Source of the DNA: Candidatus Sericytochromatia bacterium
Lineage (GTDB): Bacteria > Cyanobacteriota > Sericytochromatia > S15B-MN24 > JAQBPE01
Assembly: GCA_035285325.1 (NCBI GenBank)
Contig: JAYKJB010000063.1
Span: 62,001-126,000, forward strand
Length of the DNA stretch: 64,000 bases
Direction of reading: 5' to 3'
The position numbers and the translations under genes are program-made. Positions 1 through 64,000 of this stretch are shown here, one piece after another; the first letter of the stretch is position 1, and each line of letters opens with the position of its first letter. Below the pieces are notes generated by a model that was not told the DNA's origin, ran no database searches, and saw only the letters and a program-made list of their open reading frames with translations.

Positions 1-159
1 GTTGGCGAAAATGAGCCCATCGAGAGCGCTCTGAAGCGGTTCAAGAAGAAGATCCAGAAGGCTGGCATCTTGTCCGAGATCAAGCGCCGTGAGCGCTACG
101 AAAAGCCCAGCGTCCGTCGGAAGAAGAAGTCGGAAGCTGCGCGGAAGCGTCACAGCTAG
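1..159 (+). CDS. rpsU: 30S ribosomal protein S21, 3' part
   Basis: Only the last 52 residues are inside the window; the 5' end lies upstream. The visible part reads [20 protein letters not shown] and then a very basic tail ending RKRHS. This matches S21, a small 30S subunit protein that helps translation initiation by contacting the anti-Shine-Dalgarno end of 16S rRNA. The [11 protein letters not shown] pattern and the Lys/Arg-rich C-terminus are diagnostic. The downstream phoH cluster agrees with the common rpsU-phoH neighbourhood of many bacteria. Confidence 0.93.
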
Positions 160-295
160 GTTGTGACTCATCCAATTTGTTCCAATTCTGGGTGCGGCGG
201 GGCTTTGGTCCTGTCGCGCCCTTTTTGATTCGGTACCCCAGCTTGCGTGACGCATCGTGCGGGACGAATTCGGCCGATGGCGTCAGGAGTTCCCT

Positions 296-1267
296 GTGTC
301 TGCGAGCACCCCAACTGAAAAGAACCTGAACCTGCCGCATCCCTACACCGCACGCTGGCTTTGTGGGGACCGGGATGAGAATCTGAGTTTCCTCTCTTCC
401 GCACTGGGGGTGCACGTGCGCCTGGCCGGTGACGGACTGGTTTGCACCGGCCCGTCGGAAGCGGTTGGGCTGGCGGCACAACTGCTCACGCGTCTGATTC
501 CGCTCGCGTCGGAGCACGAGATTCTGTCCCTTGAGACCCTGCGTGGCGAGCTTCGCGGTCTGGATGAGGAGGCCGCCGCCGAGGATGACCTGCAAGAGGG
601 CCTGGTGACTCGCACGCAGCGGGGGAAGCCTGTCAGGGCGCGCACGCTACAGCAGCTGGACTATGTCCGCGCCGTCACCTCCCACACGCTGACGTTCGGC
701 CTGGGGCCGGCTGGCACTGGCAAGACGTTTTTGGCGGTCGCGCTCGCCTCTCGCTGGTTGAGGGAAAAGCGGGTGGGGCGTGTCATCCTCACCCGCCCTG
801 CCGTGGAGGCTGGGGAGAATCTGGGCTTCTTGCCTGGCGACTTGCAGGCCAAGGTCGACCCCTATTTCCGCCCGCTCTACGACGCGCTCTATGAGATGTT
901 CGACGGGGAGAAAGTTACCCGATATCTGGAGAGGGGTATGATCGAGGTGGCGCCTCTGGCGTACATGCGTGGTCGGACGCTGGCTGATGCATTCATCATC
1001 CTTGACGAAGCGCAAAATACCACGCCAGAGCAAATGAAGATGTTTCTGACACGCATTGGACCGGGCTCGCGGGTGGTGGTCACGGGGGATGTCACCCAGG
1101 TCGACCTACCCCGGGGCAAGCGTTCGGCCTTGCTGGACGTTCAGTCGATTCTCGCCGGTTTACCGGACATTGCCTTCGTGCTGTTCAGCGCACAGGATGT
1201 CGTGCGGCACGACCTGGTTCGGCGGATCGTGTCGGCCTATGGGGCCTGGGAGGCTCGGCAGGCATGA
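296..1267 (+). CDS. phoH: PhoH family ATPase
   Basis: A 323-residue PhoH-like P-loop ATPase, cytosolic. Walker A GPAGTGKT is at about residues 137-144 and Walker B FIILDEAQN at about 233-241. The N-terminal part resembles the KH-like region of PhoH/YlaK proteins linked to RNA metabolism and ribosome maturation. I chose GTG at 296 because AGGAG at 285-289 sits 6 nt before it; a longer in-frame GTG at 257 has no such site. The stop overlaps the next start (ATGA), so it is probably coupled to the HD protein, as in the classic phoH-yqfF-ybeY-dgkA cluster. Confidence 0.92.
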   Translation: MSASTPTEKNLNLPHPYTARWLCGDRDENLSFLSSALGVHVRLAGDGLVCTGPSEAVGLAAQLLTRLIPLASEHEILSLETLRGELRGLDEEAAAEDDLQEGLVTRTQRGKPVRARTLQQLDYVRAVTSHTLTFGLGPAGTGKTFLAVALASRWLREKRVGRVILTRPAVEAGENLGFLPGDLQAKVDPYFRPLYDALYEMFDGEKVTRYLERGMIEVAPLAYMRGRTLADAFIILDEAQNTTPEQMKMFLTRIGPGSRVVVTGDVTQVDLPRGKRSALLDVQSILAGLPDIAFVLFSAQDVVRHDLVRRIVSAYGAWEARQA

Positions 1268-2772
1268 CGGATCGCCTGATCTCGCTGGCGCAGCGTGTGG
1301 TGCCGCCTCGGGTGCAGTCGATGGCCCTGCAGCCGTCGACCCATCAGGCACTCAATGTCCTGGTGGCCAGCCTATTGAGCCTTCTCTTGCTGGTTTTGGC
1401 TCAGCCTCGCTTTGCCACGGCCCTGGCCGAGGGCCACTGGTTGCCGCTGGGCGGCCTGGTCATGGTGCTTGGCACCGTTCTTGCTTTGATTGTCGGTTAT
1501 TTGCGGCAGTACGAGGCCACGGTGGTGTCCTCTATCCGTCAGTTGTATCTCATCACGCTCGTCGTGGTGGGAACGCTGGCAGCGGCTTGGGCCTTCAGTG
1601 TGCTCCGGTTGGATCCTTTCGTCAGCCCGCTGGTGGCGTGCGGCATGCTGCTGACGGTTTTCGTCAACAGCCGCGTGGCGCTGGTGATCAGTTTCCCGAT
1701 GGCGCTGTTTCTGGTGCAGTTCCCAGGGCACGATGGAACGTCGACCCTGGTGTCCGTGATGGCGCTGATGGTGGCGGTTTATGCCGTCAGTCGCGTGCAG
1801 CAGCGCTACGACGTCGTGCGCGCCGGCGGGATTGCCGCCTTGATGGCGGCGTGGTCCGTGGCGGCCCTGTTCAGCCTTGATGGCGTCACCTGGCAGGATT
1901 GGGGACTGCACGCCGTATCGGCCGCCGGTTCAGGCTTCGGGTCCGCCATCCTGGTGGTGGGCGTGCTGCCACTGGTGGAAGACCTGTTCGGCATCACGAC
2001 CACCTTCAAGCTGCTCGAGCTCGCCAGCCCCAGCCAACCTCTGTTGCGGGAACTCCAGATGAAGGCTCCGGGCACCTACCACCATTCGATCCTGGTTGGG
2101 AACCTGGCAGAGGCGGCTGCGGAGGCCATCGGGGCCGATGCCTTGCTGGTGCGCGTAGGGGCTTACTATCACGACATCGGGAAGACCAAACGCCCCTATT
2201 TTTTCGTGGAAAATCAACTGGGAATGGCGAATCAGCACGACCGGATCTCGCCGCGGTTGTCGGCGCTGGTCATCACCGCGCACGTCAAGGAAGGCCTGGA
2301 CATGGCGCGCGAGCACAACCTTCCGGGCATCATTCAGGACTTTATCGCGACGCATCACGGCACCAGCCTGGTCTCCTTCTTCTATCACCAGGCGGTGCAA
2401 GCTGAGGGACAGCGGCAGGTGCAGGAGGAGCATTTCAGGTACCCCGGGCCACGTCCACGCACTCGCGAAACGGGCATTGTGATGTTGGCGGACGGGGTCG
2501 AGGCCTCCTGCCGCTCTCTGAAACACCCCACTCCCGAACAGATCGAGGCGATGGTTCGCAAGATCGTTGAGAAGCGCCTGTCGGATGGTGAACTGTCGGA
2601 AGCCCCGCTGACGCTGAAAGAGATTGACAAGATTTCTGCTGCCTTCATTCGGGTTCTTTCGGGATTGTTCCACCAGCGCATCGAATATCCCGACCAGGTC
2701 TTCCGAGAACTTCGGGGCGGGGGCATTGAGATGGAATTGAAGGGGCGTAGGGTTGCCGGTCTGTCTAAATGA
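1264..2772 (+). CDS. PgpH-like membrane HD-domain phosphodiesterase, short form
   Basis: A 502-residue protein of the YqfF/PgpH family, whose characterised members hydrolyse cyclic di-AMP. The first ~240 residues hold several hydrophobic segments. A C-terminal cytoplasmic HD domain follows, with HHSILVGNLAEAAAEAIGAD and the metal-binding HDIGK near residue 303. Typical PgpH is about 700 residues, with one N-terminal helix, a large extracellular 7TMR-HDED domain and then seven helices. This copy is about 200 residues shorter and goes almost directly into the membrane bundle, so the extracellular sensor appears to be missing. Start ATG overlaps the phoH stop by 4 nt. Family assignment is firm; cyclic di-AMP specificity is inferred. 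Confidence 0.88.
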   Translation: MTDRLISLAQRVVPPRVQSMALQPSTHQALNVLVASLLSLLLLVLAQPRFATALAEGHWLPLGGLVMVLGTVLALIVGYLRQYEATVVSSIRQLYLITLVVVGTLAAAWAFSVLRLDPFVSPLVACGMLLTVFVNSRVALVISFPMALFLVQFPGHDGTSTLVSVMALMVAVYAVSRVQQRYDVVRAGGIAALMAAWSVAALFSLDGVTWQDWGLHAVSAAGSGFGSAILVVGVLPLVEDLFGITTTFKLLELASPSQPLLRELQMKAPGTYHHSILVGNLAEAAAEAIGADALLVRVGAYYHDIGKTKRPYFFVENQLGMANQHDRISPRLSALVITAHVKEGLDMAREHNLPGIIQDFIATHHGTSLVSFFYHQAVQAEGQRQVQEEHFRYPGPRPRTRETGIVMLADGVEASCRSLKHPTPEQIEAMVRKIVEKRLSDGELSEAPLTLKEIDKISAAFIRVLSGLFHQRIEYPDQVFRELRGGGIEMELKGRRVAGLSK

Positions 2773-3268
2773 CGAACAGGGGATGGCGCTGGATGCCTCC
2801 CACTGGCAGTCTCTGGCGGAGGCCTTGCACGAAGCGTGTGGCCTCTCTCCGGAGGACGAGTGGTCCCTCAGTTGGGTCAGCCGCGAGGCGATTCAGAGCC
2901 TGAATCGAGACTATCGCGGGGTCGATGCGCCGACCGATGTGCTGGCTTTTTCCTTGGAGGAAGGCGAGGAGGCCTGGCCCTCGCCCATGCCCGGGCGGAT
3001 GCTCGGCGACGTGGTCGTCGCTGTCGAGGTGGCCGCGGAACAGGCTGCGCGCCGTGGACACGGCCTCGATGCCGAACTGGCCTTGCTGATGGTACACGGC
3101 TTGCTTCATCTGCTCGGGGAGGATCACGACACCCCGACCCGCAAGACCCGAATGTGGCAGAGGCAGGCCGAACTGCTGACCCAGATAGGCTTTCCCGAAC
3201 CGATCTCCGTGGACGACCCGCCAGCCCAGAAACCGGCTTCCCGGCGCCGGAAGGCGGCTGGTGCGTGA
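2753..3268 (+). CDS. ybeY: Endoribonuclease YbeY
   Basis: A 171-residue YbeY, a zinc-dependent single-strand endoribonuclease for 16S rRNA 3' maturation and ribosome quality control. The hallmark HGLLHLLGEDH (three-histidine HGxxHxxGxDH motif) is near residues 114-124. It is preceded by NRDYRGVDAPTDVLAF, the family's substrate-groove segment. The TTG at 2753 is preferred: an AAGGGG site lies about 8 nt upstream and homologues carry a comparable N-terminal extension. The alternative ATG at 2783 is possible. The start overlaps the upstream stop by 20 nt and the stop overlaps dgkA. Confidence 0.94.
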   Translation: MPVCLNDEQGMALDASHWQSLAEALHEACGLSPEDEWSLSWVSREAIQSLNRDYRGVDAPTDVLAFSLEEGEEAWPSPMPGRMLGDVVVAVEVAAEQAARRGHGLDAELALLMVHGLLHLLGEDHDTPTRKTRMWQRQAELLTQIGFPEPISVDDPPAQKPASRRRKAAGA

Positions 3269-3675
3269 GGTTCAAGGCTGCCACGCTACTGGCCAGTTTC
3301 ACGTTCGCCGCGTCGGGGATTTATTTTTGCCTGCGCACCCAGCGCAACATGCGAATTCACGTGGTCGCGGGGGTGCTGGCCATGGCCATGGGCGCTTGGC
3401 TGCGTTTGCCCGCCTTCCATATGGCCTTGATCGCGGTCGTCAGTTCCCTCGTCGTGACCATGGAAATGATCAACACGGCCATTGAAAATGCGGTGGACCT
3501 TTACACCCATCGGCGTCATCCGCTTGCGAAAATCGCAAAGGACGTCGCTGCCGCCGCGGTGCTGGTGAGCGCGATCAATGCCGTATTGGTGGGGGTTCTG
3601 CTGTTGGGGCCACCCCTGCTCAGAGAGATTCAAAATGTTCAACTCGGCCAAGCGGCACACCAGGCGTTGCTATGA
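3265..3675 (+). CDS. dgkA: Diacylglycerol/undecaprenol kinase, DgkA family
   Basis: A 136-residue inner-membrane kinase with three hydrophobic helices. The signature EMINTAIENAVDL near residues 70-82 contains the catalytic glutamate and the metal-binding glutamate-asparagine pair. Gram-positive type DgkA proteins phosphorylate undecaprenol, and this phoH-ybeY-dgkA neighbourhood is where that type is found, so a role in recycling the cell-wall lipid carrier is likely. The GTG start overlaps the ybeY stop (GTGA), with GGAAGG about 10 nt upstream. In Firmicutes cdd and era usually follow directly; here they are 13.5 kb away. Confidence 0.9.
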   Translation: MRFKAATLLASFTFAASGIYFCLRTQRNMRIHVVAGVLAMAMGAWLRLPAFHMALIAVVSSLVVTMEMINTAIENAVDLYTHRRHPLAKIAKDVAAAAVLVSAINAVLVGVLLLGPPLLREIQNVQLGQAAHQALL

Positions 3676-3774
3676 GCGGCTATCCCTGACGCTGGTGCGC
3701 TTCACGTGTCGTCTCAGCGTCCGAGTGCAAACTCCGTGTTTGGCCAGGATGGGGACTCAGCTGGAGGAAGTCTG

Positions 3775-6696
3775 GTGGTAAGAACTGGCGACCACGCTCA
3801 CCTGTTCGTGAAGGGAGCGCGGGAACACAACCTGAAAAATGTCGACCTGCGGATTCCCCGCGACCAGCTGGTGGTGTTTACCGGAGTGTCCGGGTCTGGC
3901 AAATCGTCGCTTGCCTTCGATACGATCTTCGCCGAAGGTCAGCGGCGCTATGTCGAGAGCCTGTCGGCCTACGCGCGTCAGTTTCTTGGGCAGCTCGACA
4001 AACCGGATGTGGACTACATCGAGGGGCTTTCTCCCGCCATTTCGATCGACCAGAAGTCCACCAGTCACAATCCTCGTTCAACCGTCGGAACGGTGACCGA
4101 GGTCTACGACTATCTTCGCCTGCTGTTTGCTCGGGTCGGCATTCCCCATTGCCACCGTTGTGGACAGGCCATCAATCCGCAAACGGTGGAACAGATCGTC
4201 GATCAGGTTCTTGCGATGCCCCAGGGGTGCAGAATCCAGGTCCTTGCTCCCTTGGTCCGAGGAAAGAAGGGAACCCACGACAAGCTGCTGGAACAGGTTC
4301 GCAAGGATGGATTCGTCCGCGTGCGGGTGGATGGGGCCGTCTTTGATTTGGCGGAATTGCCCGCACTCGAGAAAAATAAGGCCCACGACATCGCCATTGT
4401 CGTGGACCGTCTGGTGGTGCGGCCTGATCAGGCCTCACGACTTGCTGATTCGCTGGCGACGGCGCTCAAGCACGGTCGGGGGCTGGTTGCGGTGCAAGGC
4501 TTGGGGACCCGGGAACATCCTGAGGAACGCCCTGAACAGGTTTTTTCCGAACACTTTGCTTGCTCCGACTGTGGAACCAGCGTGGAGGAGGTGGCGCCTC
4601 GGCTCTTTTCCTTCAACAGTCCATTCGGCGCTTGCCAGACCTGTCACGGCCTCGGTGCGCGCAGAGAATTTTCCCCCGCATTGTTGGTCCCGGACCCGCG
4701 GAAAACCCTTCGCGAGGGTGCCATCGTTCCCTGGGCGCGAACGGGCAATGCTTACTACCTCGAATTGCTCGGTGCAGTCGCCAGAGGTATCGGCTTTAGT
4801 CTAGACGTTCCGTGGGGATCTCTCTCGTCTGAGGTTCGTCAGCTTCTGCTCTACGGCGCGGGGGACCAACGGTTTCACATCCAGGAGTCCAGCTGGTATC
4901 AGGACACTGGAATGGGCTATATGACACGATTTGAAGGCGTGGTGTCCAGTCTCCAGCGGCGGTATCAGGAATCGACCAGTGAGAAATTCAAGCAGGACCT
5001 GGAAGTCTACATGGCCTCGACGCCTTGCGAGGATTGTCGAGGCACGCGGCTTCGTCCTGAGGCGCTCGCAGTCAAGCTCAACGACGCCTCGATTGCGGAT
5101 GTGACTGCGCTGAGTATTCGCGAAGCCCTGCCCTTTTTTGGCACGCTCGATCTGACACCACGCCAGCGGCTGATTGCCCAGCAGATTTTGAAGGAAGTGG
5201 TCGCACGACTGGGCTTTTTGAATGATGTCGGGCTCGACTATCTGTCGCTTGATCGGGCTGCCAGCACGTTGTCCGGGGGAGAGGCCCAGCGGATTCGACT
5301 CGCCACCCAGATCGGTAGCGGGTTGCAGGGGGTTCTGTACATTCTGGATGAGCCTTCGATCGGACTGCATCAGCGTGACAATGCCCGCTTGCTGGGCACC
5401 CTGAAACGGCTGAGAGATCTCGGGAATACCTTGATCGTGGTGGAGCACGATGAGGACACCATCCGCGCCGCGGACCACGTGGTGGACATCGGACCTCGGG
5501 CCGGGGTTCACGGCGGCCGGGTCGTGGCGCAAGGGACGCTGGACGACATTGCGGCTTGTCCAGAGTCGCTGACGGGGCAGTATCTGTCCGGCCAACGCGG
5601 CATCGTTTGCCCCACCCGTTACCGGGAGGGGAATGGTCTCGCCATCTCCCTGACGGGCGCTCGGGAAAACAACCTGACGGGATTCGACGTGGCCTTCCCT
5701 CTGGGCAAGTTTGTGTGTGTGACCGGGGTGTCGGGTTCTGGCAAGAGCACCCTGGTGCACGACATTCTGCTGCGCGCACTGAATGCTCGTATGGACGGGA
5801 CGGTCCCCATGCCGGCGGGTTTGGGCGGCATTGAAGGGTTTGAACAGGTCGACAAGGTGATCGTGATCGATCAATCGCCGATCGGGCGGACACCTCGCTC
5901 CAATCCCGCCACCTACACGGGCCTGTTCGACCCGTTGCGGGAGGTCTTCGCCATGACCACGGAGGCCAAGGCGCGCGGCTATCTGCCAGGTCGTTTCTCC
6001 TTCAATGTCAAAGGCGGGCGCTGCGAGGCTTGCAAGGGCGAGGGCGTGAATGTCATCGAGATGCATTTTCTGCCCGATGTGCACGTTCCGTGTGATGTCT
6101 GCAAGGGCAAACGCTACAATCGTGAGACGCTGGAGGTTCGCTACAAGGGCAAAAACATTGCCGAGGTGCTCGAACTGACGATTGAACAGGCCCTGGAGTT
6201 CTTTGCCGCCGTGCCGAGGGCACGCACCAAGCTTCAGACGCTGTTCGATGTCGGTCTCGAATACTTGCAACTGGGCCAGCCGGCCACGACCTTGTCCGGG
6301 GGCGAGGCCCAGCGCGTGAAGTTGGCGGAGCAACTCTCGCGGCGCTCGACCGGGCGGACCCTCTACATCCTGGATGAGCCCTCGACGGGCCTGAGTTTTT
6401 ACGATGTGGAGAAGCTGCTCGAGGTCCTCAATCGCCTGGTGGATGCGGGTAACACGGTTCTGGTGATCGAACACAACCTCGATATCATCAAGCAGGCAGA
6501 CCATCTGGTCGACCTGGGGCCGGAAGGCGGCGATCGCGGAGGCCGCCTGGTGGCTTGTGGCACACCTTTGGAGGTCGCACGGCAGCCGGAAAGCATCACC
6601 GGGCAGTTTCTCCGTCCGATTCTGGAAGCTGCCCACGGTGACCTGACTCCCCTGGCCACCGCGCGCGCTGTTAAAAAGTCGAAACGCGTGGAATAG
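3775..6696 (+). CDS. uvrA: Excinuclease ABC subunit A
   Basis: A full-length 973-residue UvrA, the damage-recognition ATPase of nucleotide excision repair. It has two ABC modules: Walker A GVSGSGKS near residue 36 and again near 650, with signature LSGGEAQR near 499 and 840. CxxC zinc modules are at about 125 (CHRCG), 260-285 (CSDCG/CQTCHG) and 750 ([15 protein letters not shown]). I chose GTG 3775 because GGAGGA ends 6 nt upstream and the protein then starts at the usual distance before the conserved [10 protein letters not shown]; an in-frame GTG at 3706 would add 23 unlikely residues. Confidence 0.97.
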
Positions 6697-6733
6697 TGTG
6701 GGGGCGCCTTGCGTGGTGGACCGGGGGGGGGAA

Positions 6734-7156
6734 ATGCTCGAATTATTCGACCTGGAGCCCAAGGACCGGCTAGTGGCCCAGTTGCTGCGGTCGCAGGGGC
6801 TCATTTCTGCTGAGCAGTTGAAATGCGCGCTGGAGCGTGCCCGTGCCAGTCTGTTTTTCAGCCTCTCCGAGGTGTTGGTCGGGGAAGGGGTGGTGACCCT
6901 GGACCGACTCGAGGCGGTCTTGGCGGATTATTGTCGCAAGCTTCGGTTGGGGGAACTCGCGGTGGCCAAGGGTGTCATCAGCGAGGAGCACCTTGAAATT
7001 GCGCTGAGCTTTCAGGAAGGGAAGGAGTCCCGCATCGGGGAGATCTTCGTCGAGATGCACTACGCGACGCCTGAGCAAATCGCCATGCTGGTGGACTTCC
7101 AGTCTCGCTGTCGCACCTCGGCTGTGCCCGGCTTGAGTCTCGATGCAGCGGTCTGA
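6734..7156 (+). CDS. Stand-alone protein with tandem MshEN-type c-di-GMP-binding motifs
   Basis: A 140-residue soluble protein built from four repeats of about 24 residues. The last two read RLGELAVAKGVISEEHLEIA... and RIGEIFVEMHYATPEQIAML..., each ending in Q and separated by exactly five residues. That is the architecture published for MshEN, the c-di-GMP-binding N-terminal domain of T4P/T2SS ATPases: RLGxx..xxG......L...LxxQ twice with a 5-residue spacer. The first two repeats (RLVAQLLRSQGLISAEQL; SLSEVLVGEGVVTLDRL) are more degenerate. There is no ATPase domain. The ATG follows a G-run acting as ribosome-binding site, and the gene overlaps nanE by 14 nt. Ligand binding is inferred from the motif only. 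Confidence 0.7.
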   Translation: MLELFDLEPKDRLVAQLLRSQGLISAEQLKCALERARASLFFSLSEVLVGEGVVTLDRLEAVLADYCRKLRLGELAVAKGVISEEHLEIALSFQEGKESRIGEIFVEMHYATPEQIAMLVDFQSRCRTSAVPGLSLDAAV

Positions 7157-7832
7157 GCTGCTGGCCAGGTTGCGTGGGGGCCTGCTGGTGTCGTGCCAGG
7201 CCCAGCCTGATGAGCCGTTGCATGGGGCGCAGCACATGGCGGCGATGGCCAGGGCCGCGGAGGTTGGTGGCGCGTGTGGGATCCGGGCGGAAAGTCCGGC
7301 GGACATCGTGGCGATTCGCGCCGCCGTCCCGCTCCCCTTGGTCGGCCTCTGGAAACAGGGGAGCGAGGGGGTCTACATCACGCCCACGTGCGCAGCTGCC
7401 CGGGCGGTGGTGGAGGCGGGGGCCGATATCGTGGCGGTGGATGCGACCCAGCGCGCCAGAGAGGTGCCGGCCGAGGACCTGATCCGTTGGATTGAATGTG
7501 ACCTGGGTCGTCCGGTCCTGGCGGATGTCAGTACGCTCGAGGAGGCCCTTGCGGCGGAGGCTGCGGGCGCCACGGCGGTGGCACCCACCTTGTCGGGATA
7601 CACGGGGGGGCCGGTCCCGTCCGAGCCAGACTGGACGCTGTTGGAGGCCATGCTGAGGATGTGTCGGGTACCCGTTTTCATGGAAGGACGCATCTGGGCG
7701 CCTGAGCAAGCCTCGCGGGCGCTGGCCATGGGCGCCTGGACGGTGGTGGTGGGCTCCGCGATCACCCGGCCTCAGCTCATCACCCGGCGGTTTGTGGCCG
7801 CGCTTGGAACTGCCGCGGAGGTTTCGTCTTGA
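7143..7832 (+). CDS. nanE: N-acetylmannosamine-6-phosphate 2-epimerase
   Basis: A 229-residue TIM-barrel enzyme of the NanE family, converting ManNAc-6-P to GlcNAc-6-P. Supporting features are the N-terminal GLLVSCQAQPDEPLH, the central Lys-containing strand LPLVGLWKQ, the acidic AGADIVAVDATQR, and the C-terminal phosphate-binding AMGAWTVVVGSAITRP. It overlaps the next gene, a ROK kinase, by 4 nt; NanE plus a ROK kinase is the usual pair for amino-sugar recycling. No lyase (NanA) is in the window, so the route could serve cell-wall or scavenged amino sugars. Confidence 0.88.
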   Translation: MQRSELLARLRGGLLVSCQAQPDEPLHGAQHMAAMARAAEVGGACGIRAESPADIVAIRAAVPLPLVGLWKQGSEGVYITPTCAAARAVVEAGADIVAVDATQRAREVPAEDLIRWIECDLGRPVLADVSTLEEALAAEAAGATAVAPTLSGYTGGPVPSEPDWTLLEAMLRMCRVPVFMEGRIWAPEQASRALAMGAWTVVVGSAITRPQLITRRFVAALGTAAEVSS

Positions 7833-8758
7833 AATTCGCCATCGGTCTCGACGTCGGTGGTACCAAGATCCTGGCCGTCGCGCTGGATGAAACCGGGCGG
7901 GTGCAGGTGTCGCATCGCACGGAAACGCCCGCCCGGGCCGGCGCCGCAGCCGTTCTGGAGTCCCTGCAGCGGGCAGCTGAAGCGGTCATCGGCGAGTTGC
8001 CGCCCCTCGGTCAGGCCGGCCTGCAAGGCGTCGGGGTCTCTGCCGCGGGTCAAATCGATGTGGCGCGTGGTGTGGTGGCCTATGCTTCTCCCAACATCGA
8101 AGGTTGGACGGGCACGCCGGTGGCGGATGTCCTGCGCGAACGTCTGGGGCTTCCCATCGTGGTGGAGAACGACGCGAATGCGGCGGCGTTTGGCGAATGG
8201 GCCTGTGGCGCAGCGCAGGGGGTCGCAAGCGTGGTGATGGTCACCATCGGCACCGGGGTTGGGGGAGGGGTGATCCTCGACGGCCGGGTCTGGCGAGGGG
8301 GGCGCTGGCGTGGGGGTGAACTCGGGCATATGGTCGTTCAAGCGCGGGGATGGCCCTGCAATTGTGGGCAGACGGGGTGCCTGGAGGTTTATGCGTCCGG
8401 AACGGCGATCGCCCGCCTGGCTCGCGAGGCCCGCGCCGGCTGGGAGGGGGCTGCGCCTGCTGTCTTTCAGGCTGCCAGCGACGGGGATCCCGTCATGCAG
8501 GGGCTCCTGGAGGACAGTGCGCGGTATCTGGCGCAGGGGCTGGTGTCGGTCTCCAGTCTGCTGGACCCGGACCTGTTCATCCTCGGTGGGGGCGTGGCCG
8601 CTCAGCCGACCTACCTGCCCCTGGTTCAGCGGGCTTTGGAGCGGGCTGACGTATCAGGGCAAAGAGGGTTCGAGGTTGACCGCGTTCGGCTGGCGAGTCT
8701 GGGCGAAATGGCGGGCGCCATCGGTGCGGCGCAGCTGGCTTTGCGGGGGCATCCTTGA
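7829..8758 (+). CDS. ROK-family sugar kinase (N-acetylmannosamine kinase or glucokinase)
   Basis: A 309-residue cytosolic sugar kinase. The ATP-binding DVGGTK motif is at the N-terminus. The catalytic aspartate lies in VENDANAAA near residue 114, the ExGH sugar-binding motif in GELGHM near 163, and the ROK zinc site CNCGQTGC near 176-183. The TTG start overlaps the nanE stop (TTGA) and has GGAGG 6 nt upstream, so it is coupled to nanE. The context favours ManNAc kinase, but sequence alone does not separate this from glucokinase. Confidence 0.87.
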   Translation: MKFAIGLDVGGTKILAVALDETGRVQVSHRTETPARAGAAAVLESLQRAAEAVIGELPPLGQAGLQGVGVSAAGQIDVARGVVAYASPNIEGWTGTPVADVLRERLGLPIVVENDANAAAFGEWACGAAQGVASVVMVTIGTGVGGGVILDGRVWRGGRWRGGELGHMVVQARGWPCNCGQTGCLEVYASGTAIARLAREARAGWEGAAPAVFQAASDGDPVMQGLLEDSARYLAQGLVSVSSLLDPDLFILGGGVAAQPTYLPLVQRALERADVSGQRGFEVDRVRLASLGEMAGAIGAAQLALRGHP

Positions 8759-8812
8759 GCCGGGGAGTGGCCGTGGTTTCTATCCAGCCGGATAGTGGGC
8801 GAGGATGCCGCT

Positions 8813-10303
8813 GTGGCGATGTCTGAGCTGGAGACGCTGATACGCGCTCGCTATCCACTGATTTATCTGGTCACGCCCGAGGAAGAGCGCGCCCTGGCAA
8901 CCCTGGGGGCGCTGGCGGAACAGATGGGGCGTGATCTTCATCGCTGGTCCTGCGTTCAGGGGTGGGGCGATGCGGGCACGCGTGACCCGCTCTCGGCGCT
9001 CGAATATGTGCGATTGGCCTCGGGACGCGGCATTTACGTCCTGTGCGACCTCCATCCCTTTTTCTCCAACGCGACGGTGGTTCGCAAGTTACGGGAACTG
9101 GCCCAGGCGCTCAAGCAAACGCCCAAGTCTCTGCTGGTCTTGGGGGCCGTGGTCAATCTTCCTGCTGAGCTGGTCTCTGACGTGGTCATTGTCGATTTCG
9201 AGTTACCAGATGCCAGCTTGATTCAGGAGATGGTGGGCCAGGCGGCGCATCTCGCTGGCCGCCCCTTGAAACTCGATCATCTGGAGATGGAGCGCTTGCT
9301 CGGGGCGGCACGCGGCCTGACCGCCGGGGAATTCGCCAATGGATTGGCCCGCGCCCTGGTGCGCCACGGGGCGCTCGATGCACGGGTGATTTCCGTCATC
9401 ATCGAGGAAAAGAGGCAGGTGGTTCGGAAGACCGGCTTGCTGGAATTCGTACAGCCGGAAGGAGCCCTGGACGAGGTGGGCGGTTTGTCACTTCTCAAGG
9501 AGTGGCTGCGCAAGCGCGGGCGGGCATTTGGCCGACCCGCACGCGATTTTGGCCTGCCGGAACCTCGCGGTTTGCTGCTCGTGGGGGCGCCAGGATGCGG
9601 CAAGAGCCTGGTTGCCAAGTGTGTGGCGGCACAGTGGGGCTTGCCTTTGCTGCGTCTTGATGTGGGACGCCTGCTGGCGGGTTTGGTGGGAGCGTCCGAA
9701 GAAAACACCCGGCGCGCTCTGAAGATGGCTGAAGGCCTCAGCCCTGCGGTCTTGTGGGTCGATGAGATCGAGAAGGGATTCGGAGCGACCGGCGGGGATG
9801 GCGGCACGGCCAGTCGCGTGCTGGGGACCTTCCTGACCTGGTTACAGGAGAAGTCCGCACCAGTCTTTGTGGTGGCGACGGCCAATCAGATTCAATGGCT
9901 CCCACCAGAACTTCTTCGGAAGGGGCGTTTCGACGAGATTTTCTTTGTCGACTTACCGGATGCCGAGGAACGTCGCGAAATATTGAGGCTTCATCTGGCC
10001 CGGCGCCATCGCACGGTCGACGAGGATGCGCTCCTGCGGTTGGCGAAGCTCACTTCGGGTTATTCGGGGGCCGAACTCGAGCAGGGCGTGATCGATGCCC
10101 TGTATGAGGCCTATGATGCTGCCCGACCTGTGACGCCGGCGGACCTGGAACGTGGCCTGACGACGATTGTCCCCTTGTCTCGTCATAGCGAAGAACTGCA
10201 GCCCATTCGTACCTGGGCCGCGCGCCATGCGCGTCCGGCCAGTGTGGCCTTGGGGTTGCCGGGGCCGTCCATCTGGGCGATTGAAGGGCCCTTGGGAGAT
10301 TGA
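8813..10303 (+). CDS. Ycf46-like AAA ATPase
   Basis: A ~496-residue AAA+ ATPase. The N-terminal half starts [17 protein letters not shown], typical of the Ycf46 family known mainly from cyanobacteria and plastids. The C-terminal AAA module has Walker A GAPGCGKS near residue 258 and Walker [12 protein letters not shown] near 313. Cyanobacterial Ycf46 has been linked to photosynthesis and inorganic-carbon use; this window shows no photosynthesis gene, so the role here is open. GTG 8813 is chosen because GAGGA lies 7 nt upstream; ATG 8819 and GTG 8795 are alternatives. The stop overlaps the helicase start (TTGA). Confidence 0.83.
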
Positions 10304-12180
10304 GCCGCTTGCTGGAGCGATTCGAATGGCTTCAACTGCCTGCCTCACAGACTGCGTCCGGCGAAGGGAGTGTACAGCGCCTGGGACAGGGGGGGCTGAC
10401 AGGGCCTCCCTCGGGAGTGGGCTTGGCGACTGCCTGCGTGAGGCCGTCGGAGCCGGCGCAAGCTGAGGCCTGCGTCCTGCCTCCGCGCGTGGAGACCGTC
10501 CCGTTGGGGGGAAACTGGCCGCTCGAATCCACCCAGGTTTTCCTGTTGCGGCGGCGCTTGGAACAGCTCCAACGGATCTCCGGGTTCGAGCGCCTGGTGT
10601 GTCTCGATGCCTGTCGGATTGATCCGCACCCCCATCAGCACCAGGCAGCCCTGCGTGTGCTCCGGGACATGCGCGGGAGGGCGCTGCTGGCGGATGAGGT
10701 CGGACTGGGCAAAACCATCGAGGCTGGTTTGGTCCTCAAGGAACTGGTCGTCAGGGGCTTGGCACATCGTCTGCTGGTGCTCGCACCGGCCTCGCTGACC
10801 CTTCAGTGGCAGGAGGAGCTCAGTCTCAAGTTCGATGAGACCTTCCACGTGGTCAAACATCCGGACGACTGGACCCAGGGCCGTCTGATTGCTTCGCTCG
10901 AACTGGCGCGTCAGCCTCGTCACCAGGCCTCGGCGCTGGCCCAGGCGTTCGATCTGGTGATTGTCGACGAGGCCCACAAACTGAAGACGCGCACGACGCA
11001 GTCCCATCGCTTCGTGAGTCGTCTCAACACGCGTTTCTTGCTGCTACTGACGGCCACGCCGGTCATGAACGATCTGACCGAACTCTACGCCCTCGTCAAT
11101 CTGCTGGTGGAGGGGGGGCTCGGCACGCCACGAGAGTTCGAGGCCCGGCACATGGATGCCAGTGATCCGCGGCTGCCGCTGCAGGAAGACGTGCTGCGTG
11201 CCCGTCTGGCCAGCGTGATGGTGCGACATCGGCGTGGTGCGGTGGGCGTTTGCTTGCCCCCACGGCGAGCCGCGATCTATCACTTGCAGATGCCACCCGC
11301 GGAGAGACGCCTCTATCTGGGACTGACGGCTTACATTCGGCAGGAACTGGCGGCTCACCCTGGCCAGGGGCAACTGAGGCTGCTCTTGGGGGTGCTGCAG
11401 AGGGGGCTGACCAGCACGCCGGCGGCAGTGGCGGCCACCCTGGGCAAGTTGAGAGCCGACTCAACCCTGGATCCGGCGAGTCGCTCAAGGCTCGCAGATT
11501 TTCAGGCCCAAGCCAGCGAACTGCTGGGTAGCCGCAAACTGGAGGCGGTGGGGGAGTTGCTGGAGTCGCATTGCCCGGGCAAGGTGCTGATTTTTACGGA
11601 GTTTCGACGCTCTCAAACGGTTTTGGCAGAGTACCTCGCCAAACGTGGCCTCGAGGTGGTCCTGTTTCACGGCAGCCTGGACGCGGCAGCTCGGCAAGCG
11701 GCCGTGACGAGATTTCGGGAGGCGGCGCGGGTCATGATCAGCACCGAGAGTGGCCAGGAAGGCTTGAACCTGCAGTTTTGCCAGACGCTGATCAATTTCG
11801 ATCTTCCCTGGAATCCCATGCGGGTCGAGCAACGGATCGGGCGGCTGCACCGCTTGGGGCAAACCAGGCCCGTCACCATCATCAACCTCTGCTATCAAGA
11901 GACCATTGAAGCGGCCGTGCTCGACTTGCTGGTCTCCAAAATCCGGCTCTTCGAACTGGTCGTCGGGGAACTGGATGTGATCCTTGGGGAGAGTGAGGGG
12001 GTTCATCACATCGAAGCGTGGCTCCAACAGGCTTGGTCTCAGTCGTCGGACGATCAGGACTTTGCACGCAGCGTCGAGGCTCTGGGGGAGGCTGTCCGGC
12101 GGGCCCGAGGGCGCTATGACGAGATCTGTCGGGCGGGTGAGGCGCTCAGTCGGGTGGCTGAGAGCACCGGGGTGCCCTGA
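10300..12180 (+). CDS. SNF2/RapA-like helicase
   Basis: A 626-residue superfamily 2 ATPase. Motif I DEVGLGKT is near residue 132, motif II DEAH near 224 and motif III TATPV near 251. The C-terminal helicase lobe has FTEF near 432, a TESGQEGLNLQ segment and motif VI QRIGRLHRLGQ near 510. It resembles the core of bacterial RapA/SNF2 translocases but lacks obvious extra DNA- or polymerase-binding domains. The first ~90 residues are low-similarity linker. It is coupled to the Ycf46-like ATPase upstream and to the cysteine-rich protein downstream (TGATG), so the three probably work together. The substrate is unknown. Confidence 0.85.
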   Translation: MSRLLERFEWLQLPASQTASGEGSVQRLGQGGLTGPPSGVGLATACVRPSEPAQAEACVLPPRVETVPLGGNWPLESTQVFLLRRRLEQLQRISGFERLVCLDACRIDPHPHQHQAALRVLRDMRGRALLADEVGLGKTIEAGLVLKELVVRGLAHRLLVLAPASLTLQWQEELSLKFDETFHVVKHPDDWTQGRLIASLELARQPRHQASALAQAFDLVIVDEAHKLKTRTTQSHRFVSRLNTRFLLLLTATPVMNDLTELYALVNLLVEGGLGTPREFEARHMDASDPRLPLQEDVLRARLASVMVRHRRGAVGVCLPPRRAAIYHLQMPPAERRLYLGLTAYIRQELAAHPGQGQLRLLLGVLQRGLTSTPAAVAATLGKLRADSTLDPASRSRLADFQAQASELLGSRKLEAVGELLESHCPGKVLIFTEFRRSQTVLAEYLAKRGLEVVLFHGSLDAAARQAAVTRFREAARVMISTESGQEGLNLQFCQTLINFDLPWNPMRVEQRIGRLHRLGQTRPVTIINLCYQETIEAAVLDLLVSKIRLFELVVGELDVILGESEGVHHIEAWLQQAWSQSSDDQDFARSVEALGEAVRRARGRYDEICRAGEALSRVAESTGVP

Positions 12181-13439
12181 TGGAAGAACCCGAAGCCTGG
12201 CAGTTTGCCCGGGCCTTTTTCACCGCCTGGGGCGGGACATGGCACGACACTCAGCCCGGGGTGGCCGAGGTGGACCTCGTAGGCGCCTTGCAGGAGGCCT
12301 TCGCGGTGCCGCGTTTGACGCTACTCGCCAGGCCGAATGCGGATGTCGCGGGTGAACTGGTCGCCCCGGGGTCGCGCCTTTTTCATCTGGTATCCAGTTT
12401 CCTGGGGGCCCGGGGACGGGCTGCCGTGTGCGAGTTGGTGCCGGGGGATTTTCCTGAGCCGATTCTGGAGATTCGCGCGCAGGACACGGAATTTCTCGGC
12501 CAGCTCGCGGCACCTCAGCATTTTGGCCTCTATGACTTCAAGTTTTCCTTCCTGTCGGATGAGATTCAAGAGCAACTTCACACGGTCATTCTGGACGGCG
12601 AGGGGCAGCTCGTGGCGGCAGACGCTTGCCCCGATCTGTTCGAGGCCGCCTGGCGGGATATTTTGCCCCAGGCGGGGCAAGCGCCTGGGCGATACCTGAC
12701 GGAGGCGGCAGAACTCGCGCGCGCCGCCGCGGAACGATTGGCCATCCCCCTGGCCGATGCGGCGGCAGCCCGCCTGGCCGTCGTGTCCGAGCGGCTTCAG
12801 CGTTACTTTGTTGAGCTGGCCTCGGAAGTGCCCGTTCGACCCCGTCGGGGCCAGAGCATCGAAAGCGCGCTGGAAGATACGACGCGACACCAGCAAGATC
12901 TGCTGGCCGAGCTGGCCCGGCGGCGTCAGGAGGAGGCACGAAGACATCAACTTCGGGTGCAGATCCGTCCGCTGGGATACGCGCTGGTGCAGGTGCCCGG
13001 CAGGCGTTACTCCTGGCGAGCGCAGCAGGGGCTTCAGCAGGTCGGGGTGACGATCTGGCAGAATCTGGTGACGGGTGAGGTGAGGTGGCCGACCTGCGCC
13101 CGCTGCGCCCAACCAACGGGGCGTCTATCCCTCTGTCGAGAAGGCCATCTGGCCTGTGATGCCTGTGCGGCCCGTTGTGAGGATTGCCACCAGTGGGGGT
13201 GTCGCGCGGAGTTGCGCTTGTGTGAAAGCTGCGGGGCAGCCGCCTGTGCGTCTTGTCTGGTGAAGCTGGCCTGTGGCCACTGGGCCTGTGGGCACCACGC
13301 CCAGTCGTGCCTGTGCTGTGGGCAATCCATCTGTCCGTTGTGTGCCAAGCCCTGTCCGCTTTGCCCGTCCGATCAAGCTTGGCTGCTTCTGGACCATGCG
13401 TGCCCCAGACACGGCCGTCGACCAGGCCTGCCCCCGTGA
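12180..13439 (+). CDS. Protein with cysteine-rich zinc-binding C-terminus, helicase partner
   Basis: A 419-residue protein I do not recognise as a whole. The first ~300 residues are an acidic, soluble region with a helical EEARRHQLRVQ stretch. The last ~110 residues hold about 22 cysteines in repeated CxxC pairs (CARCAQ, CDACAARCEDC, CESCGAAACASC, CGHWACGHHAQSC, CPLCAKPCPLC), suggesting several treble-clef or RING-like zinc sites. It starts on the last base of the helicase stop (TGATG). That coupling implies stoichiometric expression with the SNF2 protein; a nucleic-acid or protein adaptor role is inference. Confidence 0.75.
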   Translation: MEEPEAWQFARAFFTAWGGTWHDTQPGVAEVDLVGALQEAFAVPRLTLLARPNADVAGELVAPGSRLFHLVSSFLGARGRAAVCELVPGDFPEPILEIRAQDTEFLGQLAAPQHFGLYDFKFSFLSDEIQEQLHTVILDGEGQLVAADACPDLFEAAWRDILPQAGQAPGRYLTEAAELARAAAERLAIPLADAAAARLAVVSERLQRYFVELASEVPVRPRRGQSIESALEDTTRHQQDLLAELARRRQEEARRHQLRVQIRPLGYALVQVPGRRYSWRAQQGLQQVGVTIWQNLVTGEVRWPTCARCAQPTGRLSLCREGHLACDACAARCEDCHQWGCRAELRLCESCGAAACASCLVKLACGHWACGHHAQSCLCCGQSICPLCAKPCPLCPSDQAWLLLDHACPRHGRRPGLPP

Positions 13440-13455
13440 GTCTTTCGTGGTGTCA

Positions 13456-13484
13456 TTGTTGCAATGGCTGAGTTTGGTTAGAAT
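13456..13484 (+). promoter_or_regulatory. Possible sigma70-type promoter for the YbjN-like gene
   Basis: TTGTTG (13456-13461) and TAGAAT (13479-13484) are separated by 17 nt, upstream of the gene at 13537. The -10 matches the consensus at 5 of 6 positions; the -35 is weak (3 of 6). Confidence 0.4.
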
Positions 13485-13536
13485 GATCGCGCTTGACCTC
13501 GCGGGAATGGCAAAGCTGCTTGAAAGGAGCCTGTTC

Positions 13537-13944
13537 GTGGCCACTGTTGCGGAACGCATCGACCGATACTTTATCGAGCTGGATTGGACGTTCGAACGGA
13601 TCGACGACACGCTCTGGCGGACCTCGTTCCCCGGAGACCTTCAGGTCCACGACGTGTTTGTCTCCGCCGATGAGCCGGGTTGGGTGTCCTTCCGCAGCCC
13701 GGTTTGCACCCAGGTGCCGGAGCAGGCCAAGCCCGCGCTTTATGAACGGCTTCTGCGCCTGAACGCCTTGATTCCGATGACCAAGTTTTGCGTGATGGAG
13801 GGAGGAGCCGTGTTCGCCATGATCGATCTTCCCACGGCCGAGCTTGATTACAGCGAGTTCCGCACGGCGGTGCAAACCCTGGTGAATCACGCCGATGCGC
13901 ACGACAACGAAATTTATCAACTCTGTGGGATGTCCGCAGCCTGA
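13537..13944 (+). CDS. YbjN-like (type III secretion chaperone-fold) protein
   Basis: A 135-residue soluble protein with the look of the YbjN/CesT-like family widespread in cyanobacteria. It has an N-terminal helix (VAERIDRYFIELDWTFERID), then alternating beta strands (DVFVSADEPGWVSFRSPV), the PEQAKPALYERLLRLNALI helix and a C-terminal helix. YbjN proteins are chaperone-like or regulatory; the target is unknown. GTG 13537 was chosen because AAAGGAG lies 7 nt upstream; longer in-frame starts would run back into the preceding gene. It appears to have its own promoter, separate from the helicase operon. Confidence 0.72.
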   Translation: MATVAERIDRYFIELDWTFERIDDTLWRTSFPGDLQVHDVFVSADEPGWVSFRSPVCTQVPEQAKPALYERLLRLNALIPMTKFCVMEGGAVFAMIDLPTAELDYSEFRTAVQTLVNHADAHDNEIYQLCGMSAA

Positions 13945-14012
13945 ACCCAGGCTTTCGCTGCGATTTCACCCATCCCTCGCGTGCCTGATTTCACAGGCTT
14001 CGCGGGGGTTTG

Positions 14013-14021
14013 TGCTACAAT
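14013..14021 (+). promoter_or_regulatory. Extended -10 promoter element before the CNNM gene
   Basis: TGCTACAAT (TGN followed by a -10 with 5 of 6 consensus bases) lies 75 nt upstream of the ATG at 14097. No good -35 is visible, which fits the extended -10 class. The gene has AAGGAG just upstream of its ATG. Confidence 0.4.
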
Positions 14022-14096
14022 TGGTAACCGGGAGGGCGTGGTGTCATATTCCCTCGGCAGCAGGTTGAAGCGACGCCCGACCCCGGAAGGAGCGAT

Positions 14097-15521
14097 ATGG
14101 ACCCTGGCAGTCCACAGGCGGCATTGAACTTGGGATCGTTACACCTCTTCGGTCTCGATATCACGGCCGCCACCCTGATCATCGTCCTCTGTATCATCGG
14201 AACGGCCTTTTTCTCGTCCTCTGAGGCTGCGATCATCGCGCTCAGCAAGCTGCGCGTACGAACCCTGGCTGAGCAGGGCAAGCCCGACGCTCAGCGCCTA
14301 CAGAGCCTGATTCAAGCCCGTGAGCGGCTGGTGGGCACCATCCTGCTGGCTGAAAACGCCTTGATCATCGTGGCCTCCACGGTGATGGCCTTTCTGGTGT
14401 TTCACCTCAGCGTATCGGGTGGCCTTTCGCTTCCTGCGCCCTGGCGTCCTTGGTTGTCCTGGGTCGCGGTCGGCATCTCATCGCTGGTGATGACCCTGCT
14501 GGTGGTGCTGATCGCCGAGATCATTCCCAAAACAGCAGCCGCCAGCAACGCCGAACGCTATGCCCTGCTCGTGGCCAGACCATTGCGCTGGGTGACCCGT
14601 CTGCTCTATCTGCCGGTGTTGTTCCTGACAGCTTCTGCCCGCGCTTACGTGGGGCTCGTCAACTTCGTGACGGGGACCCGGGGGGAGATGTCGCTGCCGC
14701 TGGTCACGGAGGATGAGTTGCGGCAGGTGATCGCGGATGTTCAGGAGCAAGGTGGCCTGCAACAAGACGCCTCCGAGATGATTCAGTCGGTGATCGAACT
14801 GCGCGATACCACGGCCAGAGAGATCATGGTTCCGCGCATCGATATGGTCTGCCTGCCGTCCGACGCCAGTTTCGATGAGGCGGTCCGGGTGGCCATCACC
14901 GAGGGGCACTCCCGCATCCCGGTCTACCAGGACTCCAGCGACAACATTGTGGGCTTGCTGTATGCCAAGGATCTGCTAGGGGTTCTCCAGGGTGATTATC
15001 GCCCGGAAGGCATTCCCGCCGAGTTGGTTCGTCCACCGTTCCACGTGCCTGAGAGCAAGCGCGTGGACGAGCTGCTGAAACTGATGCGCACCGAAAAAGT
15101 TCACCTGGCCATCGTCCTGGATGAGTTTGGCGGGACGGCGGGATTGGTGACGATCGAAGACATTCTGGAGGAAATCGTCGGCGAGATTCGAGACGAATAC
15201 GATGCGGAAGAACCGACCGAGATCGAGGTCGAGAGTGACGGCACCTTGTTTGTGGATGGCCGCGCCAACATCGATGACGTCTCGGATAAACTCGGAGTTC
15301 AGCTTCCGACCGATGACTTTGACACCATTGGCGGATTCGTCGTCGGTCTACTTGGCCGCGCCCCCGCGCTCGGGGAAGAGGTGAGTTGGGATGGGGTGCG
15401 CCTGCGGATCGAGGAAGTGGACCATCGCCGGGCTGCCCGCATCCGGATCTGGCGTCGTCAGACGGCGCCACTTGAGCTGCCGTTCGATGTGGCGGAGGAA
15501 ACGGCTCGCCGTGGCGCCTGA
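14097..15521 (+). CDS. CNNM/CBS-domain membrane protein (HlyC/CorC family)
   Basis: A 474-residue protein in three parts. A DUF21/CNNM membrane domain covers about residues 15-190, with FFSSSEAAIIALSKLRV and several helices. A CBS pair covers about 215-335 (DTTAREIMVPRIDMVCLPSD, EGHSRIPVYQDSSDNIVG, VDELLKLMR). A CorC_HlyC domain lies at about 350-440 (DGRANIDDVSDKLG). Characterised family members are Mg2+/Co2+ efflux or Na+/Mg2+ exchangers with CBS domains that bind nucleotides. AAGGAG 5 nt before the ATG supports the start. It stands alone, with its own promoter-like element. Confidence 0.88.
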   Translation: MDPGSPQAALNLGSLHLFGLDITAATLIIVLCIIGTAFFSSSEAAIIALSKLRVRTLAEQGKPDAQRLQSLIQARERLVGTILLAENALIIVASTVMAFLVFHLSVSGGLSLPAPWRPWLSWVAVGISSLVMTLLVVLIAEIIPKTAAASNAERYALLVARPLRWVTRLLYLPVLFLTASARAYVGLVNFVTGTRGEMSLPLVTEDELRQVIADVQEQGGLQQDASEMIQSVIELRDTTAREIMVPRIDMVCLPSDASFDEAVRVAITEGHSRIPVYQDSSDNIVGLLYAKDLLGVLQGDYRPEGIPAELVRPPFHVPESKRVDELLKLMRTEKVHLAIVLDEFGGTAGLVTIEDILEEIVGEIRDEYDAEEPTEIEVESDGTLFVDGRANIDDVSDKLGVQLPTDDFDTIGGFVVGLLGRAPALGEEVSWDGVRLRIEEVDHRRAARIRIWRRQTAPLELPFDVAEETARRGA

Positions 15522-15574
15522 TTTCCTGCATGATGTCGAGCACCTGCCTCACTCACGCGCGTCTTGAACAGTAG

Positions 15575-17639
<2,065 letters not shown>

Positions 17640-17643
<4 letters not shown>

Positions 17644-18542
17644 TGACGGAACCAACCAGTACCTTTCGGAGTGGCTTTGTGGCCATCGTGGGTCGACCCA
17701 ACGTGGGCAAGAGCACGTTGATCAACCGCCTGGTGGGTCAGAAAATCGCCATCACCAGCGATCGCCCTCAGACGACGCGACACACCATCCAGGGGGTGGT
17801 GTCCGCGCCGGACAGCCAGATCGTGCTGGTCGACACGCCAGGCATCCACAAACCTCATCACCTTCTGGGAGAGACGATTGTCCGGGCGGCGACGGAAGCC
17901 TTGTCCCAGGTGGACCTGCGCGTGTTTCTCGTCGATGCTCAGGAGCCGGCTGGCAAGGGTGACGCCTTTGTGGCTGATTTGCTGGCGAAGTCTCAGGTTC
18001 CCGTCATCCTGGCGCTCAACAAGGTCGACCGGGTGCGTCAGGTGCCTGAACGGATCTTTGCGAGCTATCGCGCGCTTGGTGATCATGTGGCCGTGGTTCC
18101 CCTCTCGGCCCGCACGGGGCGCAACACCCAGTCGCTGGTGCAGGCGATCGTCTCGCACTTGCCCATCGGGCCCCGTTATTTCGAGGACGATGTACCGACG
18201 GATCAGACCCTGCGCACCCTGGCTGGCGAGCTGGTCCGAGAGCAGCTCCTGCGTGCCACCGGGGACGAGATCCCGCACAGCGTGGCCGTGTACATCGACA
18301 CGTTCGATGAATCGGCGACGCCGGTGCGGATCGAAGCGACCATTTTTGTCGAACGTGAAAGCCAGAAAGGCATCGTGATCGGCGATGGGGGTAGCCGCTT
18401 GAAGCAGGTGGGGCAAGCTGCACGCGCTCAGATTGAACGTCAACTCGGCGCACCGGTCTATCTGGGCCTGTGGGTCAAAGTGCTGAAGAATTGGCGGCGG
18501 GAAAAGCTCCAACTCAAGCGCTTGGGTTACGTGGTGGATTGA
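17640..18542 (+). CDS. era: GTPase Era
   Basis: A 300-residue GTPase that binds the 3' end of 16S rRNA during 30S assembly. It has G1 GRPNVGKST, G2 TTRHTIQG, G3 DTPGIHKP, G4 NKVD and G5 SART. A C-terminal KH domain has the GxxG-type loop in IGDGGSRLKQ and ends NWRREKLQLKRLGY. The start is GTG 17640 or ATG 17643, both overlapping the cdd stop. Confidence 0.97.
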
Positions 18543-18567
18543 GCCCCGGAGGCTCGGGAGGCGACGC

Positions 18568-19233
18568 TTGAACAGGAATGGTGGACGTGAGCGCCTGACT
18601 GCCCTGCTTTTGGGTTTGATGGTCGGACTCGTGATCGCGCCAGCCGCACGGGCCGAGGAGTGGGTCGAGCCTGCCAACAATCGCCCAGGGGCGACCCGGC
18701 GATCAGGCGACCTGTTGGAGCGCGCCCAGCAATTGTCTGCGGAGGGCCAGGTGGATGCGGCCATCCGGGAATACCAGATTGCCATTCAGGCCGACCCCCA
18801 TCACGTGGAGGCCTTGTATCAACTCGCCAATCTGTTCGCTCGCCTGAAACGTTGGGCGCAAACGGCGGCAACCGCTGAAAAGGCCTACAAGATCGACAAT
18901 CGGAATGCTGATGTGCAAGCGTTGTGGGGGCACGCGCTGCTTCGCATGGGGCGTCATCCGGAAGCCATTTGGGTCCTGGAAGGGGTGGTGCGGCTCAATT
19001 CAGGCCGCTCCCTGGCTCAGGTTTACTATGACCTGGGCCAGGCTTGCTTTGCCATGAAGTGGCTCGACCGCTCGGTGGACTACGCGCTCAGACACCTCCA
19101 GTTGAAGGACACGCCCCAGGGGCACGCCTTGCTGGCTCGTTCGTACCTTGCCCAGGGGCATCGAGAGAAGGCACTCTCGGAGCTGCAGCGCTCGGTTCAC
19201 CTGTATGAGCAGGTCGAAGACGCGCAACGCTGA
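18568..19233 (+). CDS. Exported TPR-repeat protein
   Basis: A 221-residue protein with an N-terminal signal peptide (LTALLLGLMVGLVIAPAARA, cleavage probably after ARA). About four tetratricopeptide repeats follow, beginning SGDLLERAQQLSAEGQVDAA, ADPHHVEALYQLANLFARLK and NADVQALWGHALLRMGRHPE. TPR arrays mediate protein contacts, so a periplasmic scaffold role is likely but not specific. The TTG start has GGGAGG 8-10 nt upstream. Its stop and the next ATG share a base (TGATG), coupling it to the M1-like protein. Confidence 0.78.
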   Translation: MNRNGGRERLTALLLGLMVGLVIAPAARAEEWVEPANNRPGATRRSGDLLERAQQLSAEGQVDAAIREYQIAIQADPHHVEALYQLANLFARLKRWAQTAATAEKAYKIDNRNADVQALWGHALLRMGRHPEAIWVLEGVVRLNSGRSLAQVYYDLGQACFAMKWLDRSVDYALRHLQLKDTPQGHALLARSYLAQGHREKALSELQRSVHLYEQVEDAQR

Positions 19234-21146
19234 TGGTGGCGCGCGCGATGCTCTGGCGGATGACGCTCTTGGCCGCCGCTTGTCTCACCCCTTTTGAGGC
19301 AGCTTGGGCAGGCGCAGTCTCCGCTCAAGTCGATGAGCGCCAGGCCGCTGACGCCTTTGCCACTCTCGTGCGGGATGCCTGCGCGAGTGGCGAGGCTGCG
19401 CGCGTGCGCGTGGTGGTCCCTGAGGCGGGACCACTCGCAGACTGGCTCTCCACGCTGTGGCAGGAGATGCGACGGGGGCACTGGGCTCCCCGGAGCTGGG
19501 CGGCTCGCTTCGAGCCCTTCTATGTGCGCGGGGATGCGATGGGGGGCTTGCTCACGCTGGGCGTGGAGGCGAGTGACGGCACCCTTCGGCAACGGGCCTT
19601 TCCGCTGGTGGCGCGACGGCGAGGGGCGGTGTGGCTGGCTGCAGGAGAATTGCAGCGCGATCGCCCTGACCTCATCGTGAAACCGATTTCCGCCTTGTTC
19701 GACCTGCGCGAGGCGGGGCGCTTGCGGGGCCAGGCCCACTTCGAGGCCAGGCAAATGGCGGCCGAACGGGGTGTCTACTTCTCCCTGGACCCGGCCCTGC
19801 GGGTCACCTCGGTCATGTGCGGCGAGCGCCGCCTATCGTTCCGCCAGCTTGAAGACACGGTCTTTCTGGAATGGCCCGAGGGGGAAACGGAGGTCGTCCT
19901 GTCCTGGGAAGGTGCGTTGGCTTCCCTGCAGTCGGGATTCGTTCCCGACCGGGTCTTGCAACTCCCCGCGGCCCAGGCTTGGTGGCCTCGCCCGCTGGGG
20001 GGGCTTGCATCCGAGCGGCTGGAATGGCAGGTCATGCTGCCGCCGACCTGGCTCGCTCTGGCGCCCGGGAGCAGTCGGACCTCCGAGCACTTTCGCGATG
20101 GTTGGCTTCACCGCTTCCAGCAGGTCGTCACCTCCTCAGAGGCCGGTTTACTGCTGGGCGATTGGGCCCACCAGGAGCGGCGTGACCAGGGGGTGTCTCT
20201 CGAGGTGTATGCGCGAGCGGGGCACGAGCCCGGAGCGGCGCTGGTGGCGCGCGAGGGGGAGGCGATCGCGGGATTTCTGATGGATTGGCTCAATCTGCCT
20301 GATGGCGCCCCTTGGACCTTCTGGGAGACCGCCGCTTCCGAAGTTGGGCTTGTGGGGCAGACGCTTGCCTTGCCGGCCTCCGCCTTCGAGTATGAGGAGG
20401 TTCGGCAGGCTCAACTGGCGCCGGCGATGACCCGCGCCATGTTGGCTCCCCTGTCCGTTCTTGGAACCGCTGGGGAACGAGGATGGCTCACAGATGGCTT
20501 AGCGGCTTACCTCGCCGCCATTTATAGTGAGCATCGATGGGGCAAGGCGGCCTTTCGTGAACAACTTCTGGCGGCGTATCGACGCGAGGTGGCGGCGCCG
20601 GTCACGGAGGAGACGCCTGCCATTCGCGATGTCAAGCCGACCCATGGTGTGGACACCTGGCAGCGCCTGGTGGCGGACAGGGGCATGCTGATATTTCACA
20701 TGTTACGCACTGAACTGGGGGAAGTGCCCTTCCAGCGGGCCGTTCAGGCGTGGCGGGCAGGCCCCTCCGACCGCGTTGACCTGCGCTCCCTCGACACCTT
20801 GGTGGCGGCCTGTTCAAAGCAGCGCAAGGGGGATTGGGGCCCCTTTCTTCGGCAGTGGCTGACCCGGGCCGACCGGCCGGAGGTCCAGATATCCCAGGTG
20901 CAACTCAAACGTCAGGGACGCCTGTGGGCCCTGCAAGGCCTGATCAGCCAGGCCGGTGAGCCCTTCTCATTTCGACTGCCCCTCGTCTTGAGCACGGCGG
21001 GGCGTCCACGCATTTACCACATGGCCATCACCACGGCGCGGACCGAGTTTGTGCTGCTCTCTCCCGACCGACCGCGGATCTTGCGCGTAGACCCGCTCCA
21101 CGAGACCCTGGCCATCTCTCCCGGTGCGTGGGTGATATCCCGCTAA
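19233..21146 (+). CDS. Exported M1-peptidase-like protein lacking the zinc site
   Basis: A 637-residue secreted protein with signal peptide LLAAACLTPFEAAWAGA. The second half looks like the catalytic part of M1 (gluzincin) aminopeptidases: GWLTDGLAAYLAAIYSEHRW corresponds to the usual WLNEGFAxYxE region, followed by ADRGMLIFHMLRTELGE and FLRQWLTRADRPEVQ. The HExxH helix is replaced by LAPAMTRAMLAP, and the downstream zinc glutamate (NEG) is TDG, so peptidase activity is not expected. Coupled to the TPR protein upstream. The fold assignment is my inference from the spacing of these motifs. Confidence 0.62.
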   Translation: MVARAMLWRMTLLAAACLTPFEAAWAGAVSAQVDERQAADAFATLVRDACASGEAARVRVVVPEAGPLADWLSTLWQEMRRGHWAPRSWAARFEPFYVRGDAMGGLLTLGVEASDGTLRQRAFPLVARRRGAVWLAAGELQRDRPDLIVKPISALFDLREAGRLRGQAHFEARQMAAERGVYFSLDPALRVTSVMCGERRLSFRQLEDTVFLEWPEGETEVVLSWEGALASLQSGFVPDRVLQLPAAQAWWPRPLGGLASERLEWQVMLPPTWLALAPGSSRTSEHFRDGWLHRFQQVVTSSEAGLLLGDWAHQERRDQGVSLEVYARAGHEPGAALVAREGEAIAGFLMDWLNLPDGAPWTFWETAASEVGLVGQTLALPASAFEYEEVRQAQLAPAMTRAMLAPLSVLGTAGERGWLTDGLAAYLAAIYSEHRWGKAAFREQLLAAYRREVAAPVTEETPAIRDVKPTHGVDTWQRLVADRGMLIFHMLRTELGEVPFQRAVQAWRAGPSDRVDLRSLDTLVAACSKQRKGDWGPFLRQWLTRADRPEVQISQVQLKRQGRLWALQGLISQAGEPFSFRLPLVLSTAGRPRIYHMAITTARTEFVLLSPDRPRILRVDPLHETLAISPGAWVISR

Positions 21147-21400
21147 AAAACTTGATTGAACAGTCGCTGGTGTGACCGGCCAGTGCCTCGTCGGTGCCCC
21201 CGAGACGCTCGTGTGGCGCTCGGTCCGAAGGGGGAGGACAGCCTGATTTCGGGTATTCATGCGTTATGTGACCCACGCCCCCGCGCCGTGGCTGACCGCT
21301 CGTTAACCTGTAGGCAGTTCGGCAGCGTGGTCGTGTGGCTTGGGGCCAGCGGTGGCAGCCCAGGGGATCGGAGCGTCACGATGAAGGGGGGAGCTTGCTG
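21147..21400 (+). other. Intergenic region without a recognised element
   Basis: This 254-nt gap follows the M1-like gene. I see no tRNA, riboswitch or intrinsic terminator in it. GTTATGTGAC near 21264 is at best a poor -10. A G-run AAGGGGGGAG at 21384-21393 serves as ribosome-binding site for the following gene. Confidence 0.5.
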
Positions 21401-22189
21401 GTGCTTGGCTTGACCGGTGGACCGATACGGCCTTTGCAACAGGCGGAACAGGCCTTGAGCGTTGGCTTTGGGGGCCGGGCAGATGAGGCGGCCCAGGTGT
21501 TTGCCTCGCTCGATGCCCGATTCGAGGCCAGTTTCGAAGCGGTCTTGCGCGAGGCCCTCGGCGGTTCCCAAGGGCACGCCTTGGCCGGCGAATCGCCTGC
21601 CAAGCGGCAGGTTGGTGCGGCTCAAGGGCTCGTGGCGATGCCCAATGGCGAGGCCCTGCCCACTGTCGCGAACGCGGTCGTGTCGCCTCCATTCTCGTGG
21701 GGACCCTCCGCGGGGTCGACGGTTGCGGACATGGCCTGGAATCTGACGCCCTCTCAGCCTGAGCGAGTGCTCTCCGCTGAGCCTGCAGGCTCGCGTGGTG
21801 CAGCCATTGAGGGGGGGCACGGCGGCCCTTACCGTGGGTTGATTGAAACCCTGTCTCAGCGCCACGGGGTGCCGGCCTGGCTCGTGACCAACGTCATGCG
21901 GGCAGAATCGGCAGGCAATCCAATGGCCACAAGCCCGGCCGGTGCGCAAGGGCTCATGCAGTTGATGCCTCAAACTGCGGCGGAACTGGGCGTGTCGGAC
22001 CCTTACGACCCGGCGCAGAACCTCGAGGGGGGCGTGAAGTATCTGGCTCGGATGATCGGGATGTTCGAGGGGGACCTGGTACGCGCCGTGGCCGCTTACA
22101 ACGCAGGACCAGGTTCTGTTCAACGGTTTGGTGGGGTTCCTCCCTTTCCCGAAACCCAGCGTTACGTGGCGCGGGTGTTGGGAACGTGA
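21401..22189 (+). CDS. Lytic transglycosylase, SLT domain
   Basis: A 262-residue protein with a ~125-residue low-complexity N-terminus and a C-terminal SLT (soluble lytic transglycosylase) domain that cleaves peptidoglycan glycan strands. The catalytic glutamate lies in VMRAESAGNP. It is followed by the family block GAQGLMQLMPQTAAELGV, the substrate-binding NLEGGVKYLARM and AVAAYNAGPGSVQRF. No obvious signal peptide is visible, so export could be specialised. GTG 21401 is chosen because the G-rich AAGGGGGGAG lies about 8 nt upstream; TTG 21395 and GTG 21335 are alternatives. Confidence 0.85.
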   Translation: MLGLTGGPIRPLQQAEQALSVGFGGRADEAAQVFASLDARFEASFEAVLREALGGSQGHALAGESPAKRQVGAAQGLVAMPNGEALPTVANAVVSPPFSWGPSAGSTVADMAWNLTPSQPERVLSAEPAGSRGAAIEGGHGGPYRGLIETLSQRHGVPAWLVTNVMRAESAGNPMATSPAGAQGLMQLMPQTAAELGVSDPYDPAQNLEGGVKYLARMIGMFEGDLVRAVAAYNAGPGSVQRFGGVPPFPETQRYVARVLGT

Positions 22190-22279
22190 CGCGAATCCCT
22201 TGATTCCAGACGACTGCCGGTTGCTGGCTATGGTAAAATAGGGCTTCCGTCGCCATCGTGCGGCTCGGAGGTCAGGCGC

Positions 22280-24625
22280 TTGCACCGGGGCAGCCATTCC
22301 ACCGGATTATTGTTTCACCGTTTTGGCGCCTGGCTGTACCGGCAGCGTTGGGCCGTCATCGTGGCTTGGGTACTGCTGGTTGCAGTGGCCACCTTCGGGG
22401 CCGCTCGGGCGCCGGACGTCTTGCGCGGCAGTGCAGCCGGCATTCCCAACAGTTCCTCGGCCAAAGCCCAGGAGTGGTTGCGAACGGAGTTCAAGAGCCC
22501 GTATCAGTTTCCGTTCATCGTCACCCTGGCGGCACCGGGACATTCCGTGGAGGACCGCGACTACCGGACGATGCTGGCGGAGCTTCAGCGCTTGCTTGCG
22601 GCGAAGCCCTTCGTCACCCGCACGGTCAGCTGGTTGGACAACCAGGACCCTCGCTTCAAGAGTGCGGATGGCGTCCGCACCTTCCTGGTGGTGGGGATCG
22701 ATGCAGAGAATTTTCTGGCCGCCGAGCAACGGGTTCCTGTGGTGCGGACCGAGGCGGCTGCCGTGGTGGCCCGCTGGAGGAGCAGGCTTCCAAGCCTCGA
22801 GTCCCACGTCACGGGCCAGATTCCGATTGGTTACGACGCCACGCGCATGATCGCGCAGGACACCACCACGGCCGAGCGACGCATCTTGCCGGTGGCCCTG
22901 CTGTTTTTGCTGTTTGCGTTCGGGGCGGTTGCCGCCGCCGGTATCCCCGTGTTGCTCGGTGCCTTGGCCTCGGTGGTCACCTTGGGGCTCCTGTATGTCG
23001 TGGGACAAGGGATGAATCTGTCTTCCATGGCCCAGAACATCACGGCCATGGTGGGGCTGGGCATTGGCATCGATTACGCCCTGATCATGGTGACACGCTT
23101 CAGGGAGGCCCTCGCGACCCACGCGGAAGCGGACAATCCCGTTGAGGCCGCCGTCGCCGAGACGATGGGGACCTCCGGGGTGGCCGTTCTATTTTCAGGG
23201 TTGACCGTGATGATCGGTTTCCTGGCCTTGTTCATTCCGGACCTGATCGACACGACCTCGCTCGGCATGGCTGGCTCCCTGACGGTGCTTTCGGCGGTGT
23301 CCCTTTCGTTGACGCTTGTACCAGCGCTGCTGGGCATTCTGGGGCCTCGGATCGATTGGCCTTCCGGATTTTCTCGCTGGGTCTCACAGCGTTTGGACCA
23401 CCAGGCGATGTGGCTCCGCTGGGCCCGGCATGTGATGCGACACCCGCTGCGCTTTCTCGTTGGCGGCAGTGCCCTGATGATCCTGCTGTCCTTGCCCTCG
23501 TTCACGGTGGAGTTTGGCCAGTTCAGCTCCAAGTTTCTGCCCACCTATATGGATGCAGGCCAGGGATTGCGCAGCATGGAAGCGATGGGACAGGCCGGGG
23601 AAGTTTACCCGATTCAGTTTTTGTTGCGTCGCACGGATGGGCGACCCATCACCGATGCCCGCTCGTTGAAGGCGATCGCCACGGTGGTTCGGGAGTTTCG
23701 CCAGGAGCCGGTGCTCGAGGAAGTTCGTTCGATCGTGCCCTATGCGGGGCGGCTGATGTTGATGAGCCAGATGTTCTTCGGCGGCGACACCAGGGCCGTT
23801 CGGGATCGGTTCCCGGATGCGGTGTCCTTGCTGCTAAGTGAGGACGCCTCTGGCACCTTGGTCCAGCTGGTTCCACGCAATGACGCCGCCTATGCGGACA
23901 TCAAAGATTTTGTTCGTCGATTGAAGGATCGCGACTGGTCTCAAGTGGCGGGTTTTGAGGGCTTTGAGGTGGCGATTGGCGGGCCGGCGGCCGTCAACAA
24001 TGATTTCGAGCGTGCCATCCTCTCCAACTTCGGCAAGGTGGTCTCGTTGGTCTTTGCCGTGACCTTTGTCTTGCTGGCCTGGTCGTTTCAGTCGCTCGTT
24101 TTGCCGCTCAAGGCACTGGCGATGAACACCCTCTCCACGGCGGCGAGTTTCGGGGCCTTGGTGCTGGTGTTCCAGCACGGGTACGGCAGCTGGCTGGTGG
24201 GGTATCCGGACCCGCCCGGAAACATACTGGTTCCCATTCCCATCATCGTGTTCTGTCTGGTGTTTGGCCTTTCGATGGACTATGAGGTCTTTCTGCTGAG
24301 TCGGATCCAGGAGGAATACATGAAGCACGGGGACAACGAACGGGCTGTCGCCACTGGCCTGGCCGCCACTGGCGGCATCATCACCAACGCGGCCCTGATC
24401 ATGTTGCTCGTATTCGGAGCGTTCATCGCGGCGTCTGTGGTGCTTACCAAGATGCTGGGCTTCGGCCTTTCGGTCGCCATCGTGTTGGATGCCCTGATCA
24501 TCCGGATCATGCTGGTGCCGAGCTTCATGGCTTTGCTCGGCAAATGGAACTGGTGGCCCAATATGCTGCCTGAACCGGTGACGGCCCCGGAGTCCCCGGA
24601 GCCCGTTGGTGCCGGGAGTCCCTGA
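22280..24625 (+). CDS. MMPL/RND-superfamily transporter
   Basis: A 781-residue inner-membrane protein of the MmpL type. One helix near the N-terminus is followed by a ~150-residue extracytoplasmic domain, a block of five helices (about 205-370), a second soluble domain and a second helix block (about 590-750). The paired motifs GIGIDYALIMVTRFRE and LSMDYEVFLLSRIQEEY carry the membrane aspartates used for proton coupling. Such proteins export lipids or hydrophobic compounds; the substrate is unknown. The TTG start has GGAGG about 9 nt upstream. It is convergent with the next gene, 4 nt away. Confidence 0.88.
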   Translation: MHRGSHSTGLLFHRFGAWLYRQRWAVIVAWVLLVAVATFGAARAPDVLRGSAAGIPNSSSAKAQEWLRTEFKSPYQFPFIVTLAAPGHSVEDRDYRTMLAELQRLLAAKPFVTRTVSWLDNQDPRFKSADGVRTFLVVGIDAENFLAAEQRVPVVRTEAAAVVARWRSRLPSLESHVTGQIPIGYDATRMIAQDTTTAERRILPVALLFLLFAFGAVAAAGIPVLLGALASVVTLGLLYVVGQGMNLSSMAQNITAMVGLGIGIDYALIMVTRFREALATHAEADNPVEAAVAETMGTSGVAVLFSGLTVMIGFLALFIPDLIDTTSLGMAGSLTVLSAVSLSLTLVPALLGILGPRIDWPSGFSRWVSQRLDHQAMWLRWARHVMRHPLRFLVGGSALMILLSLPSFTVEFGQFSSKFLPTYMDAGQGLRSMEAMGQAGEVYPIQFLLRRTDGRPITDARSLKAIATVVREFRQEPVLEEVRSIVPYAGRLMLMSQMFFGGDTRAVRDRFPDAVSLLLSEDASGTLVQLVPRNDAAYADIKDFVRRLKDRDWSQVAGFEGFEVAIGGPAAVNNDFERAILSNFGKVVSLVFAVTFVLLAWSFQSLVLPLKALAMNTLSTAASFGALVLVFQHGYGSWLVGYPDPPGNILVPIPIIVFCLVFGLSMDYEVFLLSRIQEEYMKHGDNERAVATGLAATGGIITNAALIMLLVFGAFIAASVVLTKMLGFGLSVAIVLDALIIRIMLVPSFMALLGKWNWWPNMLPEPVTAPESPEPVGAGSP

Positions 24626-24629
24626 GCGC

Positions 24630-26126
24630 TCAGAGGGCGCGGCTTTCCTGGCGCTCCACTTCATCCCCTGATTTCGCTTCCGCCCACGGCAGGTAGTAGC
24701 ATTCCAGGATGATGGAGACGGCGATCGCCACCGGAATGCTCAGGAATGCCCCCGTGAGGCCATAGAGCGTTCCGCCCACCAGCAGCACCACGGCGACCCA
24801 GGCAGGGTGCATTCCAATGCTACGCCCCATGATCCAGGGAAACAGAACCTGGCCAATCAGTTGCTGAATGGCAGCGTAAACCACCACCGTCCAGAGGGCC
24901 AGGCTGCCTGATTTGGACAGGCCGATCAGGCCCGCCAGGGCTCCCCCGATCAAGGGACCCACGAAGGGGATGGCCTGTAGCAACGCCGTGACGGCGCCGA
25001 CCAGCAAGGCATAAGGGAGTCCGAGCCAGGCCAGTGCCCCCCACGTGAGCAGACCTGCGACGGCACAGATCAGTGCCAGTCCGGCCATGAATCGGCCCAC
25101 GCGCTGTTCAACCATGTGCAGCAAGGCCGGGACGTGGTCTTTTCGCTTCAGTGGAATCCAACGCACCAGCGCCTCTTGCAGCAGGCGACCGTCCAGCAGA
25201 ATGAAGAAGGCCAGAAACAAGATCGACAGCAGCACAATGATCAGCCAGACGAATTTGCCTGTCATATTGAACGCATTGGCCAATACCTGGGAGCCTGTCT
25301 CCGCGACATAGCCCATCAGGCGGCTTCCGTCCGGCACGAGTCGATGGCGCGCGTGTAGCTGCGTCAGATGCTCTTGGGCCCGGTCCACATAGCCAGGCAG
25401 GCTGGCGGCCAGGTCCTGGCCTTGGGTCATCACCTGCGGAATCAAGAGCATCGACAACACCGTGATGGCCGCCGTGACGGCGATGAAGGTCACACCGACG
25501 GCACCGGCACGGTGCAGCTTGGAGTGCATGAGCCATTGCACGGCCGGCCCCAGCGCCGCGGCCACCAACAGGGCGCCCACCACGACCACCCAAACCTCGA
25601 TCAGGGCCACCAGACTCCACGCCAGGGCCAGCGTGGTCAGCGCGCCCCCCGTGGCGGCAGCACTCTTGAGAAAGAGGGCCTGATAGCCGGATTGCTCGGG
25701 TGCGGCGGGTAGCTGCTCCGCGACCGCCATGGCCTCTCCGAAGCGCATCAAGGCGGCATCGATTCCGCCGTAGAGGGTCGGGGTGGTGTCTCCGGTCGGA
25801 TGCTCGGGTTCCTCCTCGAGCGACAGGGTGACCCGGGTGCGTTCACTGGAGAGGGCTTCGAACTCGACGCGGCCTCGGTTGGGCCAGGGGCCCGAGCGGC
25901 TCTCCCAGGCCACCAGGCGCTGGGGCAGGTCCTGGACAATGGAGGTGTCCCAGGTTCCTTCCTGGCCGGGGGCCCACTCGACGCACCAGCTCGACGTAAA
26001 GGGACCGGTGCGGGTCAGCTGTTTCAGGCCCGGTACCAGACTGGCGATGTTTTCGACGCGAGCCCACCATTGGTAGGCCTGGTCAACCGACGCGGTGACC
26101 GTCACGGAGCGCTCGAATGAGGGCAC
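24630..26126 (-). CDS. Fusion of an SRPBCC lipid-binding domain with an AI-2E-type transporter
   Basis: A 498-residue protein. Residues 1 to ~140 form an SRPBCC/polyketide-cyclase-like domain (FERSVTVTASVDQAYQWWAR, then RVEFEALSSERTRVTLSLEEE). The rest is a complete AI-2E/TqsA/PerM-family membrane domain with about eight helices and the hallmark LLQAIPFVGPLIGGALAGLI plus GRSIGMHPAWV. Family proteins export AI-2 or act as Na+/H+ antiporters. The SRPBCC pocket usually binds a lipid or hydrophobic ligand. GTG 26126 was chosen for AGGCAGG just upstream; an in-frame start at 26201 would add 25 residues unlike either domain. I know of no common fusion of this kind. Confidence 0.8.
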   Translation of the reverse strand: MPSFERSVTVTASVDQAYQWWARVENIASLVPGLKQLTRTGPFTSSWCVEWAPGQEGTWDTSIVQDLPQRLVAWESRSGPWPNRGRVEFEALSSERTRVTLSLEEEPEHPTGDTTPTLYGGIDAALMRFGEAMAVAEQLPAAPEQSGYQALFLKSAAATGGALTTLALAWSLVALIEVWVVVVGALLVAAALGPAVQWLMHSKLHRAGAVGVTFIAVTAAITVLSMLLIPQVMTQGQDLAASLPGYVDRAQEHLTQLHARHRLVPDGSRLMGYVAETGSQVLANAFNMTGKFVWLIIVLLSILFLAFFILLDGRLLQEALVRWIPLKRKDHVPALLHMVEQRVGRFMAGLALICAVAGLLTWGALAWLGLPYALLVGAVTALLQAIPFVGPLIGGALAGLIGLSKSGSLALWTVVVYAAIQQLIGQVLFPWIMGRSIGMHPAWVAVVLLVGGTLYGLTGAFLSIPVAIAVSIILECYYLPWAEAKSGDEVERQESRAL

Positions 26127-26204
26127 GAGACCTGCCTGTCTCCTCTCGCGGGGGGCTGCCAGCCATGTACCCGACTCAGCCCACTCTCCCCCGCGACGCA
26201 ACGC

Positions 26205-27203
26205 CTACCCCGGAATTTTCAACCAGCGCCCTCCGGAGTGTCCATAGCTCAGTCCCTGTAGCCCGAGGCCGCGCAACGCGGCACGGCTTGTGGCCAGGTC
26301 AGGTGTGAACGCTTCCGTTCGCGCCAGACGGTGCCATTGGTACTGCAGCCAGGCCCGGCCGTCGGGACCTGGGCTTCCGAGTTCGAACACGCGATAGGCA
26401 TGCGGATATTCGACCAGTGAGGGGCCTATCAGCACGGCGGCGTGGCGGAGCGCATCACACGCCGCGAAATGATAATGACCGGCCAAGACGAGTTGAATCT
26501 GCGGATGGGTCGCCACGAGATGGGATAGCCATACACTGTCTGCGGCATTGAAGCGCAGGCGATCGAGAAATGGATACGGCATCAGGGGGGGGTGATGCAT
26601 GGCCAGGATCAGGGCCTCGTCCCGATGGCGCTGAATGGTCGCTTGAAGCCAAGTTTTTTGTCTCGGACCCAGAAAGCCCGCCCAGCCGCTGTAAGCGTCG
26701 CCATCGGTATCCGTCGTATCGATGGCGACGAAGCGGATTCCGGCGGTGGGACTGAAGGTGTACCAGCCTTCCCCCTGGGCGAGGCCTCCATCGCCCAGCT
26801 GGCGAATCAAAAATCGCTTGCGCTCCCGCAATCCGTTCCCTTCCACGTCGTGATTGCCGAACAGACAGTAGTATGGATGCCTCAGGCAGCGCAGGAGGTC
26901 CCGCAAGGCCTCCGCCTCCTCGGACAGGTCCTCGGGGAAATGGAACATGTCTCCGGTGAACAAGACGAAATCCAGGTCTTGGGCGTTCAGCTCGAACACG
27001 GCGCGTCCGACTTGACGATGGCTCTCGGGATAGCGTGGTTGGACCCGACGCGTGAAGTGCAGATCCGTGACATGCGCAAATCGGATGACGCCTTCGCCTC
27101 GCTCGGAGGGTCTTGCCTCGGCGAGGCGGGGAAGTGGCAAGGTCATTCCCAGCGCGCTTGCCGCGCAGGCCGACAGGAAGCGACGACGGTTCAGGACAAG
27201 CAC
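26205..27203 (-). CDS. Tat-exported calcineurin-like metallophosphoesterase
   Basis: A 332-residue protein with a twin-arginine signal (LNRRRFLSACAASALG) and the binuclear-metal phosphoesterase motifs in order: DLH (VTDLHFTRR), GD (FTGDMFHF), GNHD (CLFGNHDVEG), HH (LAMHHPPL) and GHYH (LAGHYHFA). It should act outside the cytoplasm on a phosphodiester or phosphomonoester; the substrate is not evident. Export by Tat fits folding with metals in the cytoplasm. The GTG start at 27203 reads into the Tat signal directly. Confidence 0.88.
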   Translation of the reverse strand: MLVLNRRRFLSACAASALGMTLPLPRLAEARPSERGEGVIRFAHVTDLHFTRRVQPRYPESHRQVGRAVFELNAQDLDFVLFTGDMFHFPEDLSEEAEALRDLLRCLRHPYYCLFGNHDVEGNGLRERKRFLIRQLGDGGLAQGEGWYTFSPTAGIRFVAIDTTDTDGDAYSGWAGFLGPRQKTWLQATIQRHRDEALILAMHHPPLMPYPFLDRLRFNAADSVWLSHLVATHPQIQLVLAGHYHFAACDALRHAAVLIGPSLVEYPHAYRVFELGSPGPDGRAWLQYQWHRLARTEAFTPDLATSRAALRGLGLQGLSYGHSGGRWLKIPG

Positions 27204-27363
27204 AAGGGCGTCTCTCGGTGGACGATTTCAGGGCCGGACCTGCACTTGATACCACGTCCCGCCGGCTGCACTTCGCCGATTCTGAACGCCAAAGAGACAG
27301 GGTGAGCCGATTGGCCGGTGTAGGCCGGCCCGTCGCCCCAAGTTTTCGACGCCTAACGTTATG

Positions 27364-28701
27364 TTAATTCGTGGCTTGCAGGACGCCGCTTCTCGTCCCT
27401 TGCAAGGCGCCCTCCACCTCGTCTACCGACTTGGGAATGGCGGCTGTCAGGTTGTGTGGGCACCCGGCCTGGTCGACCCAGATATCATCTTCGATCCGCA
27501 CGCCGATGCCCCAGAAAGCCGGATCGATTCCAGGCATTCCGTGCGGGACGTACAATCCGGGTTCGACGGTGAAGACCATGCCCGGTTCGATCGGGCGCCA
27601 ATCCTCTTCCAGCCTGTAAGGGCCTACATCGTGCGTGTCGAGGCCCAGGTAGTGGCCGGTGCCGTGCATGTAAAAGCGCTTGTAGGCCTCACGCTGAATG
27701 AGTTCCTCCAGGTCGCCTGTCAGCCAGCCCAACTCGACCATGCCGGCTGTCAAAACCCTGACGGCATGTTCGTGGTAGGCCTTGACGTGCTCCCCCACGC
27801 GCACCCAGGCGATTGCTTCCGTCTGAGCTTTCAGAACGAGTTCGTAGACGGCCCGTTGGGCCTGGGAGAAGCGCCCGCCGACGGGGTACGTGCGGCTGAC
27901 ATCGCAGGCATAATAGCCAAACTCCGCCCCCGAATCGATCAGCAAGAGCTGTCCGTCCTGCAGGGGCTGATCATTTTCGTTGTAGTGCAGAATGGTCGCG
28001 TTGTCGCCGGCCGCCACGATCGGCGTGTAGGCGGAGCCCTCCCCACCCAGGCGTCGGTACGCGAACTCCAGGGCCGCCTGGACCTCATATTCCCAGCCAC
28101 CCGGGCGAATGTGGGCGAGCGCCTCCTGGTAACCCACGGCGGTGACTTCGGCGGCCCGCTTCATCAGGGCAATCTCGCTGGCATCCTTGCGCAAGCGCAT
28201 CTCGTGCACGATCGCCCCCGGCGACACCAGCGTCTCAGGCGGATGAACGTGCCGGTTGCCCAGGCGTGGAAGCAGGCGCAGGACGATCTCATCGTGTTCG
28301 CGCCAGGTGCCCAACTGAAAATACAGGGTCGGTACGCCTGTCAGGTACTTTTGCAATACCTGTTCGAGATCATCGAAGGAATAGGCCTGGTCCACCTGGA
28401 GCGCGGCAGGCGCCGCCTCCACCCCCAGCCTGCGGCCATGCCACGTTTCCAGTTCCGGATTACGTGGTTGCACGAAGAGCACGCTCTGGTGCTCGGGGTG
28501 ACCAGGCAGCAGCAACAGCGCCGAACCGGCCTCTCGAAAGCCTGTTAAATAGAAAAAGTCGCTGTCCGGGCGATAGCGGTGGTCGGTGTCTCGCGAGCGA
28601 ATTCTCGGCGGCGCATTGAAAAACAGGGCGGCGCCGTTCTTCATCTCCTTCATGAAGTTGGCTCGGCGGCGCGCGTAGAGAGACGGTTCAGCAGCTGGCA
28701 T
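27364..28701 (-). CDS. pepP: Xaa-Pro aminopeptidase (M24B, PepP-like)
   Basis: A 445-residue dinuclear metallopeptidase that removes N-terminal residues before proline. The N-terminal aminopeptidase-P domain starts LYARRRANFMKEMKNGAALF, followed by SDFFYLTGF. Metal ligands are visible in LIDSGAEFGYYACDVSRTYP (two Asp), GTGHYLGLDTHDVG (His), FTVEPGLYVP (Glu) and VRIEDDI (Glu). ATG 28701 aligns with the start of known PepP; further in-frame codons upstream (28740, 28875) would add unrelated sequence, the longer one overlapping the neighbouring gene. Confidence 0.93.
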   Translation of the reverse strand: MPAAEPSLYARRRANFMKEMKNGAALFFNAPPRIRSRDTDHRYRPDSDFFYLTGFREAGSALLLLPGHPEHQSVLFVQPRNPELETWHGRRLGVEAAPAALQVDQAYSFDDLEQVLQKYLTGVPTLYFQLGTWREHDEIVLRLLPRLGNRHVHPPETLVSPGAIVHEMRLRKDASEIALMKRAAEVTAVGYQEALAHIRPGGWEYEVQAALEFAYRRLGGEGSAYTPIVAAGDNATILHYNENDQPLQDGQLLLIDSGAEFGYYACDVSRTYPVGGRFSQAQRAVYELVLKAQTEAIAWVRVGEHVKAYHEHAVRVLTAGMVELGWLTGDLEELIQREAYKRFYMHGTGHYLGLDTHDVGPYRLEEDWRPIEPGMVFTVEPGLYVPHGMPGIDPAFWGIGVRIEDDIWVDQAGCPHNLTAAIPKSVDEVEGALQGTRSGVLQATN

Positions 28702-28795
28702 GGGGGCGGCCTCACATTCCGGACGAAGCGGGCGGGCCATCGGATGATGACCTCGCCCCCATGTTACCCCAGGTTGCCGGGCTTGCGGGACGCCA

Positions 28796-30619
28796 TCAGG
28801 AAGATGGCAGGGCGAAGAGCCACCACAACTTGGTTCGGACCCGCTGCGTCTTGGTGTAGTGCAACTGGCTCGCATTGGTGGCGGCCACGACCCGATAGTG
28901 GTAGGTCTGAAACCGCTTGAGGCCGGTCAACTTGAAGGTGTGGGACTGCTTGGGGCTGATATCCCAGCTGGAAGCTTGTCCCAGGGAAGATGTTTCTCCC
29001 CACTGGACCAGGCAACGCATCGGTTCTTTGGTCTTCCAGGAGAGGGTGACCTCGGTCTGCCCCCGGCTGGACACCGCCAGGTCCTTGATCAGGTCGGAGG
29101 CTTGCCCCGGGCTAGCGGCCACGGCCGCACTGGGTGAGGCCTCGTTGCCGTCGGCATCCATGGAGATGACCTGGTAGTTGCTCTGGCGCGTCACGCCGCG
29201 GTCCGTGAACTGCGTGCCGGTGGACGTGCCCACCGAGACGCCATCGCGCAGAATCCGATAGGTCACGCTGCTGGCATTGTCCGCCGCCGCGTTCCACGAC
29301 AGATCCACCTCCTCTGGAGGCCCCGCCACGCCAGCCAGCCCTGTCACCGCGGCGGGGGGTTGCATGTCCAGGTTGGGGGCCTTCGTGAAGGCATCTTCCA
29401 GGTTCAGGGCACGCGGCGCGTTGGAACCCGTGAATCCGGTCGTGGTAAAGCCAGTGGTTTTGAAGAGCCGGCTCAGGTGGCCAGCCTTCAGCATCGGAAA
29501 CTTGGCCTTGAGCAGGGCACAGGCGGCAGCCACATGCGGGCTGGCCATGCTGGTGCCGCTCATGGTGGTGGTGCCTCCCCCGCGCTGGGTCGAGCCGATG
29601 TTGACCCCAGGGGCGGCCACGTCGATGTAGTCGCCAAAATTGCTGAACGTGGCCCGCTTCCGGTGGTCGTCCACCGCTCCCACGCCGATGACCCCCTCGT
29701 TGGCTGCGGGAAAGAAGGGGGTCGAGATGCCGCTGTTCCCGGCCGCCGCCACCACGATCACGCCACGCTCCTGCACTTGGGCCACGGCACGCCGCAGGGT
29801 TTCGGAGTTATCGGTTCCCCCCAGGCTCAGATTGATGACCTGCGCGCCTCGGTCAGCCGCCGCCACGATGCCGTTTGCAATGTCCGCGTTGCTGCCTTGC
29901 CCCTTGGAATTGAGCGCCTTGATGGGGATGATCGCGGCGCCGGGGGCCACGCCCGCCACACCGATGCCGTTGTTGGCGAGCGCCGCAATGGTTCCGGCCA
30001 CGTGGGTGCCGTGTCCGTGGTCGTCAGCGGCATCCTCGTCGTCGTTCACGAGGTCGAGCCCTGGCAGCACCTGACCCCGGAGGTCCGGATGCGTGGCATC
30101 GACCCCCGTGTCGATCACAGCCACCTTGATCCCGCTTCCCGTCGTCGTCGGCCAGATACTGGGAGCCAGGATCGCTGCCACGCCCCAGCTGTCGCCGAAG
30201 GCCGGATCGTTCGGGGCTTCCAGGGTTTGGTACTGATAGTTCGGCTCGATGTAATCGATGTCATCGGCTTCATCCCAGCCCTCGGCTGCCTGGAGGGCGT
30301 AACCGTTGGCGTTGAGTTTGTAAACGGCCGTGCCCTTCACGGAAAGGTCCCGCAGGCGGGTGGCCCCGGGAAGGTCGCGCGCACTTTCCCGGAACTTCAC
30401 AATGTATTCGCCTTCGACCGGGGCCAGGGCGGCGGTTTGCGCCGCCGTCGGGGTGAGGCTCACGCTGGGACGGGCCGCGGCGGAGGGGGCGGTGATTTTG
30501 CCGCTCTGCTTGCCCTGCGCCGTCACGCGTTGGGTGACGAGGTTGCCCGCGACATTCGCACGGCCGCAACCGGCGAGGGTCACGGCAGCGACCAGGAGCA
30601 CGAGCGAGCGATGGGACAT
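28796..30619 (-). CDS. Subtilisin-like serine protease lipoprotein (S8) with FnIII-like repeats
   Basis: A 607-residue exported protease. A lipoprotein signal (VLLVAAVTLAGC) predicts lipidation of Cys. An inhibitor-I9-like propeptide (EYIVKFRESARDLP...) precedes a full S8 domain with catalytic Asp in VAVIDTGVDATHPDL, His in HGHGTHVAGTIAAL, the oxyanion Asn in VAAAGNSG and Ser in GTSMASPHVAAACALL. Two fibronectin-III-like domains follow (about 445-525 and 530-600). ATG 30619 has GAGG 6 nt upstream and starts exactly at the signal peptide. A surface or outer-envelope protease is likely. Confidence 0.92.
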   Translation of the reverse strand: MSHRSLVLLVAAVTLAGCGRANVAGNLVTQRVTAQGKQSGKITAPSAAARPSVSLTPTAAQTAALAPVEGEYIVKFRESARDLPGATRLRDLSVKGTAVYKLNANGYALQAAEGWDEADDIDYIEPNYQYQTLEAPNDPAFGDSWGVAAILAPSIWPTTTGSGIKVAVIDTGVDATHPDLRGQVLPGLDLVNDDEDAADDHGHGTHVAGTIAALANNGIGVAGVAPGAAIIPIKALNSKGQGSNADIANGIVAAADRGAQVINLSLGGTDNSETLRRAVAQVQERGVIVVAAAGNSGISTPFFPAANEGVIGVGAVDDHRKRATFSNFGDYIDVAAPGVNIGSTQRGGGTTTMSGTSMASPHVAAACALLKAKFPMLKAGHLSRLFKTTGFTTTGFTGSNAPRALNLEDAFTKAPNLDMQPPAAVTGLAGVAGPPEEVDLSWNAAADNASSVTYRILRDGVSVGTSTGTQFTDRGVTRQSNYQVISMDADGNEASPSAAVAASPGQASDLIKDLAVSSRGQTEVTLSWKTKEPMRCLVQWGETSSLGQASSWDISPKQSHTFKLTGLKRFQTYHYRVVAATNASQLHYTKTQRVRTKLWWLFALPSS

Positions 30620-30896
30620 GATGAACCTCAATCGGGTCACATTGGTGGAGCGGTGAAGGGAATATCCCTGGCGCAGCCTGGCCCCTTGCTGAGGTGAGAT
30701 GAAATAAGAGCTAAATTTAATGCGTTAATAAACTTTCGGGCCGGTGGGGGCCCGCTTCAGGCGGGGCGGGAATGGGTCGAAGATCCGTGAGGGGCCTCGA
30801 GTGGGCGCCTCTCGAACAACGTGATCCGGATTCCTGAGCCGAAGTCAGCGCGGATGCTAGATTCGGGGGGCAACGGATGAGCTGGAGCGATCGCCC

Positions 30897-31601
30897 GTGC
30901 GGATTTGGTTCGCGTGTTTCATTTACACCTTGGTGAGCTGGCTGTCTGGAGCGGCCCTCGCCGACACGGTGGCAGACAAGCCTCGCTTGGCCGTGGCGAT
31001 CGCCGGAGCGCCCGCCCCCTTTCTGACGAGCCTGGGCACGAAGTTGACCGCCACTCGGCGATTCGTGGTGGTGGATGGCCCGGCCGCCAAGGCCAAGCTC
31101 AAAGGCGTGCCCCTGAACGCCGACCTCACGCTCGAAAATGCCAGGAAAGCCCGCACTGCGGCCAACATCGAGCTGCTGGTCGATGGCAAATACGAGAACG
31201 CTGGCAACCAACTTCGGGTCACCGTGCGGCTATTCGATTTCAGAACCGGGGAATTCAGCCGTGATCTTGGATTGCTGGGCGAGGGCAGTGCGGCTGAGAC
31301 CCTGGCCGACCAGCTCGTGAGCTTCATCCGGCACGCAGACCCGTTGCGCTGTCGGGTGAAGGACATCGACGAAGACCAGATCATTCTGGACCTCGGCGAA
31401 GTGGATGGCGTCAGGCCGGGCTCCTTGTGGCGAGTTTTCCGTTTTCCCGGCAACGTGAAGCCGAAAGAACTCGGAACCCTTCGCGTCACGACCGTCCAGC
31501 CTTTCGCGGCACGTGCCGAGGCCGAGCAGGTGGCTCCCGGCACGGTGTTCGAGCGGGGTGATGTCCTGGTCGAGCAGACGTCGGGCCTCTTATTCCCCTA
31601 G
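30897..31601 (+). CDS. Exported protein resembling CsgG/FlgT-type envelope proteins
   Basis: A 234-residue protein with a signal peptide (FIYTLVSWLSGAALA). The middle (residues ~30-140) resembles the small alpha/beta domain of CsgG/FlgO/TolB-N type: AVAIAGAPAPFLTSLGTKL, RFVVVDGP, ANIELLVDGKYENAGNQLRV and TVRLFDFRTGEF. The C-terminal ~80 residues resemble an SH3-like FlgT C-domain (VDGVRPGSLWRVF...). It probably resides in the envelope, but no partner gene for curli or a flagellum is nearby. The family call is tentative. A strong hairpin terminator follows. Confidence 0.55.
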   Translation: MRIWFACFIYTLVSWLSGAALADTVADKPRLAVAIAGAPAPFLTSLGTKLTATRRFVVVDGPAAKAKLKGVPLNADLTLENARKARTAANIELLVDGKYENAGNQLRVTVRLFDFRTGEFSRDLGLLGEGSAAETLADQLVSFIRHADPLRCRVKDIDEDQIILDLGEVDGVRPGSLWRVFRFPGNVKPKELGTLRVTTVQPFAARAEAEQVAPGTVFERGDVLVEQTSGLLFP

Positions 31602-31603
31602 AA

Positions 31604-31630
31604 AAACCGCCCCTGATTCAGGGGCGGTTT
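31604..31630. terminator. Hairpin terminator between converging genes
   Basis: AAACCGCCCCTG (31604-31615) pairs perfectly with CAGGGGCGGTTT (31619-31630) across a 3-nt loop, just after the stop of the plus-strand gene and ahead of the end of the minus-strand gene at 31681. A/T runs on both sides suit use in both directions. Confidence 0.85.
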
Positions 31631-31680
31631 CCAGTCATTTGCCGTGAGTGTTCTGATCGGGCGCACCTCCCTGAGGCAGC

Positions 31681-32091
31681 TCAGGCCAGCCCGAGTGCCT
31701 CCAGGGTGGCTGGGGTGGGCTCACCGTCCGCCGGCAAGCCGTTGGACGCCTGAAAACGAGCCACGGCGAACTTCGTGTAGGGGCCGTAGTCGCCGTCCAT
31801 CATCCCGCCGTAGAACCCGTGTTCCGAGAGACGTTGCTGAAACATCGCGATGGTGATGATCGGGCGGCCCGCCTGGGCAGCCGCCGGCGCCTCAGCGATC
31901 GGGGCAGCGGCGGTCGCTACCTGCGGGCTCTCCGGCGCTGCCGGCGCGGCTTGCTCTGTTAGGGACGGCTTCACCGCCGTCTCAGACGCTTGGGCCTCAG
32001 GAGCCTTCCCGGAACGTCGGCTGGTTTCCTTTACCTGCTTGGGGGACGTCGTATCGTTCGACCGCTTGGCGGTTTTTTTCTTGGTTGTCAT
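31681..32091 (-). CDS. Small peptidoglycan-binding-domain protein
   Basis: A 136-residue protein with a Lys/Ala/Pro-rich N-terminal half (TTKKKTAKRSNDTTSPKQ..., then AP repeats) and a C-terminal PG_binding_1 domain (MFQQRLSEHGFYGGMMDGDY, then FAVARFQASNGLPADG). The domain is a three-helix cell-wall binding unit. The basic tail could contact nucleic acid or anionic polymer. There is no signal peptide, which is odd for a wall-binding protein. ATG 32091 is preceded by AAAGGGA. Confidence 0.72.
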   Translation of the reverse strand: MTTKKKTAKRSNDTTSPKQVKETSRRSGKAPEAQASETAVKPSLTEQAAPAAPESPQVATAAAPIAEAPAAAQAGRPIITIAMFQQRLSEHGFYGGMMDGDYGPYTKFAVARFQASNGLPADGEPTPATLEALGLA

Positions 32092-32403
32092 GCGATTCCC
32101 TTTCAACGGATGGCCGTCTGTTTTCGGCTGCGTTTCCGCTCGCCGCCACAAGGACGGCCGGCTGGTTCCATAGCCCCAATCCTAATGAGGAAAGCCGGAT
32201 GTTGGGCGTGACCGCGACCACAGGCCCTCCTGTGCATCGCGGGGGCGGGTTTCGTGCCGGAGTCAGTTTCGGCTCCACCTTCCAATCTTTCGTTCTCGCT
32301 CTCGCGGTCTCCGCTGGTGGGCGATTTGACATACAATTCAAGCTGCCCTGGTTTCCCCATCTGTCTGCCTGCCGGTAGAACGTCGTGCCGCAAGGAGCTA
32401 CCC

Positions 32404-33048
32404 GTGAAGTTTTTTTTGGATACCGCCAACGTTGAAGAGATTCGCAAGGCTGTGGCCTGGGGCCAGGTGGATGGCGTCACGACCAATCCCACCCTGGTCG
32501 CAAAAGAAGGACGGGACTTCAAGCAAGTGGTGTTGGAAATCTGCTCCATCACCACGGGCCCCGTCAGCGCAGAGGTGATCGGTCTGGATTTCGATTCGAT
32601 GATTCGCGAGGCGCGCGAATACGCCCAATGGGCACCGAATGTGGTCGTCAAGATTCCCATGACTGAGGCTGGGATGCAGGCGGTGAGCGTGTGCGCCAAG
32701 GAAGGCATCAAGACCAACGTGACCCTGGTCTTCTCGGCCAATCAAGCCTTGCTGGCGGCGCGCGCCGGCGCGACCTACGTGAGTCCGTTCGTGGGGCGGC
32801 TCGATGACCTCGGGCAAGAGGGAATGACGCTCATCGAGGAGATTCTCGATATCTATTCCAACTATGGATATGAAACGCAGGTGCTCGTTGCGAGCGTGAG
32901 GCACCCCGTTCACGTGACGCAGGCGGCCCGCCTCGGAGCACACGTGGCGACCATGCCGTTCAAGGTGCTCCAGCAAATGTTCAAACATCCTCTAACCGAT
33001 TCAGGCATTGAGCGCTTTTTGGCTGATTGGGCGGCGCTTTCGGTGTGA
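32404..33048 (+). CDS. fsa: Transaldolase-like fructose-6-phosphate aldolase
   Basis: A 214-residue TIM-barrel enzyme of the short transaldolase/FSA (TalC/MipB) group. It has [34 protein letters not shown], the Schiff-base lysine in [11 protein letters not shown] near residue 82, [20 protein letters not shown], and SPFVGRLDD. The short length separates it from classical ~330-residue transaldolases. GTG start with AAGGAG 6 nt upstream. It may supply the transaldolase step of the pentose phosphate pathway. Confidence 0.93.
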
Positions 33049-33090
33049 GATGGAACGGCCGATGGGCCGGGCACGTCTTCACAGAACGCG

Positions 33091-33119
33091 TTGACACCAA
33101 TCCTAATTTTCGTTTAAAT
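33091..33119 (+). promoter_or_regulatory. Sigma70-type promoter for the LysM/M23 gene
   Basis: A perfect TTGACA (33091-33096) is followed after 17 nt by TTAAAT (33114-33119, 4 of 6 consensus). It lies about 240 nt before the TTG start at 33354, implying a long untranslated leader. Confidence 0.65.
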
Positions 33120-33159
33120 TAAATAGAAGGTTTGCTTGTTTGTACGGCGTCGCGCAGGT

Positions 33160-33183
33160 GCGGACTCGCGTCTGCCGCTTTTT
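33160..33183 (+). promoter_or_regulatory. Possible attenuator hairpin in the leader of the LysM/M23 gene
   Basis: GCGGAC (33160-33165) pairs with GTCTGC (33170-33175), including one G-U pair, around a TCGC loop. CGC and five T residues (33179-33183) follow. It lies about 40 nt after the predicted transcription start and well before the gene, the layout of a leader terminator. No known riboswitch aptamer is evident around it. Confidence 0.35.
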
Positions 33184-33353
33184 GACCACCCCCTTGGCCG
33201 GTTGTACGATGCTCGAAAGGTGTGATTTTCCTCACGCCTTCTTGCAGGATCGACATCGTCGGTTGCTTGCAAACAAGACCTCGCAAGACCGGTCCTTTTC
33301 GTTAGCACGCATCGGGTCCGTTTCGTAGTACTAGAAGTTTCGGAGGAAGCGTC

Positions 33354-34649
33354 TTGGTCGAGCTCAAGCCGACTCATACTTCCCGGCGGGAGCCCTTCGA
33401 GATTCCTGCTTACGTGGTGAATTCGCCTCGTGTTCGTCCTCATGCTTACCAGGCTCCGCGACTGGCAAGGACGTCTCTGAAGGATCTTCAAGCGCCTTGG
33501 CCCTCGCGCAGGGGATGGTTCCTGCAGGGATGGGGGCCCTTGTCCTCGACCCGGCGCCCGCGCCTGGCGGACGGAGGAGAGTCTGTTGGGCTGGTGCGCG
33601 TTCGTGCCGCCCGTCAGGGCTATCGTGAGGCGCTGGCAACCTCGCAAGGGTCTCCACGTGGCCTTGCCGTGGTGGCTTCACTGCTCCTGGCCGCCTCGCT
33701 GGGCGTGGCCTTTGGTGGCTCGCTGCCCCAGTTCTCGTCTCCAGACCGGAAGCCTACCGTTCCGGCCAGCACCTTGATTGCATCTCAGAACCTGCAGGCC
33801 AAACTCCCTTTGATTGAAGCCAGTGTGCGCGGCTCCGGTAGCCCACTGGAGTACGGCCGTCGGGCAACCAATCTGGTCTACGTCGTTCGGAGTGGGGACG
33901 ACTTCACCGCCGTGGCGACTCGGTTCGGTCTGCGCGCCCGGACGGTTCGCCTGGTCAATCGTCTTCCCGCCGGGGCACGTCTGCTGCCCGGGCAACGTCT
34001 CATCATCACGCCGACGGATGGGGCGTATCATCGGGCCGAAGCAGGGGAGACAGGGGTTGAACTGGCCGAGCGCTACCGCGTCAGCCTGTCCGATTTGCAG
34101 GCGCAAAACCCGGGGCTGTCGGATGGGCGCCTCAATCCGAACCAGCCGGTTTTTATTCCGGGAGCGACCGAGATTCGCCTTCGCCCGAAACCTGTAGCGC
34201 CCCTTCGCGGCTATCGCACGGGTGGTGGTCTTGCCAAGCGCTTGAGTGTGTCACGGAGTTTGGTCGGCGCATTCGGTAGCCGGGTCGGGGCATTGGCCTG
34301 GCCTGCCAGCGGTCAGATGTCCTCCCCATTTGGCATTCGTGGCTATGCCTTTCATCCAGGCATTGACATCTGTAATGCCGTGGGGACCCCCATCCACGCT
34401 GCCAAAGAAGGCGTGGTGGTCTCCGCCGGCTGGATGGGGGCTTATGGCTACGCCGTCGACGTGGACCATGGGGGCGGCGTGGTGACGCGCTACGGGCACT
34501 GCTCTCGGGTTGTGGTATCGGCTGGGGAGCACATCGCTGCCGGTCAAATGGTGGCTCGGATGGGCAGCACGGGACGCTCCACGGGGCCGCATCTCCACTT
34601 CGAGGTTCGCATCCACGGACGCGCCGTGAACCCGGCCAGCTTTTTCTAA
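33354..34649 (+). CDS. LysM-M23 peptidoglycan endopeptidase
   Basis: A 431-residue envelope protein. A ~100-residue basic N-terminus precedes one transmembrane or anchor helix (VVASLLLAASLGVAFGG, near residue 115). Two LysM modules follow (VYVVRSGDDFTAVATRFGL near 175; YHRAEAGETGVELAERYRVS near 225), then a C-terminal M23 domain with zinc ligands in HPGIDI and HLHFEV and the GIRGYAFHPG start block. Such proteins cleave peptide crosslinks in the wall or activate amidases. The TTG start has GGAGGA just upstream. It is preceded by a 230-nt leader. Confidence 0.9.
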   Translation: MVELKPTHTSRREPFEIPAYVVNSPRVRPHAYQAPRLARTSLKDLQAPWPSRRGWFLQGWGPLSSTRRPRLADGGESVGLVRVRAARQGYREALATSQGSPRGLAVVASLLLAASLGVAFGGSLPQFSSPDRKPTVPASTLIASQNLQAKLPLIEASVRGSGSPLEYGRRATNLVYVVRSGDDFTAVATRFGLRARTVRLVNRLPAGARLLPGQRLIITPTDGAYHRAEAGETGVELAERYRVSLSDLQAQNPGLSDGRLNPNQPVFIPGATEIRLRPKPVAPLRGYRTGGGLAKRLSVSRSLVGAFGSRVGALAWPASGQMSSPFGIRGYAFHPGIDICNAVGTPIHAAKEGVVVSAGWMGAYGYAVDVDHGGGVVTRYGHCSRVVVSAGEHIAAGQMVARMGSTGRSTGPHLHFEVRIHGRAVNPASFF

Positions 34650-34734
34650 TTGCCCCTGTCTCGCTGAGTCAGGGCGTACGCCCCACCGTCCTCGTTGCTG
34701 TTGCGTGAGGCCCTGGGCTGATTGGAGGCTCCGC

Positions 34735-35598
34735 GTGCTCAATGGGACGGCTCGCTGCTTGGATGGCAAACGCCTGGCCGGAGAGTGGCGGGCGCGGATC
34801 AAAGCGCGCATCGATGGCTTGGCACCGGGGCTTCGGGTGCCCTGCTTGGCAGTGGTCCAGGTGGGAGAGGACCCCGCCTCCCAGGTCTATGTCCGCAACA
34901 AACGCCGTGCCTGTCGCGAGGTCGGAATTCATTCGATTGGCATCGAGCTCGATGCCTCCACCAAGCTGGCTGATTTGACTGCGCATTTGCAGGCTTTGAA
35001 TGACGATCCAGGGGTGGATGGTATCCTGCTGCAACTTCCACTGCCCCCCGGGATCGATGACGTCACACGGGTCGGCTTGATTCTTCCTGAGAAGGACGTG
35101 GATGGGTTTCATCCCTTGAATGTGGGGAGACTGGTCCTGGGGCATCCTGGTTTGCCCGCTTGCACACCGGCGGGGATCATGGCATTGCTCCAACACCATC
35201 AGATTGCTTTGGCTGGCAAACGGGCTGTCGTGCTGGGGCGTAGCGCCATTGTCGGCAAGCCCCTGGCCAGTTTGCTCTTGAATGCAGATGCCACCGTCAC
35301 GGTGGCGCATTCGCGCACCTCCTCGCTTGAATCGCTCACCCGCGAAGCGGAGATTCTTCTTGTGGCCGTTGGAAGGCCAGGATTCGTCACCCCGGAGATG
35401 GTTCGCCCAGGGGTGGTGGTGGTGGATGTCGGGATCCATCGCGGTGCGGATGGGTCACTGGTGGGTGACGTATCGCCTGAGGTGGCTGACGTGGCCTCCT
35501 GGATCACCCCGGTTCCCGGCGGAGTGGGGCCGATGACGATCGCCGCGTTGCTGGAAAATACCTGGCAAGCGTTTGCGGCTCGTTTTGGAATCTCGTGA
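34735..35598 (+). CDS. folD: Methylenetetrahydrofolate dehydrogenase/cyclohydrolase
   Basis: A 287-residue FolD, catalysing NADP-dependent oxidation of methylene-THF and hydrolysis of methenyl-THF. Visible signatures are the catalytic Tyr-Lys in QVYVRNKRRACREVGI, DGILLQLPLPPGID, DVDGFHPLNVGRL, the NADP site VVLGRSAIVGKPLA, and the C-terminal TPVPGGVGPMTIA. GTG 34735 is chosen for GGAGG 7 nt upstream. The neighbouring genes are not folate genes. Confidence 0.97.
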   Translation: MLNGTARCLDGKRLAGEWRARIKARIDGLAPGLRVPCLAVVQVGEDPASQVYVRNKRRACREVGIHSIGIELDASTKLADLTAHLQALNDDPGVDGILLQLPLPPGIDDVTRVGLILPEKDVDGFHPLNVGRLVLGHPGLPACTPAGIMALLQHHQIALAGKRAVVLGRSAIVGKPLASLLLNADATVTVAHSRTSSLESLTREAEILLVAVGRPGFVTPEMVRPGVVVVDVGIHRGADGSLVGDVSPEVADVASWITPVPGGVGPMTIAALLENTWQAFAARFGIS

Positions 35599-35600
35599 AA

Positions 35601-35626
35601 AGCGGGGGCTTTGACAAGCCCCCGCT
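35601..35626 (-). terminator. Hairpin terminator for the minus-strand LysM gene
   Basis: AGCGGGGGCTT (35601-35611) and AAGCCCCCGCT (35616-35626) form an 11-bp stem with a TGAC loop. On the minus strand the stem is followed by TTTT, so it fits the end of the gene stopping at 35674. It may also stop folD transcription. Confidence 0.75.
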
Positions 35627-35673
35627 CTGAGCAACGAGCTGTTCTGACCGCGTGACAGCCTTCCGGCGAGGCG

Positions 35674-36996
35674 TCAGCGGGTGGCCTGTACTTCCAGCAA
35701 GGTTTTCTTGAGTGCTTCAATGGTGCCCGGTCCCACGTATTCGTTGATGGCCCAGGTGCCGTCCGCAAGCTTGTAGTTCTGGTGAATGCCTTGTTCTTGC
35801 TTGAAGCGGGTAATGGCCGATACGAAGGCGTCATCCATGACGGGGTTGCCGCTTGGGTCCCGCTCAATTTGGCCCGAGGTGTTTTGCTTGTAGAAACTTC
35901 CACTGCTGCTCAGCCCAGTCAGTGGGCGTCCGCTGGAGTCATTCACACGCAGTCGGCCGGCTTTGATCAGGATGTCCAGCGCTTGCTGGATCTGTTTCAC
36001 ACTGGCCCGTATCTGTTCCGTTTCGCTGGCCGACGCGGCCAGGCTCTCCATTCCTGGACCAAAGACCTTGCCACGGTAAGCGTTCTGATAGGCGTCCATC
36101 TCATCCAGAAATTGGGACACATTCGTTTTCAACTGGGGAGATGGGGCGGCATTGGCAGGAGCCAGTCCGAATTCCATCGCGAGTCGCACCGCGTCCACGT
36201 CGCTGATGTTGCGCTGGACTGCAGGGGGGGCAGGGATGTCTGGTCTGGGAATGACAGGGGCGACGGGCGGGGCCGCCGGTGGTGCTGGTGGCAAAGCGGG
36301 CACGGCGGGTGGCAAATTAGGCTGTGAGACGGGGGGCAGCGCAGGCGGCTGAGGACGTGGTGCGGGGGAGACCGGAGGGCTGGTCGGAGGCGGGGCTGCG
36401 GCTGGTTTCGCCGGAGGGAGTTTGAGGGTCTGGCCAGGTTGGATCAGGTTCGGATTGTCTCCAATGACGCCCCGGTTGAGCGCATAAATTTCGGGCCACC
36501 GAGTGGCATCCCCTAACTTTTCGCGGGCGATCTTCCAGAGGTAATCTCCAGCTACCACCGCATGCGTCTTCGAGGGCGCTGCATTGGCTTCTGGGAGGGT
36601 GCCCGCAACGGCCGGAGGCGCTGGGGTGGCGCTGGCTGCACCGGTTGGCTGCGCAAGAGGGGCGAGGGGAGGAGCGGTGATCGCGGTGGGGGCCGTAGCG
36701 CTGGGGCTGGGTGGTGAGGTCTCGGTGGCTTGAATGAGAGTTTCGAGTCGCTGATTCAGCTTCAACATCTCAGATTGGAGCGCTTGCAGTTCGCGTCTGA
36801 CATCGGCGGCCGTCATGGTGCCCGGCGCAGTCGTACGGTTCTGCGTGGAGGCGGGGCTCAGGGTGACCTGATCGATGGTGGGGCTCGGATTGCCAGCGGG
36901 CAGTTGCGTCGAAGGGACGCCGGAAGGCGCTCCACTTGGAAGGGCGGATCGCCCGTTCAAAAGCACGTTGTAGGGCGTTGAAAGTGAGTCCGCCAT
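35674..36996 (-). CDS. LysM protein with proline-rich linker
   Basis: A 440-residue protein. A short helical or coiled-coil part is near residues 62-90 (VRRELQALQSEMLKLNQRLE). One LysM domain is at about 145-195 (HAVVAGDYLWKIAREKLG, with WPEIYALNRGVIGDNPNLIQ). A ~75-residue proline-rich linker follows, then a C-terminal helical domain with a peptidoglycan-binding-like end (AITRFKQEQGIHQNYKLADG). There is no signal peptide, unusual for LysM, although some phage-like and spore proteins share this. ATG 36996 has GGAGGAG upstream. Function unknown; wall or baseplate-type structural role possible. Confidence 0.68.
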   Translation of the reverse strand: MADSLSTPYNVLLNGRSALPSGAPSGVPSTQLPAGNPSPTIDQVTLSPASTQNRTTAPGTMTAADVRRELQALQSEMLKLNQRLETLIQATETSPPSPSATAPTAITAPPLAPLAQPTGAASATPAPPAVAGTLPEANAAPSKTHAVVAGDYLWKIAREKLGDATRWPEIYALNRGVIGDNPNLIQPGQTLKLPPAKPAAAPPPTSPPVSPAPRPQPPALPPVSQPNLPPAVPALPPAPPAAPPVAPVIPRPDIPAPPAVQRNISDVDAVRLAMEFGLAPANAAPSPQLKTNVSQFLDEMDAYQNAYRGKVFGPGMESLAASASETEQIRASVKQIQQALDILIKAGRLRVNDSSGRPLTGLSSSGSFYKQNTSGQIERDPSGNPVMDDAFVSAITRFKQEQGIHQNYKLADGTWAINEYVGPGTIEALKKTLLEVQATR

Positions 36997-37143
36997 GAAA
37001 TCGTCTCCTCCACCACTGAATTCACCGGGTGATTACCAATTGTTATAGCGAGGTTTGGTTTCCTTCTTGTGTGGTTCCCTGGAGTTCTCTCCACCGAGCA
37101 CGGTTCACGGAAGCGACCGTTTTCAGGGGTGGCCCATCCCTTA

Positions 37144-37162
37144 GGGTGGTGGCCCATCACCC
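37144..37162. repeat. 19-bp near-perfect palindrome
   Basis: GGGTGGTGGCCCATCACCC is a dyad with one mismatched pair. Its right half, GTGGCCCATC, also occurs 22 bp to the left (37128-37137). It lies between the end of the B12-binding gene and the start region of the LysM gene on the minus strand. There is no T-run, so it may be an operator or a factor-dependent stop. Confidence 0.45.
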
Positions 37163-37179
37163 GCTCGTTTTGGCCTGGT

Positions 37180-37593
37180 TTACGCCCGGGTCGAATTATC
37201 TTGAAGAATGGCACTCCTGATCGCGCTGACGATGTCGTCCGTCGGCGTTCCGGGACCGAACACGTGGTGGACTCCCACGTCTCGGAGGGCCTCGATGTCT
37301 TCCTGAGGAATGATGCCACCGCAGAACACCAGCATATCGGCAGCGCCTTCCGCGCGAAGTCCTTTGCAAATCTCCGGAACCAGGGTCATATGAGCGCCCG
37401 ATAGGAGGCTCAGACCCACGGCGTCGACATCTTCTTGAATGGCCGCCCGCACGATGTCCTCGGGTCTTTGGTGTAAACCCGTGTAAATCACCTCCATGCC
37501 GGCGTCTCTCAGGGCACGCGCGACCACCTTGGCGCCGCGATCGTGACCATCCAGGCCGGGTTTTCCGATCAAAATTCGCAGGGGACGAGACAT
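37180..37593 (-). CDS. Methylmalonyl-CoA mutase-type cobalamin-binding domain protein
   Basis: A 137-residue stand-alone B12-binding subunit. The base-off/His-on motif is clear: [18 protein letters not shown] (DxHxxG), then [12 protein letters not shown] (SxL) and [11 protein letters not shown] (GG). This is the C-terminal/small-subunit part of methylmalonyl-CoA or isobutyryl-CoA mutases; the catalytic large subunit and the MeaB GTPase are not in the window. ATG 37593 has AGGAGGT 7 nt upstream. Confidence 0.9.
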
Positions 37594-37863
37594 CGTGAGA
37601 CCTCCTGGTTCAGTGGCTGATCCCATTTTACCCGCGTCTGGCTACGAGACCGGCTCGTTTTCGCCTGGTTGGCTACGTTCAACGGGAGGAGGCGCACCGT
37701 TTTTGGTACGGTTGAACTCCTCACTCGGCCTGCTTGGCCTGGGGGTGTGGAGGGAAGCGGTCGCGCGCACAGGTCTTGTAAGCTATTGCATGAAGCGGTT
37801 CTTCGACTTTTCTATTTGGTGATTTAGATTGCAAGCGGAGTCATTTTTCGCTTACTGGAGTGC

Positions 37864-37875
37864 TTGTAATAACAA
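37864..37875. promoter_or_regulatory. TTGT-N4-ACAA dyad, possible operator
   Basis: TTGTAATAACAA is a perfect 4-4-4 dyad within GCTTGTAATAACAACC. Related sites nearby are TTGTTATTAAAA (37916-37927) and TTGTCATGAAAA (38022-38033). They lie within about 0.9 kb of the XRE regulator gene, which is the best candidate to bind them. Confidence 0.45.
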
Positions 37876-38029
37876 CCGGTGTCGTGTTTTTGGATTGGCC
37901 GTCGAGATCTTGTGCTTGTTATTAAAATCACCATAGCCTCACTGCTGCACGTTGTTTTTTCTTTGCATGTTTTTAGAAGCATAGGGGCCTTGCTGTGAGG
38001 CGCTTGCAGGAATTGGATTGCTTGTCATG

Positions 38030-38076
38030 AAAAGCGAGCCCGTGTCTTTGACGCGGCCTCCCAGGAGCCGCTTTTT
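38030..38076 (+). ncRNA. Possible structured RNA or branched terminator
   Basis: An outer stem AAAAGC (38030-38035)/GCTTTT (38070-38075) encloses a 7-bp hairpin CCGTGTC (38040-38046)/GACGCGG (38050-38056) with one G-U pair, and a small CCT/AGG hairpin. It ends in five T residues (38072-38076). This could be the 3' end of a small RNA expressed from the AT-rich stretch, or just a terminator. No gene precedes it on this strand. Confidence 0.35.
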
Positions 38077-38373
38077 ATGTTCCACTGGTTTTCTCGGTTG
38101 GTTCCTTAGGATCAGCGTGGTGATTGGAATGAATGCCTCTGTGGGTGGCAACATGGGGCGTCCTTCGGAACGGTGGCGACGGCCTTAAGAAGTTCTTTTG
38201 GTCGTCTAATGGAGCCATTCTTGGGGAGCTGTGGCGTGCCAGAACAGAGGCCCCCCATCAGGGGCGCTACGGGGCTTGCGTGTCAAGTGAACGCGCTGTC
38301 TGGGTTTTAAGGATTTTATCCCAGTTGAAGTTGGATTATTTCGGTTCTCGAACGAGCCAGTGGCTGACCGGCT

Positions 38374-38751
38374 TCAGGTGGATTCCGGAGCGGCGTGGCT
38401 CTGCCAGAGTGTTCGGAGCTTGGCGACCAGCCACATCCGCTCGCTTTCAGGAAAATGGGGCGACTGCATGAGTTCGTCAAACATGCGATAGGTGTAGTCT
38501 TCCTCCCATCGCACGCTCGCCTTCAATTCCGCTTCGCCGAGCTCGCGAACCAATCCATCCAACCAGGCATAGGTGGTTTTGAGGCCGTTTGCCAGTTTCT
38601 GGAGCGTCGCAGGGCGAGGTGCCTTGATATCTCGACCCGATTCAATGCCTGCGATGGTGCCGATAGGCAGGTCGCATAGCTCTGCGAGGGCGCGCTGGCT
38701 GATACCCAGCTCGGCGCGTCGTGCGCGGATATACGCTTTCAGGTTGCTCAT
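38374..38751 (-). CDS. XRE-family transcriptional regulator
   Basis: A 125-residue DNA-binding protein. The helix-turn-helix spans about residues 5-60: LKAYIRARRAELGISQRALA, LCDLPIGTIAGIESGRDIKA and RPATLQKLANGLKTTYAWLD. The remaining ~60 residues are helical and may dimerise or bind an effector. ATG 38751 has AAGGAG 6 nt upstream. It is isolated, flanked by gene-poor DNA rich in GCTTGT words; one of these overlaps its own -10, suggesting autoregulation. Confidence 0.87.
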   Translation of the reverse strand: MSNLKAYIRARRAELGISQRALAELCDLPIGTIAGIESGRDIKAPRPATLQKLANGLKTTYAWLDGLVRELGEAELKASVRWEEDYTYRMFDELMQSPHFPESERMWLVAKLRTLWQSHAAPEST

Positions 38752-38779
38752 TTAAGTGCTCCTTCTCTCCTGTTGCTTT

Positions 38780-38785
38780 ATTATA
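38780..38785 (-). promoter_or_regulatory. -10 element of the XRE gene overlapping a GCTTGT site
   Basis: On the minus strand GCTTGTATAATAAAG contains a perfect TATAAT about 30 nt upstream of the ATG. The GCTTGT word abuts and overlaps it by one base. The -35 region is poor (about 3 of 6). Confidence 0.6.
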
Positions 38786-38882
38786 CAAGCAGGCCATTCG
38801 GGTGCGACAGGTCGAGCCGGCAAAGGGATGCTTGTCATTGCGTGCGAGTTCGGGTTTATTGCTCGCGTTTCGGCTCTGGAGA

Positions 38883-38894
38883 TTGTAGATACAA
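38883..38894. promoter_or_regulatory. Second TTGT-N4-ACAA dyad, possible operator
   Basis: TTGTAGATACAA is a perfect dyad like the one at 37864-37875. The 12-mer CAAGCGGAGTCA overlaps its right half (38892-38903). A weaker related site, TTGTCGAGAGAA, lies at 38946-38957. Confidence 0.45.
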
Positions 38895-39557
38895 GCGGAG
38901 TCAACTTTTGCATTCATGGGGTCGGGGCGTTCGAGGTTGAGATGCTTGTCGAGAGAAGTGTCCTGATTCCGTCCCCGGTCCAACTTGCTTGTCGAAGCAT
39001 GTAATTCTGTTTGGCCGTGTAAAGGTCGCACGGTGAGATTTTTAGGAAATTCGGGTGGGGTTTTTTATTGCGCTTCGCGCCTCGTTTCTCGATGAGGGAG
39101 GTGGGTGGGGGAGGCGTCTTAAGCTCGACGATGGGACGCTGAATGGGCTGTTCGGTGAGGGTTGCACCGCATTGCCGCCGCCAGTGGGTGGTCTTCGGTT
39201 CCTGGTTAACGCTTTGAGGTTGGATGGGGCGTCGGTGGTAATTAGTTGGTCTTCGGCGAGATTCAGGGCCGGAGTCGAGATTCTGATGCAGGTTTGGCAA
39301 ACTGGAGGGGGTTTCCTGACGTCGTTCTGCCCCGGTGGGGATTGCCCTCTCCTTGATGACTCTTGCTTTGACTGGCGCTCCGGGGCCACGAGTCCAGATG
39401 GTCCTGGTGGTTCCCTTGACGACAGGCGCGATTGCAGCGGTTTTGACGCCGTGGGGGCGGGGGCTGCTGGCGCTTTTTTGCCGGTCTGGGCGGTCACGGA
39501 GGAGGGGGGCGCGTGTTTGGTTCACTGCCCCCCATCAGTCTTATTTGGAGGTGTCGA

Positions 39558-39872
39558 ATGGCGGCAGCCTGTTATCAGGAATTTGCTGGCGGCGTGCGCT
39601 TGTTCGTCCGCCTGATTCCCCGTTCTTCCCAAACGCGGGTCGATCGGATGCGCGATGGGCGACTGTGCGTCCGAGTGGTGGCGCCGCCCGTGGAGGAGGC
39701 AGCGAATCAGGCGCTGATTGCTTGCATCGCGAACTGGTTGGACTGGCCCCGCCGGGATATCACGATCACGCGTGGTGGGCATTGTCGCGACAAGACCCTG
39801 GAGGTTCGGGGGCCTTCCCCTGAATTGCTCACCCGATTGGCGCGTTGCTTGGAGGCGGATTTCAGCCCGTGA
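39558..39872 (+). CDS. DUF167/YggU family protein
   Basis: A 104-residue protein of the YggU/DUF167 family, small alpha/beta proteins of unknown function often placed near proC or yggT. It shows the family pattern RLFVRLIPRSSQTRVDRMRD, DGRLCVRVVAPPVEEAANQA and the C-terminal RRDITITRGGHCRDKTLEVRG. ATG 39558 has a strong GGAGGTG just upstream. It overlaps the convergent lipoprotein gene by 11 nt. Confidence 0.85.
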   Translation: MAAACYQEFAGGVRLFVRLIPRSSQTRVDRMRDGRLCVRVVAPPVEEAANQALIACIANWLDWPRRDITITRGGHCRDKTLEVRGPSPELLTRLARCLEADFSP

Positions 39873-40665
39873 TCGTGAGCGTCTTTCGGAAGATTCGCAG
39901 GGCTTCCTGACCAGTCCCCGGATCCGCCTCACTGTAGACCAGGGTTCGCATGCGCATTCGGCCTGGCTGTGCGGGAAGTCTCAGGTATCCCGGATAGAGT
40001 CTCTGGGTGATGCGTGCGGACGCTTCTGTCAGGCGCTGCCCGTTGCGGTCATTGCCCCGGGCAAAATTTGACACACTCACCACGGACAAGTGGCCGTCAT
40101 TCATTTTCAGGCGAATGTCCGCCACATAGACCGTCGCGACCAGGTTTTGCGCCTTGACCGCCGCCACGGCGAAGGTGCTCTGGTCGGTCTCTGTCACCGT
40201 GATCTGGGCGGGTAGGCTCATTTTGGGAGGGGTTCCGATATCGAGTTGACCATCCCCGATGACCGAGCCGACCATCACGCGCGCGAAGTGAAATGACGCC
40301 CCTTCCAGCAGCAAGCGGACTTCTCGGACCTCTAACTCGCCTTTGGTCTGGTACAGGTCGATGCTGGTTTCGGGTGTTCCATTGGCCGGTAGGCTGTCGA
40401 AGATGGTGTTCACCTTCGGGGTGAAACGGGTGGGTGTGATCACGTCCTCAACCAGGCTGTCAAACGGGTTCGACGTGACCTCGGGAGAGGGTGGCGTCCC
40501 AGGGGAGATCGCGGGACGGGGCACGCCGGTTGGTTCGCGGTCGTCGTCGTTGAAGTCCGTGGCGCTCAAAGGAGGCGCACTGGCGTTCGGCAGTTCAGGC
40601 GCGCACGCTGTCACGCTCACCAACAGGCATCCCAACCAGGTCCATCGTGCTTGCTGAGGCTTCAC
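39862..40665 (-). CDS. Lipoprotein of unknown function
   Basis: A 267-residue protein with a lipoprotein signal ending VTAC (lipidated Cys near residue 21) and a ~50-residue Pro/Ser/Asp-rich spacer. The beta-rich body reads RFTPKVNTIFDSLPANGT, GELEVREVRLLLEGASFHFA and LVATVYVADIRLKMNDGHLS. I do not recognise a domain; the strand-rich pattern suggests an LolA- or LppX-like lipid-binding fold, unproven. It follows the larger lipoprotein gene by 9 nt, so both are co-transcribed. Confidence 0.7.
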   Translation of the reverse strand: MKPQQARWTWLGCLLVSVTACAPELPNASAPPLSATDFNDDDREPTGVPRPAISPGTPPSPEVTSNPFDSLVEDVITPTRFTPKVNTIFDSLPANGTPETSIDLYQTKGELEVREVRLLLEGASFHFARVMVGSVIGDGQLDIGTPPKMSLPAQITVTETDQSTFAVAAVKAQNLVATVYVADIRLKMNDGHLSVVSVSNFARGNDRNGQRLTEASARITQRLYPGYLRLPAQPGRMRMRTLVYSEADPGTGQEALRIFRKTLTITG

Positions 40666-40674
40666 GAGGCGTAC

Positions 40675-42354
40675 CTAAGGGGAAATCTGGATGTTCTCGC
40701 TGAATTCGACCAGACTGCCGCCTCGCGAGAAGATGTCGACATCCACGTTGGTGACAGGGGATAGGCGATTGGCCAGCAAGGTGGGCTGGTCAAGACTCAG
40801 GACACTTGGGAGGATCGTCATGGTGGTGGTGTGTCCCTGGTTGATGGTCACGGCATCGTTCAGCGTATAGCTGAGGACCACGAACACGTGTTCAGCTGTA
40901 TCGAATACTTGCACATCCGCAATCGGATGGCTGCTCGGGAGGTACTTCCACCTCCCCACGAACGCGGGACCAGACAGGCTTCCTCCCCCGAGGCGCTGGC
41001 TGAGGGGCCACGTCTGGGCGACTCCGCCCGCTTCGACCCGGTGCGTGCCGCTTGCGATCGGAGAACTGCTGGTGCCCTCCGCCAGAATGGCGGGCGGCGG
41101 TGTGAAAACAGCCCCGGTTCGGGCCTTGGAGAGCCTGGCGATGATCCGGAAAACGTCCTCCTGCCCCGCGGTCTGACTGACCGTCATTTGCAGCGATTGC
41201 GTGCCCGGCAGGTAACTGACGGTAAAGGTCGGATCGAATTCTGCAGGCTCTGGGCCCGGTGTGGGCGTTGGTGGAGCACTGCGGCGACTCGAGCCTCCCC
41301 CGCTGGACACCGAGTCCGTGGGGGTTGGCCTCGGAAAAGGCTCTAAAATCGGGATACTGGGCGTGGCAACCTCGTTCGGAAGGTCAAAGTTCAGGTTGAC
41401 CCCGTTTCCGGCGATGGAAATGACCGTGCCGGTGATCGTGATGTCGAAGCCCGCCGACGCCAGGACCCCGAGATCGTCCTGGGTCAGCCCGGTTTCGACG
41501 GAGGTGTCCAGGTTCCCACCATCTTGCTTCAGCGTGGAAAGCACCTGTAAGGATTCCGCCACTGTCTGTCGGAAGACTCGCCCCAGGCCCGCCTCGCCCA
41601 TCACCTCTGCCAGCAAGGCCGGCTGGATGGTCCCTTTGGCATCGACGACTTCAGACAGGGTATCCAGCTCGCTGGCGGTGAACGTTCTGGCGATCTGCCT
41701 GGCCAGGCTTTCTCCTTTGTTGAGGACCTCCAGGAACAGTTGACTCTCGGCGTCATCGGTCAAGGCTTGGGCGAGCGGGATCAGGTTCCTGACGCAGTTG
41801 TCAGCCAGTGTGGTGGCCGGGGTCAGCAGGAACTGAAAGCCCGTTTGCTTGCTGGGCAGGGATTCGTTGGCGGGGGTCGACAGGGACCTGAAGACCAAGG
41901 TTTCTTGGCGCCCCTGCTTCGCAGAAATGGTGGCGATCAGGGTGGTCACGCTGTACTTGCCGTCGCTCACCACCACCCGGTAGACGTCGCCTTTCCGTGG
42001 GACAGGCATGTGAAACGAGAAGCGGCCCTGAGCGTCGGTGCGAGGACCGGTCTGCGAGAGGCGATACTTTCCGGAGTCGAAGAAGCGAATCGGGATGGCC
42101 TGTCCCGTGGCCGCGTTGAAAACCCTGACTTCCGCGTTGGCCATCAGCCCGCGACCGTTTTCGGCGGTGCCAAACAGCACCTGCGAGAATCCTGGCGCCT
42201 GTGTTTGGGGGCCCCCGATCAGGCCAAACAGCAGGACGGGGCCCATCGGGCTGGGGTCGAACGGGGCGCAGGCCACCAGCGACACGGACAGGGCGGTGAG
42301 CGTGGGGAGCCACGCGTCACGCACGTCTTTGCCTCGAGGGCGCTGCGGGAACAT
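40675..42354 (-). CDS. Large surface lipoprotein with a carboxypeptidase-regulatory-like domain
   Basis: A 559-residue protein with a lipoprotein signal (LTALSVSLVAC). Residues ~60-150 resemble a carboxypeptidase-regulatory/Ig-like fold (ANAEVRVFNAATGQAIPIRF, TDAQGRFSFHMPVPRKGDVY). A helical middle follows (about 180-290), then a Ser/Pro-rich linker (SSGGGSSRRSAPPTPTPGPE) and a beta-rich C-terminal domain. Function unknown. GAGGAG lies 9 nt before the ATG. It heads a two-gene lipoprotein unit. Confidence 0.72.
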   Translation of the reverse strand: MFPQRPRGKDVRDAWLPTLTALSVSLVACAPFDPSPMGPVLLFGLIGGPQTQAPGFSQVLFGTAENGRGLMANAEVRVFNAATGQAIPIRFFDSGKYRLSQTGPRTDAQGRFSFHMPVPRKGDVYRVVVSDGKYSVTTLIATISAKQGRQETLVFRSLSTPANESLPSKQTGFQFLLTPATTLADNCVRNLIPLAQALTDDAESQLFLEVLNKGESLARQIARTFTASELDTLSEVVDAKGTIQPALLAEVMGEAGLGRVFRQTVAESLQVLSTLKQDGGNLDTSVETGLTQDDLGVLASAGFDITITGTVISIAGNGVNLNFDLPNEVATPSIPILEPFPRPTPTDSVSSGGGSSRRSAPPTPTPGPEPAEFDPTFTVSYLPGTQSLQMTVSQTAGQEDVFRIIARLSKARTGAVFTPPPAILAEGTSSSPIASGTHRVEAGGVAQTWPLSQRLGGGSLSGPAFVGRWKYLPSSHPIADVQVFDTAEHVFVVLSYTLNDAVTINQGHTTTMTILPSVLSLDQPTLLANRLSPVTNVDVDIFSRGGSLVEFSENIQISP

Positions 42355-42520
42355 GAACTATTACTCCTCGGCGAGAGCCACCGGGTGATCGGCTCCTTGT
42401 TGCCCACTCTGCCAGCAGGCCTAGCCACGCACAAGGGCTCCGGTCACAGGCCCCGTGCTGCTCAACAGGCCGTTCAGGAACCGGGATGGCTGCCCATCTT
42501 CCGTCCGGCTCCCAGCGACC

Positions 42521-43570
42521 TCAGCTCAGCGCAACGGGTTCGGTCTGAGGTTGTTTGACCGGCAGCTCGATCGTGAAGGTGGTGCCTCGGTTCACTTCAC
42601 TGCTCACGGTGATTTTGCCGTGATGGGCCTCAATGATGTCCTTCACGATGGACAGCCCCAGCCCGACGCCCCCCGTGACCCGTGAACGCGCCTTGTCTAC
42701 CCGGTAGAACCGCTCAAAAATTCTCGGCAGGTCGATGGGGGGGATACCGATCCCGCTGTCGATCACGCGGCAAAGCACCTCGGAACCTCCGGGCGCAACC
42801 CCGATGTCGAGCGTCACGGTCCCGCTGGCAGGGGTAAATTTGATGGCATTGTCGACCAGGTTGATCAGCACCTGCTGAAGGCGATCACGGTCAGCTTCGA
42901 TGGTGGGGACTTCTTCCGGACAGTTCACCAGCAGTGTCACGCTGGCCAGTTTGGCGTGATGCTGCAAGGTCGATTCGACCTGTTCGGAGAGGCTTTGCAG
43001 GTCAAAGGACGACATGTGCAAGACCGGTCGCCCCATCAGGTTGGCCACGGTCAGGAGCTCATTGACCAGGCGAGTCAGCCGGTCCGCTTCGCCTTGAATG
43101 TTGTTGAGAAATTTCGCACGCATTCGTTCATCGCGCATGGCACCCATCTGGAGCGACTCAGCCGCCATCCGGATCGCCGTCAGCGGGGTTCGCAATTCGT
43201 GGCTGACGTTGGCCACGAAGTCCTGCTGCATGGTTCCGAGCTTGTAAACGTCCGTCCAATCATGAACGCTGAGAATGGTTTCTTCGCCGCGTTGAATGGC
43301 ACTGACGGCCAGGGTGCGGTCCGGCCACCAATCCGGCCCCACCAGTTCGAGCAACGGGGCCTCTCCGTCGCGACGGGCGCGGGCAATCAGTTCCATCACC
43401 GCTGGTTCCGCCAACATCGCTTGGAGACGTGGACTTGCCTCCTCGGCGCGTACCTCCGACAGCGCCTGCAACAAACTTCGATTGTGTGCCAGCACCTGAT
43501 TGTCGGCGCCTAGCACCAGCAATCCGTCAAAGAGTTTGGGTTTGAGGGAAAATTCTTCTTTTTTTGACAC
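42521..43570 (-). CDS. Soluble PAS-containing sensor histidine kinase
   Basis: A 349-residue histidine kinase without transmembrane helices. A PAS-like region (about 10-110: FDGLLVLGADNQVLAHNRSL) precedes the HisKA helix with the phosphorylated His in FVANVSHELRTPLTAIRM near residue 122. The HATPase has N-box NLVDNAIKFTP, G1 VIDSGIGIPP, F FERFYRVD and G2 GGVGLGLSIV. It resembles PhoR-type kinases but is cytosolic. No response regulator is adjacent. It lies 9 nt after the pseudo-M20 gene in the same direction, so it ends the kinase operon. Confidence 0.9.
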   Translation of the reverse strand: MSKKEEFSLKPKLFDGLLVLGADNQVLAHNRSLLQALSEVRAEEASPRLQAMLAEPAVMELIARARRDGEAPLLELVGPDWWPDRTLAVSAIQRGEETILSVHDWTDVYKLGTMQQDFVANVSHELRTPLTAIRMAAESLQMGAMRDERMRAKFLNNIQGEADRLTRLVNELLTVANLMGRPVLHMSSFDLQSLSEQVESTLQHHAKLASVTLLVNCPEEVPTIEADRDRLQQVLINLVDNAIKFTPASGTVTLDIGVAPGGSEVLCRVIDSGIGIPPIDLPRIFERFYRVDKARSRVTGGVGLGLSIVKDIIEAHHGKITVSSEVNRGTTFTIELPVKQPQTEPVALS

Positions 43571-43579
43571 GGCAGTATC

Positions 43580-44821
43580 TCACCCGGCGATCGCGGCACC
43601 GATTGCCGCATACCCACTTACCGCAGCGATGAGACGATCGAGGCGTACGTGTTCGAACGGAGTTTCCGCAAATTTCTCATCACCAGGAGAATAGCCGAGC
43701 GTGACGATACGTTTCATCGTGGCCACATAGGCCGCGTCGCTCGGCAGTCGCCAGTACGTCTGCACGGGATTCTGGCCCACTTCCTGCAAGCCTCGCGCGA
43801 CCCGGTGAATCAGGGCGTGGCTTGCGTCGGTGAGAAACGGATGGGCCACACACGCCACGTCCTGTGATACGCCGGTGAAACTGGTCGCCGTGAGGCGACG
43901 AACCTGCAGATCGGCCGTGAAGGCCGTATCTTCCTGGGCGATGCGATTCACGATCGACTGGAGCTGCCACAGGGCGGCGTCCGTGCTTTCGCTGGGAAGG
44001 TAGCGGCGATCCAGACTGATGGTGCAGCGATCCGGGACCAATTGAGGGGCCTGTGGCGCACTGCGAATCGCCGTCACGGCCAGGGTCGAACGGTCCAGGT
44101 TGGGATGCGACGGCAGATTCGACGCCAACTCCTGGACCGCCGCGAGCACCGGCTGCATCGCCAGGATGGCGTGGCTGCCCAGCCAGGGAGCACCGGCGTG
44201 ACACACGCGGCCCACCGTCGTCAGCTCGACTTCCAATCGCCCGCGTTGCCCGAGGGCCAGGTTCAAACCCGTGGGTTGCCCCACCACGCACAGATCGAAC
44301 TGGATCCCCCGCTCAGGAAGCGTGCGGTCCACCAGGACGCGTGTCCCGATGTGAGCAAACACCTGGGTCTGCACGACGCCTGCCACGATCACGTCACCCC
44401 GCAGGCCACCCCGTTCGTGTTTGAGGATGCGTCCGGCCGTGAGCATCGCCGCCAGCGCTCCCTTGTTTTGACTCGCGCCACAGCCGTGAAGGGCCTCGTC
44501 GGTCAGTTGAGCGGCATAGGGAGGGTAGCGCCATTCCTCCGCGTGCAGGGGTTCGGCATGGTCCAAGGGGCAGAGAAACAGCACGGAGGGGCCGGTGCCG
44601 TCCCCCCGGATGCGCCCGACCACATTGCCGATTTCATCCTGAAACACCTCATCGTAACCGGCCTGAGTCAACGCTTCCAGGACGGACGCCGCCAAGTCGC
44701 CCTCATGACAAGCCGGGCTTGGAATGGCGATCCACGCCTGCGCCAGATGGAGCAGGGCCTCTCGGGACGCCTCGGCGTGTCGCTGGAAACCCGACGGATG
44801 GAATGGTTCGGTCGTTGGCAT
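43580..44821 (-). CDS. M20-family (YgeY-like) protein lacking its metal ligands
   Basis: A 413-residue homologue of M20 deacetylases/peptidases, closest in pattern to YgeY. The conserved framework is clear: VVGRIRGDGTGPSVLF, GQRGRLEVELTTVGRVCHAG, SHAILAMQPVLAAVQEL and DRCTISLDRRYLPSEST. The metal site is gone: the HxD motif reads PLD (His to Pro), GxxSDxxGG reads GASQNKGA (Asp to Gln), the catalytic EE pair is TQ in VVQTQV, EPT reads QPT, and the last His is Glu. Catalysis by the usual mechanism is not expected. ATG 44821 is used; further-upstream starts are possible. Confidence 0.8.
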   Translation of the reverse strand: MPTTEPFHPSGFQRHAEASREALLHLAQAWIAIPSPACHEGDLAASVLEALTQAGYDEVFQDEIGNVVGRIRGDGTGPSVLFLCPLDHAEPLHAEEWRYPPYAAQLTDEALHGCGASQNKGALAAMLTAGRILKHERGGLRGDVIVAGVVQTQVFAHIGTRVLVDRTLPERGIQFDLCVVGQPTGLNLALGQRGRLEVELTTVGRVCHAGAPWLGSHAILAMQPVLAAVQELASNLPSHPNLDRSTLAVTAIRSAPQAPQLVPDRCTISLDRRYLPSESTDAALWQLQSIVNRIAQEDTAFTADLQVRRLTATSFTGVSQDVACVAHPFLTDASHALIHRVARGLQEVGQNPVQTYWRLPSDAAYVATMKRIVTLGYSPGDEKFAETPFEHVRLDRLIAAVSGYAAIGAAIAG

Positions 44822-44927
44822 CGGAGGGACTTTCAAACAGGGAACAGGGCCGGGCGGGCAGCATGATAGCAGAAAGCCCTGGTTCCCCATCGGGGGGCGG
44901 AACCTGAAGGAAATCAGAGGTTGGGTT

Positions 44928-45992
44928 TCAAAACCGCTTGAAGGTTTGGGTCATCGCCGCGATGAAGGCTTGATTTTCCTGCTCGCTTCCGACGAAGACT
45001 CGAATGCAATTTCGTAGCGGGGGACGGGCAAACGTCTGAGTGGCGATGCCGTGTTTCAGAAGCGCGGCGGCCAGTTCATCCCCAGGCAGCGTGGTCCCCA
45101 CCAGCAGGTAGGGGGCCGCGCTTGGCCAACTGACGACCCCGTCCAGCTGACTGAGGGCCGCGCGGATGGTTTCCCGTGCCTGGCACATGGCTCGGAAGTC
45201 ATATCCCAGTTCGTCGGTTTCTTCCAGGACCCATCGGACGGCCAGTTCTGCCGGTAAATTGAGGCCGTTTGCGCCGGGCACGCGGCCACACACGGCGACC
45301 ACGCGGGGGCAACCGAGGATCCAGCTGGCTTCGAACGCGGCGGCCCCGGTTTCTGCTCCCAAACCCTGGATGACGACCAGATTTTCCACCTCAGGGATGG
45401 CATCGGCCACGGAAAAGCCGCTCCAGATGGCCAACCGTTCGTCCACCACCACCAACGCCTCCGTTTCCCTGGCCAGGGTCAGGATCTCATCCCGCGTGAT
45501 CAGCCCACCGCTGGGCTCCGCTGGGTTGCTCAAGGCCACGACACCCGCTTGGTGGGCGCGTGCCGCTGCGATGACCTGACCGAGGGGGAACGAGAAGTCT
45601 GCCCCGGTCATCACCGCGATCGCCTGAATCTCCAGCGCCCGCGCGACTTGCGCGTACAACGGGTTGGTGGGGACAGGATAGAGCAACGGATGCTGCCAAC
45701 CCCAAGCGGTCAGGACGGCACTCCACGCGCCTGCCTGACAATTGGCCAGCGCCACGCTATCGGCGGCCAGCCCCCACCGATTTCCGATGGTGGCACGCAG
45801 GCTCTCCGCCCCGCTGGCCGGAAGGTGCCAGGGCGATTCCGAGAACTGGGTCCACCAGCGCTGTTTGGTTCTCCCATTCCAGTCGACGGGCCCCCGGGGA
45901 AGCTGGAGGGGAATCGGCGCAGCCGGCGGTGTGGCCACCAGGGGCGAACCATCGAGCAGGTCCAAGCGTTGCAATCGGTCGAGCTTGCTCAC
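44928..45992 (-). CDS. Class I/II aminotransferase-fold protein lacking the PLP lysine
   Basis: A 354-residue protein aligning with histidinol-phosphate-type aminotransferases (fold type I). Recognisable blocks are VALANCQAGAWSAVLTAWGW, LSNPAEPSGGLITRDEIL (for NPNNPTG), LVVVDERLAIWSG (for VVDEAY) and the C-terminal CIRVFVGSEQEN with the carboxylate-binding Arg. The Schiff-base block, normally TLSKAFGLAGLR, reads GLGAETGAAAFEA, with Ala (codon GCA) at the Lys position, so PLP chemistry should be lost. The GTG start overlaps the stop of the giant kinase (GTGA), so the two are translationally coupled. Confidence 0.8.
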   Translation of the reverse strand: MSKLDRLQRLDLLDGSPLVATPPAAPIPLQLPRGPVDWNGRTKQRWWTQFSESPWHLPASGAESLRATIGNRWGLAADSVALANCQAGAWSAVLTAWGWQHPLLYPVPTNPLYAQVARALEIQAIAVMTGADFSFPLGQVIAAARAHQAGVVALSNPAEPSGGLITRDEILTLARETEALVVVDERLAIWSGFSVADAIPEVENLVVIQGLGAETGAAAFEASWILGCPRVVAVCGRVPGANGLNLPAELAVRWVLEETDELGYDFRAMCQARETIRAALSQLDGVVSWPSAAPYLLVGTTLPGDELAAALLKHGIATQTFARPPLRNCIRVFVGSEQENQAFIAAMTQTFKRF

Positions 45993-48900
45993 AGGTTGGC
46001 CTGGCTGGCCGACGGGTGCTGCCAGCAAACGATGGCGGGTTTCCCCTGGCGTTGCGCTTGGCGCATGGCCCGCTGGGCTTTGTCGAACATGGGCGCCGAA
46101 CTGGCATCCTCGGCCAGAAAATCGGCCAGGCCGAATGATGCGCTGACGGTGATCGGGGGGAGCGAAGGGGAAATCTCGATCTGGAGGGCGCTGATGGCTG
46201 TCTGGAGTCTGAGCGCCAGGGCCTCCAGGGCGGTCGCCCGGGTGTCCGGACAGAGGACGGCGAAGGTGGTGTCGTCCCAACGAGCAGGGGTGTCCATGGC
46301 CCGACACGCCGCCGCCAGGGCGCAGCCAACGGCCCTCAGGACGGCATCGCTGCCCGCCTGCCCCCAATTCTGATGGGGCGGCGTCAGGGGGGCGAGTTCG
46401 CAGGTCAGCACGCTCAGGGGGCGCTGATAGCGGCGGGCAATCTGACATTCCCGTTCCGCCACTTCCTCCAGGAACCGGCGATTGCGCAAACCGGTCAGGT
46501 GACACGTGCCGGCGTCGAAATCGACCCTTCGATACTGCGCGATCACGCGTTCCAGTTCGGCGGCGCGCCTGGTTTTCTCTTCAAAAAGACGGGCGTTTCG
46601 GATGGCCACGGCGGTGTGGGCGGCGATCGCCTCGACCACGCTGAGGTCGCTGGGCATGAAGGGCGACAACTGCGCCTGGCTATCGAGGTAAAGTGCGCCC
46701 AGGGTTTCTCCTTGGGTCAGCAGGGGCACGCAAAGAACGCTGCGAAGATTGAGCCCCGCGATCGAGGCGCGTGCGAGGAGTTGTTCGTCCGTGCCGATGT
46801 CCGCGATCGACAGCACCTCACCGCTAGTCAGGGCCTGCTGCAGCAACGACGCCGAATAGCTTGGCTCGATGAGGGGGCGTGCCTCGCTGTCGAAGGCCGC
46901 CATCAGATCGGGGGGGCGCGCGTCATCCTCGGCCTTGAGAAACAACAGGCCACGTTGCGCTTGGGTGAGTTCCAGGGCCAGTTTGGTGCTGTGCTCCAGC
47001 ACGCTGGTCAGGGACAGCGAGTCGTTGATTTGACGCGCGAGCGCGTTGAGGCGTTCGAGTTGATGCGTCTGACGCGTCCATTCTTGAAACAGGCGTTCGT
47101 ATTGGATGGAGATGCCCTGAAGGTCGCGGTGAAGGCCTTGCAGATGGGTGAACGTCGCTTCTTCCGATGCCGAGAAATGTTCCCGAGTCGGAGCCTCGCG
47201 ACCCGTTGACTCCAGGATTTCGAGAATTTCCGGATGGGCACTCAATGCCCTGCGTAGATCGGGGGATTGGTTCTCGCAGAGCGCATTGAGGAGCGACTGG
47301 GCCCGCTGCAGCGCCGCTTGCCTTTCCTCGGGCTTGGCCAACGTCCGAAACAGGCCAAACTCCGCGCGAGCCTGATAGCGCGGGGCGCCCATCTCGGTCG
47401 CCAGTTCGCGGGCCAGCGTAAAGTGCTCGGCCGCCGTGGCCATTTGTCCATCTACTCGCAAGGCCTCGGCCACGGTCAAGTGACCGAGCAAGGGGTATAG
47501 CACCCCACCCAGTTGGCGCAGGGCTTCAAGGTCGGGCGGCGGTGTCAAAGGACGATCCGGTTCTCCCTTGGCCTGGAGTTCCGCATGCTGAAGGGCGGCG
47601 CGCGCCACCAAGCAAGGTGCTCCCAAACGTTCGGCGCCACGCAGGGCTCGCTGCGTCAGGTGTAGGGCTTCGCTCCATTGTCCCTGGCTGCGCTGCCAGA
47701 GCGCCGTCACGAGGAGCAGCCGGATCCGATTTTCGCTGTCATCGTCCGACGGGATCAGCGGTTCCAATTGTGCGATCAGAGGGGCCGCCTGGACCGCCTG
47801 CTCAGCCAGCAGCAGGGTTTCAGCCACATAGAGTCCTGCCAACGTAAACGTGTAGCTTTGCTCCGGCTGCACCTGAGCGAGGGCGCGATGAGCTTGTGAC
47901 TGGGCCGCGTCGAGTTGTCCCTGAACGGCCCGCACAAGGCCCAGCAGGGCGCAGGCAATCGGGGCCGCGATCACGTGCTGATGGGCGGTGGCGACCTCCA
48001 GACAGGCCGACGCCCTGCTCGCGGCGTCCTCCAGACGACCCAGTTCCCAGTTGGCGATCGCCTGATTCAGCAGGCCGACGATGTAATCATCGACGGCGCG
48101 AATTTCCCGCGCCAGTTCGCAACCTTTGCGGCACGTGGCCTCTGCCTCGAGCAGGCGGCCATGGAGCAGCTGTACCTCGAAGGCCAGATTCAAACTGTAG
48201 ACGAGGCCGCTCTTGTCGCCTTGTGCCTCCTGAATGGCGATCGCCTCGTTCAGGAGCGACCGTCCCTCGTCTCGACTTTCCACCGCCTGGCTTGCGCGCA
48301 GGTAGCCGAGGAAAGAGGCTGCGGTGGCCTGGTAACCGGGCCAACCGAGTTCGCGTGCGCTGGTCCTGGCCTCTGAAAAGATGGCCTGCGCTTCTTCGAG
48401 ACGTCCGAGAAAAAACAGCGCGCGGCCCCGATTGATGTCGGCACGCAGCCCGGTGCTGTGGCGGTCCAACGTTCTGGCGAGGGAACTGGCCTGCTGCTGG
48501 TAGGTCAGGGCCAGCTCGGAATTCCCATTCAGGGAGTGATACTTGCCGGTGGTGACCAGCAGTTCCAGTTCTCGATGTGGGTCCAGTCTGGAGGCGGTTT
48601 CCGCTTCGGCCCATTCGATATGCTGCTTGGCCCGTGGGAGGTCGTGACGCCAATGAAGGCACGTGGCCATCAGGTTGTGGGCGTCAAACCGCAGATGGGG
48701 ATCCATCGGCAATTGAGGGCCCTCAGGCAGGGCCGCGATGACCCGCTCAAGCAGGTCTTCGGCCGCTTCCAGCGCCAGCACCGCCAGGTGGCCCTCCGCT
48801 GCGAGCAAGCCCCAGCGGGCTGCCCGGGCGTCAAGAGGACCCCGGACGTGGTGATGGGCCAGCAGGGCGATGTCACCGAGGGCCAACTGTGCAGACACGG

Positions 48901-50869
48901 CCTTCTGAAGCGCTTGCCCCGTCAGACCCTGGAGTTCGGGGGCGATCAAGGGTTCAAGTTGGCGAGCGATCTCGGCGTGACCGGCTTGTCTGCGCTCGGC
49001 TGGGATGCGCTCATAAAGGCTGCGTTGCAACGTGACGGCGCTCAATTCGTAGAGGTTTTCCCGCTGGTCCAGCCACCCGGCGCGACGCAGAGATTCCACG
49101 GCGTCCAGCAGATCCTGGTCAGACAGTTCGAGACATCGGCGGGCCGTGGCCAGCGAGAACGGACCTGCCACCAAGGCGGCGAATTCGGCGAGTTGAGCTT
49201 CTGCGGCCGTGAGAGTCGGCAGGCGGTCCAGCCAGCTGTCGGTGGCGAGCGCGGGCCAGGTCACGTCGTGCAGCAGGTGAGGGAGTTCCCAGACATGGCC
49301 CTTTCGAACTATCACCCCGGTTTCGACCAGTTTCTGGAGGCTCACGATCACGGCGGCGGGGTTTCCGCCGGCGTGACGACTCAGCGTCTCTGCGAAACCT
49401 GCAGAGACGCTGTCCAGTCCGAGTACCCCTCCAATCAGGGCACGGCAGTCCTCGACTTCCAGACTCCTCAGCGGAAGCGTGCGGAACGTTTCCAGGGGGG
49501 GCTCGCGGGAGCTTCCCAGGACCAGCAACGGCAGCTCACTGGTCTCCTGACACAAGCGCTCCAGCAGCGCCCGGGAGGAACCGTCCAGGTGTTGCATGTC
49601 CTCGACCAGACATAAGCAAGGGGCCTGGGCCACCAGCAGGTGCATGGCTTTGATGATGGCCGCTTCGAGTGCCACCCTGGCGGCGTCCGGCTCCAGCCGC
49701 GGTATAGGGGTTTTGGGTCGCAGTTCCGGAAGCAGGGCGCTCAGGGGCGCCTGGATGCCCGAGAGCTCTCCCGAGGCTCCGGACTGGAGCACGGGTAAGG
49801 CTTGCCGCAGCCACGCCGTGAAAATGGCATAAGGAGGCTGATCGCTGCGTGCGCGTGTCGACAAGCAAAGCTGTCCGGCGATCATCGCCTGGACCCGCAC
49901 GTCCTCCAGAAGGCGCGTTTTTCCCGTGCCTGCCTCTCCTTGCAGGGCAAGTGCCTGGCCTTGTCGTTTCGTGGTGAGATCAGCCACGGCGTCCATCAGT
50001 TGATGGATTTCGCTTCTTCGTCCCACCAGGGGCGGGGAGAAAAGCGGCAGGGCCGCTTCCTGGCCACTGGTCATTCCCAGACTATCGAGCACGGCCTCGA
50101 CTGAAGCGAAGCGCTGGCCTGGGTTTTTAGCCAACATTCGATCGATGGCTCGGGCCAGTGCGGGGGGCGCATGCGGCGCGCGCTCAGCCAGGGGCGGCGC
50201 AGCTTCGGACAGATGGGCTTTCAGCAGGGCAAGAGGCGAATCGCCTCGGAATGGCAGCTCTCCGACGGTGAACTGGAAAAGCAAGATGGCCAGGGAATAC
50301 TGGTCGGCGCGGGCGTCGATCGGTCCCAGGCGGGCCGTTTCGGGTGCGAGGTAGGCCAGCGTCCCGCGCACGGCTGGTAAAACCTGCCCAGAATGACCCA
50401 TCAGGCCAAAATCCATCAATTTCAGGACGCCATCCCGCGTCAGGCGAAGATTTTCCGGCTTCAAGTCCAGGTGCACCAGGCCCTGCTGGTGCACGTAAGA
50501 CAGCGCCGCGCCCAGCTGGCGCAGTAGAGGGGCGATCTCCTCCGCGGAGAGCGGCAAGGTGGCTTCGTCCAGTCCCTGACCGTCGATGTATTCCATCGTC
50601 AGGTAGGGCCGTCCGTCAGGCAGGGTGCCGTAATCGTAGGTCTGACAGATGTTGGGATGACTCAGGCGGGCGATCGCGCGATATTCCTGCTGAAAGCGCA
50701 GCCGGTGCTCTTCGGCATCCACGGCGTTGGCGAGTTCCTGGTTCAGGGCTTTCAGGGCCACTTCGGCACCGTTGGCCTGGTCATGCACCAGGTAGACGGT
50801 GCCCATCCCGCCTCGACCAAGTTCACGAATCAGGCGAAACCTCGTGCCGAGGTCGATCGCATCCTGCAC
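45989..50869 (-). CDS. Giant Ser/Thr kinase - AAA ATPase - TPR - GAF - degenerate GGDEF protein
   Basis: About 1626 residues. The kinase domain (about 1-260) has the loop LGRGGMGTVYLV, VALK, the catalytic loop VHLDLKPEN (Arg of HRD replaced by Leu) and DFG. A PknK-like ATPase (about 285-560) has Walker A GEAGTGKT near 311. A long helical TPR-like array (about 570-1230) leads to a GAF domain (about 1275-1440) and a C-terminal GGDEF-like domain starting TGLRNRRFLEE. Its active loop is RWDDTTF instead of RYGGDEF, so cyclase activity is unlikely. GTG 50869 fits the AAAGGG upstream; GTG 50878 is possible. No transmembrane segment. It heads the four-gene pseudoenzyme operon. Confidence 0.88.
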   Translation of the reverse strand: MQDAIDLGTRFRLIRELGRGGMGTVYLVHDQANGAEVALKALNQELANAVDAEEHRLRFQQEYRAIARLSHPNICQTYDYGTLPDGRPYLTMEYIDGQGLDEATLPLSAEEIAPLLRQLGAALSYVHQQGLVHLDLKPENLRLTRDGVLKLMDFGLMGHSGQVLPAVRGTLAYLAPETARLGPIDARADQYSLAILLFQFTVGELPFRGDSPLALLKAHLSEAAPPLAERAPHAPPALARAIDRMLAKNPGQRFASVEAVLDSLGMTSGQEAALPLFSPPLVGRRSEIHQLMDAVADLTTKRQGQALALQGEAGTGKTRLLEDVRVQAMIAGQLCLSTRARSDQPPYAIFTAWLRQALPVLQSGASGELSGIQAPLSALLPELRPKTPIPRLEPDAARVALEAAIIKAMHLLVAQAPCLCLVEDMQHLDGSSRALLERLCQETSELPLLVLGSSREPPLETFRTLPLRSLEVEDCRALIGGVLGLDSVSAGFAETLSRHAGGNPAAVIVSLQKLVETGVIVRKGHVWELPHLLHDVTWPALATDSWLDRLPTLTAAEAQLAEFAALVAGPFSLATARRCLELSDQDLLDAVESLRRAGWLDQRENLYELSAVTLQRSLYERIPAERRQAGHAEIARQLEPLIAPELQGLTGQALQKAVSAQLALGDIALLAHHHVRGPLDARAARWGLLAAEGHLAVLALEAAEDLLERVIAALPEGPQLPMDPHLRFDAHNLMATCLHWRHDLPRAKQHIEWAEAETASRLDPHRELELLVTTGKYHSLNGNSELALTYQQQASSLARTLDRHSTGLRADINRGRALFFLGRLEEAQAIFSEARTSARELGWPGYQATAASFLGYLRASQAVESRDEGRSLLNEAIAIQEAQGDKSGLVYSLNLAFEVQLLHGRLLEAEATCRKGCELAREIRAVDDYIVGLLNQAIANWELGRLEDAASRASACLEVATAHQHVIAAPIACALLGLVRAVQGQLDAAQSQAHRALAQVQPEQSYTFTLAGLYVAETLLLAEQAVQAAPLIAQLEPLIPSDDDSENRIRLLLVTALWQRSQGQWSEALHLTQRALRGAERLGAPCLVARAALQHAELQAKGEPDRPLTPPPDLEALRQLGGVLYPLLGHLTVAEALRVDGQMATAAEHFTLARELATEMGAPRYQARAEFGLFRTLAKPEERQAALQRAQSLLNALCENQSPDLRRALSAHPEILEILESTGREAPTREHFSASEEATFTHLQGLHRDLQGISIQYERLFQEWTRQTHQLERLNALARQINDSLSLTSVLEHSTKLALELTQAQRGLLFLKAEDDARPPDLMAAFDSEARPLIEPSYSASLLQQALTSGEVLSIADIGTDEQLLARASIAGLNLRSVLCVPLLTQGETLGALYLDSQAQLSPFMPSDLSVVEAIAAHTAVAIRNARLFEEKTRRAAELERVIAQYRRVDFDAGTCHLTGLRNRRFLEEVAERECQIARRYQRPLSVLTCELAPLTPPHQNWGQAGSDAVLRAVGCALAAACRAMDTPARWDDTTFAVLCPDTRATALEALALRLQTAISALQIEISPSLPPITVSASFGLADFLAEDASSAPMFDKAQRAMRQAQRQGKPAIVCWQHPSASQANL

Positions 50870-50941
50870 GTGCAGCACCCTTTACCCGAACGTCCCCGCT
50901 CCGGGACGCCCCTTGTATACCCCGCGGCCCAGGCACCAAAA

Positions 50942-50967
50942 AAACCCCCGCCCGAGGGCGGGGGTTT
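50942..50967 (-). terminator. Intrinsic terminator of pepA
   Basis: AAACCCCCGCCC (50942-50953) and GGGCGGGGGTTT (50956-50967) form a 12-bp stem with a two-base apex (effectively a small loop). On the minus strand the stem runs into seven T residues, just past the pepA stop. Confidence 0.9.
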
Positions 50968-50979
50968 GGACCGGTTGAA

Positions 50980-52497
50980 TCAGAGCGTCGGCCAGTTCTC
51001 CAGCGTATCCAGAACCGCCCGAATGGGCGTTCCCGTGGGGCCTTTGGGGCGGTAGGGGCGCTCCTTTTCCGTCCAGGCGGTGCCCGCGATGTCCAGGTGG
51101 ACCCAGGGGGTTTCTCCCACGAACCGTTGGAGGAAACAGGCCGCCGTGATCGTGCCTGCTTCGCGGCCACCAATGTTCTTCATGTCGGCGATATCCGAGC
51201 GCAACAACTCGTTGTATTCCTTCCACAAAGGCAGCTGCCAGCCGCGATCGCCGGTTTTTTCCCCCGACTGTAGCAGTTGGTTGATCAGCCCCTGATGGTT
51301 GCCCAGCACACCGACGGCCTCGGTCCCCAGCGCCACCACGCAGGCGCCGGTCAGGGTCGCCATGTCGATGATGGCTGCCGCTTGCTTGTCCTTGACGGCA
51401 TAGGTCAGGGCATCACACAGGATCAGACGGCCTTCCGCGTCGGTGTTGAGCACCTCCACCGTCAGGCCCTGGTAGGAGGTGAAGACGTCACCCGGTTTCA
51501 GGGCGGTGGCGCTGGGCATGTTGTCGGTGGCGGGGACCAGGCCCACCAGGTTTTTCCGGATGCCGAGACGGGCGGCGCCGAGCATGATGGCGATCGCCGC
51601 CGCACCACCGGCCATGTCGTATTTCATCTTTTCCATGCCCTCGCCCGGTTTCAGCGAAATGCCGCCGGTGTCGAAGGTGACTCCCTTGCCGACAATCGCG
51701 ATGGGCTTCTCGTCAGGCGCTCCGCCCCGGTACTCCATCACGATGAACTTCGGGGGATGCTCGCTGCCCTGGTTGACGGCCAGAATGCCGCCCATCTTCA
51801 TCGCTTCCAGATCCGCTTTCTCGTAAATTTTCACGGCAATGCCCGCCGCTTCGCAGGCTTGCCGGGCATCCTCGGCCATGCGAGTGGCCGTGGCCACGTT
51901 GCTCGGGTGCATAATCAGGGTGCGTGCGAAGCGGATCGCATCCGCCAGGATGCTTCCCCGACTGACGCCTGCTTCAATCTCCTCGCTGGGACCGGTGCTC
52001 CAGATGGTCACGGCGTCGACCGTCTTGATCTCATCCAGGTCGCGGGTGCGGTAGTCATTCATCTGAAACAGGGCCAGCAAGGCCCCCTCGGTGACGGCCT
52101 GAGCCACTTCCTGACGTCCGGCGGGTTTGGCTGGTGCCCAGCCGCGTGGCGCGTCTTCGGTCAGGGCCAGGGTGACCGACTTCACGTTCACGTCCCGCAG
52201 GGTCGTGACGCCTTTCCCGGCAGCCTGACGAATGGTTTCCAGCGTCGCGTCACCCGACTTGCCCAGTCCCACCAGCACCACCCGCTTGATCGGGGTGCTC
52301 GGACTGTGCAGCAGCACGGTCTGATTGGCTTTGCCCTTGAAGTCACCCGCCGCCAGGACGGCCGCCAGCAAGCCTCCCACGCGCGCATCGATGGCCTGCG
52401 CGGTATCAGTAAGCTGGGTTTCTCCTTCGTAAAGTCCCACCACCAGGCCTTCCGCCTGGAGGTCTTGGACTGGACATGACTGGGCGCGTGCGTTCAT
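50980..52497 (-). CDS. pepA: Leucyl aminopeptidase (M17)
   Basis: A 505-residue cytosolic hexameric-type aminopeptidase. Metal and catalytic residues appear in order: VGKGVTFDTGGISLKPG (Lys, Asp), MKYDMAGGAAAIA (Lys, Asp) and the signature NTDAEGRLILCDAL (Asp, Glu, Arg). The N-terminal macro-like domain (about 1-170) is present. The ATG follows GAGG by about 9 nt. A strong terminator follows. Confidence 0.97.
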   Translation of the reverse strand: MNARAQSCPVQDLQAEGLVVGLYEGETQLTDTAQAIDARVGGLLAAVLAAGDFKGKANQTVLLHSPSTPIKRVVLVGLGKSGDATLETIRQAAGKGVTTLRDVNVKSVTLALTEDAPRGWAPAKPAGRQEVAQAVTEGALLALFQMNDYRTRDLDEIKTVDAVTIWSTGPSEEIEAGVSRGSILADAIRFARTLIMHPSNVATATRMAEDARQACEAAGIAVKIYEKADLEAMKMGGILAVNQGSEHPPKFIVMEYRGGAPDEKPIAIVGKGVTFDTGGISLKPGEGMEKMKYDMAGGAAAIAIMLGAARLGIRKNLVGLVPATDNMPSATALKPGDVFTSYQGLTVEVLNTDAEGRLILCDALTYAVKDKQAAAIIDMATLTGACVVALGTEAVGVLGNHQGLINQLLQSGEKTGDRGWQLPLWKEYNELLRSDIADMKNIGGREAGTITAACFLQRFVGETPWVHLDIAGTAWTEKERPYRPKGPTGTPIRAVLDTLENWPTL

Positions 52498-52530
52498 GGA
52501 GTGAGGCCTCTTTCGTCAGAACTTGCGAGA

Positions 52531-53142
52531 TCAGTTGAAGAACGGGTTGTGGGAGCGTTCCTGTCCCACGGTGGTGCTTGGCCCGTGTCCGGGATAGAGC
52601 ACCGTGTGGTCGGGAAGCGAGAAAATGTGGGTTTCGATGGAGGCTTTCAGCGTTTCCCAGGAGCCGCCCCACAGGTCGGTGCGCCCCACGCTGCCGGCAA
52701 AAATGGTATCGCCCACGAACATCTCGTCGTCGATTCGATACGACACGCCCCCTGGAGAGTGCCCAGGGGTCAGCACCGCCTCGATCACGGTGTCACCCAG
52801 CGGCAGGGCTTGGCCGCCATCGAGCAAGTGGTCGATGCGAGGCGCGACCATCGGGGGCATCCCGAACAGGCTGCACTGCAACGGCAATTGTTCCAACAAG
52901 CGAACCTCGTCGCGAGGCACGTAGAGAGGAATGCCAAAGCGTGCCTGAAGCTCAGCGGCCGCTCCGACGTGGTCGAGGTGGGCGTGCGTCAGCAGAATGT
53001 AGCGAGGCTTGGCGCCTTCGGCTTCGATGGCTGCGATCAGGCGATCGGCCTCTTCGCCAGGGTCCACCACGGCCAGATCGTCGCCGCGACGGATGAGGTA
53101 ACAATTCTCTTGAAACGGGCCGACGGTGAGGATACGCACCAT
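52531..53142 (-). CDS. Metallo-beta-lactamase-fold hydrolase (glyoxalase II-like)
   Basis: A 203-residue zinc hydrolase with THAHLDHVG (HxHxDH), GHSPGGVSY (His), FVGDTIFAGSVGR (bridging Asp) and LYPGHGPSTTVG (last His). The size and the GSVGRTDL segment match the YcbL/GloB2 group of glyoxalase II-like thioester hydrolases. It starts MVRILTVGPFQENCYLIR, a very typical N-terminus. It lies 33 nt upstream of pepA in the same direction. Confidence 0.92.
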   Translation of the reverse strand: MVRILTVGPFQENCYLIRRGDDLAVVDPGEEADRLIAAIEAEGAKPRYILLTHAHLDHVGAAAELQARFGIPLYVPRDEVRLLEQLPLQCSLFGMPPMVAPRIDHLLDGGQALPLGDTVIEAVLTPGHSPGGVSYRIDDEMFVGDTIFAGSVGRTDLWGGSWETLKASIETHIFSLPDHTVLYPGHGPSTTVGQERSHNPFFN

Positions 53143-53181
53143 CCTCCCAATTTACCTGGCATCCGGCGTTTTGACCAGGCT

Positions 53182-53700
53182 TCAGAGGCGTATGAAGCGG
53201 TAGTGCGCTTCCGGGAGGGCCACCGCATCCGGTTCGAACCAGTCCTCGAGTTTGTCGAATATCAGCAGGCACAGTTTTTTGGTTGTGTAGCGGTAGTGGA
53301 TCCGTCGCTTCACGCGTTGGAGCAGCGCGTCACAGGCGGCCTGGAATTCGGCCACATTGGCTGGTCCCACCGCCATTTCCTGCACCCAGCACACCTGGTC
53401 CGCGTCGCTGTGGCGCAGCACGTACTCAAGCTTGTCGAGGGGCAGGTCGCCCACCTGAACCCACAGCCGGACCTCCCCGGTCAGGTCGAGGCAGGCCAGG
53501 CTGGGGGTCACCTTGTAATCCGTCGCAGGGTCGAAGGTCAGCTCACCCTGTTCTCGCCAGAACGCGTAGGCAAGGGCCTTGAGATAGGCTTGATGGGTGC
53601 TTTCGCCTCGATGCTTGAACAGATGCAGCGGAGTGGCTTCGCCTTGAAAGTGAAACCGCAGCTGTCGCTGGCCGGTCAGGTCTTCTCGCACTGGAGTCAT
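53182..53700 (-). CDS. YaeQ-like protein
   Basis: A 172-residue protein resembling YaeQ, a small family with a PD-(D/E)XK nuclease-like fold and no settled function. The matching stretch runs YLKALAYAFWREQGELTFDP, then SLACLDLTGEVRLWVQVGDL, where YaeQ has the similar LTGxIELWIxxG block with its acidic residue. A C-terminal extension RRIHYRYTTKKLCLLIFDKL is specific to this protein. ATG 53700 was chosen; an in-frame start at 53778 lacks a better ribosome site. It lies between the DUF3326 gene and the glyoxalase II-like gene. Confidence 0.65.
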   Translation of the reverse strand: MTPVREDLTGQRQLRFHFQGEATPLHLFKHRGESTHQAYLKALAYAFWREQGELTFDPATDYKVTPSLACLDLTGEVRLWVQVGDLPLDKLEYVLRHSDADQVCWVQEMAVGPANVAEFQAACDALLQRVKRRIHYRYTTKKLCLLIFDKLEDWFEPDAVALPEAHYRFIRL

Positions 53701-53774
53701 GGAGAGGAGCCCTTCCTTGATGCGTGTCACCCGGGTGCCGGGATGATAGCACGCCAAGGTGTCCGGCCTGTTTT

Positions 53775-54893
53775 TCAATCGTCACAAATCGATTGTGACA
53801 TCGCGCACGGGGTGGGCCGGTGTAAGGGGGGTGACAGACGCTGTAGGGCGGGCATCGGGCGCCGGGCCGTGCGCGCATCGAGACCCAGGCGCCAGGCGGC
53901 CAGCAGGCCAGCGGCCTCCCAGTAGGAGCGCACCGGCCAGACTCCCTCGGCAGGGCCCAAACCGAGGCGTGCCGGCGTGACCTCGAGCAGCGTGGTGTTT
54001 TCCTCCACCACCACCAGGGGAATGCCGCGATCCAGGCCGGCGAGCGCCCCCGGTCCTCCCAGACATCCTTGCGGCAGGACGATCGCATCGGCCGCTGCCG
54101 GCCCCAGGTCGCCCGGGCGGGGCGGTGCTTCCGGCGCGAGCAGCTCGGGATGTTTTGCCAACCCCATGAGGATGCAAGGCAGGAACGTGTGGCCCAGGTG
54201 CTCGGCGGCTGCGCGCGGGTCGACAGCGACCGGGAGGCTTGGGGCATATGGCCAGAGCGGGGCGTGTGCAGCCGGTACCCCGAGCGTTTCGACCAGCAGG
54301 TGCGAGATGATCGCTTCCAGGCCCCCGATGGGGTCGACCCCCTGCCCCTGGTCATAGGCCTCGGCCGCGGTGGGGTCCAGCGGGCCGAGATCGGCCACCA
54401 CGGCGATCGCCTCGGCACCGCTGGCCATCAACGCGCGGGCGCCATCCAGCAAGGCATCCGGGTCCTGCAGGCTTCCCTCGCTCAGGCCGGAAGTCGCCAC
54501 ACTGGTGCGAGCACCGAGAGGACGTGGGGTCAGCTCCCAGCCCAGGATCGGCACGCCGTGGACGCTTCGCACCGCGTCCACGGCGTGGATCAAGACGTCC
54601 AGACTTCCCGCGGGCATGTGTTCGACGGCCCGATCGATCAGCAGTCCGATGCGCCTGCTTTTCACTGGTCTGAGCGCCCGTCTTCCTGCCAGCCAGCTGT
54701 CCAGCGCAGCACCTTCCAGGTACAGGGCATTGGCTGGAAGGGCCAGCAACTGTGCGCCGTTCACCGCATTGGGGTGCGTGACCAGGCAGTCCACCACGCT
54801 GGCCAGTAACTTGGTGGCGGGGCCGCCATCGCCCGCGAATCCACCAATGGCGGCTCCGACACCGGTGGGAATCAGGTGGACGGCTGTGAACAC
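53775..54893 (-). CDS. DUF3326 protein
   Basis: A 372-residue protein of the DUF3326 family, which I know mainly from cyanobacteria and which has no settled function. Recognisable blocks are LIPTGVGAAIGGFAGDGGPA, THPNAVNGAQLLALPANALY, RRIGLLIDRAVE and AIVLPQGCLGGPGALA. It reads as a soluble Rossmann-like protein with an acidic VVVEENTTLLEV near residue 300. GTG 54893 has AAGGAG 7 nt upstream. It overlaps the 61-residue ORF by 22 nt, so it is the last gene of the fur-feoAB unit. Confidence 0.85.
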   Translation of the reverse strand: MFTAVHLIPTGVGAAIGGFAGDGGPATKLLASVVDCLVTHPNAVNGAQLLALPANALYLEGAALDSWLAGRRALRPVKSRRIGLLIDRAVEHMPAGSLDVLIHAVDAVRSVHGVPILGWELTPRPLGARTSVATSGLSEGSLQDPDALLDGARALMASGAEAIAVVADLGPLDPTAAEAYDQGQGVDPIGGLEAIISHLLVETLGVPAAHAPLWPYAPSLPVAVDPRAAAEHLGHTFLPCILMGLAKHPELLAPEAPPRPGDLGPAAADAIVLPQGCLGGPGALAGLDRGIPLVVVEENTTLLEVTPARLGLGPAEGVWPVRSYWEAAGLLAAWRLGLDARTARRPMPALQRLSPPLHRPTPCAMSQSICDD

Positions 54894-55057
54894 CAGCGAG
54901 CTCCTTCAATGGTCCAGGCCTCGTCATTGCATTGGACCACCGCCCAGCGCACCGGAGACGCGCCAGCTTTGTTCAGGTGAGCCTCGATTTGCGGCAGTTT
55001 GGGACCCGGACCCGGAGGCGGAATCACGAGGCGAAACGTTTCAATTCGCCGAGTCAA
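54872..55057 (-). CDS. Small protein of the feo operon
   Basis: A 61-residue protein beginning LTRRIETFRLVIPPPGPGPK and ending with SPVRWAVVQCNDEAWTIEG followed by ARW. I do not recognise a family. It looks real because its TTG start overlaps the stop of the cysteine-rich gene (TTGA), its end overlaps DUF3326, and the composition is balanced, with a beta-alpha-beta-like pattern. The RLVIPP opening and WTIEGARW ending suggest a compact ferredoxin-like or ACT-like fold, unproven. Confidence 0.55.
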   Translation of the reverse strand: MTRRIETFRLVIPPPGPGPKLPQIEAHLNKAGASPVRWAVVQCNDEAWTIEGARWCSQPST

Positions 55058-55224
55058 CGGGAGTCCCCCAGGTCGCAACCGTGGCAACCGCCGCCACAAT
55101 GGAGTTGTCCGGCCACCTTGCTGCGACAGCGTGGGCAGGCCTGGTCGAAGCTGGCTATCGGCAGCGGAAACGCGCAGGTCGGGCACGGGGTGACCGGGCA
55201 TTCGCTCGGGGCGGCTGTTTTCAC
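55054..55224 (-). CDS. Small cysteine-rich zinc-ribbon-like protein of the feo operon
   Basis: A 56-residue protein with CPVTPCPTC, CPRCRSK and CGGGCHGCDLG. The two CxxC knuckles about 16 residues apart suggest a zinc ribbon or a small metal-binding protein; the C-terminal CGGGCHGC could bind iron or a cluster. Small Cys-rich proteins follow feoB in other bacteria, but those I know are membrane-bound; this one is soluble. GTG 55224 has AAGGT about 9 nt upstream. It is coupled to the 61-residue ORF. Confidence 0.62.
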   Translation of the reverse strand: MKTAAPSECPVTPCPTCAFPLPIASFDQACPRCRSKVAGQLHCGGGCHGCDLGDSR

Positions 55225-55270
55225 GGGAGACTGACCTTGGCGGCGGTCTTTCCACAGGTGCCACACGGCT

Positions 55271-57118
55271 TCAAGTCCCCAGGGCACGGGCCAGCACGCC
55301 ACCGATGGCGAAAGCGAGCACCCAGGACCCCAGCCAGAGCACAGCGGCTTCTCGCCAGCCGCGTTCCTTGAACAGCACCACGACGGTGGCGATGCAGGGA
55401 ACGAAGAGCGTGATCACCACCAGGGCGACCACCGTCTGGCCAGGGCTCAAGGCCATGTCGGTCAGGCCCGCTGCTCCGAAGTCGCGACGAATCAGGCCCA
55501 TCAGGAAAGCGGAAGCCGCTTGCTGGGGCAGGTGCAACAAGCCTTCGACCAGCGGGGCCAGTCCCCGCGTGATCAGGCCGAGCAGGCCGGTGACCTTGCA
55601 GACCCCCACCACCAGGGCGGCCAGCAGAAACAGGGGCACGGCCTCCTGCAGGAATGCCAGCGACTTGGTCCAGGTTTTCCGAAGCACGTTGCGCCACAGG
55701 GGCATGCGCAGGGGCGGCAGGTCGATCAGCAAGGCCGATGAGCGTCCCGGAAGCAGGCGATCCAGCACGGTGCCAATCGCCACCAGCACCGCAAACATGG
55801 TGCCGCCGTAGACGGCCCAGCTGCTCCAGGTACCGGTCTTGCCGAGCAAGCCCAGGATGACCCCCAGCTGGGCCGAGCAAGGGATGGTCAGACCCAGGAT
55901 GGCCGTGGCGATGGTTTTTTCACGCTGAGTGCCGAGCAGGCGGGTGGTGATGGTCGCCATCGTGACGCAGCCGAAGCCGATGATAAGAGGAATCACCGCC
56001 CGTCCGTTCAGGCCGATCGCCGCCAGGCTGCGATCCACCAGGACCGCCAGGCGAGGCAGATAGCCCGTGTCCTCCAGCGTGGCCAGGAAAAGGTAAAATC
56101 CGGCGACCAGCGGCAGGAGCAGTCCAAACACGTAGGTGACCGTCATGGTGAGCAGCCCGAATTCGCCCACCAGAATTTCCCGCAGCCACGCCAGCGGCAC
56201 CACACTGGAGATCAAACCCCGCATCCAAGGCTCGTAGTGGCCTTGCATCCATTGGCCCTCGGTGACCTCGACCACCCGCTGGGCGATCAGGTCCCCCACC
56301 AGCAGGTAGAGCAGGGCCATCATGGCCGCGGCCGAGGCAAAGCCCCAGCCTGGCCGCAGCAGCGCGTGCCCCAATTTGCTGCTCAGGCGCTCCTGGCGGT
56401 CCTCAAACCGCATCACCCGGCGTACGATCTCATCCACGTGCGCGCGGCGCGCGGCGTAGAGCTCCTCCCGTTGGCTGGCGATGTTTCGCCCCAGTCGGTC
56501 GGCTGCCGTCGGGTCTCCCTCCAGCGCCAGCAGGGCTTCCGCCCGAGACGCCGGCGAGACACCCAGGGCCGCGACCTTCTCACCCAGGCCTGGCACGCCG
56601 TGCCCCGTGCGGGCGAAATCGATCCGTTCACTGACCTGAGCGAGCCCTTCGCCGCGAATGGCAATGCAGGGCACGACCTCCACGCCGAGCAAGGCCGAGA
56701 GCTGCGCCACGTCGATCTGAACACCCGATTGGGTCGCCTCGTCCATCTGGTTCAATGCCACCAGCACGCGCTTGCCAAGGTCAATCAGCTGCAAGGTGAG
56801 GAACAGATCCCGCTCCAGCGTCGGGGCTGAAACGACGTTCAGCAGGATGTCTCCTCCCAACACGATGTCACGCGCCACCCGTTCCTCGTCGTTGAAGGCC
56901 CCCACCCCGTAAATGCCGGGCGTGTCGAGCACCTGGCATCCCTGGAAATGACCTCGGCTCACGTCGATGGTGGTTCCGGGGTAATTCGAGACATCCACGT
57001 AAAGGCCCGTCAACGCGTTGAAGAACACGGACTTGCCGACGTTGGGGTTCCCGACCAGAACCACCTTGGTTTCGCGCGGACGCGCGGACGTGTGGGAGGC
57101 TTGGAGTGTGGTGGTCAT
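55271..57118 (-). CDS. feoB: Ferrous iron transporter FeoB
   Basis: A 615-residue inner-membrane Fe2+ transporter. The N-terminal G domain has G1 GNPNVGKSVFF, G2 NYPGTTIDV, G3 DTPGIYGVG and G4 NQMD. Then come a ~60-residue helical region and about eight or more membrane helices, with the Gate-type LIIGFGCVTMATITTR and LTIPCSAQLGV carrying conserved Cys residues. It is shorter than the ~770 residues of E. coli FeoB. ATG 57118 overlaps the feoA stop (ATGA). Confidence 0.95.
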   Translation of the reverse strand: MTTTLQASHTSARPRETKVVLVGNPNVGKSVFFNALTGLYVDVSNYPGTTIDVSRGHFQGCQVLDTPGIYGVGAFNDEERVARDIVLGGDILLNVVSAPTLERDLFLTLQLIDLGKRVLVALNQMDEATQSGVQIDVAQLSALLGVEVVPCIAIRGEGLAQVSERIDFARTGHGVPGLGEKVAALGVSPASRAEALLALEGDPTAADRLGRNIASQREELYAARRAHVDEIVRRVMRFEDRQERLSSKLGHALLRPGWGFASAAAMMALLYLLVGDLIAQRVVEVTEGQWMQGHYEPWMRGLISSVVPLAWLREILVGEFGLLTMTVTYVFGLLLPLVAGFYLFLATLEDTGYLPRLAVLVDRSLAAIGLNGRAVIPLIIGFGCVTMATITTRLLGTQREKTIATAILGLTIPCSAQLGVILGLLGKTGTWSSWAVYGGTMFAVLVAIGTVLDRLLPGRSSALLIDLPPLRMPLWRNVLRKTWTKSLAFLQEAVPLFLLAALVVGVCKVTGLLGLITRGLAPLVEGLLHLPQQAASAFLMGLIRRDFGAAGLTDMALSPGQTVVALVVITLFVPCIATVVVLFKERGWREAAVLWLGSWVLAFAIGGVLARALGT

Positions 57119-57339
57119 GGCTGGGCGAACTCTACGTGAATGTCCTCGGCAAGCTGGCGTCCAATGGCAATTTCCTGGCGGGCTTTCCCCAGCACCACGG
57201 GGCCCCTGGGAATGATGGCGCGACACACGGCCACCTCGCCGACGCCAATGCCAAGTCTCAGGGCCTGGGTGCGGACCTCAAGGGCCGGAATGGCCAGGAT
57301 GCGGACGCGATCGCCCGGACGAATCTCGGCGAGGGTCAT
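57115..57339 (-). CDS. feoA: Ferrous iron transport protein FeoA
   Basis: A 74-residue SH3-like protein that assists FeoB. It starts MTLAEIRPGDRVRILAI and continues QALRLGIGVGEVAVCRAIIP and GPVVLGKARQEIAIGRQLAE, the standard FeoA pattern with a central LGIGVG turn. ATG 57339 overlaps the fur stop (ATGA), and its own stop overlaps feoB, so fur-feoA-feoB is a tightly coupled unit. Confidence 0.93.
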   Translation of the reverse strand: MTLAEIRPGDRVRILAIPALEVRTQALRLGIGVGEVAVCRAIIPRGPVVLGKARQEIAIGRQLAEDIHVEFAQP

Positions 57340-57794
57340 CGCTTGTCCCCTGCGTCCTGACAGGTCGGGCAAACGCCAAATACCTTGTATTGAACGTCGA
57401 TCAGTTTGAAGCGATGACTGTCTGCGACATCCTGTCCCAATTCATACAACGGGGCCTGTTCGAATTCGATGGCCTGATTACAGTCGACGCAAATCAGGTG
57501 GTGGTGGGGCGGAGATTCATCGGCGGCCAGCTCGTAATGCTTGTGACCTTCCGCGAAGTCGAGTTCTCGCAGCAGCCCGATGGAGGCAAGCAATTTGACG
57601 GTGCGGTAGGTCGTCGCCAGGCTGATTCCGCAGGCGAGAACTTTCAACTGCTCGTGAAGTTCTTCCGCGCTGAGGTGGGTTCCCTCCGGCAATGTCTGGA
57701 ACACCTGCAGGATGGTCTCCCGTTGGGGCGTCATGCGGTACCCGCGACGGCGCAGATTCTCCTGAACGGTCAAGATGTCGGTTTTGTGAAACAT
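57336..57794 (-). CDS. fur: Fur-family iron-responsive repressor
   Basis: A 152-residue Fur/PerR-type regulator. The winged helix covers about residues 10-90 (YRMTPQRETILQVFQTLPEG, SLATTYRTVKLLASIGLLRE). Metal sites are in PPHHHLICVDCNQAIEFEQA and the C-terminal CPTC, matching Fur structural zinc plus regulatory sites. ATG 57794 was chosen; upstream in-frame sequence lacks conservation. It is the first gene of the feo operon and its promoter contains Fur-box-like palindromes, so it is probably autoregulated. Confidence 0.95.
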   Translation of the reverse strand: MFHKTDILTVQENLRRRGYRMTPQRETILQVFQTLPEGTHLSAEELHEQLKVLACGISLATTYRTVKLLASIGLLRELDFAEGHKHYELAADESPPHHHLICVDCNQAIEFEQAPLYELGQDVADSHRFKLIDVQYKVFGVCPTCQDAGDKR

Positions 57795-57803
57795 GGGAAA
57801 CTC

Positions 57804-57820
57804 TTGAGAATATTTCTCGA
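57804..57820. promoter_or_regulatory. Fur-box-like palindrome 1
   Basis: TTGAGAATATTTCTCGA has 6 of 8 symmetric pairs around its centre and shares TTGAGAAT with the second box. It lies in the fur 5' leader, between the promoter and the ATG. Confidence 0.6.
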
Positions 57821-57827
57821 TAGAACC

Positions 57828-57856
57828 ATTAGGCCCTTGTTGAGAATAATTGTCAA
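57828..57856 (-). promoter_or_regulatory. fur-feo promoter with embedded Fur box
   Basis: On the minus strand TTGACA (57856-57851) is followed after exactly 17 nt by CCTAAT (57833-57828). The -35 lies at the edge of the palindrome TTGAGAATAATTGTCAA (57840-57856), which has 7 of 8 symmetric pairs. Binding there would block polymerase, as expected for iron-dependent repression. Confidence 0.75.
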
Positions 57857-58096
57857 CTGCTGCCGTTGGCGTGGGCTGGCCCGAGGCGGTCGCTTTCAGG
57901 GGGACGATTCGGGGACGCGACGGTGCCCAGAAAGGCGGCTGCGAGCTGTTTGCCCAGGTTGTTCTGGTGCCCTGTTGTTGCAAATCGTGAAGTTTCGCCT
58001 TGTGGTCGGGGTCGTGGCGTTCTTCGGGGAGGGCCTCGGGGCACAATACGCCTGGCCTTCTCTCTGTACCGAACGTGGAGCGAAACCCGCGGTCCG
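57857..58096. other. Divergent intergenic region
   Basis: Between the fur promoter and the C39-like gene. I see no RNA gene and no strong plus-strand promoter here. Open frames crossing it appear to be extensions of the two flanking genes. Confidence 0.45.
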
Positions 58097-58840
58097 ATGC
58101 CTGCGACTGAACCCCGATGGGGCCCCTGGCTGCTTGCCTTTGTCGTGCTGGTTGGTTTTTCGACCTGCCCCCTCGATTGGCCTGCGCACGTGGCCGGGCG
58201 CTGGTCGCAGGGGGGAGGGCCAGCGCAGGCGTTGGCGCCACTTCAAGAGGCACTCTGGCAAGCGGACCAGGCCTACCTCACGCAGTATCGCCATCGACGC
58301 TGGAACCCTCGCCAGCGGGTCAGCAACAATGCCAACTGTGGTCCGGCCTCGGTGGCCATGGCCTTGCGGGCGCTGGGGCGCTTGCCTTCGGAGGTCCCTT
58401 CCGGAGAGCCGGCGGCGTTGATCGCTTACGTGCGAGAGGCCATGACGGGAACCCGTCGCGAGGGGACCTGGACCTACCCGATCCAGATCGTGCAGGCCGC
58501 CCCCCAGCTGGGACTCCACGCTGAGTTCATTTTTGGCATCGAGGCCATTCGGCGGGCCATGCGGGAGCCCGACCACCTGGTCGTGCTCAACTTGAATCCG
58601 ACGCCGGCCTATGTGGACAAGATCACCAAGCGTTACTCCGGCGGTCATTTCGCGCTCTTGAATGCCGTGAATGACACGCACGCCGTGTTATCGGATCCGC
58701 TGGCCTCGGAGCCGATCGTGATCACCATGGCGCAGCTGGCTCAGGCCATCGGGACCCCCCTCGGGCACTGGCCCAATGGGCGCGAAATTCCGCCGTTCAA
58801 TGGGGGGGTGTTGCTCTGGCCGCGCGAGTCGGCCCCCTGA
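58097..58840 (+). CDS. C39-like (papain-fold) peptidase, exported
   Basis: A 247-residue protein with a hydrophobic N-terminal segment (LLAFVVLVGFSTCPLDW, signal or anchor) and a Peptidase_C39_2-like domain. The catalytic Cys lies in NNANCGPASVAMALRALG. The His lies in YSGGHFALLNAVND, with the acidic residue in LSDPLAS. Such stand-alone domains are probable proteases or wall-peptide hydrolases. ATG 58097 has no strong ribosome site; longer frames upstream lack conserved sequence. It is divergent from fur across about 300 nt holding the Fur boxes. Confidence 0.8.
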   Translation: MPATEPRWGPWLLAFVVLVGFSTCPLDWPAHVAGRWSQGGGPAQALAPLQEALWQADQAYLTQYRHRRWNPRQRVSNNANCGPASVAMALRALGRLPSEVPSGEPAALIAYVREAMTGTRREGTWTYPIQIVQAAPQLGLHAEFIFGIEAIRRAMREPDHLVVLNLNPTPAYVDKITKRYSGGHFALLNAVNDTHAVLSDPLASEPIVITMAQLAQAIGTPLGHWPNGREIPPFNGGVLLWPRESAP

Positions 58841-58883
58841 GTGGACAGGTGACACCAGCGGCGATCACCTCGGTCGCGTCTGA

Positions 58884-58912
58884 TTGCATGATGGCGGCGG
58901 TTTGGTTATACT
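58884..58912 (+). promoter_or_regulatory. rpsT promoter
   Basis: TTGCAT (58884-58889, 4 of 6) and TATACT (58907-58912, 5 of 6) are separated by exactly 17 nt. They lie about 95 nt before the rpsT ATG. The AT-rich leader in between has no recognised structure. Confidence 0.75.
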
Positions 58913-59005
58913 GGTGGCGTCCTCTTGACCATATTTTGCCCGCATCTTAGTCAAACGCTAAGCAAAATCGGCAAACGTCAAACTTTTTGGGAGTGTTTCA
59001 AAACC

Positions 59006-59278
59006 ATGGCCAAGCGCATCAAGTCGGGCATCAAGCGCGTCGAAGTCGCCGATCGCAATCGTCAGCGGAACATCGCGGTGAAGTCCGAGGTCAAGACCCG
59101 CATCAAGCAAGCCCGGGCTGCTGTGGAGGCACAGGCTGACGTGCAGAGCACGACGGTCACCGCCATCAGCACGATCGACCGCGCCGCGCGGAAAGGCGTC
59201 ATTCACCCGAACAAGGCAGCCCGCCTGAAGTCGCGGTTGATGAAGCGCGTGAACACCGCTGCGGTCGCCGAGGCATAA
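59006..59278 (+). CDS. rpsT: 30S ribosomal protein S20
   Basis: A 90-residue basic helical protein that binds 16S rRNA at the 5' domain. It opens MAKRIKSGIKRVEVADRNRQ, continues KSEVKTRIKQARAAVEAQ and has the C-terminal RKGVIHPNKAARLKSRLMKR, all standard S20 blocks. The ATG at 59006 follows GGGAGTG by about a dozen bases. It is monocistronic, with its own promoter and terminator. Confidence 0.97.
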   Translation: MAKRIKSGIKRVEVADRNRQRNIAVKSEVKTRIKQARAAVEAQADVQSTTVTAISTIDRAARKGVIHPNKAARLKSRLMKRVNTAAVAEA

Positions 59279-59293
59279 GGCGTTCGCTTGAAG

Positions 59294-59320
59294 CCCCGCC
59301 CATTCCGGCGGGGTTTTTTT
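59294..59320 (+). terminator. Intrinsic terminator of rpsT
   Basis: CCCCGCC (59294-59300) pairs with GGCGGGG (59307-59313) around a CATTCC loop, followed by seven T residues. It starts 16 nt after the rpsT stop. Confidence 0.92.
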
Positions 59321-59363
59321 CTTTCCTGGTATCTTGGACGGCGTTCACAATGGAGTAGTTCGC

Positions 59364-60413
59364 TTGCGGCTGGTTACCATCGAACTCCAGACGGTTCTGG
59401 GGCGGCATGTTCGCCTGGGTGCGCTTTGGCGTGACGGCGTGTTGGACCTCAATTTCGCTTGTGCCTGGCACCTGCAGGGGGCGGGGGAACCGGCCTGGCG
59501 GAGCCTGGCCAATCTGCTCTGTCCCCCAGACTTGCGTGCGTTTCTGGAGGTGGGGGAGCGGGCCTGGTCGCTCGTTCGTGAGTCGCTTCACCGCCTGGAC
59601 GCCTTCGAGGTGCTGCCGGATGGACCGGACGGCAGTCGCTTGCTTCATCCGTTGGGGGAAGTTCGCCTGCTGGCCCCCTTGCCCAATCCCCAGAGCCTGA
59701 GAGACTTTTACGCCTTCGAAGAGCACGTTCGGACGGGCTTTTCCAAGCGAGGTGAGCCCATCCCGCCCGCCTGGTATGAGCTGCCGGTGTACTACAAGGG
59801 CAATCACCGAACCATCATTGGCCCCGAGGCGCCCCTGCCCTGGCCGCGTTACACTCGCCAACTCGATTTCGAACTCGAACTCGTGGCGGTGATTGGACGA
59901 GAGGGGCGGAACATCGGCGTCTCAGAGGCGCCCCAATACATCGCGGGCTACACCTTGATGAATGACGTCTCTGCCCGCGACATCCAGCGCAAGGAGATGG
60001 CCTGTCGGCTGGGGCCGGCGAAAGGCAAGGATTTCGCCACGGTGCTGGGGCCTGCCCTGGTCACGCCGGACGAACTGCCCCAACTGGACGACTTGCCGGC
60101 CTGGATCCGGGTCAATGGCGAGCTCTGGTCCGAGTCCAACGCGGGCAATCCCTACTGGAACTTTGCGCAGATGATCGCGCACGTGTCGATGGATGAAACG
60201 CTGTATCCGGGGGATGTGATTGCCTCTGGAACGGTGGGGCGAGGCTGCGGCCTAGAACTGGACCGCTGGATCGCACCAGGCGACGTGGTCGAACTGGAGG
60301 TGGCTGGTCTCGGGGTCCTCCGCAACCCGGTGGGCCAGCCCGTGACGGCTCCGCCGCCCCCCTTGCGGCCATCGGTTGAAGCAGAAGCTCCCGCGCTGAA
60401 CGGGATGACGTGA
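59364..60413 (+). CDS. Fumarylacetoacetate hydrolase family protein
   Basis: A 349-residue enzyme with a C-terminal FAH domain. Metal ligands fall in FYAFEEHVRTGFSKRG (Glu/His region), LDFELELVAVIGREGRNIG (two Glu) and the signature AGYTLMNDVSARDIQRKEM (Asp). The N-terminal ~85 residues are typical of the two-domain fumarylacetoacetase-like group. Together with the next gene (homogentisate dioxygenase) it should cleave fumarylacetoacetate to fumarate and acetoacetate in tyrosine breakdown. TTG 59364 has TGGAG 8 nt upstream. Confidence 0.88.
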   Translation: MRLVTIELQTVLGRHVRLGALWRDGVLDLNFACAWHLQGAGEPAWRSLANLLCPPDLRAFLEVGERAWSLVRESLHRLDAFEVLPDGPDGSRLLHPLGEVRLLAPLPNPQSLRDFYAFEEHVRTGFSKRGEPIPPAWYELPVYYKGNHRTIIGPEAPLPWPRYTRQLDFELELVAVIGREGRNIGVSEAPQYIAGYTLMNDVSARDIQRKEMACRLGPAKGKDFATVLGPALVTPDELPQLDDLPAWIRVNGELWSESNAGNPYWNFAQMIAHVSMDETLYPGDVIASGTVGRGCGLELDRWIAPGDVVELEVAGLGVLRNPVGQPVTAPPPPLRPSVEAEAPALNGMT

Positions 60414-60424
60414 AGGAGGTCGCG

Positions 60425-61561
60425 ATGGAAAACCTTTTCATGCTGGCCAAAGGGACCTACGCCGCTCAGGCGCACGTGGCCCTGCCTGAGGGGACCTTTG
60501 AAGAGGAACACGGACGCAACGGCTTCTTTGGCCGAGTGTCGCACCTCTATCACGCCCACCCCCCCACCAACTGGCTTCGCATCGAGGGGCCGTTGCGCCC
60601 TCACGCCCTGCGGGCCATGGACATCACCTCGTCTGACATGCACGACCCACGCGGCCTGCCGACGACCTTTCTCTATAACGAGGACGTGGCCTTGCGGGTT
60701 TCCCGTCGACGCAGCCCCATGCCCTTCGCGTACCGCAATGCGGACGCGGATGAGGTCTGGTTCGTGCATCGCGGAACGGGTCGCTTCGAAACCGATTATG
60801 GTCCCCTCGACTTTTCGGTGGGGGACTACGTGGTGATTCCACGTGGAACGACCTATCGCTTGCTGCCCGAGGGCGAGGACCCGTTCTTCCTGGTGATCGA
60901 GTCGGCATCCGAGATCGGGCTCCCTGACAAGGGCATGCTGGGACGCAACGCCCTGTTCGACCCGGGGGTGATCGTCACTCCCACGCCGGCTCCCTCCCTC
61001 CAGCGGGGCGGGGAATGGGAGGTGCTGATCAAGCGGGAGGGGGAGCACACCTCCGTGTTTTATCCGTTTGATCCGATCGATACCATCGGCTGGAAAGGTG
61101 ATCTGACTCCCTGGAAGGTCAACGTGAGCGATTTCCGTCCCGTGATGAGCCACCGCTACCACCTGCCACCCAGCGTTCATACGACCCTGCTAGGGCGGAA
61201 TTTCGTGGTGTGTACCTTTGCGCCGCGTCCGCTCGAAGAGGACCCCGAGGCGGTGCGGGTGCCGTTTTTCCACCGCAACATCGACTTCGACGAGGTGATC
61301 TTCTATCACGCAGGGGATTTCTTCAGTCGCGACGGGATTGCTCCCGGCATGGTCACCTACCATCCGATCGGGATCCATCACGGGCCCCATCCGAAGGCGA
61401 TCGCGGCGAGTCGTAGCAAGGCGGCGACTCAGGAATACGCGGTCATGGTGGATGCCAAGCGTCCGTTTCGCCTCACCGAGGAAGCCAAGGCCGTGGAGTG
61501 GAGCGATTACTGGGCCAGTTGGGGGGCACGGGAACTGGCCTCGGGGAGCGCCGGGTCATGA
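60425..61561 (+). CDS. hmgA: Homogentisate 1,2-dioxygenase
   Basis: A 378-residue cupin-fold Fe(II) ring-cleaving enzyme converting homogentisate to maleylacetoacetate. It has HGRNGFFGRVSHLYHAHPPT near the start, VWFVHRGTGRFETDYGPLDF (cupin 1), and iron ligands in PFFHRNIDFDEVIFYHAGDF and YHPIGIHHGPHPKA. It is the shorter bacterial form (classical enzymes ~430-445). AAGGAGGT precedes the ATG. No hppD or maleylacetoacetate isomerase is visible here; the next gene overlaps by 4 nt. Confidence 0.93.
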   Translation: MENLFMLAKGTYAAQAHVALPEGTFEEEHGRNGFFGRVSHLYHAHPPTNWLRIEGPLRPHALRAMDITSSDMHDPRGLPTTFLYNEDVALRVSRRRSPMPFAYRNADADEVWFVHRGTGRFETDYGPLDFSVGDYVVIPRGTTYRLLPEGEDPFFLVIESASEIGLPDKGMLGRNALFDPGVIVTPTPAPSLQRGGEWEVLIKREGEHTSVFYPFDPIDTIGWKGDLTPWKVNVSDFRPVMSHRYHLPPSVHTTLLGRNFVVCTFAPRPLEEDPEAVRVPFFHRNIDFDEVIFYHAGDFFSRDGIAPGMVTYHPIGIHHGPHPKAIAASRSKAATQEYAVMVDAKRPFRLTEEAKAVEWSDYWASWGARELASGSAGS

Positions 61562-62232
61562 TCATCGATCCCAGCGCTGGTCCCTGGCAGGACGCTTACC
61601 GTCTGATCACCGGGACCGTCGTTCCTCGCCCCATTGCGTTTGTCTCGACGCGCAGTCCTGAGGGGGTCCCCAACCTGGCGCCCTTCAGTTTTTTCACCGT
61701 CGTTTGCGCGCGGCCATTGACGATCTGTTTCGCGCCGATGCGGCGCGGCCCGCAGGCTGATAAGAAGGACACCCTCAAGCACATTGAGGCCACCGGCGAA
61801 TTCGTCGTCAATGTGGTCGATGAGCGCTTCGCGGATGCCATGAATCTCACCTCCGCCGATTTCCCGGAGGACGTCAGCGAATTCGAGATGGCCGGTCTGA
61901 CGCCTGTCAGATGCGAGGTGGTGCAGGCCCCCCGCGTGCAGGAGTCCCCCATCAGCCTGGAATGTCGATTGTTCCAAATCGTCGAGGTCAGCGATGGGCC
62001 CGGGGGAGGCAGCCTGGTGATCGGCACGGTGGTGCGGGCCCACGTGCGTGATGAGCTGATGCAGGAAGGGATTCCGCGGCCTGGCGAGGCCTGGCAACCG
62101 ATTTCGCGTTGCGGCGGGGCGACTTATGTGCGCCTGACCGATACGTTCGAACTGGCACGGCCGGTCTTCTCGCCTGAGCAACTGGCCGCCTTGCAGGCTG
62201 GCCCGGTGTCATCGCCTTCATCGGCGTCCTGA
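61558..62232 (+). CDS. Flavin reductase-like domain protein
   Basis: A 224-residue FMN-binding split-barrel protein of the DIM6/NTAB family. It has YRLITGTVVPRPIAFVSTRS, the NLAPFSFFTVVCARPLTICF block, LKHIEATGEFVVNVVDE and CGGATYVRLTDTFELARP. Such proteins supply reduced flavin or act as oxidoreductases. It overlaps the homogentisate dioxygenase stop (ATGA), so it belongs to the aromatic-catabolism unit, but its exact step is unclear. Confidence 0.85.
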   Translation: MIIDPSAGPWQDAYRLITGTVVPRPIAFVSTRSPEGVPNLAPFSFFTVVCARPLTICFAPMRRGPQADKKDTLKHIEATGEFVVNVVDERFADAMNLTSADFPEDVSEFEMAGLTPVRCEVVQAPRVQESPISLECRLFQIVEVSDGPGGGSLVIGTVVRAHVRDELMQEGIPRPGEAWQPISRCGGATYVRLTDTFELARPVFSPEQLAALQAGPVSSPSSAS

Positions 62233-62251
62233 ACCTGGCTGCGTGTGACCG

Positions 62252-62869
62252 TCAGGCTTCACTTCCGGACGTGTGACGCTGCAATTCGATGTCCTCCTCG
62301 CCTTGCGGCTCTTCCAGGCCCAGCTGCGTCATCACGCGGATATCGACCCGAGGCACCGGCTCCGTCCGAAAGACGCCACCGCTGGCCTCCTCCAGCAGTA
62401 ACATTTGCCCAGGGACGAAGCGAATCGTGCGGTGAGGCCTGAGAAACCGAGCGTCCTGCGGGGCATCCAGCGCCTGACCTGGTAGGTATTCGTAGGCATA
62501 GACCCCACCGTCCCGTGGGTCGAACAGCAGGTCAACCAGAATGCCGATTGGCGTGCCGTCTGGCCAGCGGATCGGCAGACCCAGCATCTCCCGCAGGGGG
62601 TGCGGCATCGCCTCCGTGTCGACCCAGGCCATGCTCTGCGAGATGCCCAGTTCCCCGGCGATCGTCGCGACATCCGCATTCAGTTCGCTCAAGGACTGTA
62701 GCGGCAGGCATTCCGTCCGCTCGAGCCCCTGATCGTCCTCCCAATCGATCTCGAAAGCGACCAGGCGATGCTCGCTCAAATCGAGCACGCCGTCCACGAT
62801 CGTGCCGATGCGGACTCCCTGCTGCGTGATGACCGGAACTCCCTTCATCCCCGCGAGGCTGCGCTGCAT
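62252..62869 (-). CDS. PRC-barrel domain protein
   Basis: A 205-residue protein with two PRC-barrel-like halves: GMKGVPVITQQGVRIGTIVD near residue 10 and LGLPIRWPDGTPIGILVDLL near residue 108, each followed by a strand pair (VYAYEYLPGQ). PRC barrels occur in RimM, photosystem-associated proteins and stress proteins; this one has no further domain and no signal. ATG 62869 has GGGGGG upstream. Role unknown. Confidence 0.78.
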   Translation of the reverse strand: MQRSLAGMKGVPVITQQGVRIGTIVDGVLDLSEHRLVAFEIDWEDDQGLERTECLPLQSLSELNADVATIAGELGISQSMAWVDTEAMPHPLREMLGLPIRWPDGTPIGILVDLLFDPRDGGVYAYEYLPGQALDAPQDARFLRPHRTIRFVPGQMLLLEEASGGVFRTEPVPRVDIRVMTQLGLEEPQGEEDIELQRHTSGSEA

Positions 62870-62975
62870 TGGCGATTCCCCCCTGGCCTGACAAGACGCG
62901 TGACGCCTCATCGTAGATCGGACCCCACGGCGCAGGCAGCGGGTGAGCGGGGCCAAGTTGAGGCGCGCGCCGCAG

Positions 62976-63620
62976 TCAGCCGCGAGGGCGTTGGGCGGCG
63001 ACGGTCTTGACCCGGGCGCGGACCCCCTTGATCACGTCTGGCAGGACGCTGCGGGTGGCGAACTCGATCAGCCAGCCAGGCACGATGTCCAGCCAGGGGT
63101 CCACGGTGAGATGGTATTGAAGGCGGGTGCGGTCTTGCCCCTGCGGTGCCATCTGCCAGTAACCCCGTTCGAAGCGCAGGTTGCCATCGGCCATGGTCCA
63201 GCTGACCACGCCCTTGTGGCGCTGTTCAACGTTGATGTTCACCATCCAGTGATCGTGGAGCGGCCACGGCGGCTGCATGCGAACAAATTGCCAGGTGTTG
63301 TCGCGGCTTTTCTTGCGAATGCCGGATTCCACCACCAAGGGCAAGAATTGATGGTAATGGTCGTAGCTGGTCACGGCTTCCCAGACGGCGGGGAAAGGGG
63401 CGTCGATCAGGCCGTACACGTCCAGATGGTAGATCGGATGTCGATTGACCAGGTGAACCACAATCTCGCCCTTGCCCAACGATTCCTCCTGATGGGGGGT
63501 CGGGGGCGTGGTCAGCATGGCCTTGGGGTCGGGCGGATTGGCGAGGCCCGGCAGGGGATACAGGCCCCCCTGTAACAGAAGGCCAAGCGTGAGAAGAAGC
63601 GTCTTGCGGAAAGTCGCCAT
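62976..63620 (-). CDS. Exported START/SRPBCC-like protein
   Basis: A 214-residue protein with a signal peptide (KTLLLTLGLLLQGGLYPLPG, cleavage after LANP-type site) and a polyketide-cyclase/START-like ligand-binding domain: YGLIDAPFPAVWEAVTSYDH, HQFLPLVVESGIRKKS, and WLDIVPGWLIEFATRSVLPD as the closing helix. It probably binds a lipid or hydrophobic molecule in the envelope. Only a weak ribosome site is visible before ATG 63620. It is the second SRPBCC protein in the window. Confidence 0.75.
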   Translation of the reverse strand: MATFRKTLLLTLGLLLQGGLYPLPGLANPPDPKAMLTTPPTPHQEESLGKGEIVVHLVNRHPIYHLDVYGLIDAPFPAVWEAVTSYDHYHQFLPLVVESGIRKKSRDNTWQFVRMQPPWPLHDHWMVNINVEQRHKGVVSWTMADGNLRFERGYWQMAPQGQDRTRLQYHLTVDPWLDIVPGWLIEFATRSVLPDVIKGVRARVKTVAAQRPRG

Positions 63621-63697
63621 GAATCGATGGGGTGGTCTGGAAGGCAAGCGCGTTGTACCCAGCAGCAAGGCGTTCGCTGCGATTCCGGCGGGGTGGT

Positions 63698-64000
63698 TCA
63701 CGAGGGGGGCTGGTCTGGTGCGCGCGGAATCGGGGGAGGGATGCAGCCCCGCGTCTGCAACTGGCGCATGGCTTCGTAAGCGACCACGGCCACCGCGTTG
63801 GAGAGGTTCAGGCTCCGGACCGGTCCCCAGTGGGGAATCCGCACCACCGAATCCGGATTCTGCTGTAACAGGCTGGCCGGCAGACCACTGGTTTCGCGTC
63901 CAAAGACCAGGAAATCCCCAGGTTCGTAATGCCAGTCGGTGTGGAGGCGTTGGCCGTGTGCGCTGGTGTAAACGAAACGTCCCTGCGGAAATTGGCGTTG
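63698..64000 (-). CDS. trmL: tRNA (cytidine(34)-2'-O)-methyltransferase, 3' part
   Basis: The last 100 residues of a SPOUT-family methyltransferase; the 5' end is beyond the window. Visible are DFLVFGRETSGLP (knot start, SAM binding), VRIPHWGPVRSLNLSNAVAV (knot and catalytic region) and VVAYEAMRQL. TrmL methylates the wobble base of tRNA-Leu isoacceptors. The short proline-rich tail after YEAMRQLQTRG is unusual but harmless. Confidence 0.92.
   Translation of the reverse strand, partial: QRQFPQGRFVYTSAHGQRLHTDWHYEPGDFLVFGRETSGLPASLLQQNPDSVVRIPHWGPVRSLNLSNAVAVVAYEAMRQLQTRGCIPPPIPRAPDQPPS

Follow-up and report, generated by a model that had tools for sequence, protein, structure and literature searches.

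Introduction

Do three overlapping genes encode a single nucleic-acid-remodelling complex, or does the conserved unit comprise only some of them? This question is raised by a locus in the genome (G000; 3.83 Mb in 138 contigs) of a Candidatus Sericytochromatia bacterium (assembly GCA_035285325.1), of which a stretch of 64,000 nucleotides was analyzed (contig JAYKJB010000063.1, positions 62,001 to 126,000; hereafter the window). The locus encodes an AAA ATPase, a short Snf2 helicase and a cysteine-rich partner protein, which a preliminary description of the window had taken for an ATPase, a translocase and a zinc adaptor acting together. RapA (HepA), the RNA-polymerase-recycling Snf2 ATPase, is known mainly as a single chain of E. 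coli, and gene pairs consisting of an Snf2 helicase and a SWIM zinc protein exist. As detailed below, the locus points to a two-gene RapA-like enzyme, widespread and unnamed, and the reading of the locus as a trio is only locally true.

Arrangement of the locus

All three open reading frames are located on the plus strand. The gene of the AAA+ ATPase (8795..10303, 502 amino acids) starts with GTG at position 8795; alternative in-frame starts are found at 8813 (GTG) and 8819 (ATG). It is followed by the gene of the short Snf2 helicase (10300..12180, 626 amino acids; start codon TTG at 10300) and the partner gene (12180..13439, 419 amino acids; start codon ATG at 12180). The first junction reads TTGA and the second TGATG, which corresponds to overlaps of 4 nt and 1 nt, respectively, and confirms the overlaps of 1 to 4 nt noted before. 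Upstream, the trio is preceded by genes for a kinase of the ROK family and for a nanE-like epimerase, and a gene of the YbjN/TY-Chap1 family (13537..13944, plus strand; Pfam YbjN 35.4 bits, TY-Chap1 36.2 bits) starts 97 nt after the partner gene. The neighbours in the window comprise nanE, ROK kinase, YbjN and CBS-domain genes. Directly 5' of the nanE-like gene lies a gene (6698-7156) whose small product contains an MshE-type domain for the binding of cyclic di-GMP (76.1 bits to NF053729; cut-off 38).

The helicase resembles the motor part of RapA

The 626-amino acid protein contains the Pfam domains SNF2-rel_dom (99.4 bits) and Helicase_C (86.7 bits), and its helicase motifs GLGKT, DEAH, TATP and QRIGR are intact. 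The nearest solved chains by sequence are those of RapA (E 2.7e-33), with which it has the Snf2 core in common, and a profile of the helicase matches RapA at 1.3e-90, with an alignment starting at RapA column 97. In the AlphaFold model (pLDDT 83.0), the Snf2 core spans approximately residues 105-617, and residues 1-74 are modelled as disordered (pLDDT < 50). In contrast to RapA, the model lacks the N-terminal docking domain (RapA residues 1-109). Comparison with the RapA model NF003426 yielded 188.2 bits for the helicase, compared to a cut-off of 576, so that membership in the RapA family by cut-off was rejected; the partner protein had no match to this model.

According to an excerpt of a published study, the N-terminal domain and lobe 1 of E. 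coli RapA form the cavity that binds RNA polymerase at its flap-tip helix and zinc-binding domain, and the N-terminal domain may be autoinhibitory (PMC8666675). Since this docking domain is missing in the model of the window helicase, it does not follow from the fold that RNA polymerase is the target.

The partner protein resembles the C-terminal half of RapA

The partner protein contains 24 cysteines. The preliminary description counted about 22 of them in the last 110 residues; this number holds from residue 305 onward, whereas the last 110 residues contain 20. Read from the sequence, the cysteine-rich knuckles with 22 cysteines and eight CxxC motifs extend over residues 306-408 (13095..13403, plus strand). 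In an alignment of 54 chosen partner sequences (A6), the near-invariant cysteines of the family are those of the first CxxC pairs, which correspond to C306, C309 and C326 of the window protein.

Libraries of known families offer little for this protein. The window partner has no Pfam match above cut-off, including none to the SWIM domain, and no NCBIfam or PADLOC match. None of the library models covers the 54 partners scanned, which gave isolated weak matches only, namely single members to DrmD (E 0.0018 and 0.0042) and BrxHII (E 0.0048); ten partners compared with NCBIfam showed weak zinc-ribbon matches only, and in PHROGs one unnamed family was matched by two of the 54 partners. A direct search of viral contigs, plasmids and phages with the 419-amino acid protein found no relatives. 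Among solved chains, the partner profile gave only chance zinc-knuckle and coiled-coil matches, and RapA was absent from the best 60 of 77 matches.

A structural model was obtained with AlphaFold from the 54 rows of A6 (pLDDT 89.8). The predicted fold starts with an alpha+beta domain (residues 1-90), continues with an antiparallel sheet that accommodates an insertion of two long helices (173-215 and 227-255) and ends with the zinc knuckles. A Foldseek search of this model against the PDB returned RapA chains as the four best matches (E 2.5e-6 to 3.9e-5, probability 1.00), which are the only confident ones; the next match is unrelated and has an E-value of 0.16. With VIA-align, RapA occupied ranks 1-5 (Z 9.1-7.0, 198-228 residues), followed by a first non-RapA row with a Z of 6.3 over 59 residues of helix; residues 1-275 of the partner model (12180..13004, plus strand) superpose on RapA 708-968. 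A Z of about 8-9 lies in a range which, according to the tool, unmatched models commonly reach, and the partner is regarded as RapA-like because RapA stands alone in Foldseek, not because of this score. The identity between the two proteins is 10-13%, the rmsd is 4.6-6.0 A over the 198-228 residues, and the TM-scores of the whole model are low (0.28-0.32); the orientation of the predicted domains therefore appears to differ or to have drifted. A comparison of the partner profile with four RapA sequences is consistent with the relationship (P 1.1e-5, probability 61%, RapA columns 689-986), as the controls, one reversed and five shuffled, gave P >= 0.19. The predicted fold also agrees with the description of the C-terminal domain of RapA and BrxHII in an excerpt of a published study (PMC12839542).

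Structure prediction therefore gives good support to the view that the partner is related to the C-terminal half of RapA, encoded on its own and extended by zinc knuckles. The early view of an SNF2/RapA-type translocase accompanied by a zinc-bearing partner holds up, and the guess of something RapA-like is strengthened by the Foldseek and VIA-align matches of the partner itself. The term zinc adaptor describes the knuckles correctly but misses that about 275 of the 419 residues correspond to RapA-like C-terminal domains. In RapA, these alpha+beta domains with their coiled-coil insert belong to the same polypeptide as the motor; in the window they are predicted on a separate chain, encoded by a second gene and extended by zinc knuckles. 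The Snf2/SWIM gene pairs likewise place an Snf2 gene beside a zinc-protein gene, yet the partner described here is a predicted homolog of the C-terminal half of RapA.

Helicase and partner form a widespread pair

To survey the pair outside the window, 84,980 species were scanned with [ML]FELVVGE, a pattern derived from the C-terminal end of the helicase, which yielded at least 587 stretches and at least 478 relatives, and the best 80 of these relatives were analyzed as outside loci. One of them, L080, is a contig of the genome G041, which belongs to the same family as the window genome. The 80 loci span Gemmatimonadetes, Planctomycetes, Actinomycetota, Chloroflexi, Bacillota and Deltaproteobacteria/Myxococcales as well as Melainabacteria, Armatimonadetes, KSB3, Eisenbacteria and Euryarchaeota. 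At 77 of the 80, a downstream open reading frame on the same strand starts between -60 and +150 nt from the helicase end, the other three being contig ends, and 55 of these 77 overlap the helicase gene by 4 nt.

A protein of the partner family is encoded directly downstream at 74 of the 77 testable loci, 73 of which were detected by an iterative profile; the remaining one, L148, carries a partner split into two pieces by a stop codon. No partner was found downstream of three of the 77 helicases (L078, L107 and L152), two of which, L078 and L152, group together in a quick tree. Downstream frames of less than 280 amino acids (L078 and L148) were excluded from the family test, in which an iterative profile started from one Planctomycetes seed collected 87 of 89 tested partners, with the window protein in the first round. 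The window protein matches the final profile, which includes it, with an E-value of 5.5e-80. All 87 members match from before residue 60, i.e., outside the zinc part, and with four of eight outside seeds the window protein was retrieved through matches located in its first 300 residues (E-values between 3e-4 and 7e-6 in the set of 89); the outside seeds had no matches to shuffled sequences. The three longer Snf2 proteins L019, L023 and L024 were not matched by the profile of the partner family. Judged by these profiles, the partner family consists of same-strand genes located directly after a short RapA-type Snf2 helicase, and the window protein belongs to it. The cysteine content within the family ranges from few to 62, the latter in a KSB3 partner of 603 amino acids (L137, 6287-8098).

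The identities of the two chains correlate over 37 loci (rho 0.65, with 0.15 as the highest of 30 label permutations), which supports their co-inheritance; shared ancestry alone could produce such a correlation. For the helicases, 72 of the 80 were kept and eight dropped (cut loci, start or motif unclear). The quick tree groups the window helicase first with that of G041 (99) and then with L083 (95), a helicase from Deltaproteobacteria; the partner of L083, with 404 amino acids and 19 cysteines, overlaps it by 4 nt, and there is no AAA gene upstream of this helicase. The surroundings of the pair vary: its neighbours share few families across loci, and the first genes outside it show no marked strand bias (upstream 34 on the same and 27 on the opposite strand, downstream 40 and 31). 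The arrangement is also found on plasmids of Nostoc, Chondrocystis, Rhodovastum and Haloarcula, the partners of which are among the 87. The last two genes of the locus are thus a real unit, and the helicase/partner pair is ancient and widespread in bacteria and archaea. In the literature searched, mostly outside subscription journals, no description of a split RapA pair was found.

Relation to RapA-like defence proteins

Among the library models that match the helicase best are defence relatives of RapA, namely DrmD (NF038317, 241.7 bits) and the PADLOC entry BrxHI|BrxHII (271.8 bits). BrxHII of type 3 BREX is described as having a RapA-like architecture in the excerpt mentioned above (PMC12839542). 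The pair could hence belong to a DISARM- or BREX-type defence module, in which the helicase would act on invading DNA with the zinc partner as an adaptor, and a patchy distribution (13 of 292 Cyanobacteriota genomes contain the helicase subfamily at E <= 1e-70) together with the plasmid occurrence (24 records) would be in line with such a role. However, the DrmD score is far below the cut-off of 610, and in the window no methyltransferase, PglZ or DISARM gene adjoins the pair. In a scan of 101 of 250 called neighbours, which left out L080 and most near-duplicate Gemmatimonadetes loci, recurrent PADLOC matches were, in raw counts, mostly to more Snf2 helicases (four neighbours), and the Pfam matches were a mixture of housekeeping functions, again as raw counts. 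A defence module is therefore considered unlikely. The score and the neighbours also led to the rejection of DISARM DrmD as the identity of the helicase, and BrxHII was rejected in view of the helicase length of only 626 amino acids and the missing PglZ and methyltransferase genes. BrxHII, with approximately 940 residues, and DrmD are single long chains encoded in multi-gene defence loci, whereas the window encodes two chains and contains no such locus.

The AAA ATPase is coupled to the pair in one family

The first gene of the trio encodes a protein with a Pfam AAA domain (98.7 bits, residues 260-386 of 502) and intact Walker A (GAPGCGKS), Walker B (DEIEK) and GRFD motifs. It is presumably a Ycf46-like ATPase; none of the searches returned a reference protein under the name Ycf46. 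Identification as the anti-phage ATPase IteA/IetA (NF042959) was rejected (69 bits compared to a cut-off of 510). The family to which the window protein belongs is found in 185 of 292 Cyanobacteriota genomes (E <= 1e-60); in the window's class, AAA relatives are present in 13 of the 18 genomes (E <= 1e-30). Relatives with 45-51% identity were also found in Armatimonadetes, Polyangiaceae and KSB3 genomes (three of ten searched). The preliminary description regarded the Ycf46 family as otherwise linked to photosynthesis; this link fails because relatives of the AAA protein occur in non-photosynthetic phyla.

In the window's class, helicase relatives occur in seven genomes (E <= 1e-40) and partner relatives in six (E <= 0.001), and the order AAA, helicase, cysteine-rich protein and YbjN recurs only in G041. 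Two more arrangements of the class deserve mention. Class helicases with a longer partner (585-774 amino acids) and no AAA gene are present at G000:C115, G041:C329 and G050:C464 and in G021 and G038, with one or two genes between helicase and partner in the latter two; G013 possesses a helicase with the partner as an interrupted frame and no AAA gene. The pair at G000:C115 (L049, 3311-5635 and 5786-7609) represents a second Snf2 and zinc-partner pair of the window genome and falls into a different subgroup.

It could be argued that the AAA ATPase, the Snf2 motor, the RapA-like partner and the YbjN-like chaperone form one obligate machine of three or four components that works only as a whole. 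The genes are tightly coupled in the window, and G041 preserves their order (a 3-nt gap, then a 4-nt overlap) despite identities of only 62% (AAA), 55% (helicase) and 36% (partner), with 59% for YbjN. When 23 AAA relatives are placed in a quick tree, the operon copies of both genomes moreover form a single branch of their own (support 100), close to one of the two groups of paralogues; a second AAA copy of each genome (G000:C57 and G041:C99) is on a separate branch. However, an AAA gene adjoins the helicase at only one of the 80 outside loci (the best 80 of at least 478 relatives), which is the G041 contig itself, although 55 of the 72 full-helicase loci offered at least 2 kb of upstream sequence. 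Within the 13 helicase-bearing Cyanobacteriota, the window genome and G041 are likewise the only ones with an AAA gene coupled to the helicase operon among the AAA matches listed. An AAA relative is found in 11 further genomes of the class, and at nine places in seven of them no helicase of the subfamily adjoins it. Furthermore, YbjN, hlyC, pyrG, cdd and era (names partly read from translations) follow in both genomes, and the adjacency may be ordinary synteny; since this block is syntenic anyway, a joint function gains little support from the preserved trio in G041. A machine that works only with all of its parts is thus improbable. The trio does occur together outside the window, albeit in a single genome of the same family, and the three genes are not a conserved unit as first supposed. 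The AAA ATPase is a lineage-specific helper at best.

In G013, a different Snf2 protein of 948 amino acids is encoded two genes from an AAA relative. On a Haloarcula plasmid (L069, 1886-6743), a gene for an AAA-family ATPase precedes the Snf2 and partner pair; it was rejected as a second case of the window trio, as a blastp comparison of its product with the window AAA protein gave no match at E <= 1, and perhaps represents an independent coupling to a different ATPase.

Partners next to degenerate helicases

In two genomes, intact partners of 669 (G007) and 657 amino acids (G016) are encoded next to helicase-like genes without Snf2 motifs. The G007 gene (L045, 280-1743) is an open frame that has lost GxGKT, reads DGAH for DEAH and TSTP for TATP and lacks QRxGR; the G016 gene (L044, 1-519) is a helicase-like fragment, also without QRxGR. 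The partner may act independently of a motor in these two genomes. More generally, it might be a nucleic-acid- or RNA-polymerase-binding regulator in its own right that uses the helicase as an optional driver, and the variable cysteine content, from few to many, would suit such a role. This is very unlikely for the family as a whole: the motif residues are invariant in the 45 aligned helicases (A7, also chosen sequences), and the two genes mostly overlap, both of which suggest a stoichiometric complex.

The pair was also considered as a plain substitute for a missing RapA. In the window genome, no match exceeded the RapA cut-off; G041 and G038, however, possess a full-length RapA beside the split pair, and the substitute was rejected.

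Proposed function of the pair

The second and third genes of the locus probably encode a two-chain Snf2 translocase of the RapA/BrxHII type, which would displace bound complexes, most plausibly RNA polymerase. The split of a RapA-like enzyme into two chains is well supported by the predicted structures. The 626-amino acid chain would be the ATP-driven Snf2 motor, and the 419-amino acid chain would contribute the C-terminal half of RapA and the zinc knuckles, which would either replace or supplement the N-terminal docking domain of RapA. Translated from overlapping genes, the two chains would assemble into one enzyme, which most likely moves along double-stranded DNA using ATP, thereby pushing off RNA polymerase or other bound proteins. 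RNA polymerase is the first candidate because of RapA, which removes stalled polymerase in an ATP-dependent and torque-sensitive manner according to an excerpt of a published study (PMC9303389), and a stalled or post-termination polymerase would be the most plausible target. The knuckles and the coiled coil might guide the enzyme to its target or to nucleic acid, and the knuckles may thereby take over docking.

The AAA ATPase, and perhaps the YbjN-like protein, would have been added in one family of cyanobacterial relatives, where the ATPase may help to unfold or recycle displaced complexes. A more far-reaching scenario is doubtful: a two-subunit RapA would have spread over many phyla and archaea, one lineage would have added an AAA unfoldase, which recycles dislodged transcription complexes, and a YbjN-like chaperone, and a sister lineage would have lost the motor and kept the partner.

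These results correct the view that the locus revolves around an AAA partner or photosynthesis and direct attention to a two-gene pair that is absent from the protein-family libraries searched. If the split is true, it represents a natural dissection of the RapA motor and its C-terminal half and would give a name to many genes annotated as 'hypothetical protein' that follow genes annotated as 'SNF2-related protein'. It also opens the question of the role of the C-terminal domains in RapA itself, since in the split form these domains appear to be tuned separately, through a low or high number of zinc knuckles, or retained beside a dead motor.

Follow-up and report, generated by a model that had tools for sequence, protein, structure and literature searches.

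What does a protein of the M20 fold do once every residue that bound its metal has been replaced, and why does its gene lie directly in front of a histidine kinase gene? Both questions are raised by a locus in the window, by which we mean the whole stretch of 64,000 nucleotides analysed from a Candidatus Sericytochromatia bacterium. The Sericytochromatia are non-photosynthetic Cyanobacteriota. The reading frame is unbroken from its ATG at 44821 to its stop at 43580, and its 413-residue product belongs to the M20 fold family, matching PF01546 (Peptidase_M20) with 55.3 bits (curated cut-off 24.6) and PF07687 (M20_dimer) with 50.8 bits (curated cut-off 21). The AlphaFold2 model, built with 41 homologues (pLDDT 95.5, pTM 0.92), has the two-domain M20 fold, and Foldseek matches it to DapE/ArgE structures with E values of 1e-35 to 1e-26; the best PDB match is DapE, with TM scores of 0.80 to 7uoi and 0.78 to product-bound DapE 5vo3. 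Given that the rmsd is 3.4 to 5vo3 versus 6.0 to 3ic1, the zinc-bound H. influenzae DapE without product, the better fit suggests that the protein has been modelled in a closed form.

The nearest named family is YgeY, which acts in the reductive uric acid pathway of E. coli, where this M20 enzyme releases the 3-ureido group of albizziin (PMC12507026). The two share the M20 architecture, and the YgeY model NF009555 is the best-scoring NCBIfam model. However, its 255.6 bits fall below the cut-off of 321, TIGR03526 likewise scores 193.8 against 321.5 (both curated cut-offs for the YgeY selenium-metabolism-linked hydrolase), the metal site is gone, and separate YgeY-like genes with intact sites are found in four genomes (L023-L026 in G002, G005, G007 and G008). 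With DapE and ArgE, the M20 desuccinylase and deacetylase, the protein shares the fold and the columns of the dimer-domain His and the substrate Arg, whereas the metal ligands and the general base are missing; a separate, intact DapE-like gene (L002) is carried by the same genome. Ordinary YgeY or DapE function is ruled out by the cut-offs and the absent ligands.

In the alignment every exchange listed in the first-pass annotation is present (HxD to PLD, SDxxGG to SQNKGA, EE to TQ, EPT to QPT and the last His to Glu), and the active-site row reads P85, D87, Q118, T152, Q153, Q182, E386 (Table 1). That annotation described all metal ligands as replaced. The five ligands are indeed gone, but the first Glu of EE, E152, is the general base and not a ligand; with the base also replaced, D87 of the HxD motif is the sole survivor of the active site. 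Neither the H, D, E, D/E, H ligand set of an active M20 metallohydrolase nor its catalytic Glu is found, and judging from these residues canonical metal-dependent M20 hydrolase activity is very unlikely.

Table 1. Positions of the genes, domains and residues discussed, numbered within the window.
Feature	Position	Strand	Basis or remark
Soluble PhoR/PnpS-like histidine kinase	42521..43570	(-)	profile matches; starts 9 nt after M20 stop
M20/YgeY-like pseudo-hydrolase, 413 aa	43580..44821	(-)	ORF, Pfam/NCBIfam, AlphaFold model, Foldseek to DapE
E386, in place of last ligand His	43664..43666	(-)	alignment
R272 R273, kept; column of DapE substrate-binding Arg258	44003..44008	(-)	role PMC10815964
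H208, kept; column of DapE His194	44198..44200	(-)	structural/sequence columns; role PMC10815964
Q182, in place of ligand Glu/Asp (EPT > QPT)	44276..44278	(-)	alignment
T152 Q153, in place of catalytic Glu and ligand Glu	44363..44368	(-)	alignment
Q118, in place of bridging Asp (SDxKG > SQNKG)	44468..44470	(-)	alignment
P85, in place of metal ligand His (HxD > PLD)	44567..44569	(-)	alignment
HisC-type aminotransferase fold without PLP lysine	44928..45992	(-)	GTG start overlaps upstream stop (GTGA)
Ala in place of PLP lysine (SK > GA)	45354..45356	(-)	alignment
Ser/Thr kinase-AAA-TPR-GAF-GGDEF protein, 1629 aa	45989..50878	(-)	
Degenerate GGDEF domain (RWDDTTF)	46028..46504	(-)	sister genome G001 has RYGGEEF

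Of the columns that 29 outgroup rows conserve to at least 90%, the window protein keeps 1 of 7 in the active site and 30 of 37 in the framework (Fisher p=0.0014); the losses therefore concentrate on the active site and are not a chance pattern. CHAGAP, with H208, and SLDRR, with R272 and R273, are retained. In DapE, His194 supplies the oxyanion hole from the other subunit and Arg258 binds substrate (PMC10815964). The claim that the framework is well kept thus stands for most of its columns and for both motifs, yet the nearly invariant N217, T361 and G363 are altered (N217H, T361S, G363A), three of the seven positions at which the protein departs from a residue invariant in the 11 other members of its clade, and its branch is long. 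At H157, H217 and H391 it has gained histidines where relatives conserve G, N and R.

How was the site lost? In searches of whole genomes and of GTDB contigs the gene falls into a clade of 12 members from 12 genomes of one Cyanobacteriota class; those with names are Candidatus Sericytochromatia, Candidatus Tanganyikabacteria, UBA8530 and RYN_339. The clade forms a single branch (support 93/88), and its sister, L053 from a Bacillota MAG, is intact. The site is partly lost in 11 of the 12 members, while the complete set (H, D, D, E, E, E/D, H) is found in 56 of the 61 relatives, out of 66 outside the clade, that cover every site. Within the clade the loss is graded: L008 is intact; L009-L011 have lost the base alone; L013, L016 and L017 have lost the bridging Asp as well as the base; in L014 and L015 the last His has gone too, which leaves three of five ligands; L012 retains the base together with two Asp residues, the bridging one and that of HxD; and L007 retains only H85 and D87. 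The substitutes at the lost sites vary between lineages, and the tree asks for at least four changes at E1 (one of them outside the clade), three at the last His and two at each other site. As reconstructed on this tree, the losses are repeated events and not a single inherited one; one ancestral loss for the whole clade is ruled out, as L008 is intact, L012 keeps the Glu and losses recur. One orthologous group thus holds intermediates that run from an intact site through loss of the base alone and then of single ligands to no site at all, and the sequence of steps by which a pseudoenzyme arises becomes directly testable through living intermediates. Apart from these, an M20 match (L137, G163:C59) that is intact over its extent occurs in one small f9 genome, the other listed f9 genomes having no match; it is possibly contamination.

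The partly stripped forms are held by purifying selection. The cleanest evidence comes from L014 and L015, two members of one genus: although both are without the base, the bridging Asp and the last His, they differ with dN 0.043, dS 0.42 and a dN/dS of about 0.10. dN/dS among orthologues had been proposed as a check in the first-pass annotation, and for this pair it indicates purifying selection; for the window protein against its sister the ratio is 0.29, with dS near saturation. On the tree the M20 branch of the window measures 1.07 versus 0.25 for the sister, about fourfold, whereas for the neighbouring histidine kinase the values are 0.18 and 0.25. The acceleration is therefore specific to the window M20 gene, and it is compatible with changed function and relaxed constraint alike. 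Together with N217H, T361S and G363A, this fast, gene-specific evolution makes it less convincing that the protein still binds the ancestral substrate.

The strongest functional clue, which the first-pass annotation missed, is the histidine kinase gene directly downstream. Every one of the ten genomes from the window's order has it immediately 3' of the M20 gene, and the junction sequences show an overlap between the two genes in seven of them. The kinase resembles PhoR and PnpS in its HisKA and HATPase domains and conserved H, N and G boxes, and it scores best with the PnpS and PhoR models, both below their cut-offs. It differs from them in that no membrane segment is seen in its sequence and that, in the order, its regulator is unlinked and the M20 gene takes that place. 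In all eight class genomes outside the order (families f5-f7) the orthologous kinase follows a PhoB-like regulator. The order genomes carry a regulator 76-81% identical to it, but located elsewhere, and beside it no histidine kinase was recognised in the six order genomes inspected. The kinase gene has thus parted from its regulator and now comes after the M20 gene. Outside the order, two genomes (L038, L041) have the M20 gene, but there it does not adjoin the kinase; on L041 (6738-12053, genome G015) a TPR protein and a Ser/Thr kinase come after the heavily stripped L012 gene, in place of the histidine kinase. L008, whose site is intact, also precedes the kinase, and so pairing does not need the dead form. 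In a Chloroflexota contig (Ardenticatenales, L072 18-2600) an M20 gene with an intact site has a GAF-like histidine kinase just downstream; we do not treat this adjacency as a homologous pairing.

Given that the site is lost while the fold is retained, that partly stripped relatives are under selection and that the pairing with the kinase is conserved, we give about even weight to the reading that a non-catalytic M20 fold has been kept inside the cell as a regulatory partner for the soluble histidine kinase whose gene comes directly after its own. The pseudo-hydrolase would form the usual M20 dimer, which may close over a small amino-acid-like or N-acyl/ureido-type ligand by means of H208 and R272/R273; in the window lineage the dimer might instead act by contact alone. 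Its state would be passed on to the kinase and alter phosphorylation, and the kinase would presumably act on the now unlinked PhoB-like regulator. In this way a two-component kinase may have recruited the fold of a metabolic enzyme as its input, in a little-known class that is sister to the photosynthetic Cyanobacteria. Other metallopeptidase families have known pseudopeptidases, which likewise retain the enzyme fold, have lost catalysis and serve regulatory roles (PMC11266112). Here, unlike there, the loss concerns M20, is graded across one bacterial class and is tied to a histidine kinase gene. We found no M20 pseudopeptidase in the text of that review, and no M20 pseudoenzyme linked to a kinase in the literature searched, most subscription journals lying outside its scope.

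Is the window protein a working partner, or the product of a gene on its way out? Decay of the whole block in the window lineage is the main rival, though on balance we regard it as somewhat unlikely: the GGDEF end, the aminotransferase gene and the M20 gene would together be losing function, the open frame being a stage on the way to a pseudogene, and the kinase would be selected independently. The upstream genes speak in its favour. The pattern around the PLP lysine (SKxxxxxGLRxG) is absent from the aminotransferase (GAETGAAAFEAS), whose model is HisC-like (pLDDT 85.7); the lysine is replaced by Ala in the window and by His in G001, and kept in the other homologues aligned over the site. In the window aminotransferase NPNNPTG is also missing its second N and LRxGY its R; G001 retains both. 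With the degenerate GGDEF domain and the M20 protein, three neighbouring catalytic domains of the window are without active sites, and dN/dS against G001 is 0.42 for the aminotransferase and 0.64 for the GAF-GGDEF end, to which the fourfold M20 branch may be added. Against decay, all frames are open; the GTGA stop/start overlap with the aminotransferase gene, seen in both the window and G001, and the gene order are conserved despite wide protein divergence; the M20 ratio of 0.29, even with dS near saturation, the M20 fold predicted at high confidence, and the retention of 71 of the 81 columns invariant in nine clade members point the same way; and partial loss of the M20 site also occurs in order genomes without the upstream aminotransferase and kinase genes. 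The first-pass annotation had argued for selection on binding rather than decay. The site-focused loss and the selection on L014 and L015 agree with it, but for the window protein such a conclusion cannot be drawn, because its branch is accelerated, conserved pocket-side residues have changed and two upstream catalytic domains are degenerate.

The same neighbourhood allows a broader form of the regulatory-partner reading. The Ser/Thr kinase-AAA-TPR-GAF-GGDEF gene is common to the window and G001, with AAA, GAF and GGDEF over their cut-offs in both. Histidine biosynthesis is ruled out as the context of the aminotransferase, the HisB-type dehydratase PF00475 being absent from 17 of the 18 class genomes. 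It is conceivable, if doubtful, that the block is a signalling operon of dead metabolic enzymes, in which the M20 pseudo-hydrolase and the lysine-less HisC-type aminotransferase would serve as intracellular metabolite receptors feeding the Ser/Thr kinase and the soluble PhoR-type histidine kinase, the linked response regulator having been exchanged for the pseudo-hydrolase.

Less probable still is that the M20 dimer is a pure scaffold, which binds no small ligand and bridges the histidine kinase, or stabilises it, through protein contacts. The tight coupling of the two genes would suit such a scaffold, as would the fact that changes in the window protein hit pocket-side residues besides the ligands; however, the substrate-site columns of H208 and R272/R273 are retained, and several clade members keep most of their metal ligands, for which a scaffold has no need. 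We think it highly improbable that the protein is an altered but active enzyme, with a rebuilt metal site, which the first-pass annotation had named as a refuting outcome, or a metal-free chemistry that would use D87, E386, H157, H217 and H391: the three gained histidines and the graded ligand loss elsewhere in the clade would be in keeping with it, yet the complete ligand set is absent and position 152 offers no base. An artefact of metagenome assembly, by misassembly or chimera, is scarcely credible, for although the draft genome is in 138 contigs, this contig spans 128 kb, the frames are open and G001 carries the same gene block with 36-74% protein identity, which rules out an artefact of a single genome.

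The wider surroundings add minor observations. No Rfam family was found in 38000-54000 and no sigma-70-like promoter in 42300-46300, results that are uninformative either way. The region 55271-57806 (-), which lies about 10-13 kb upstream of M20, encodes feoB together with a regulator of the Fur family, and in several f3 and f4 genomes a Fur gene comes directly after the M20-kinase pair.
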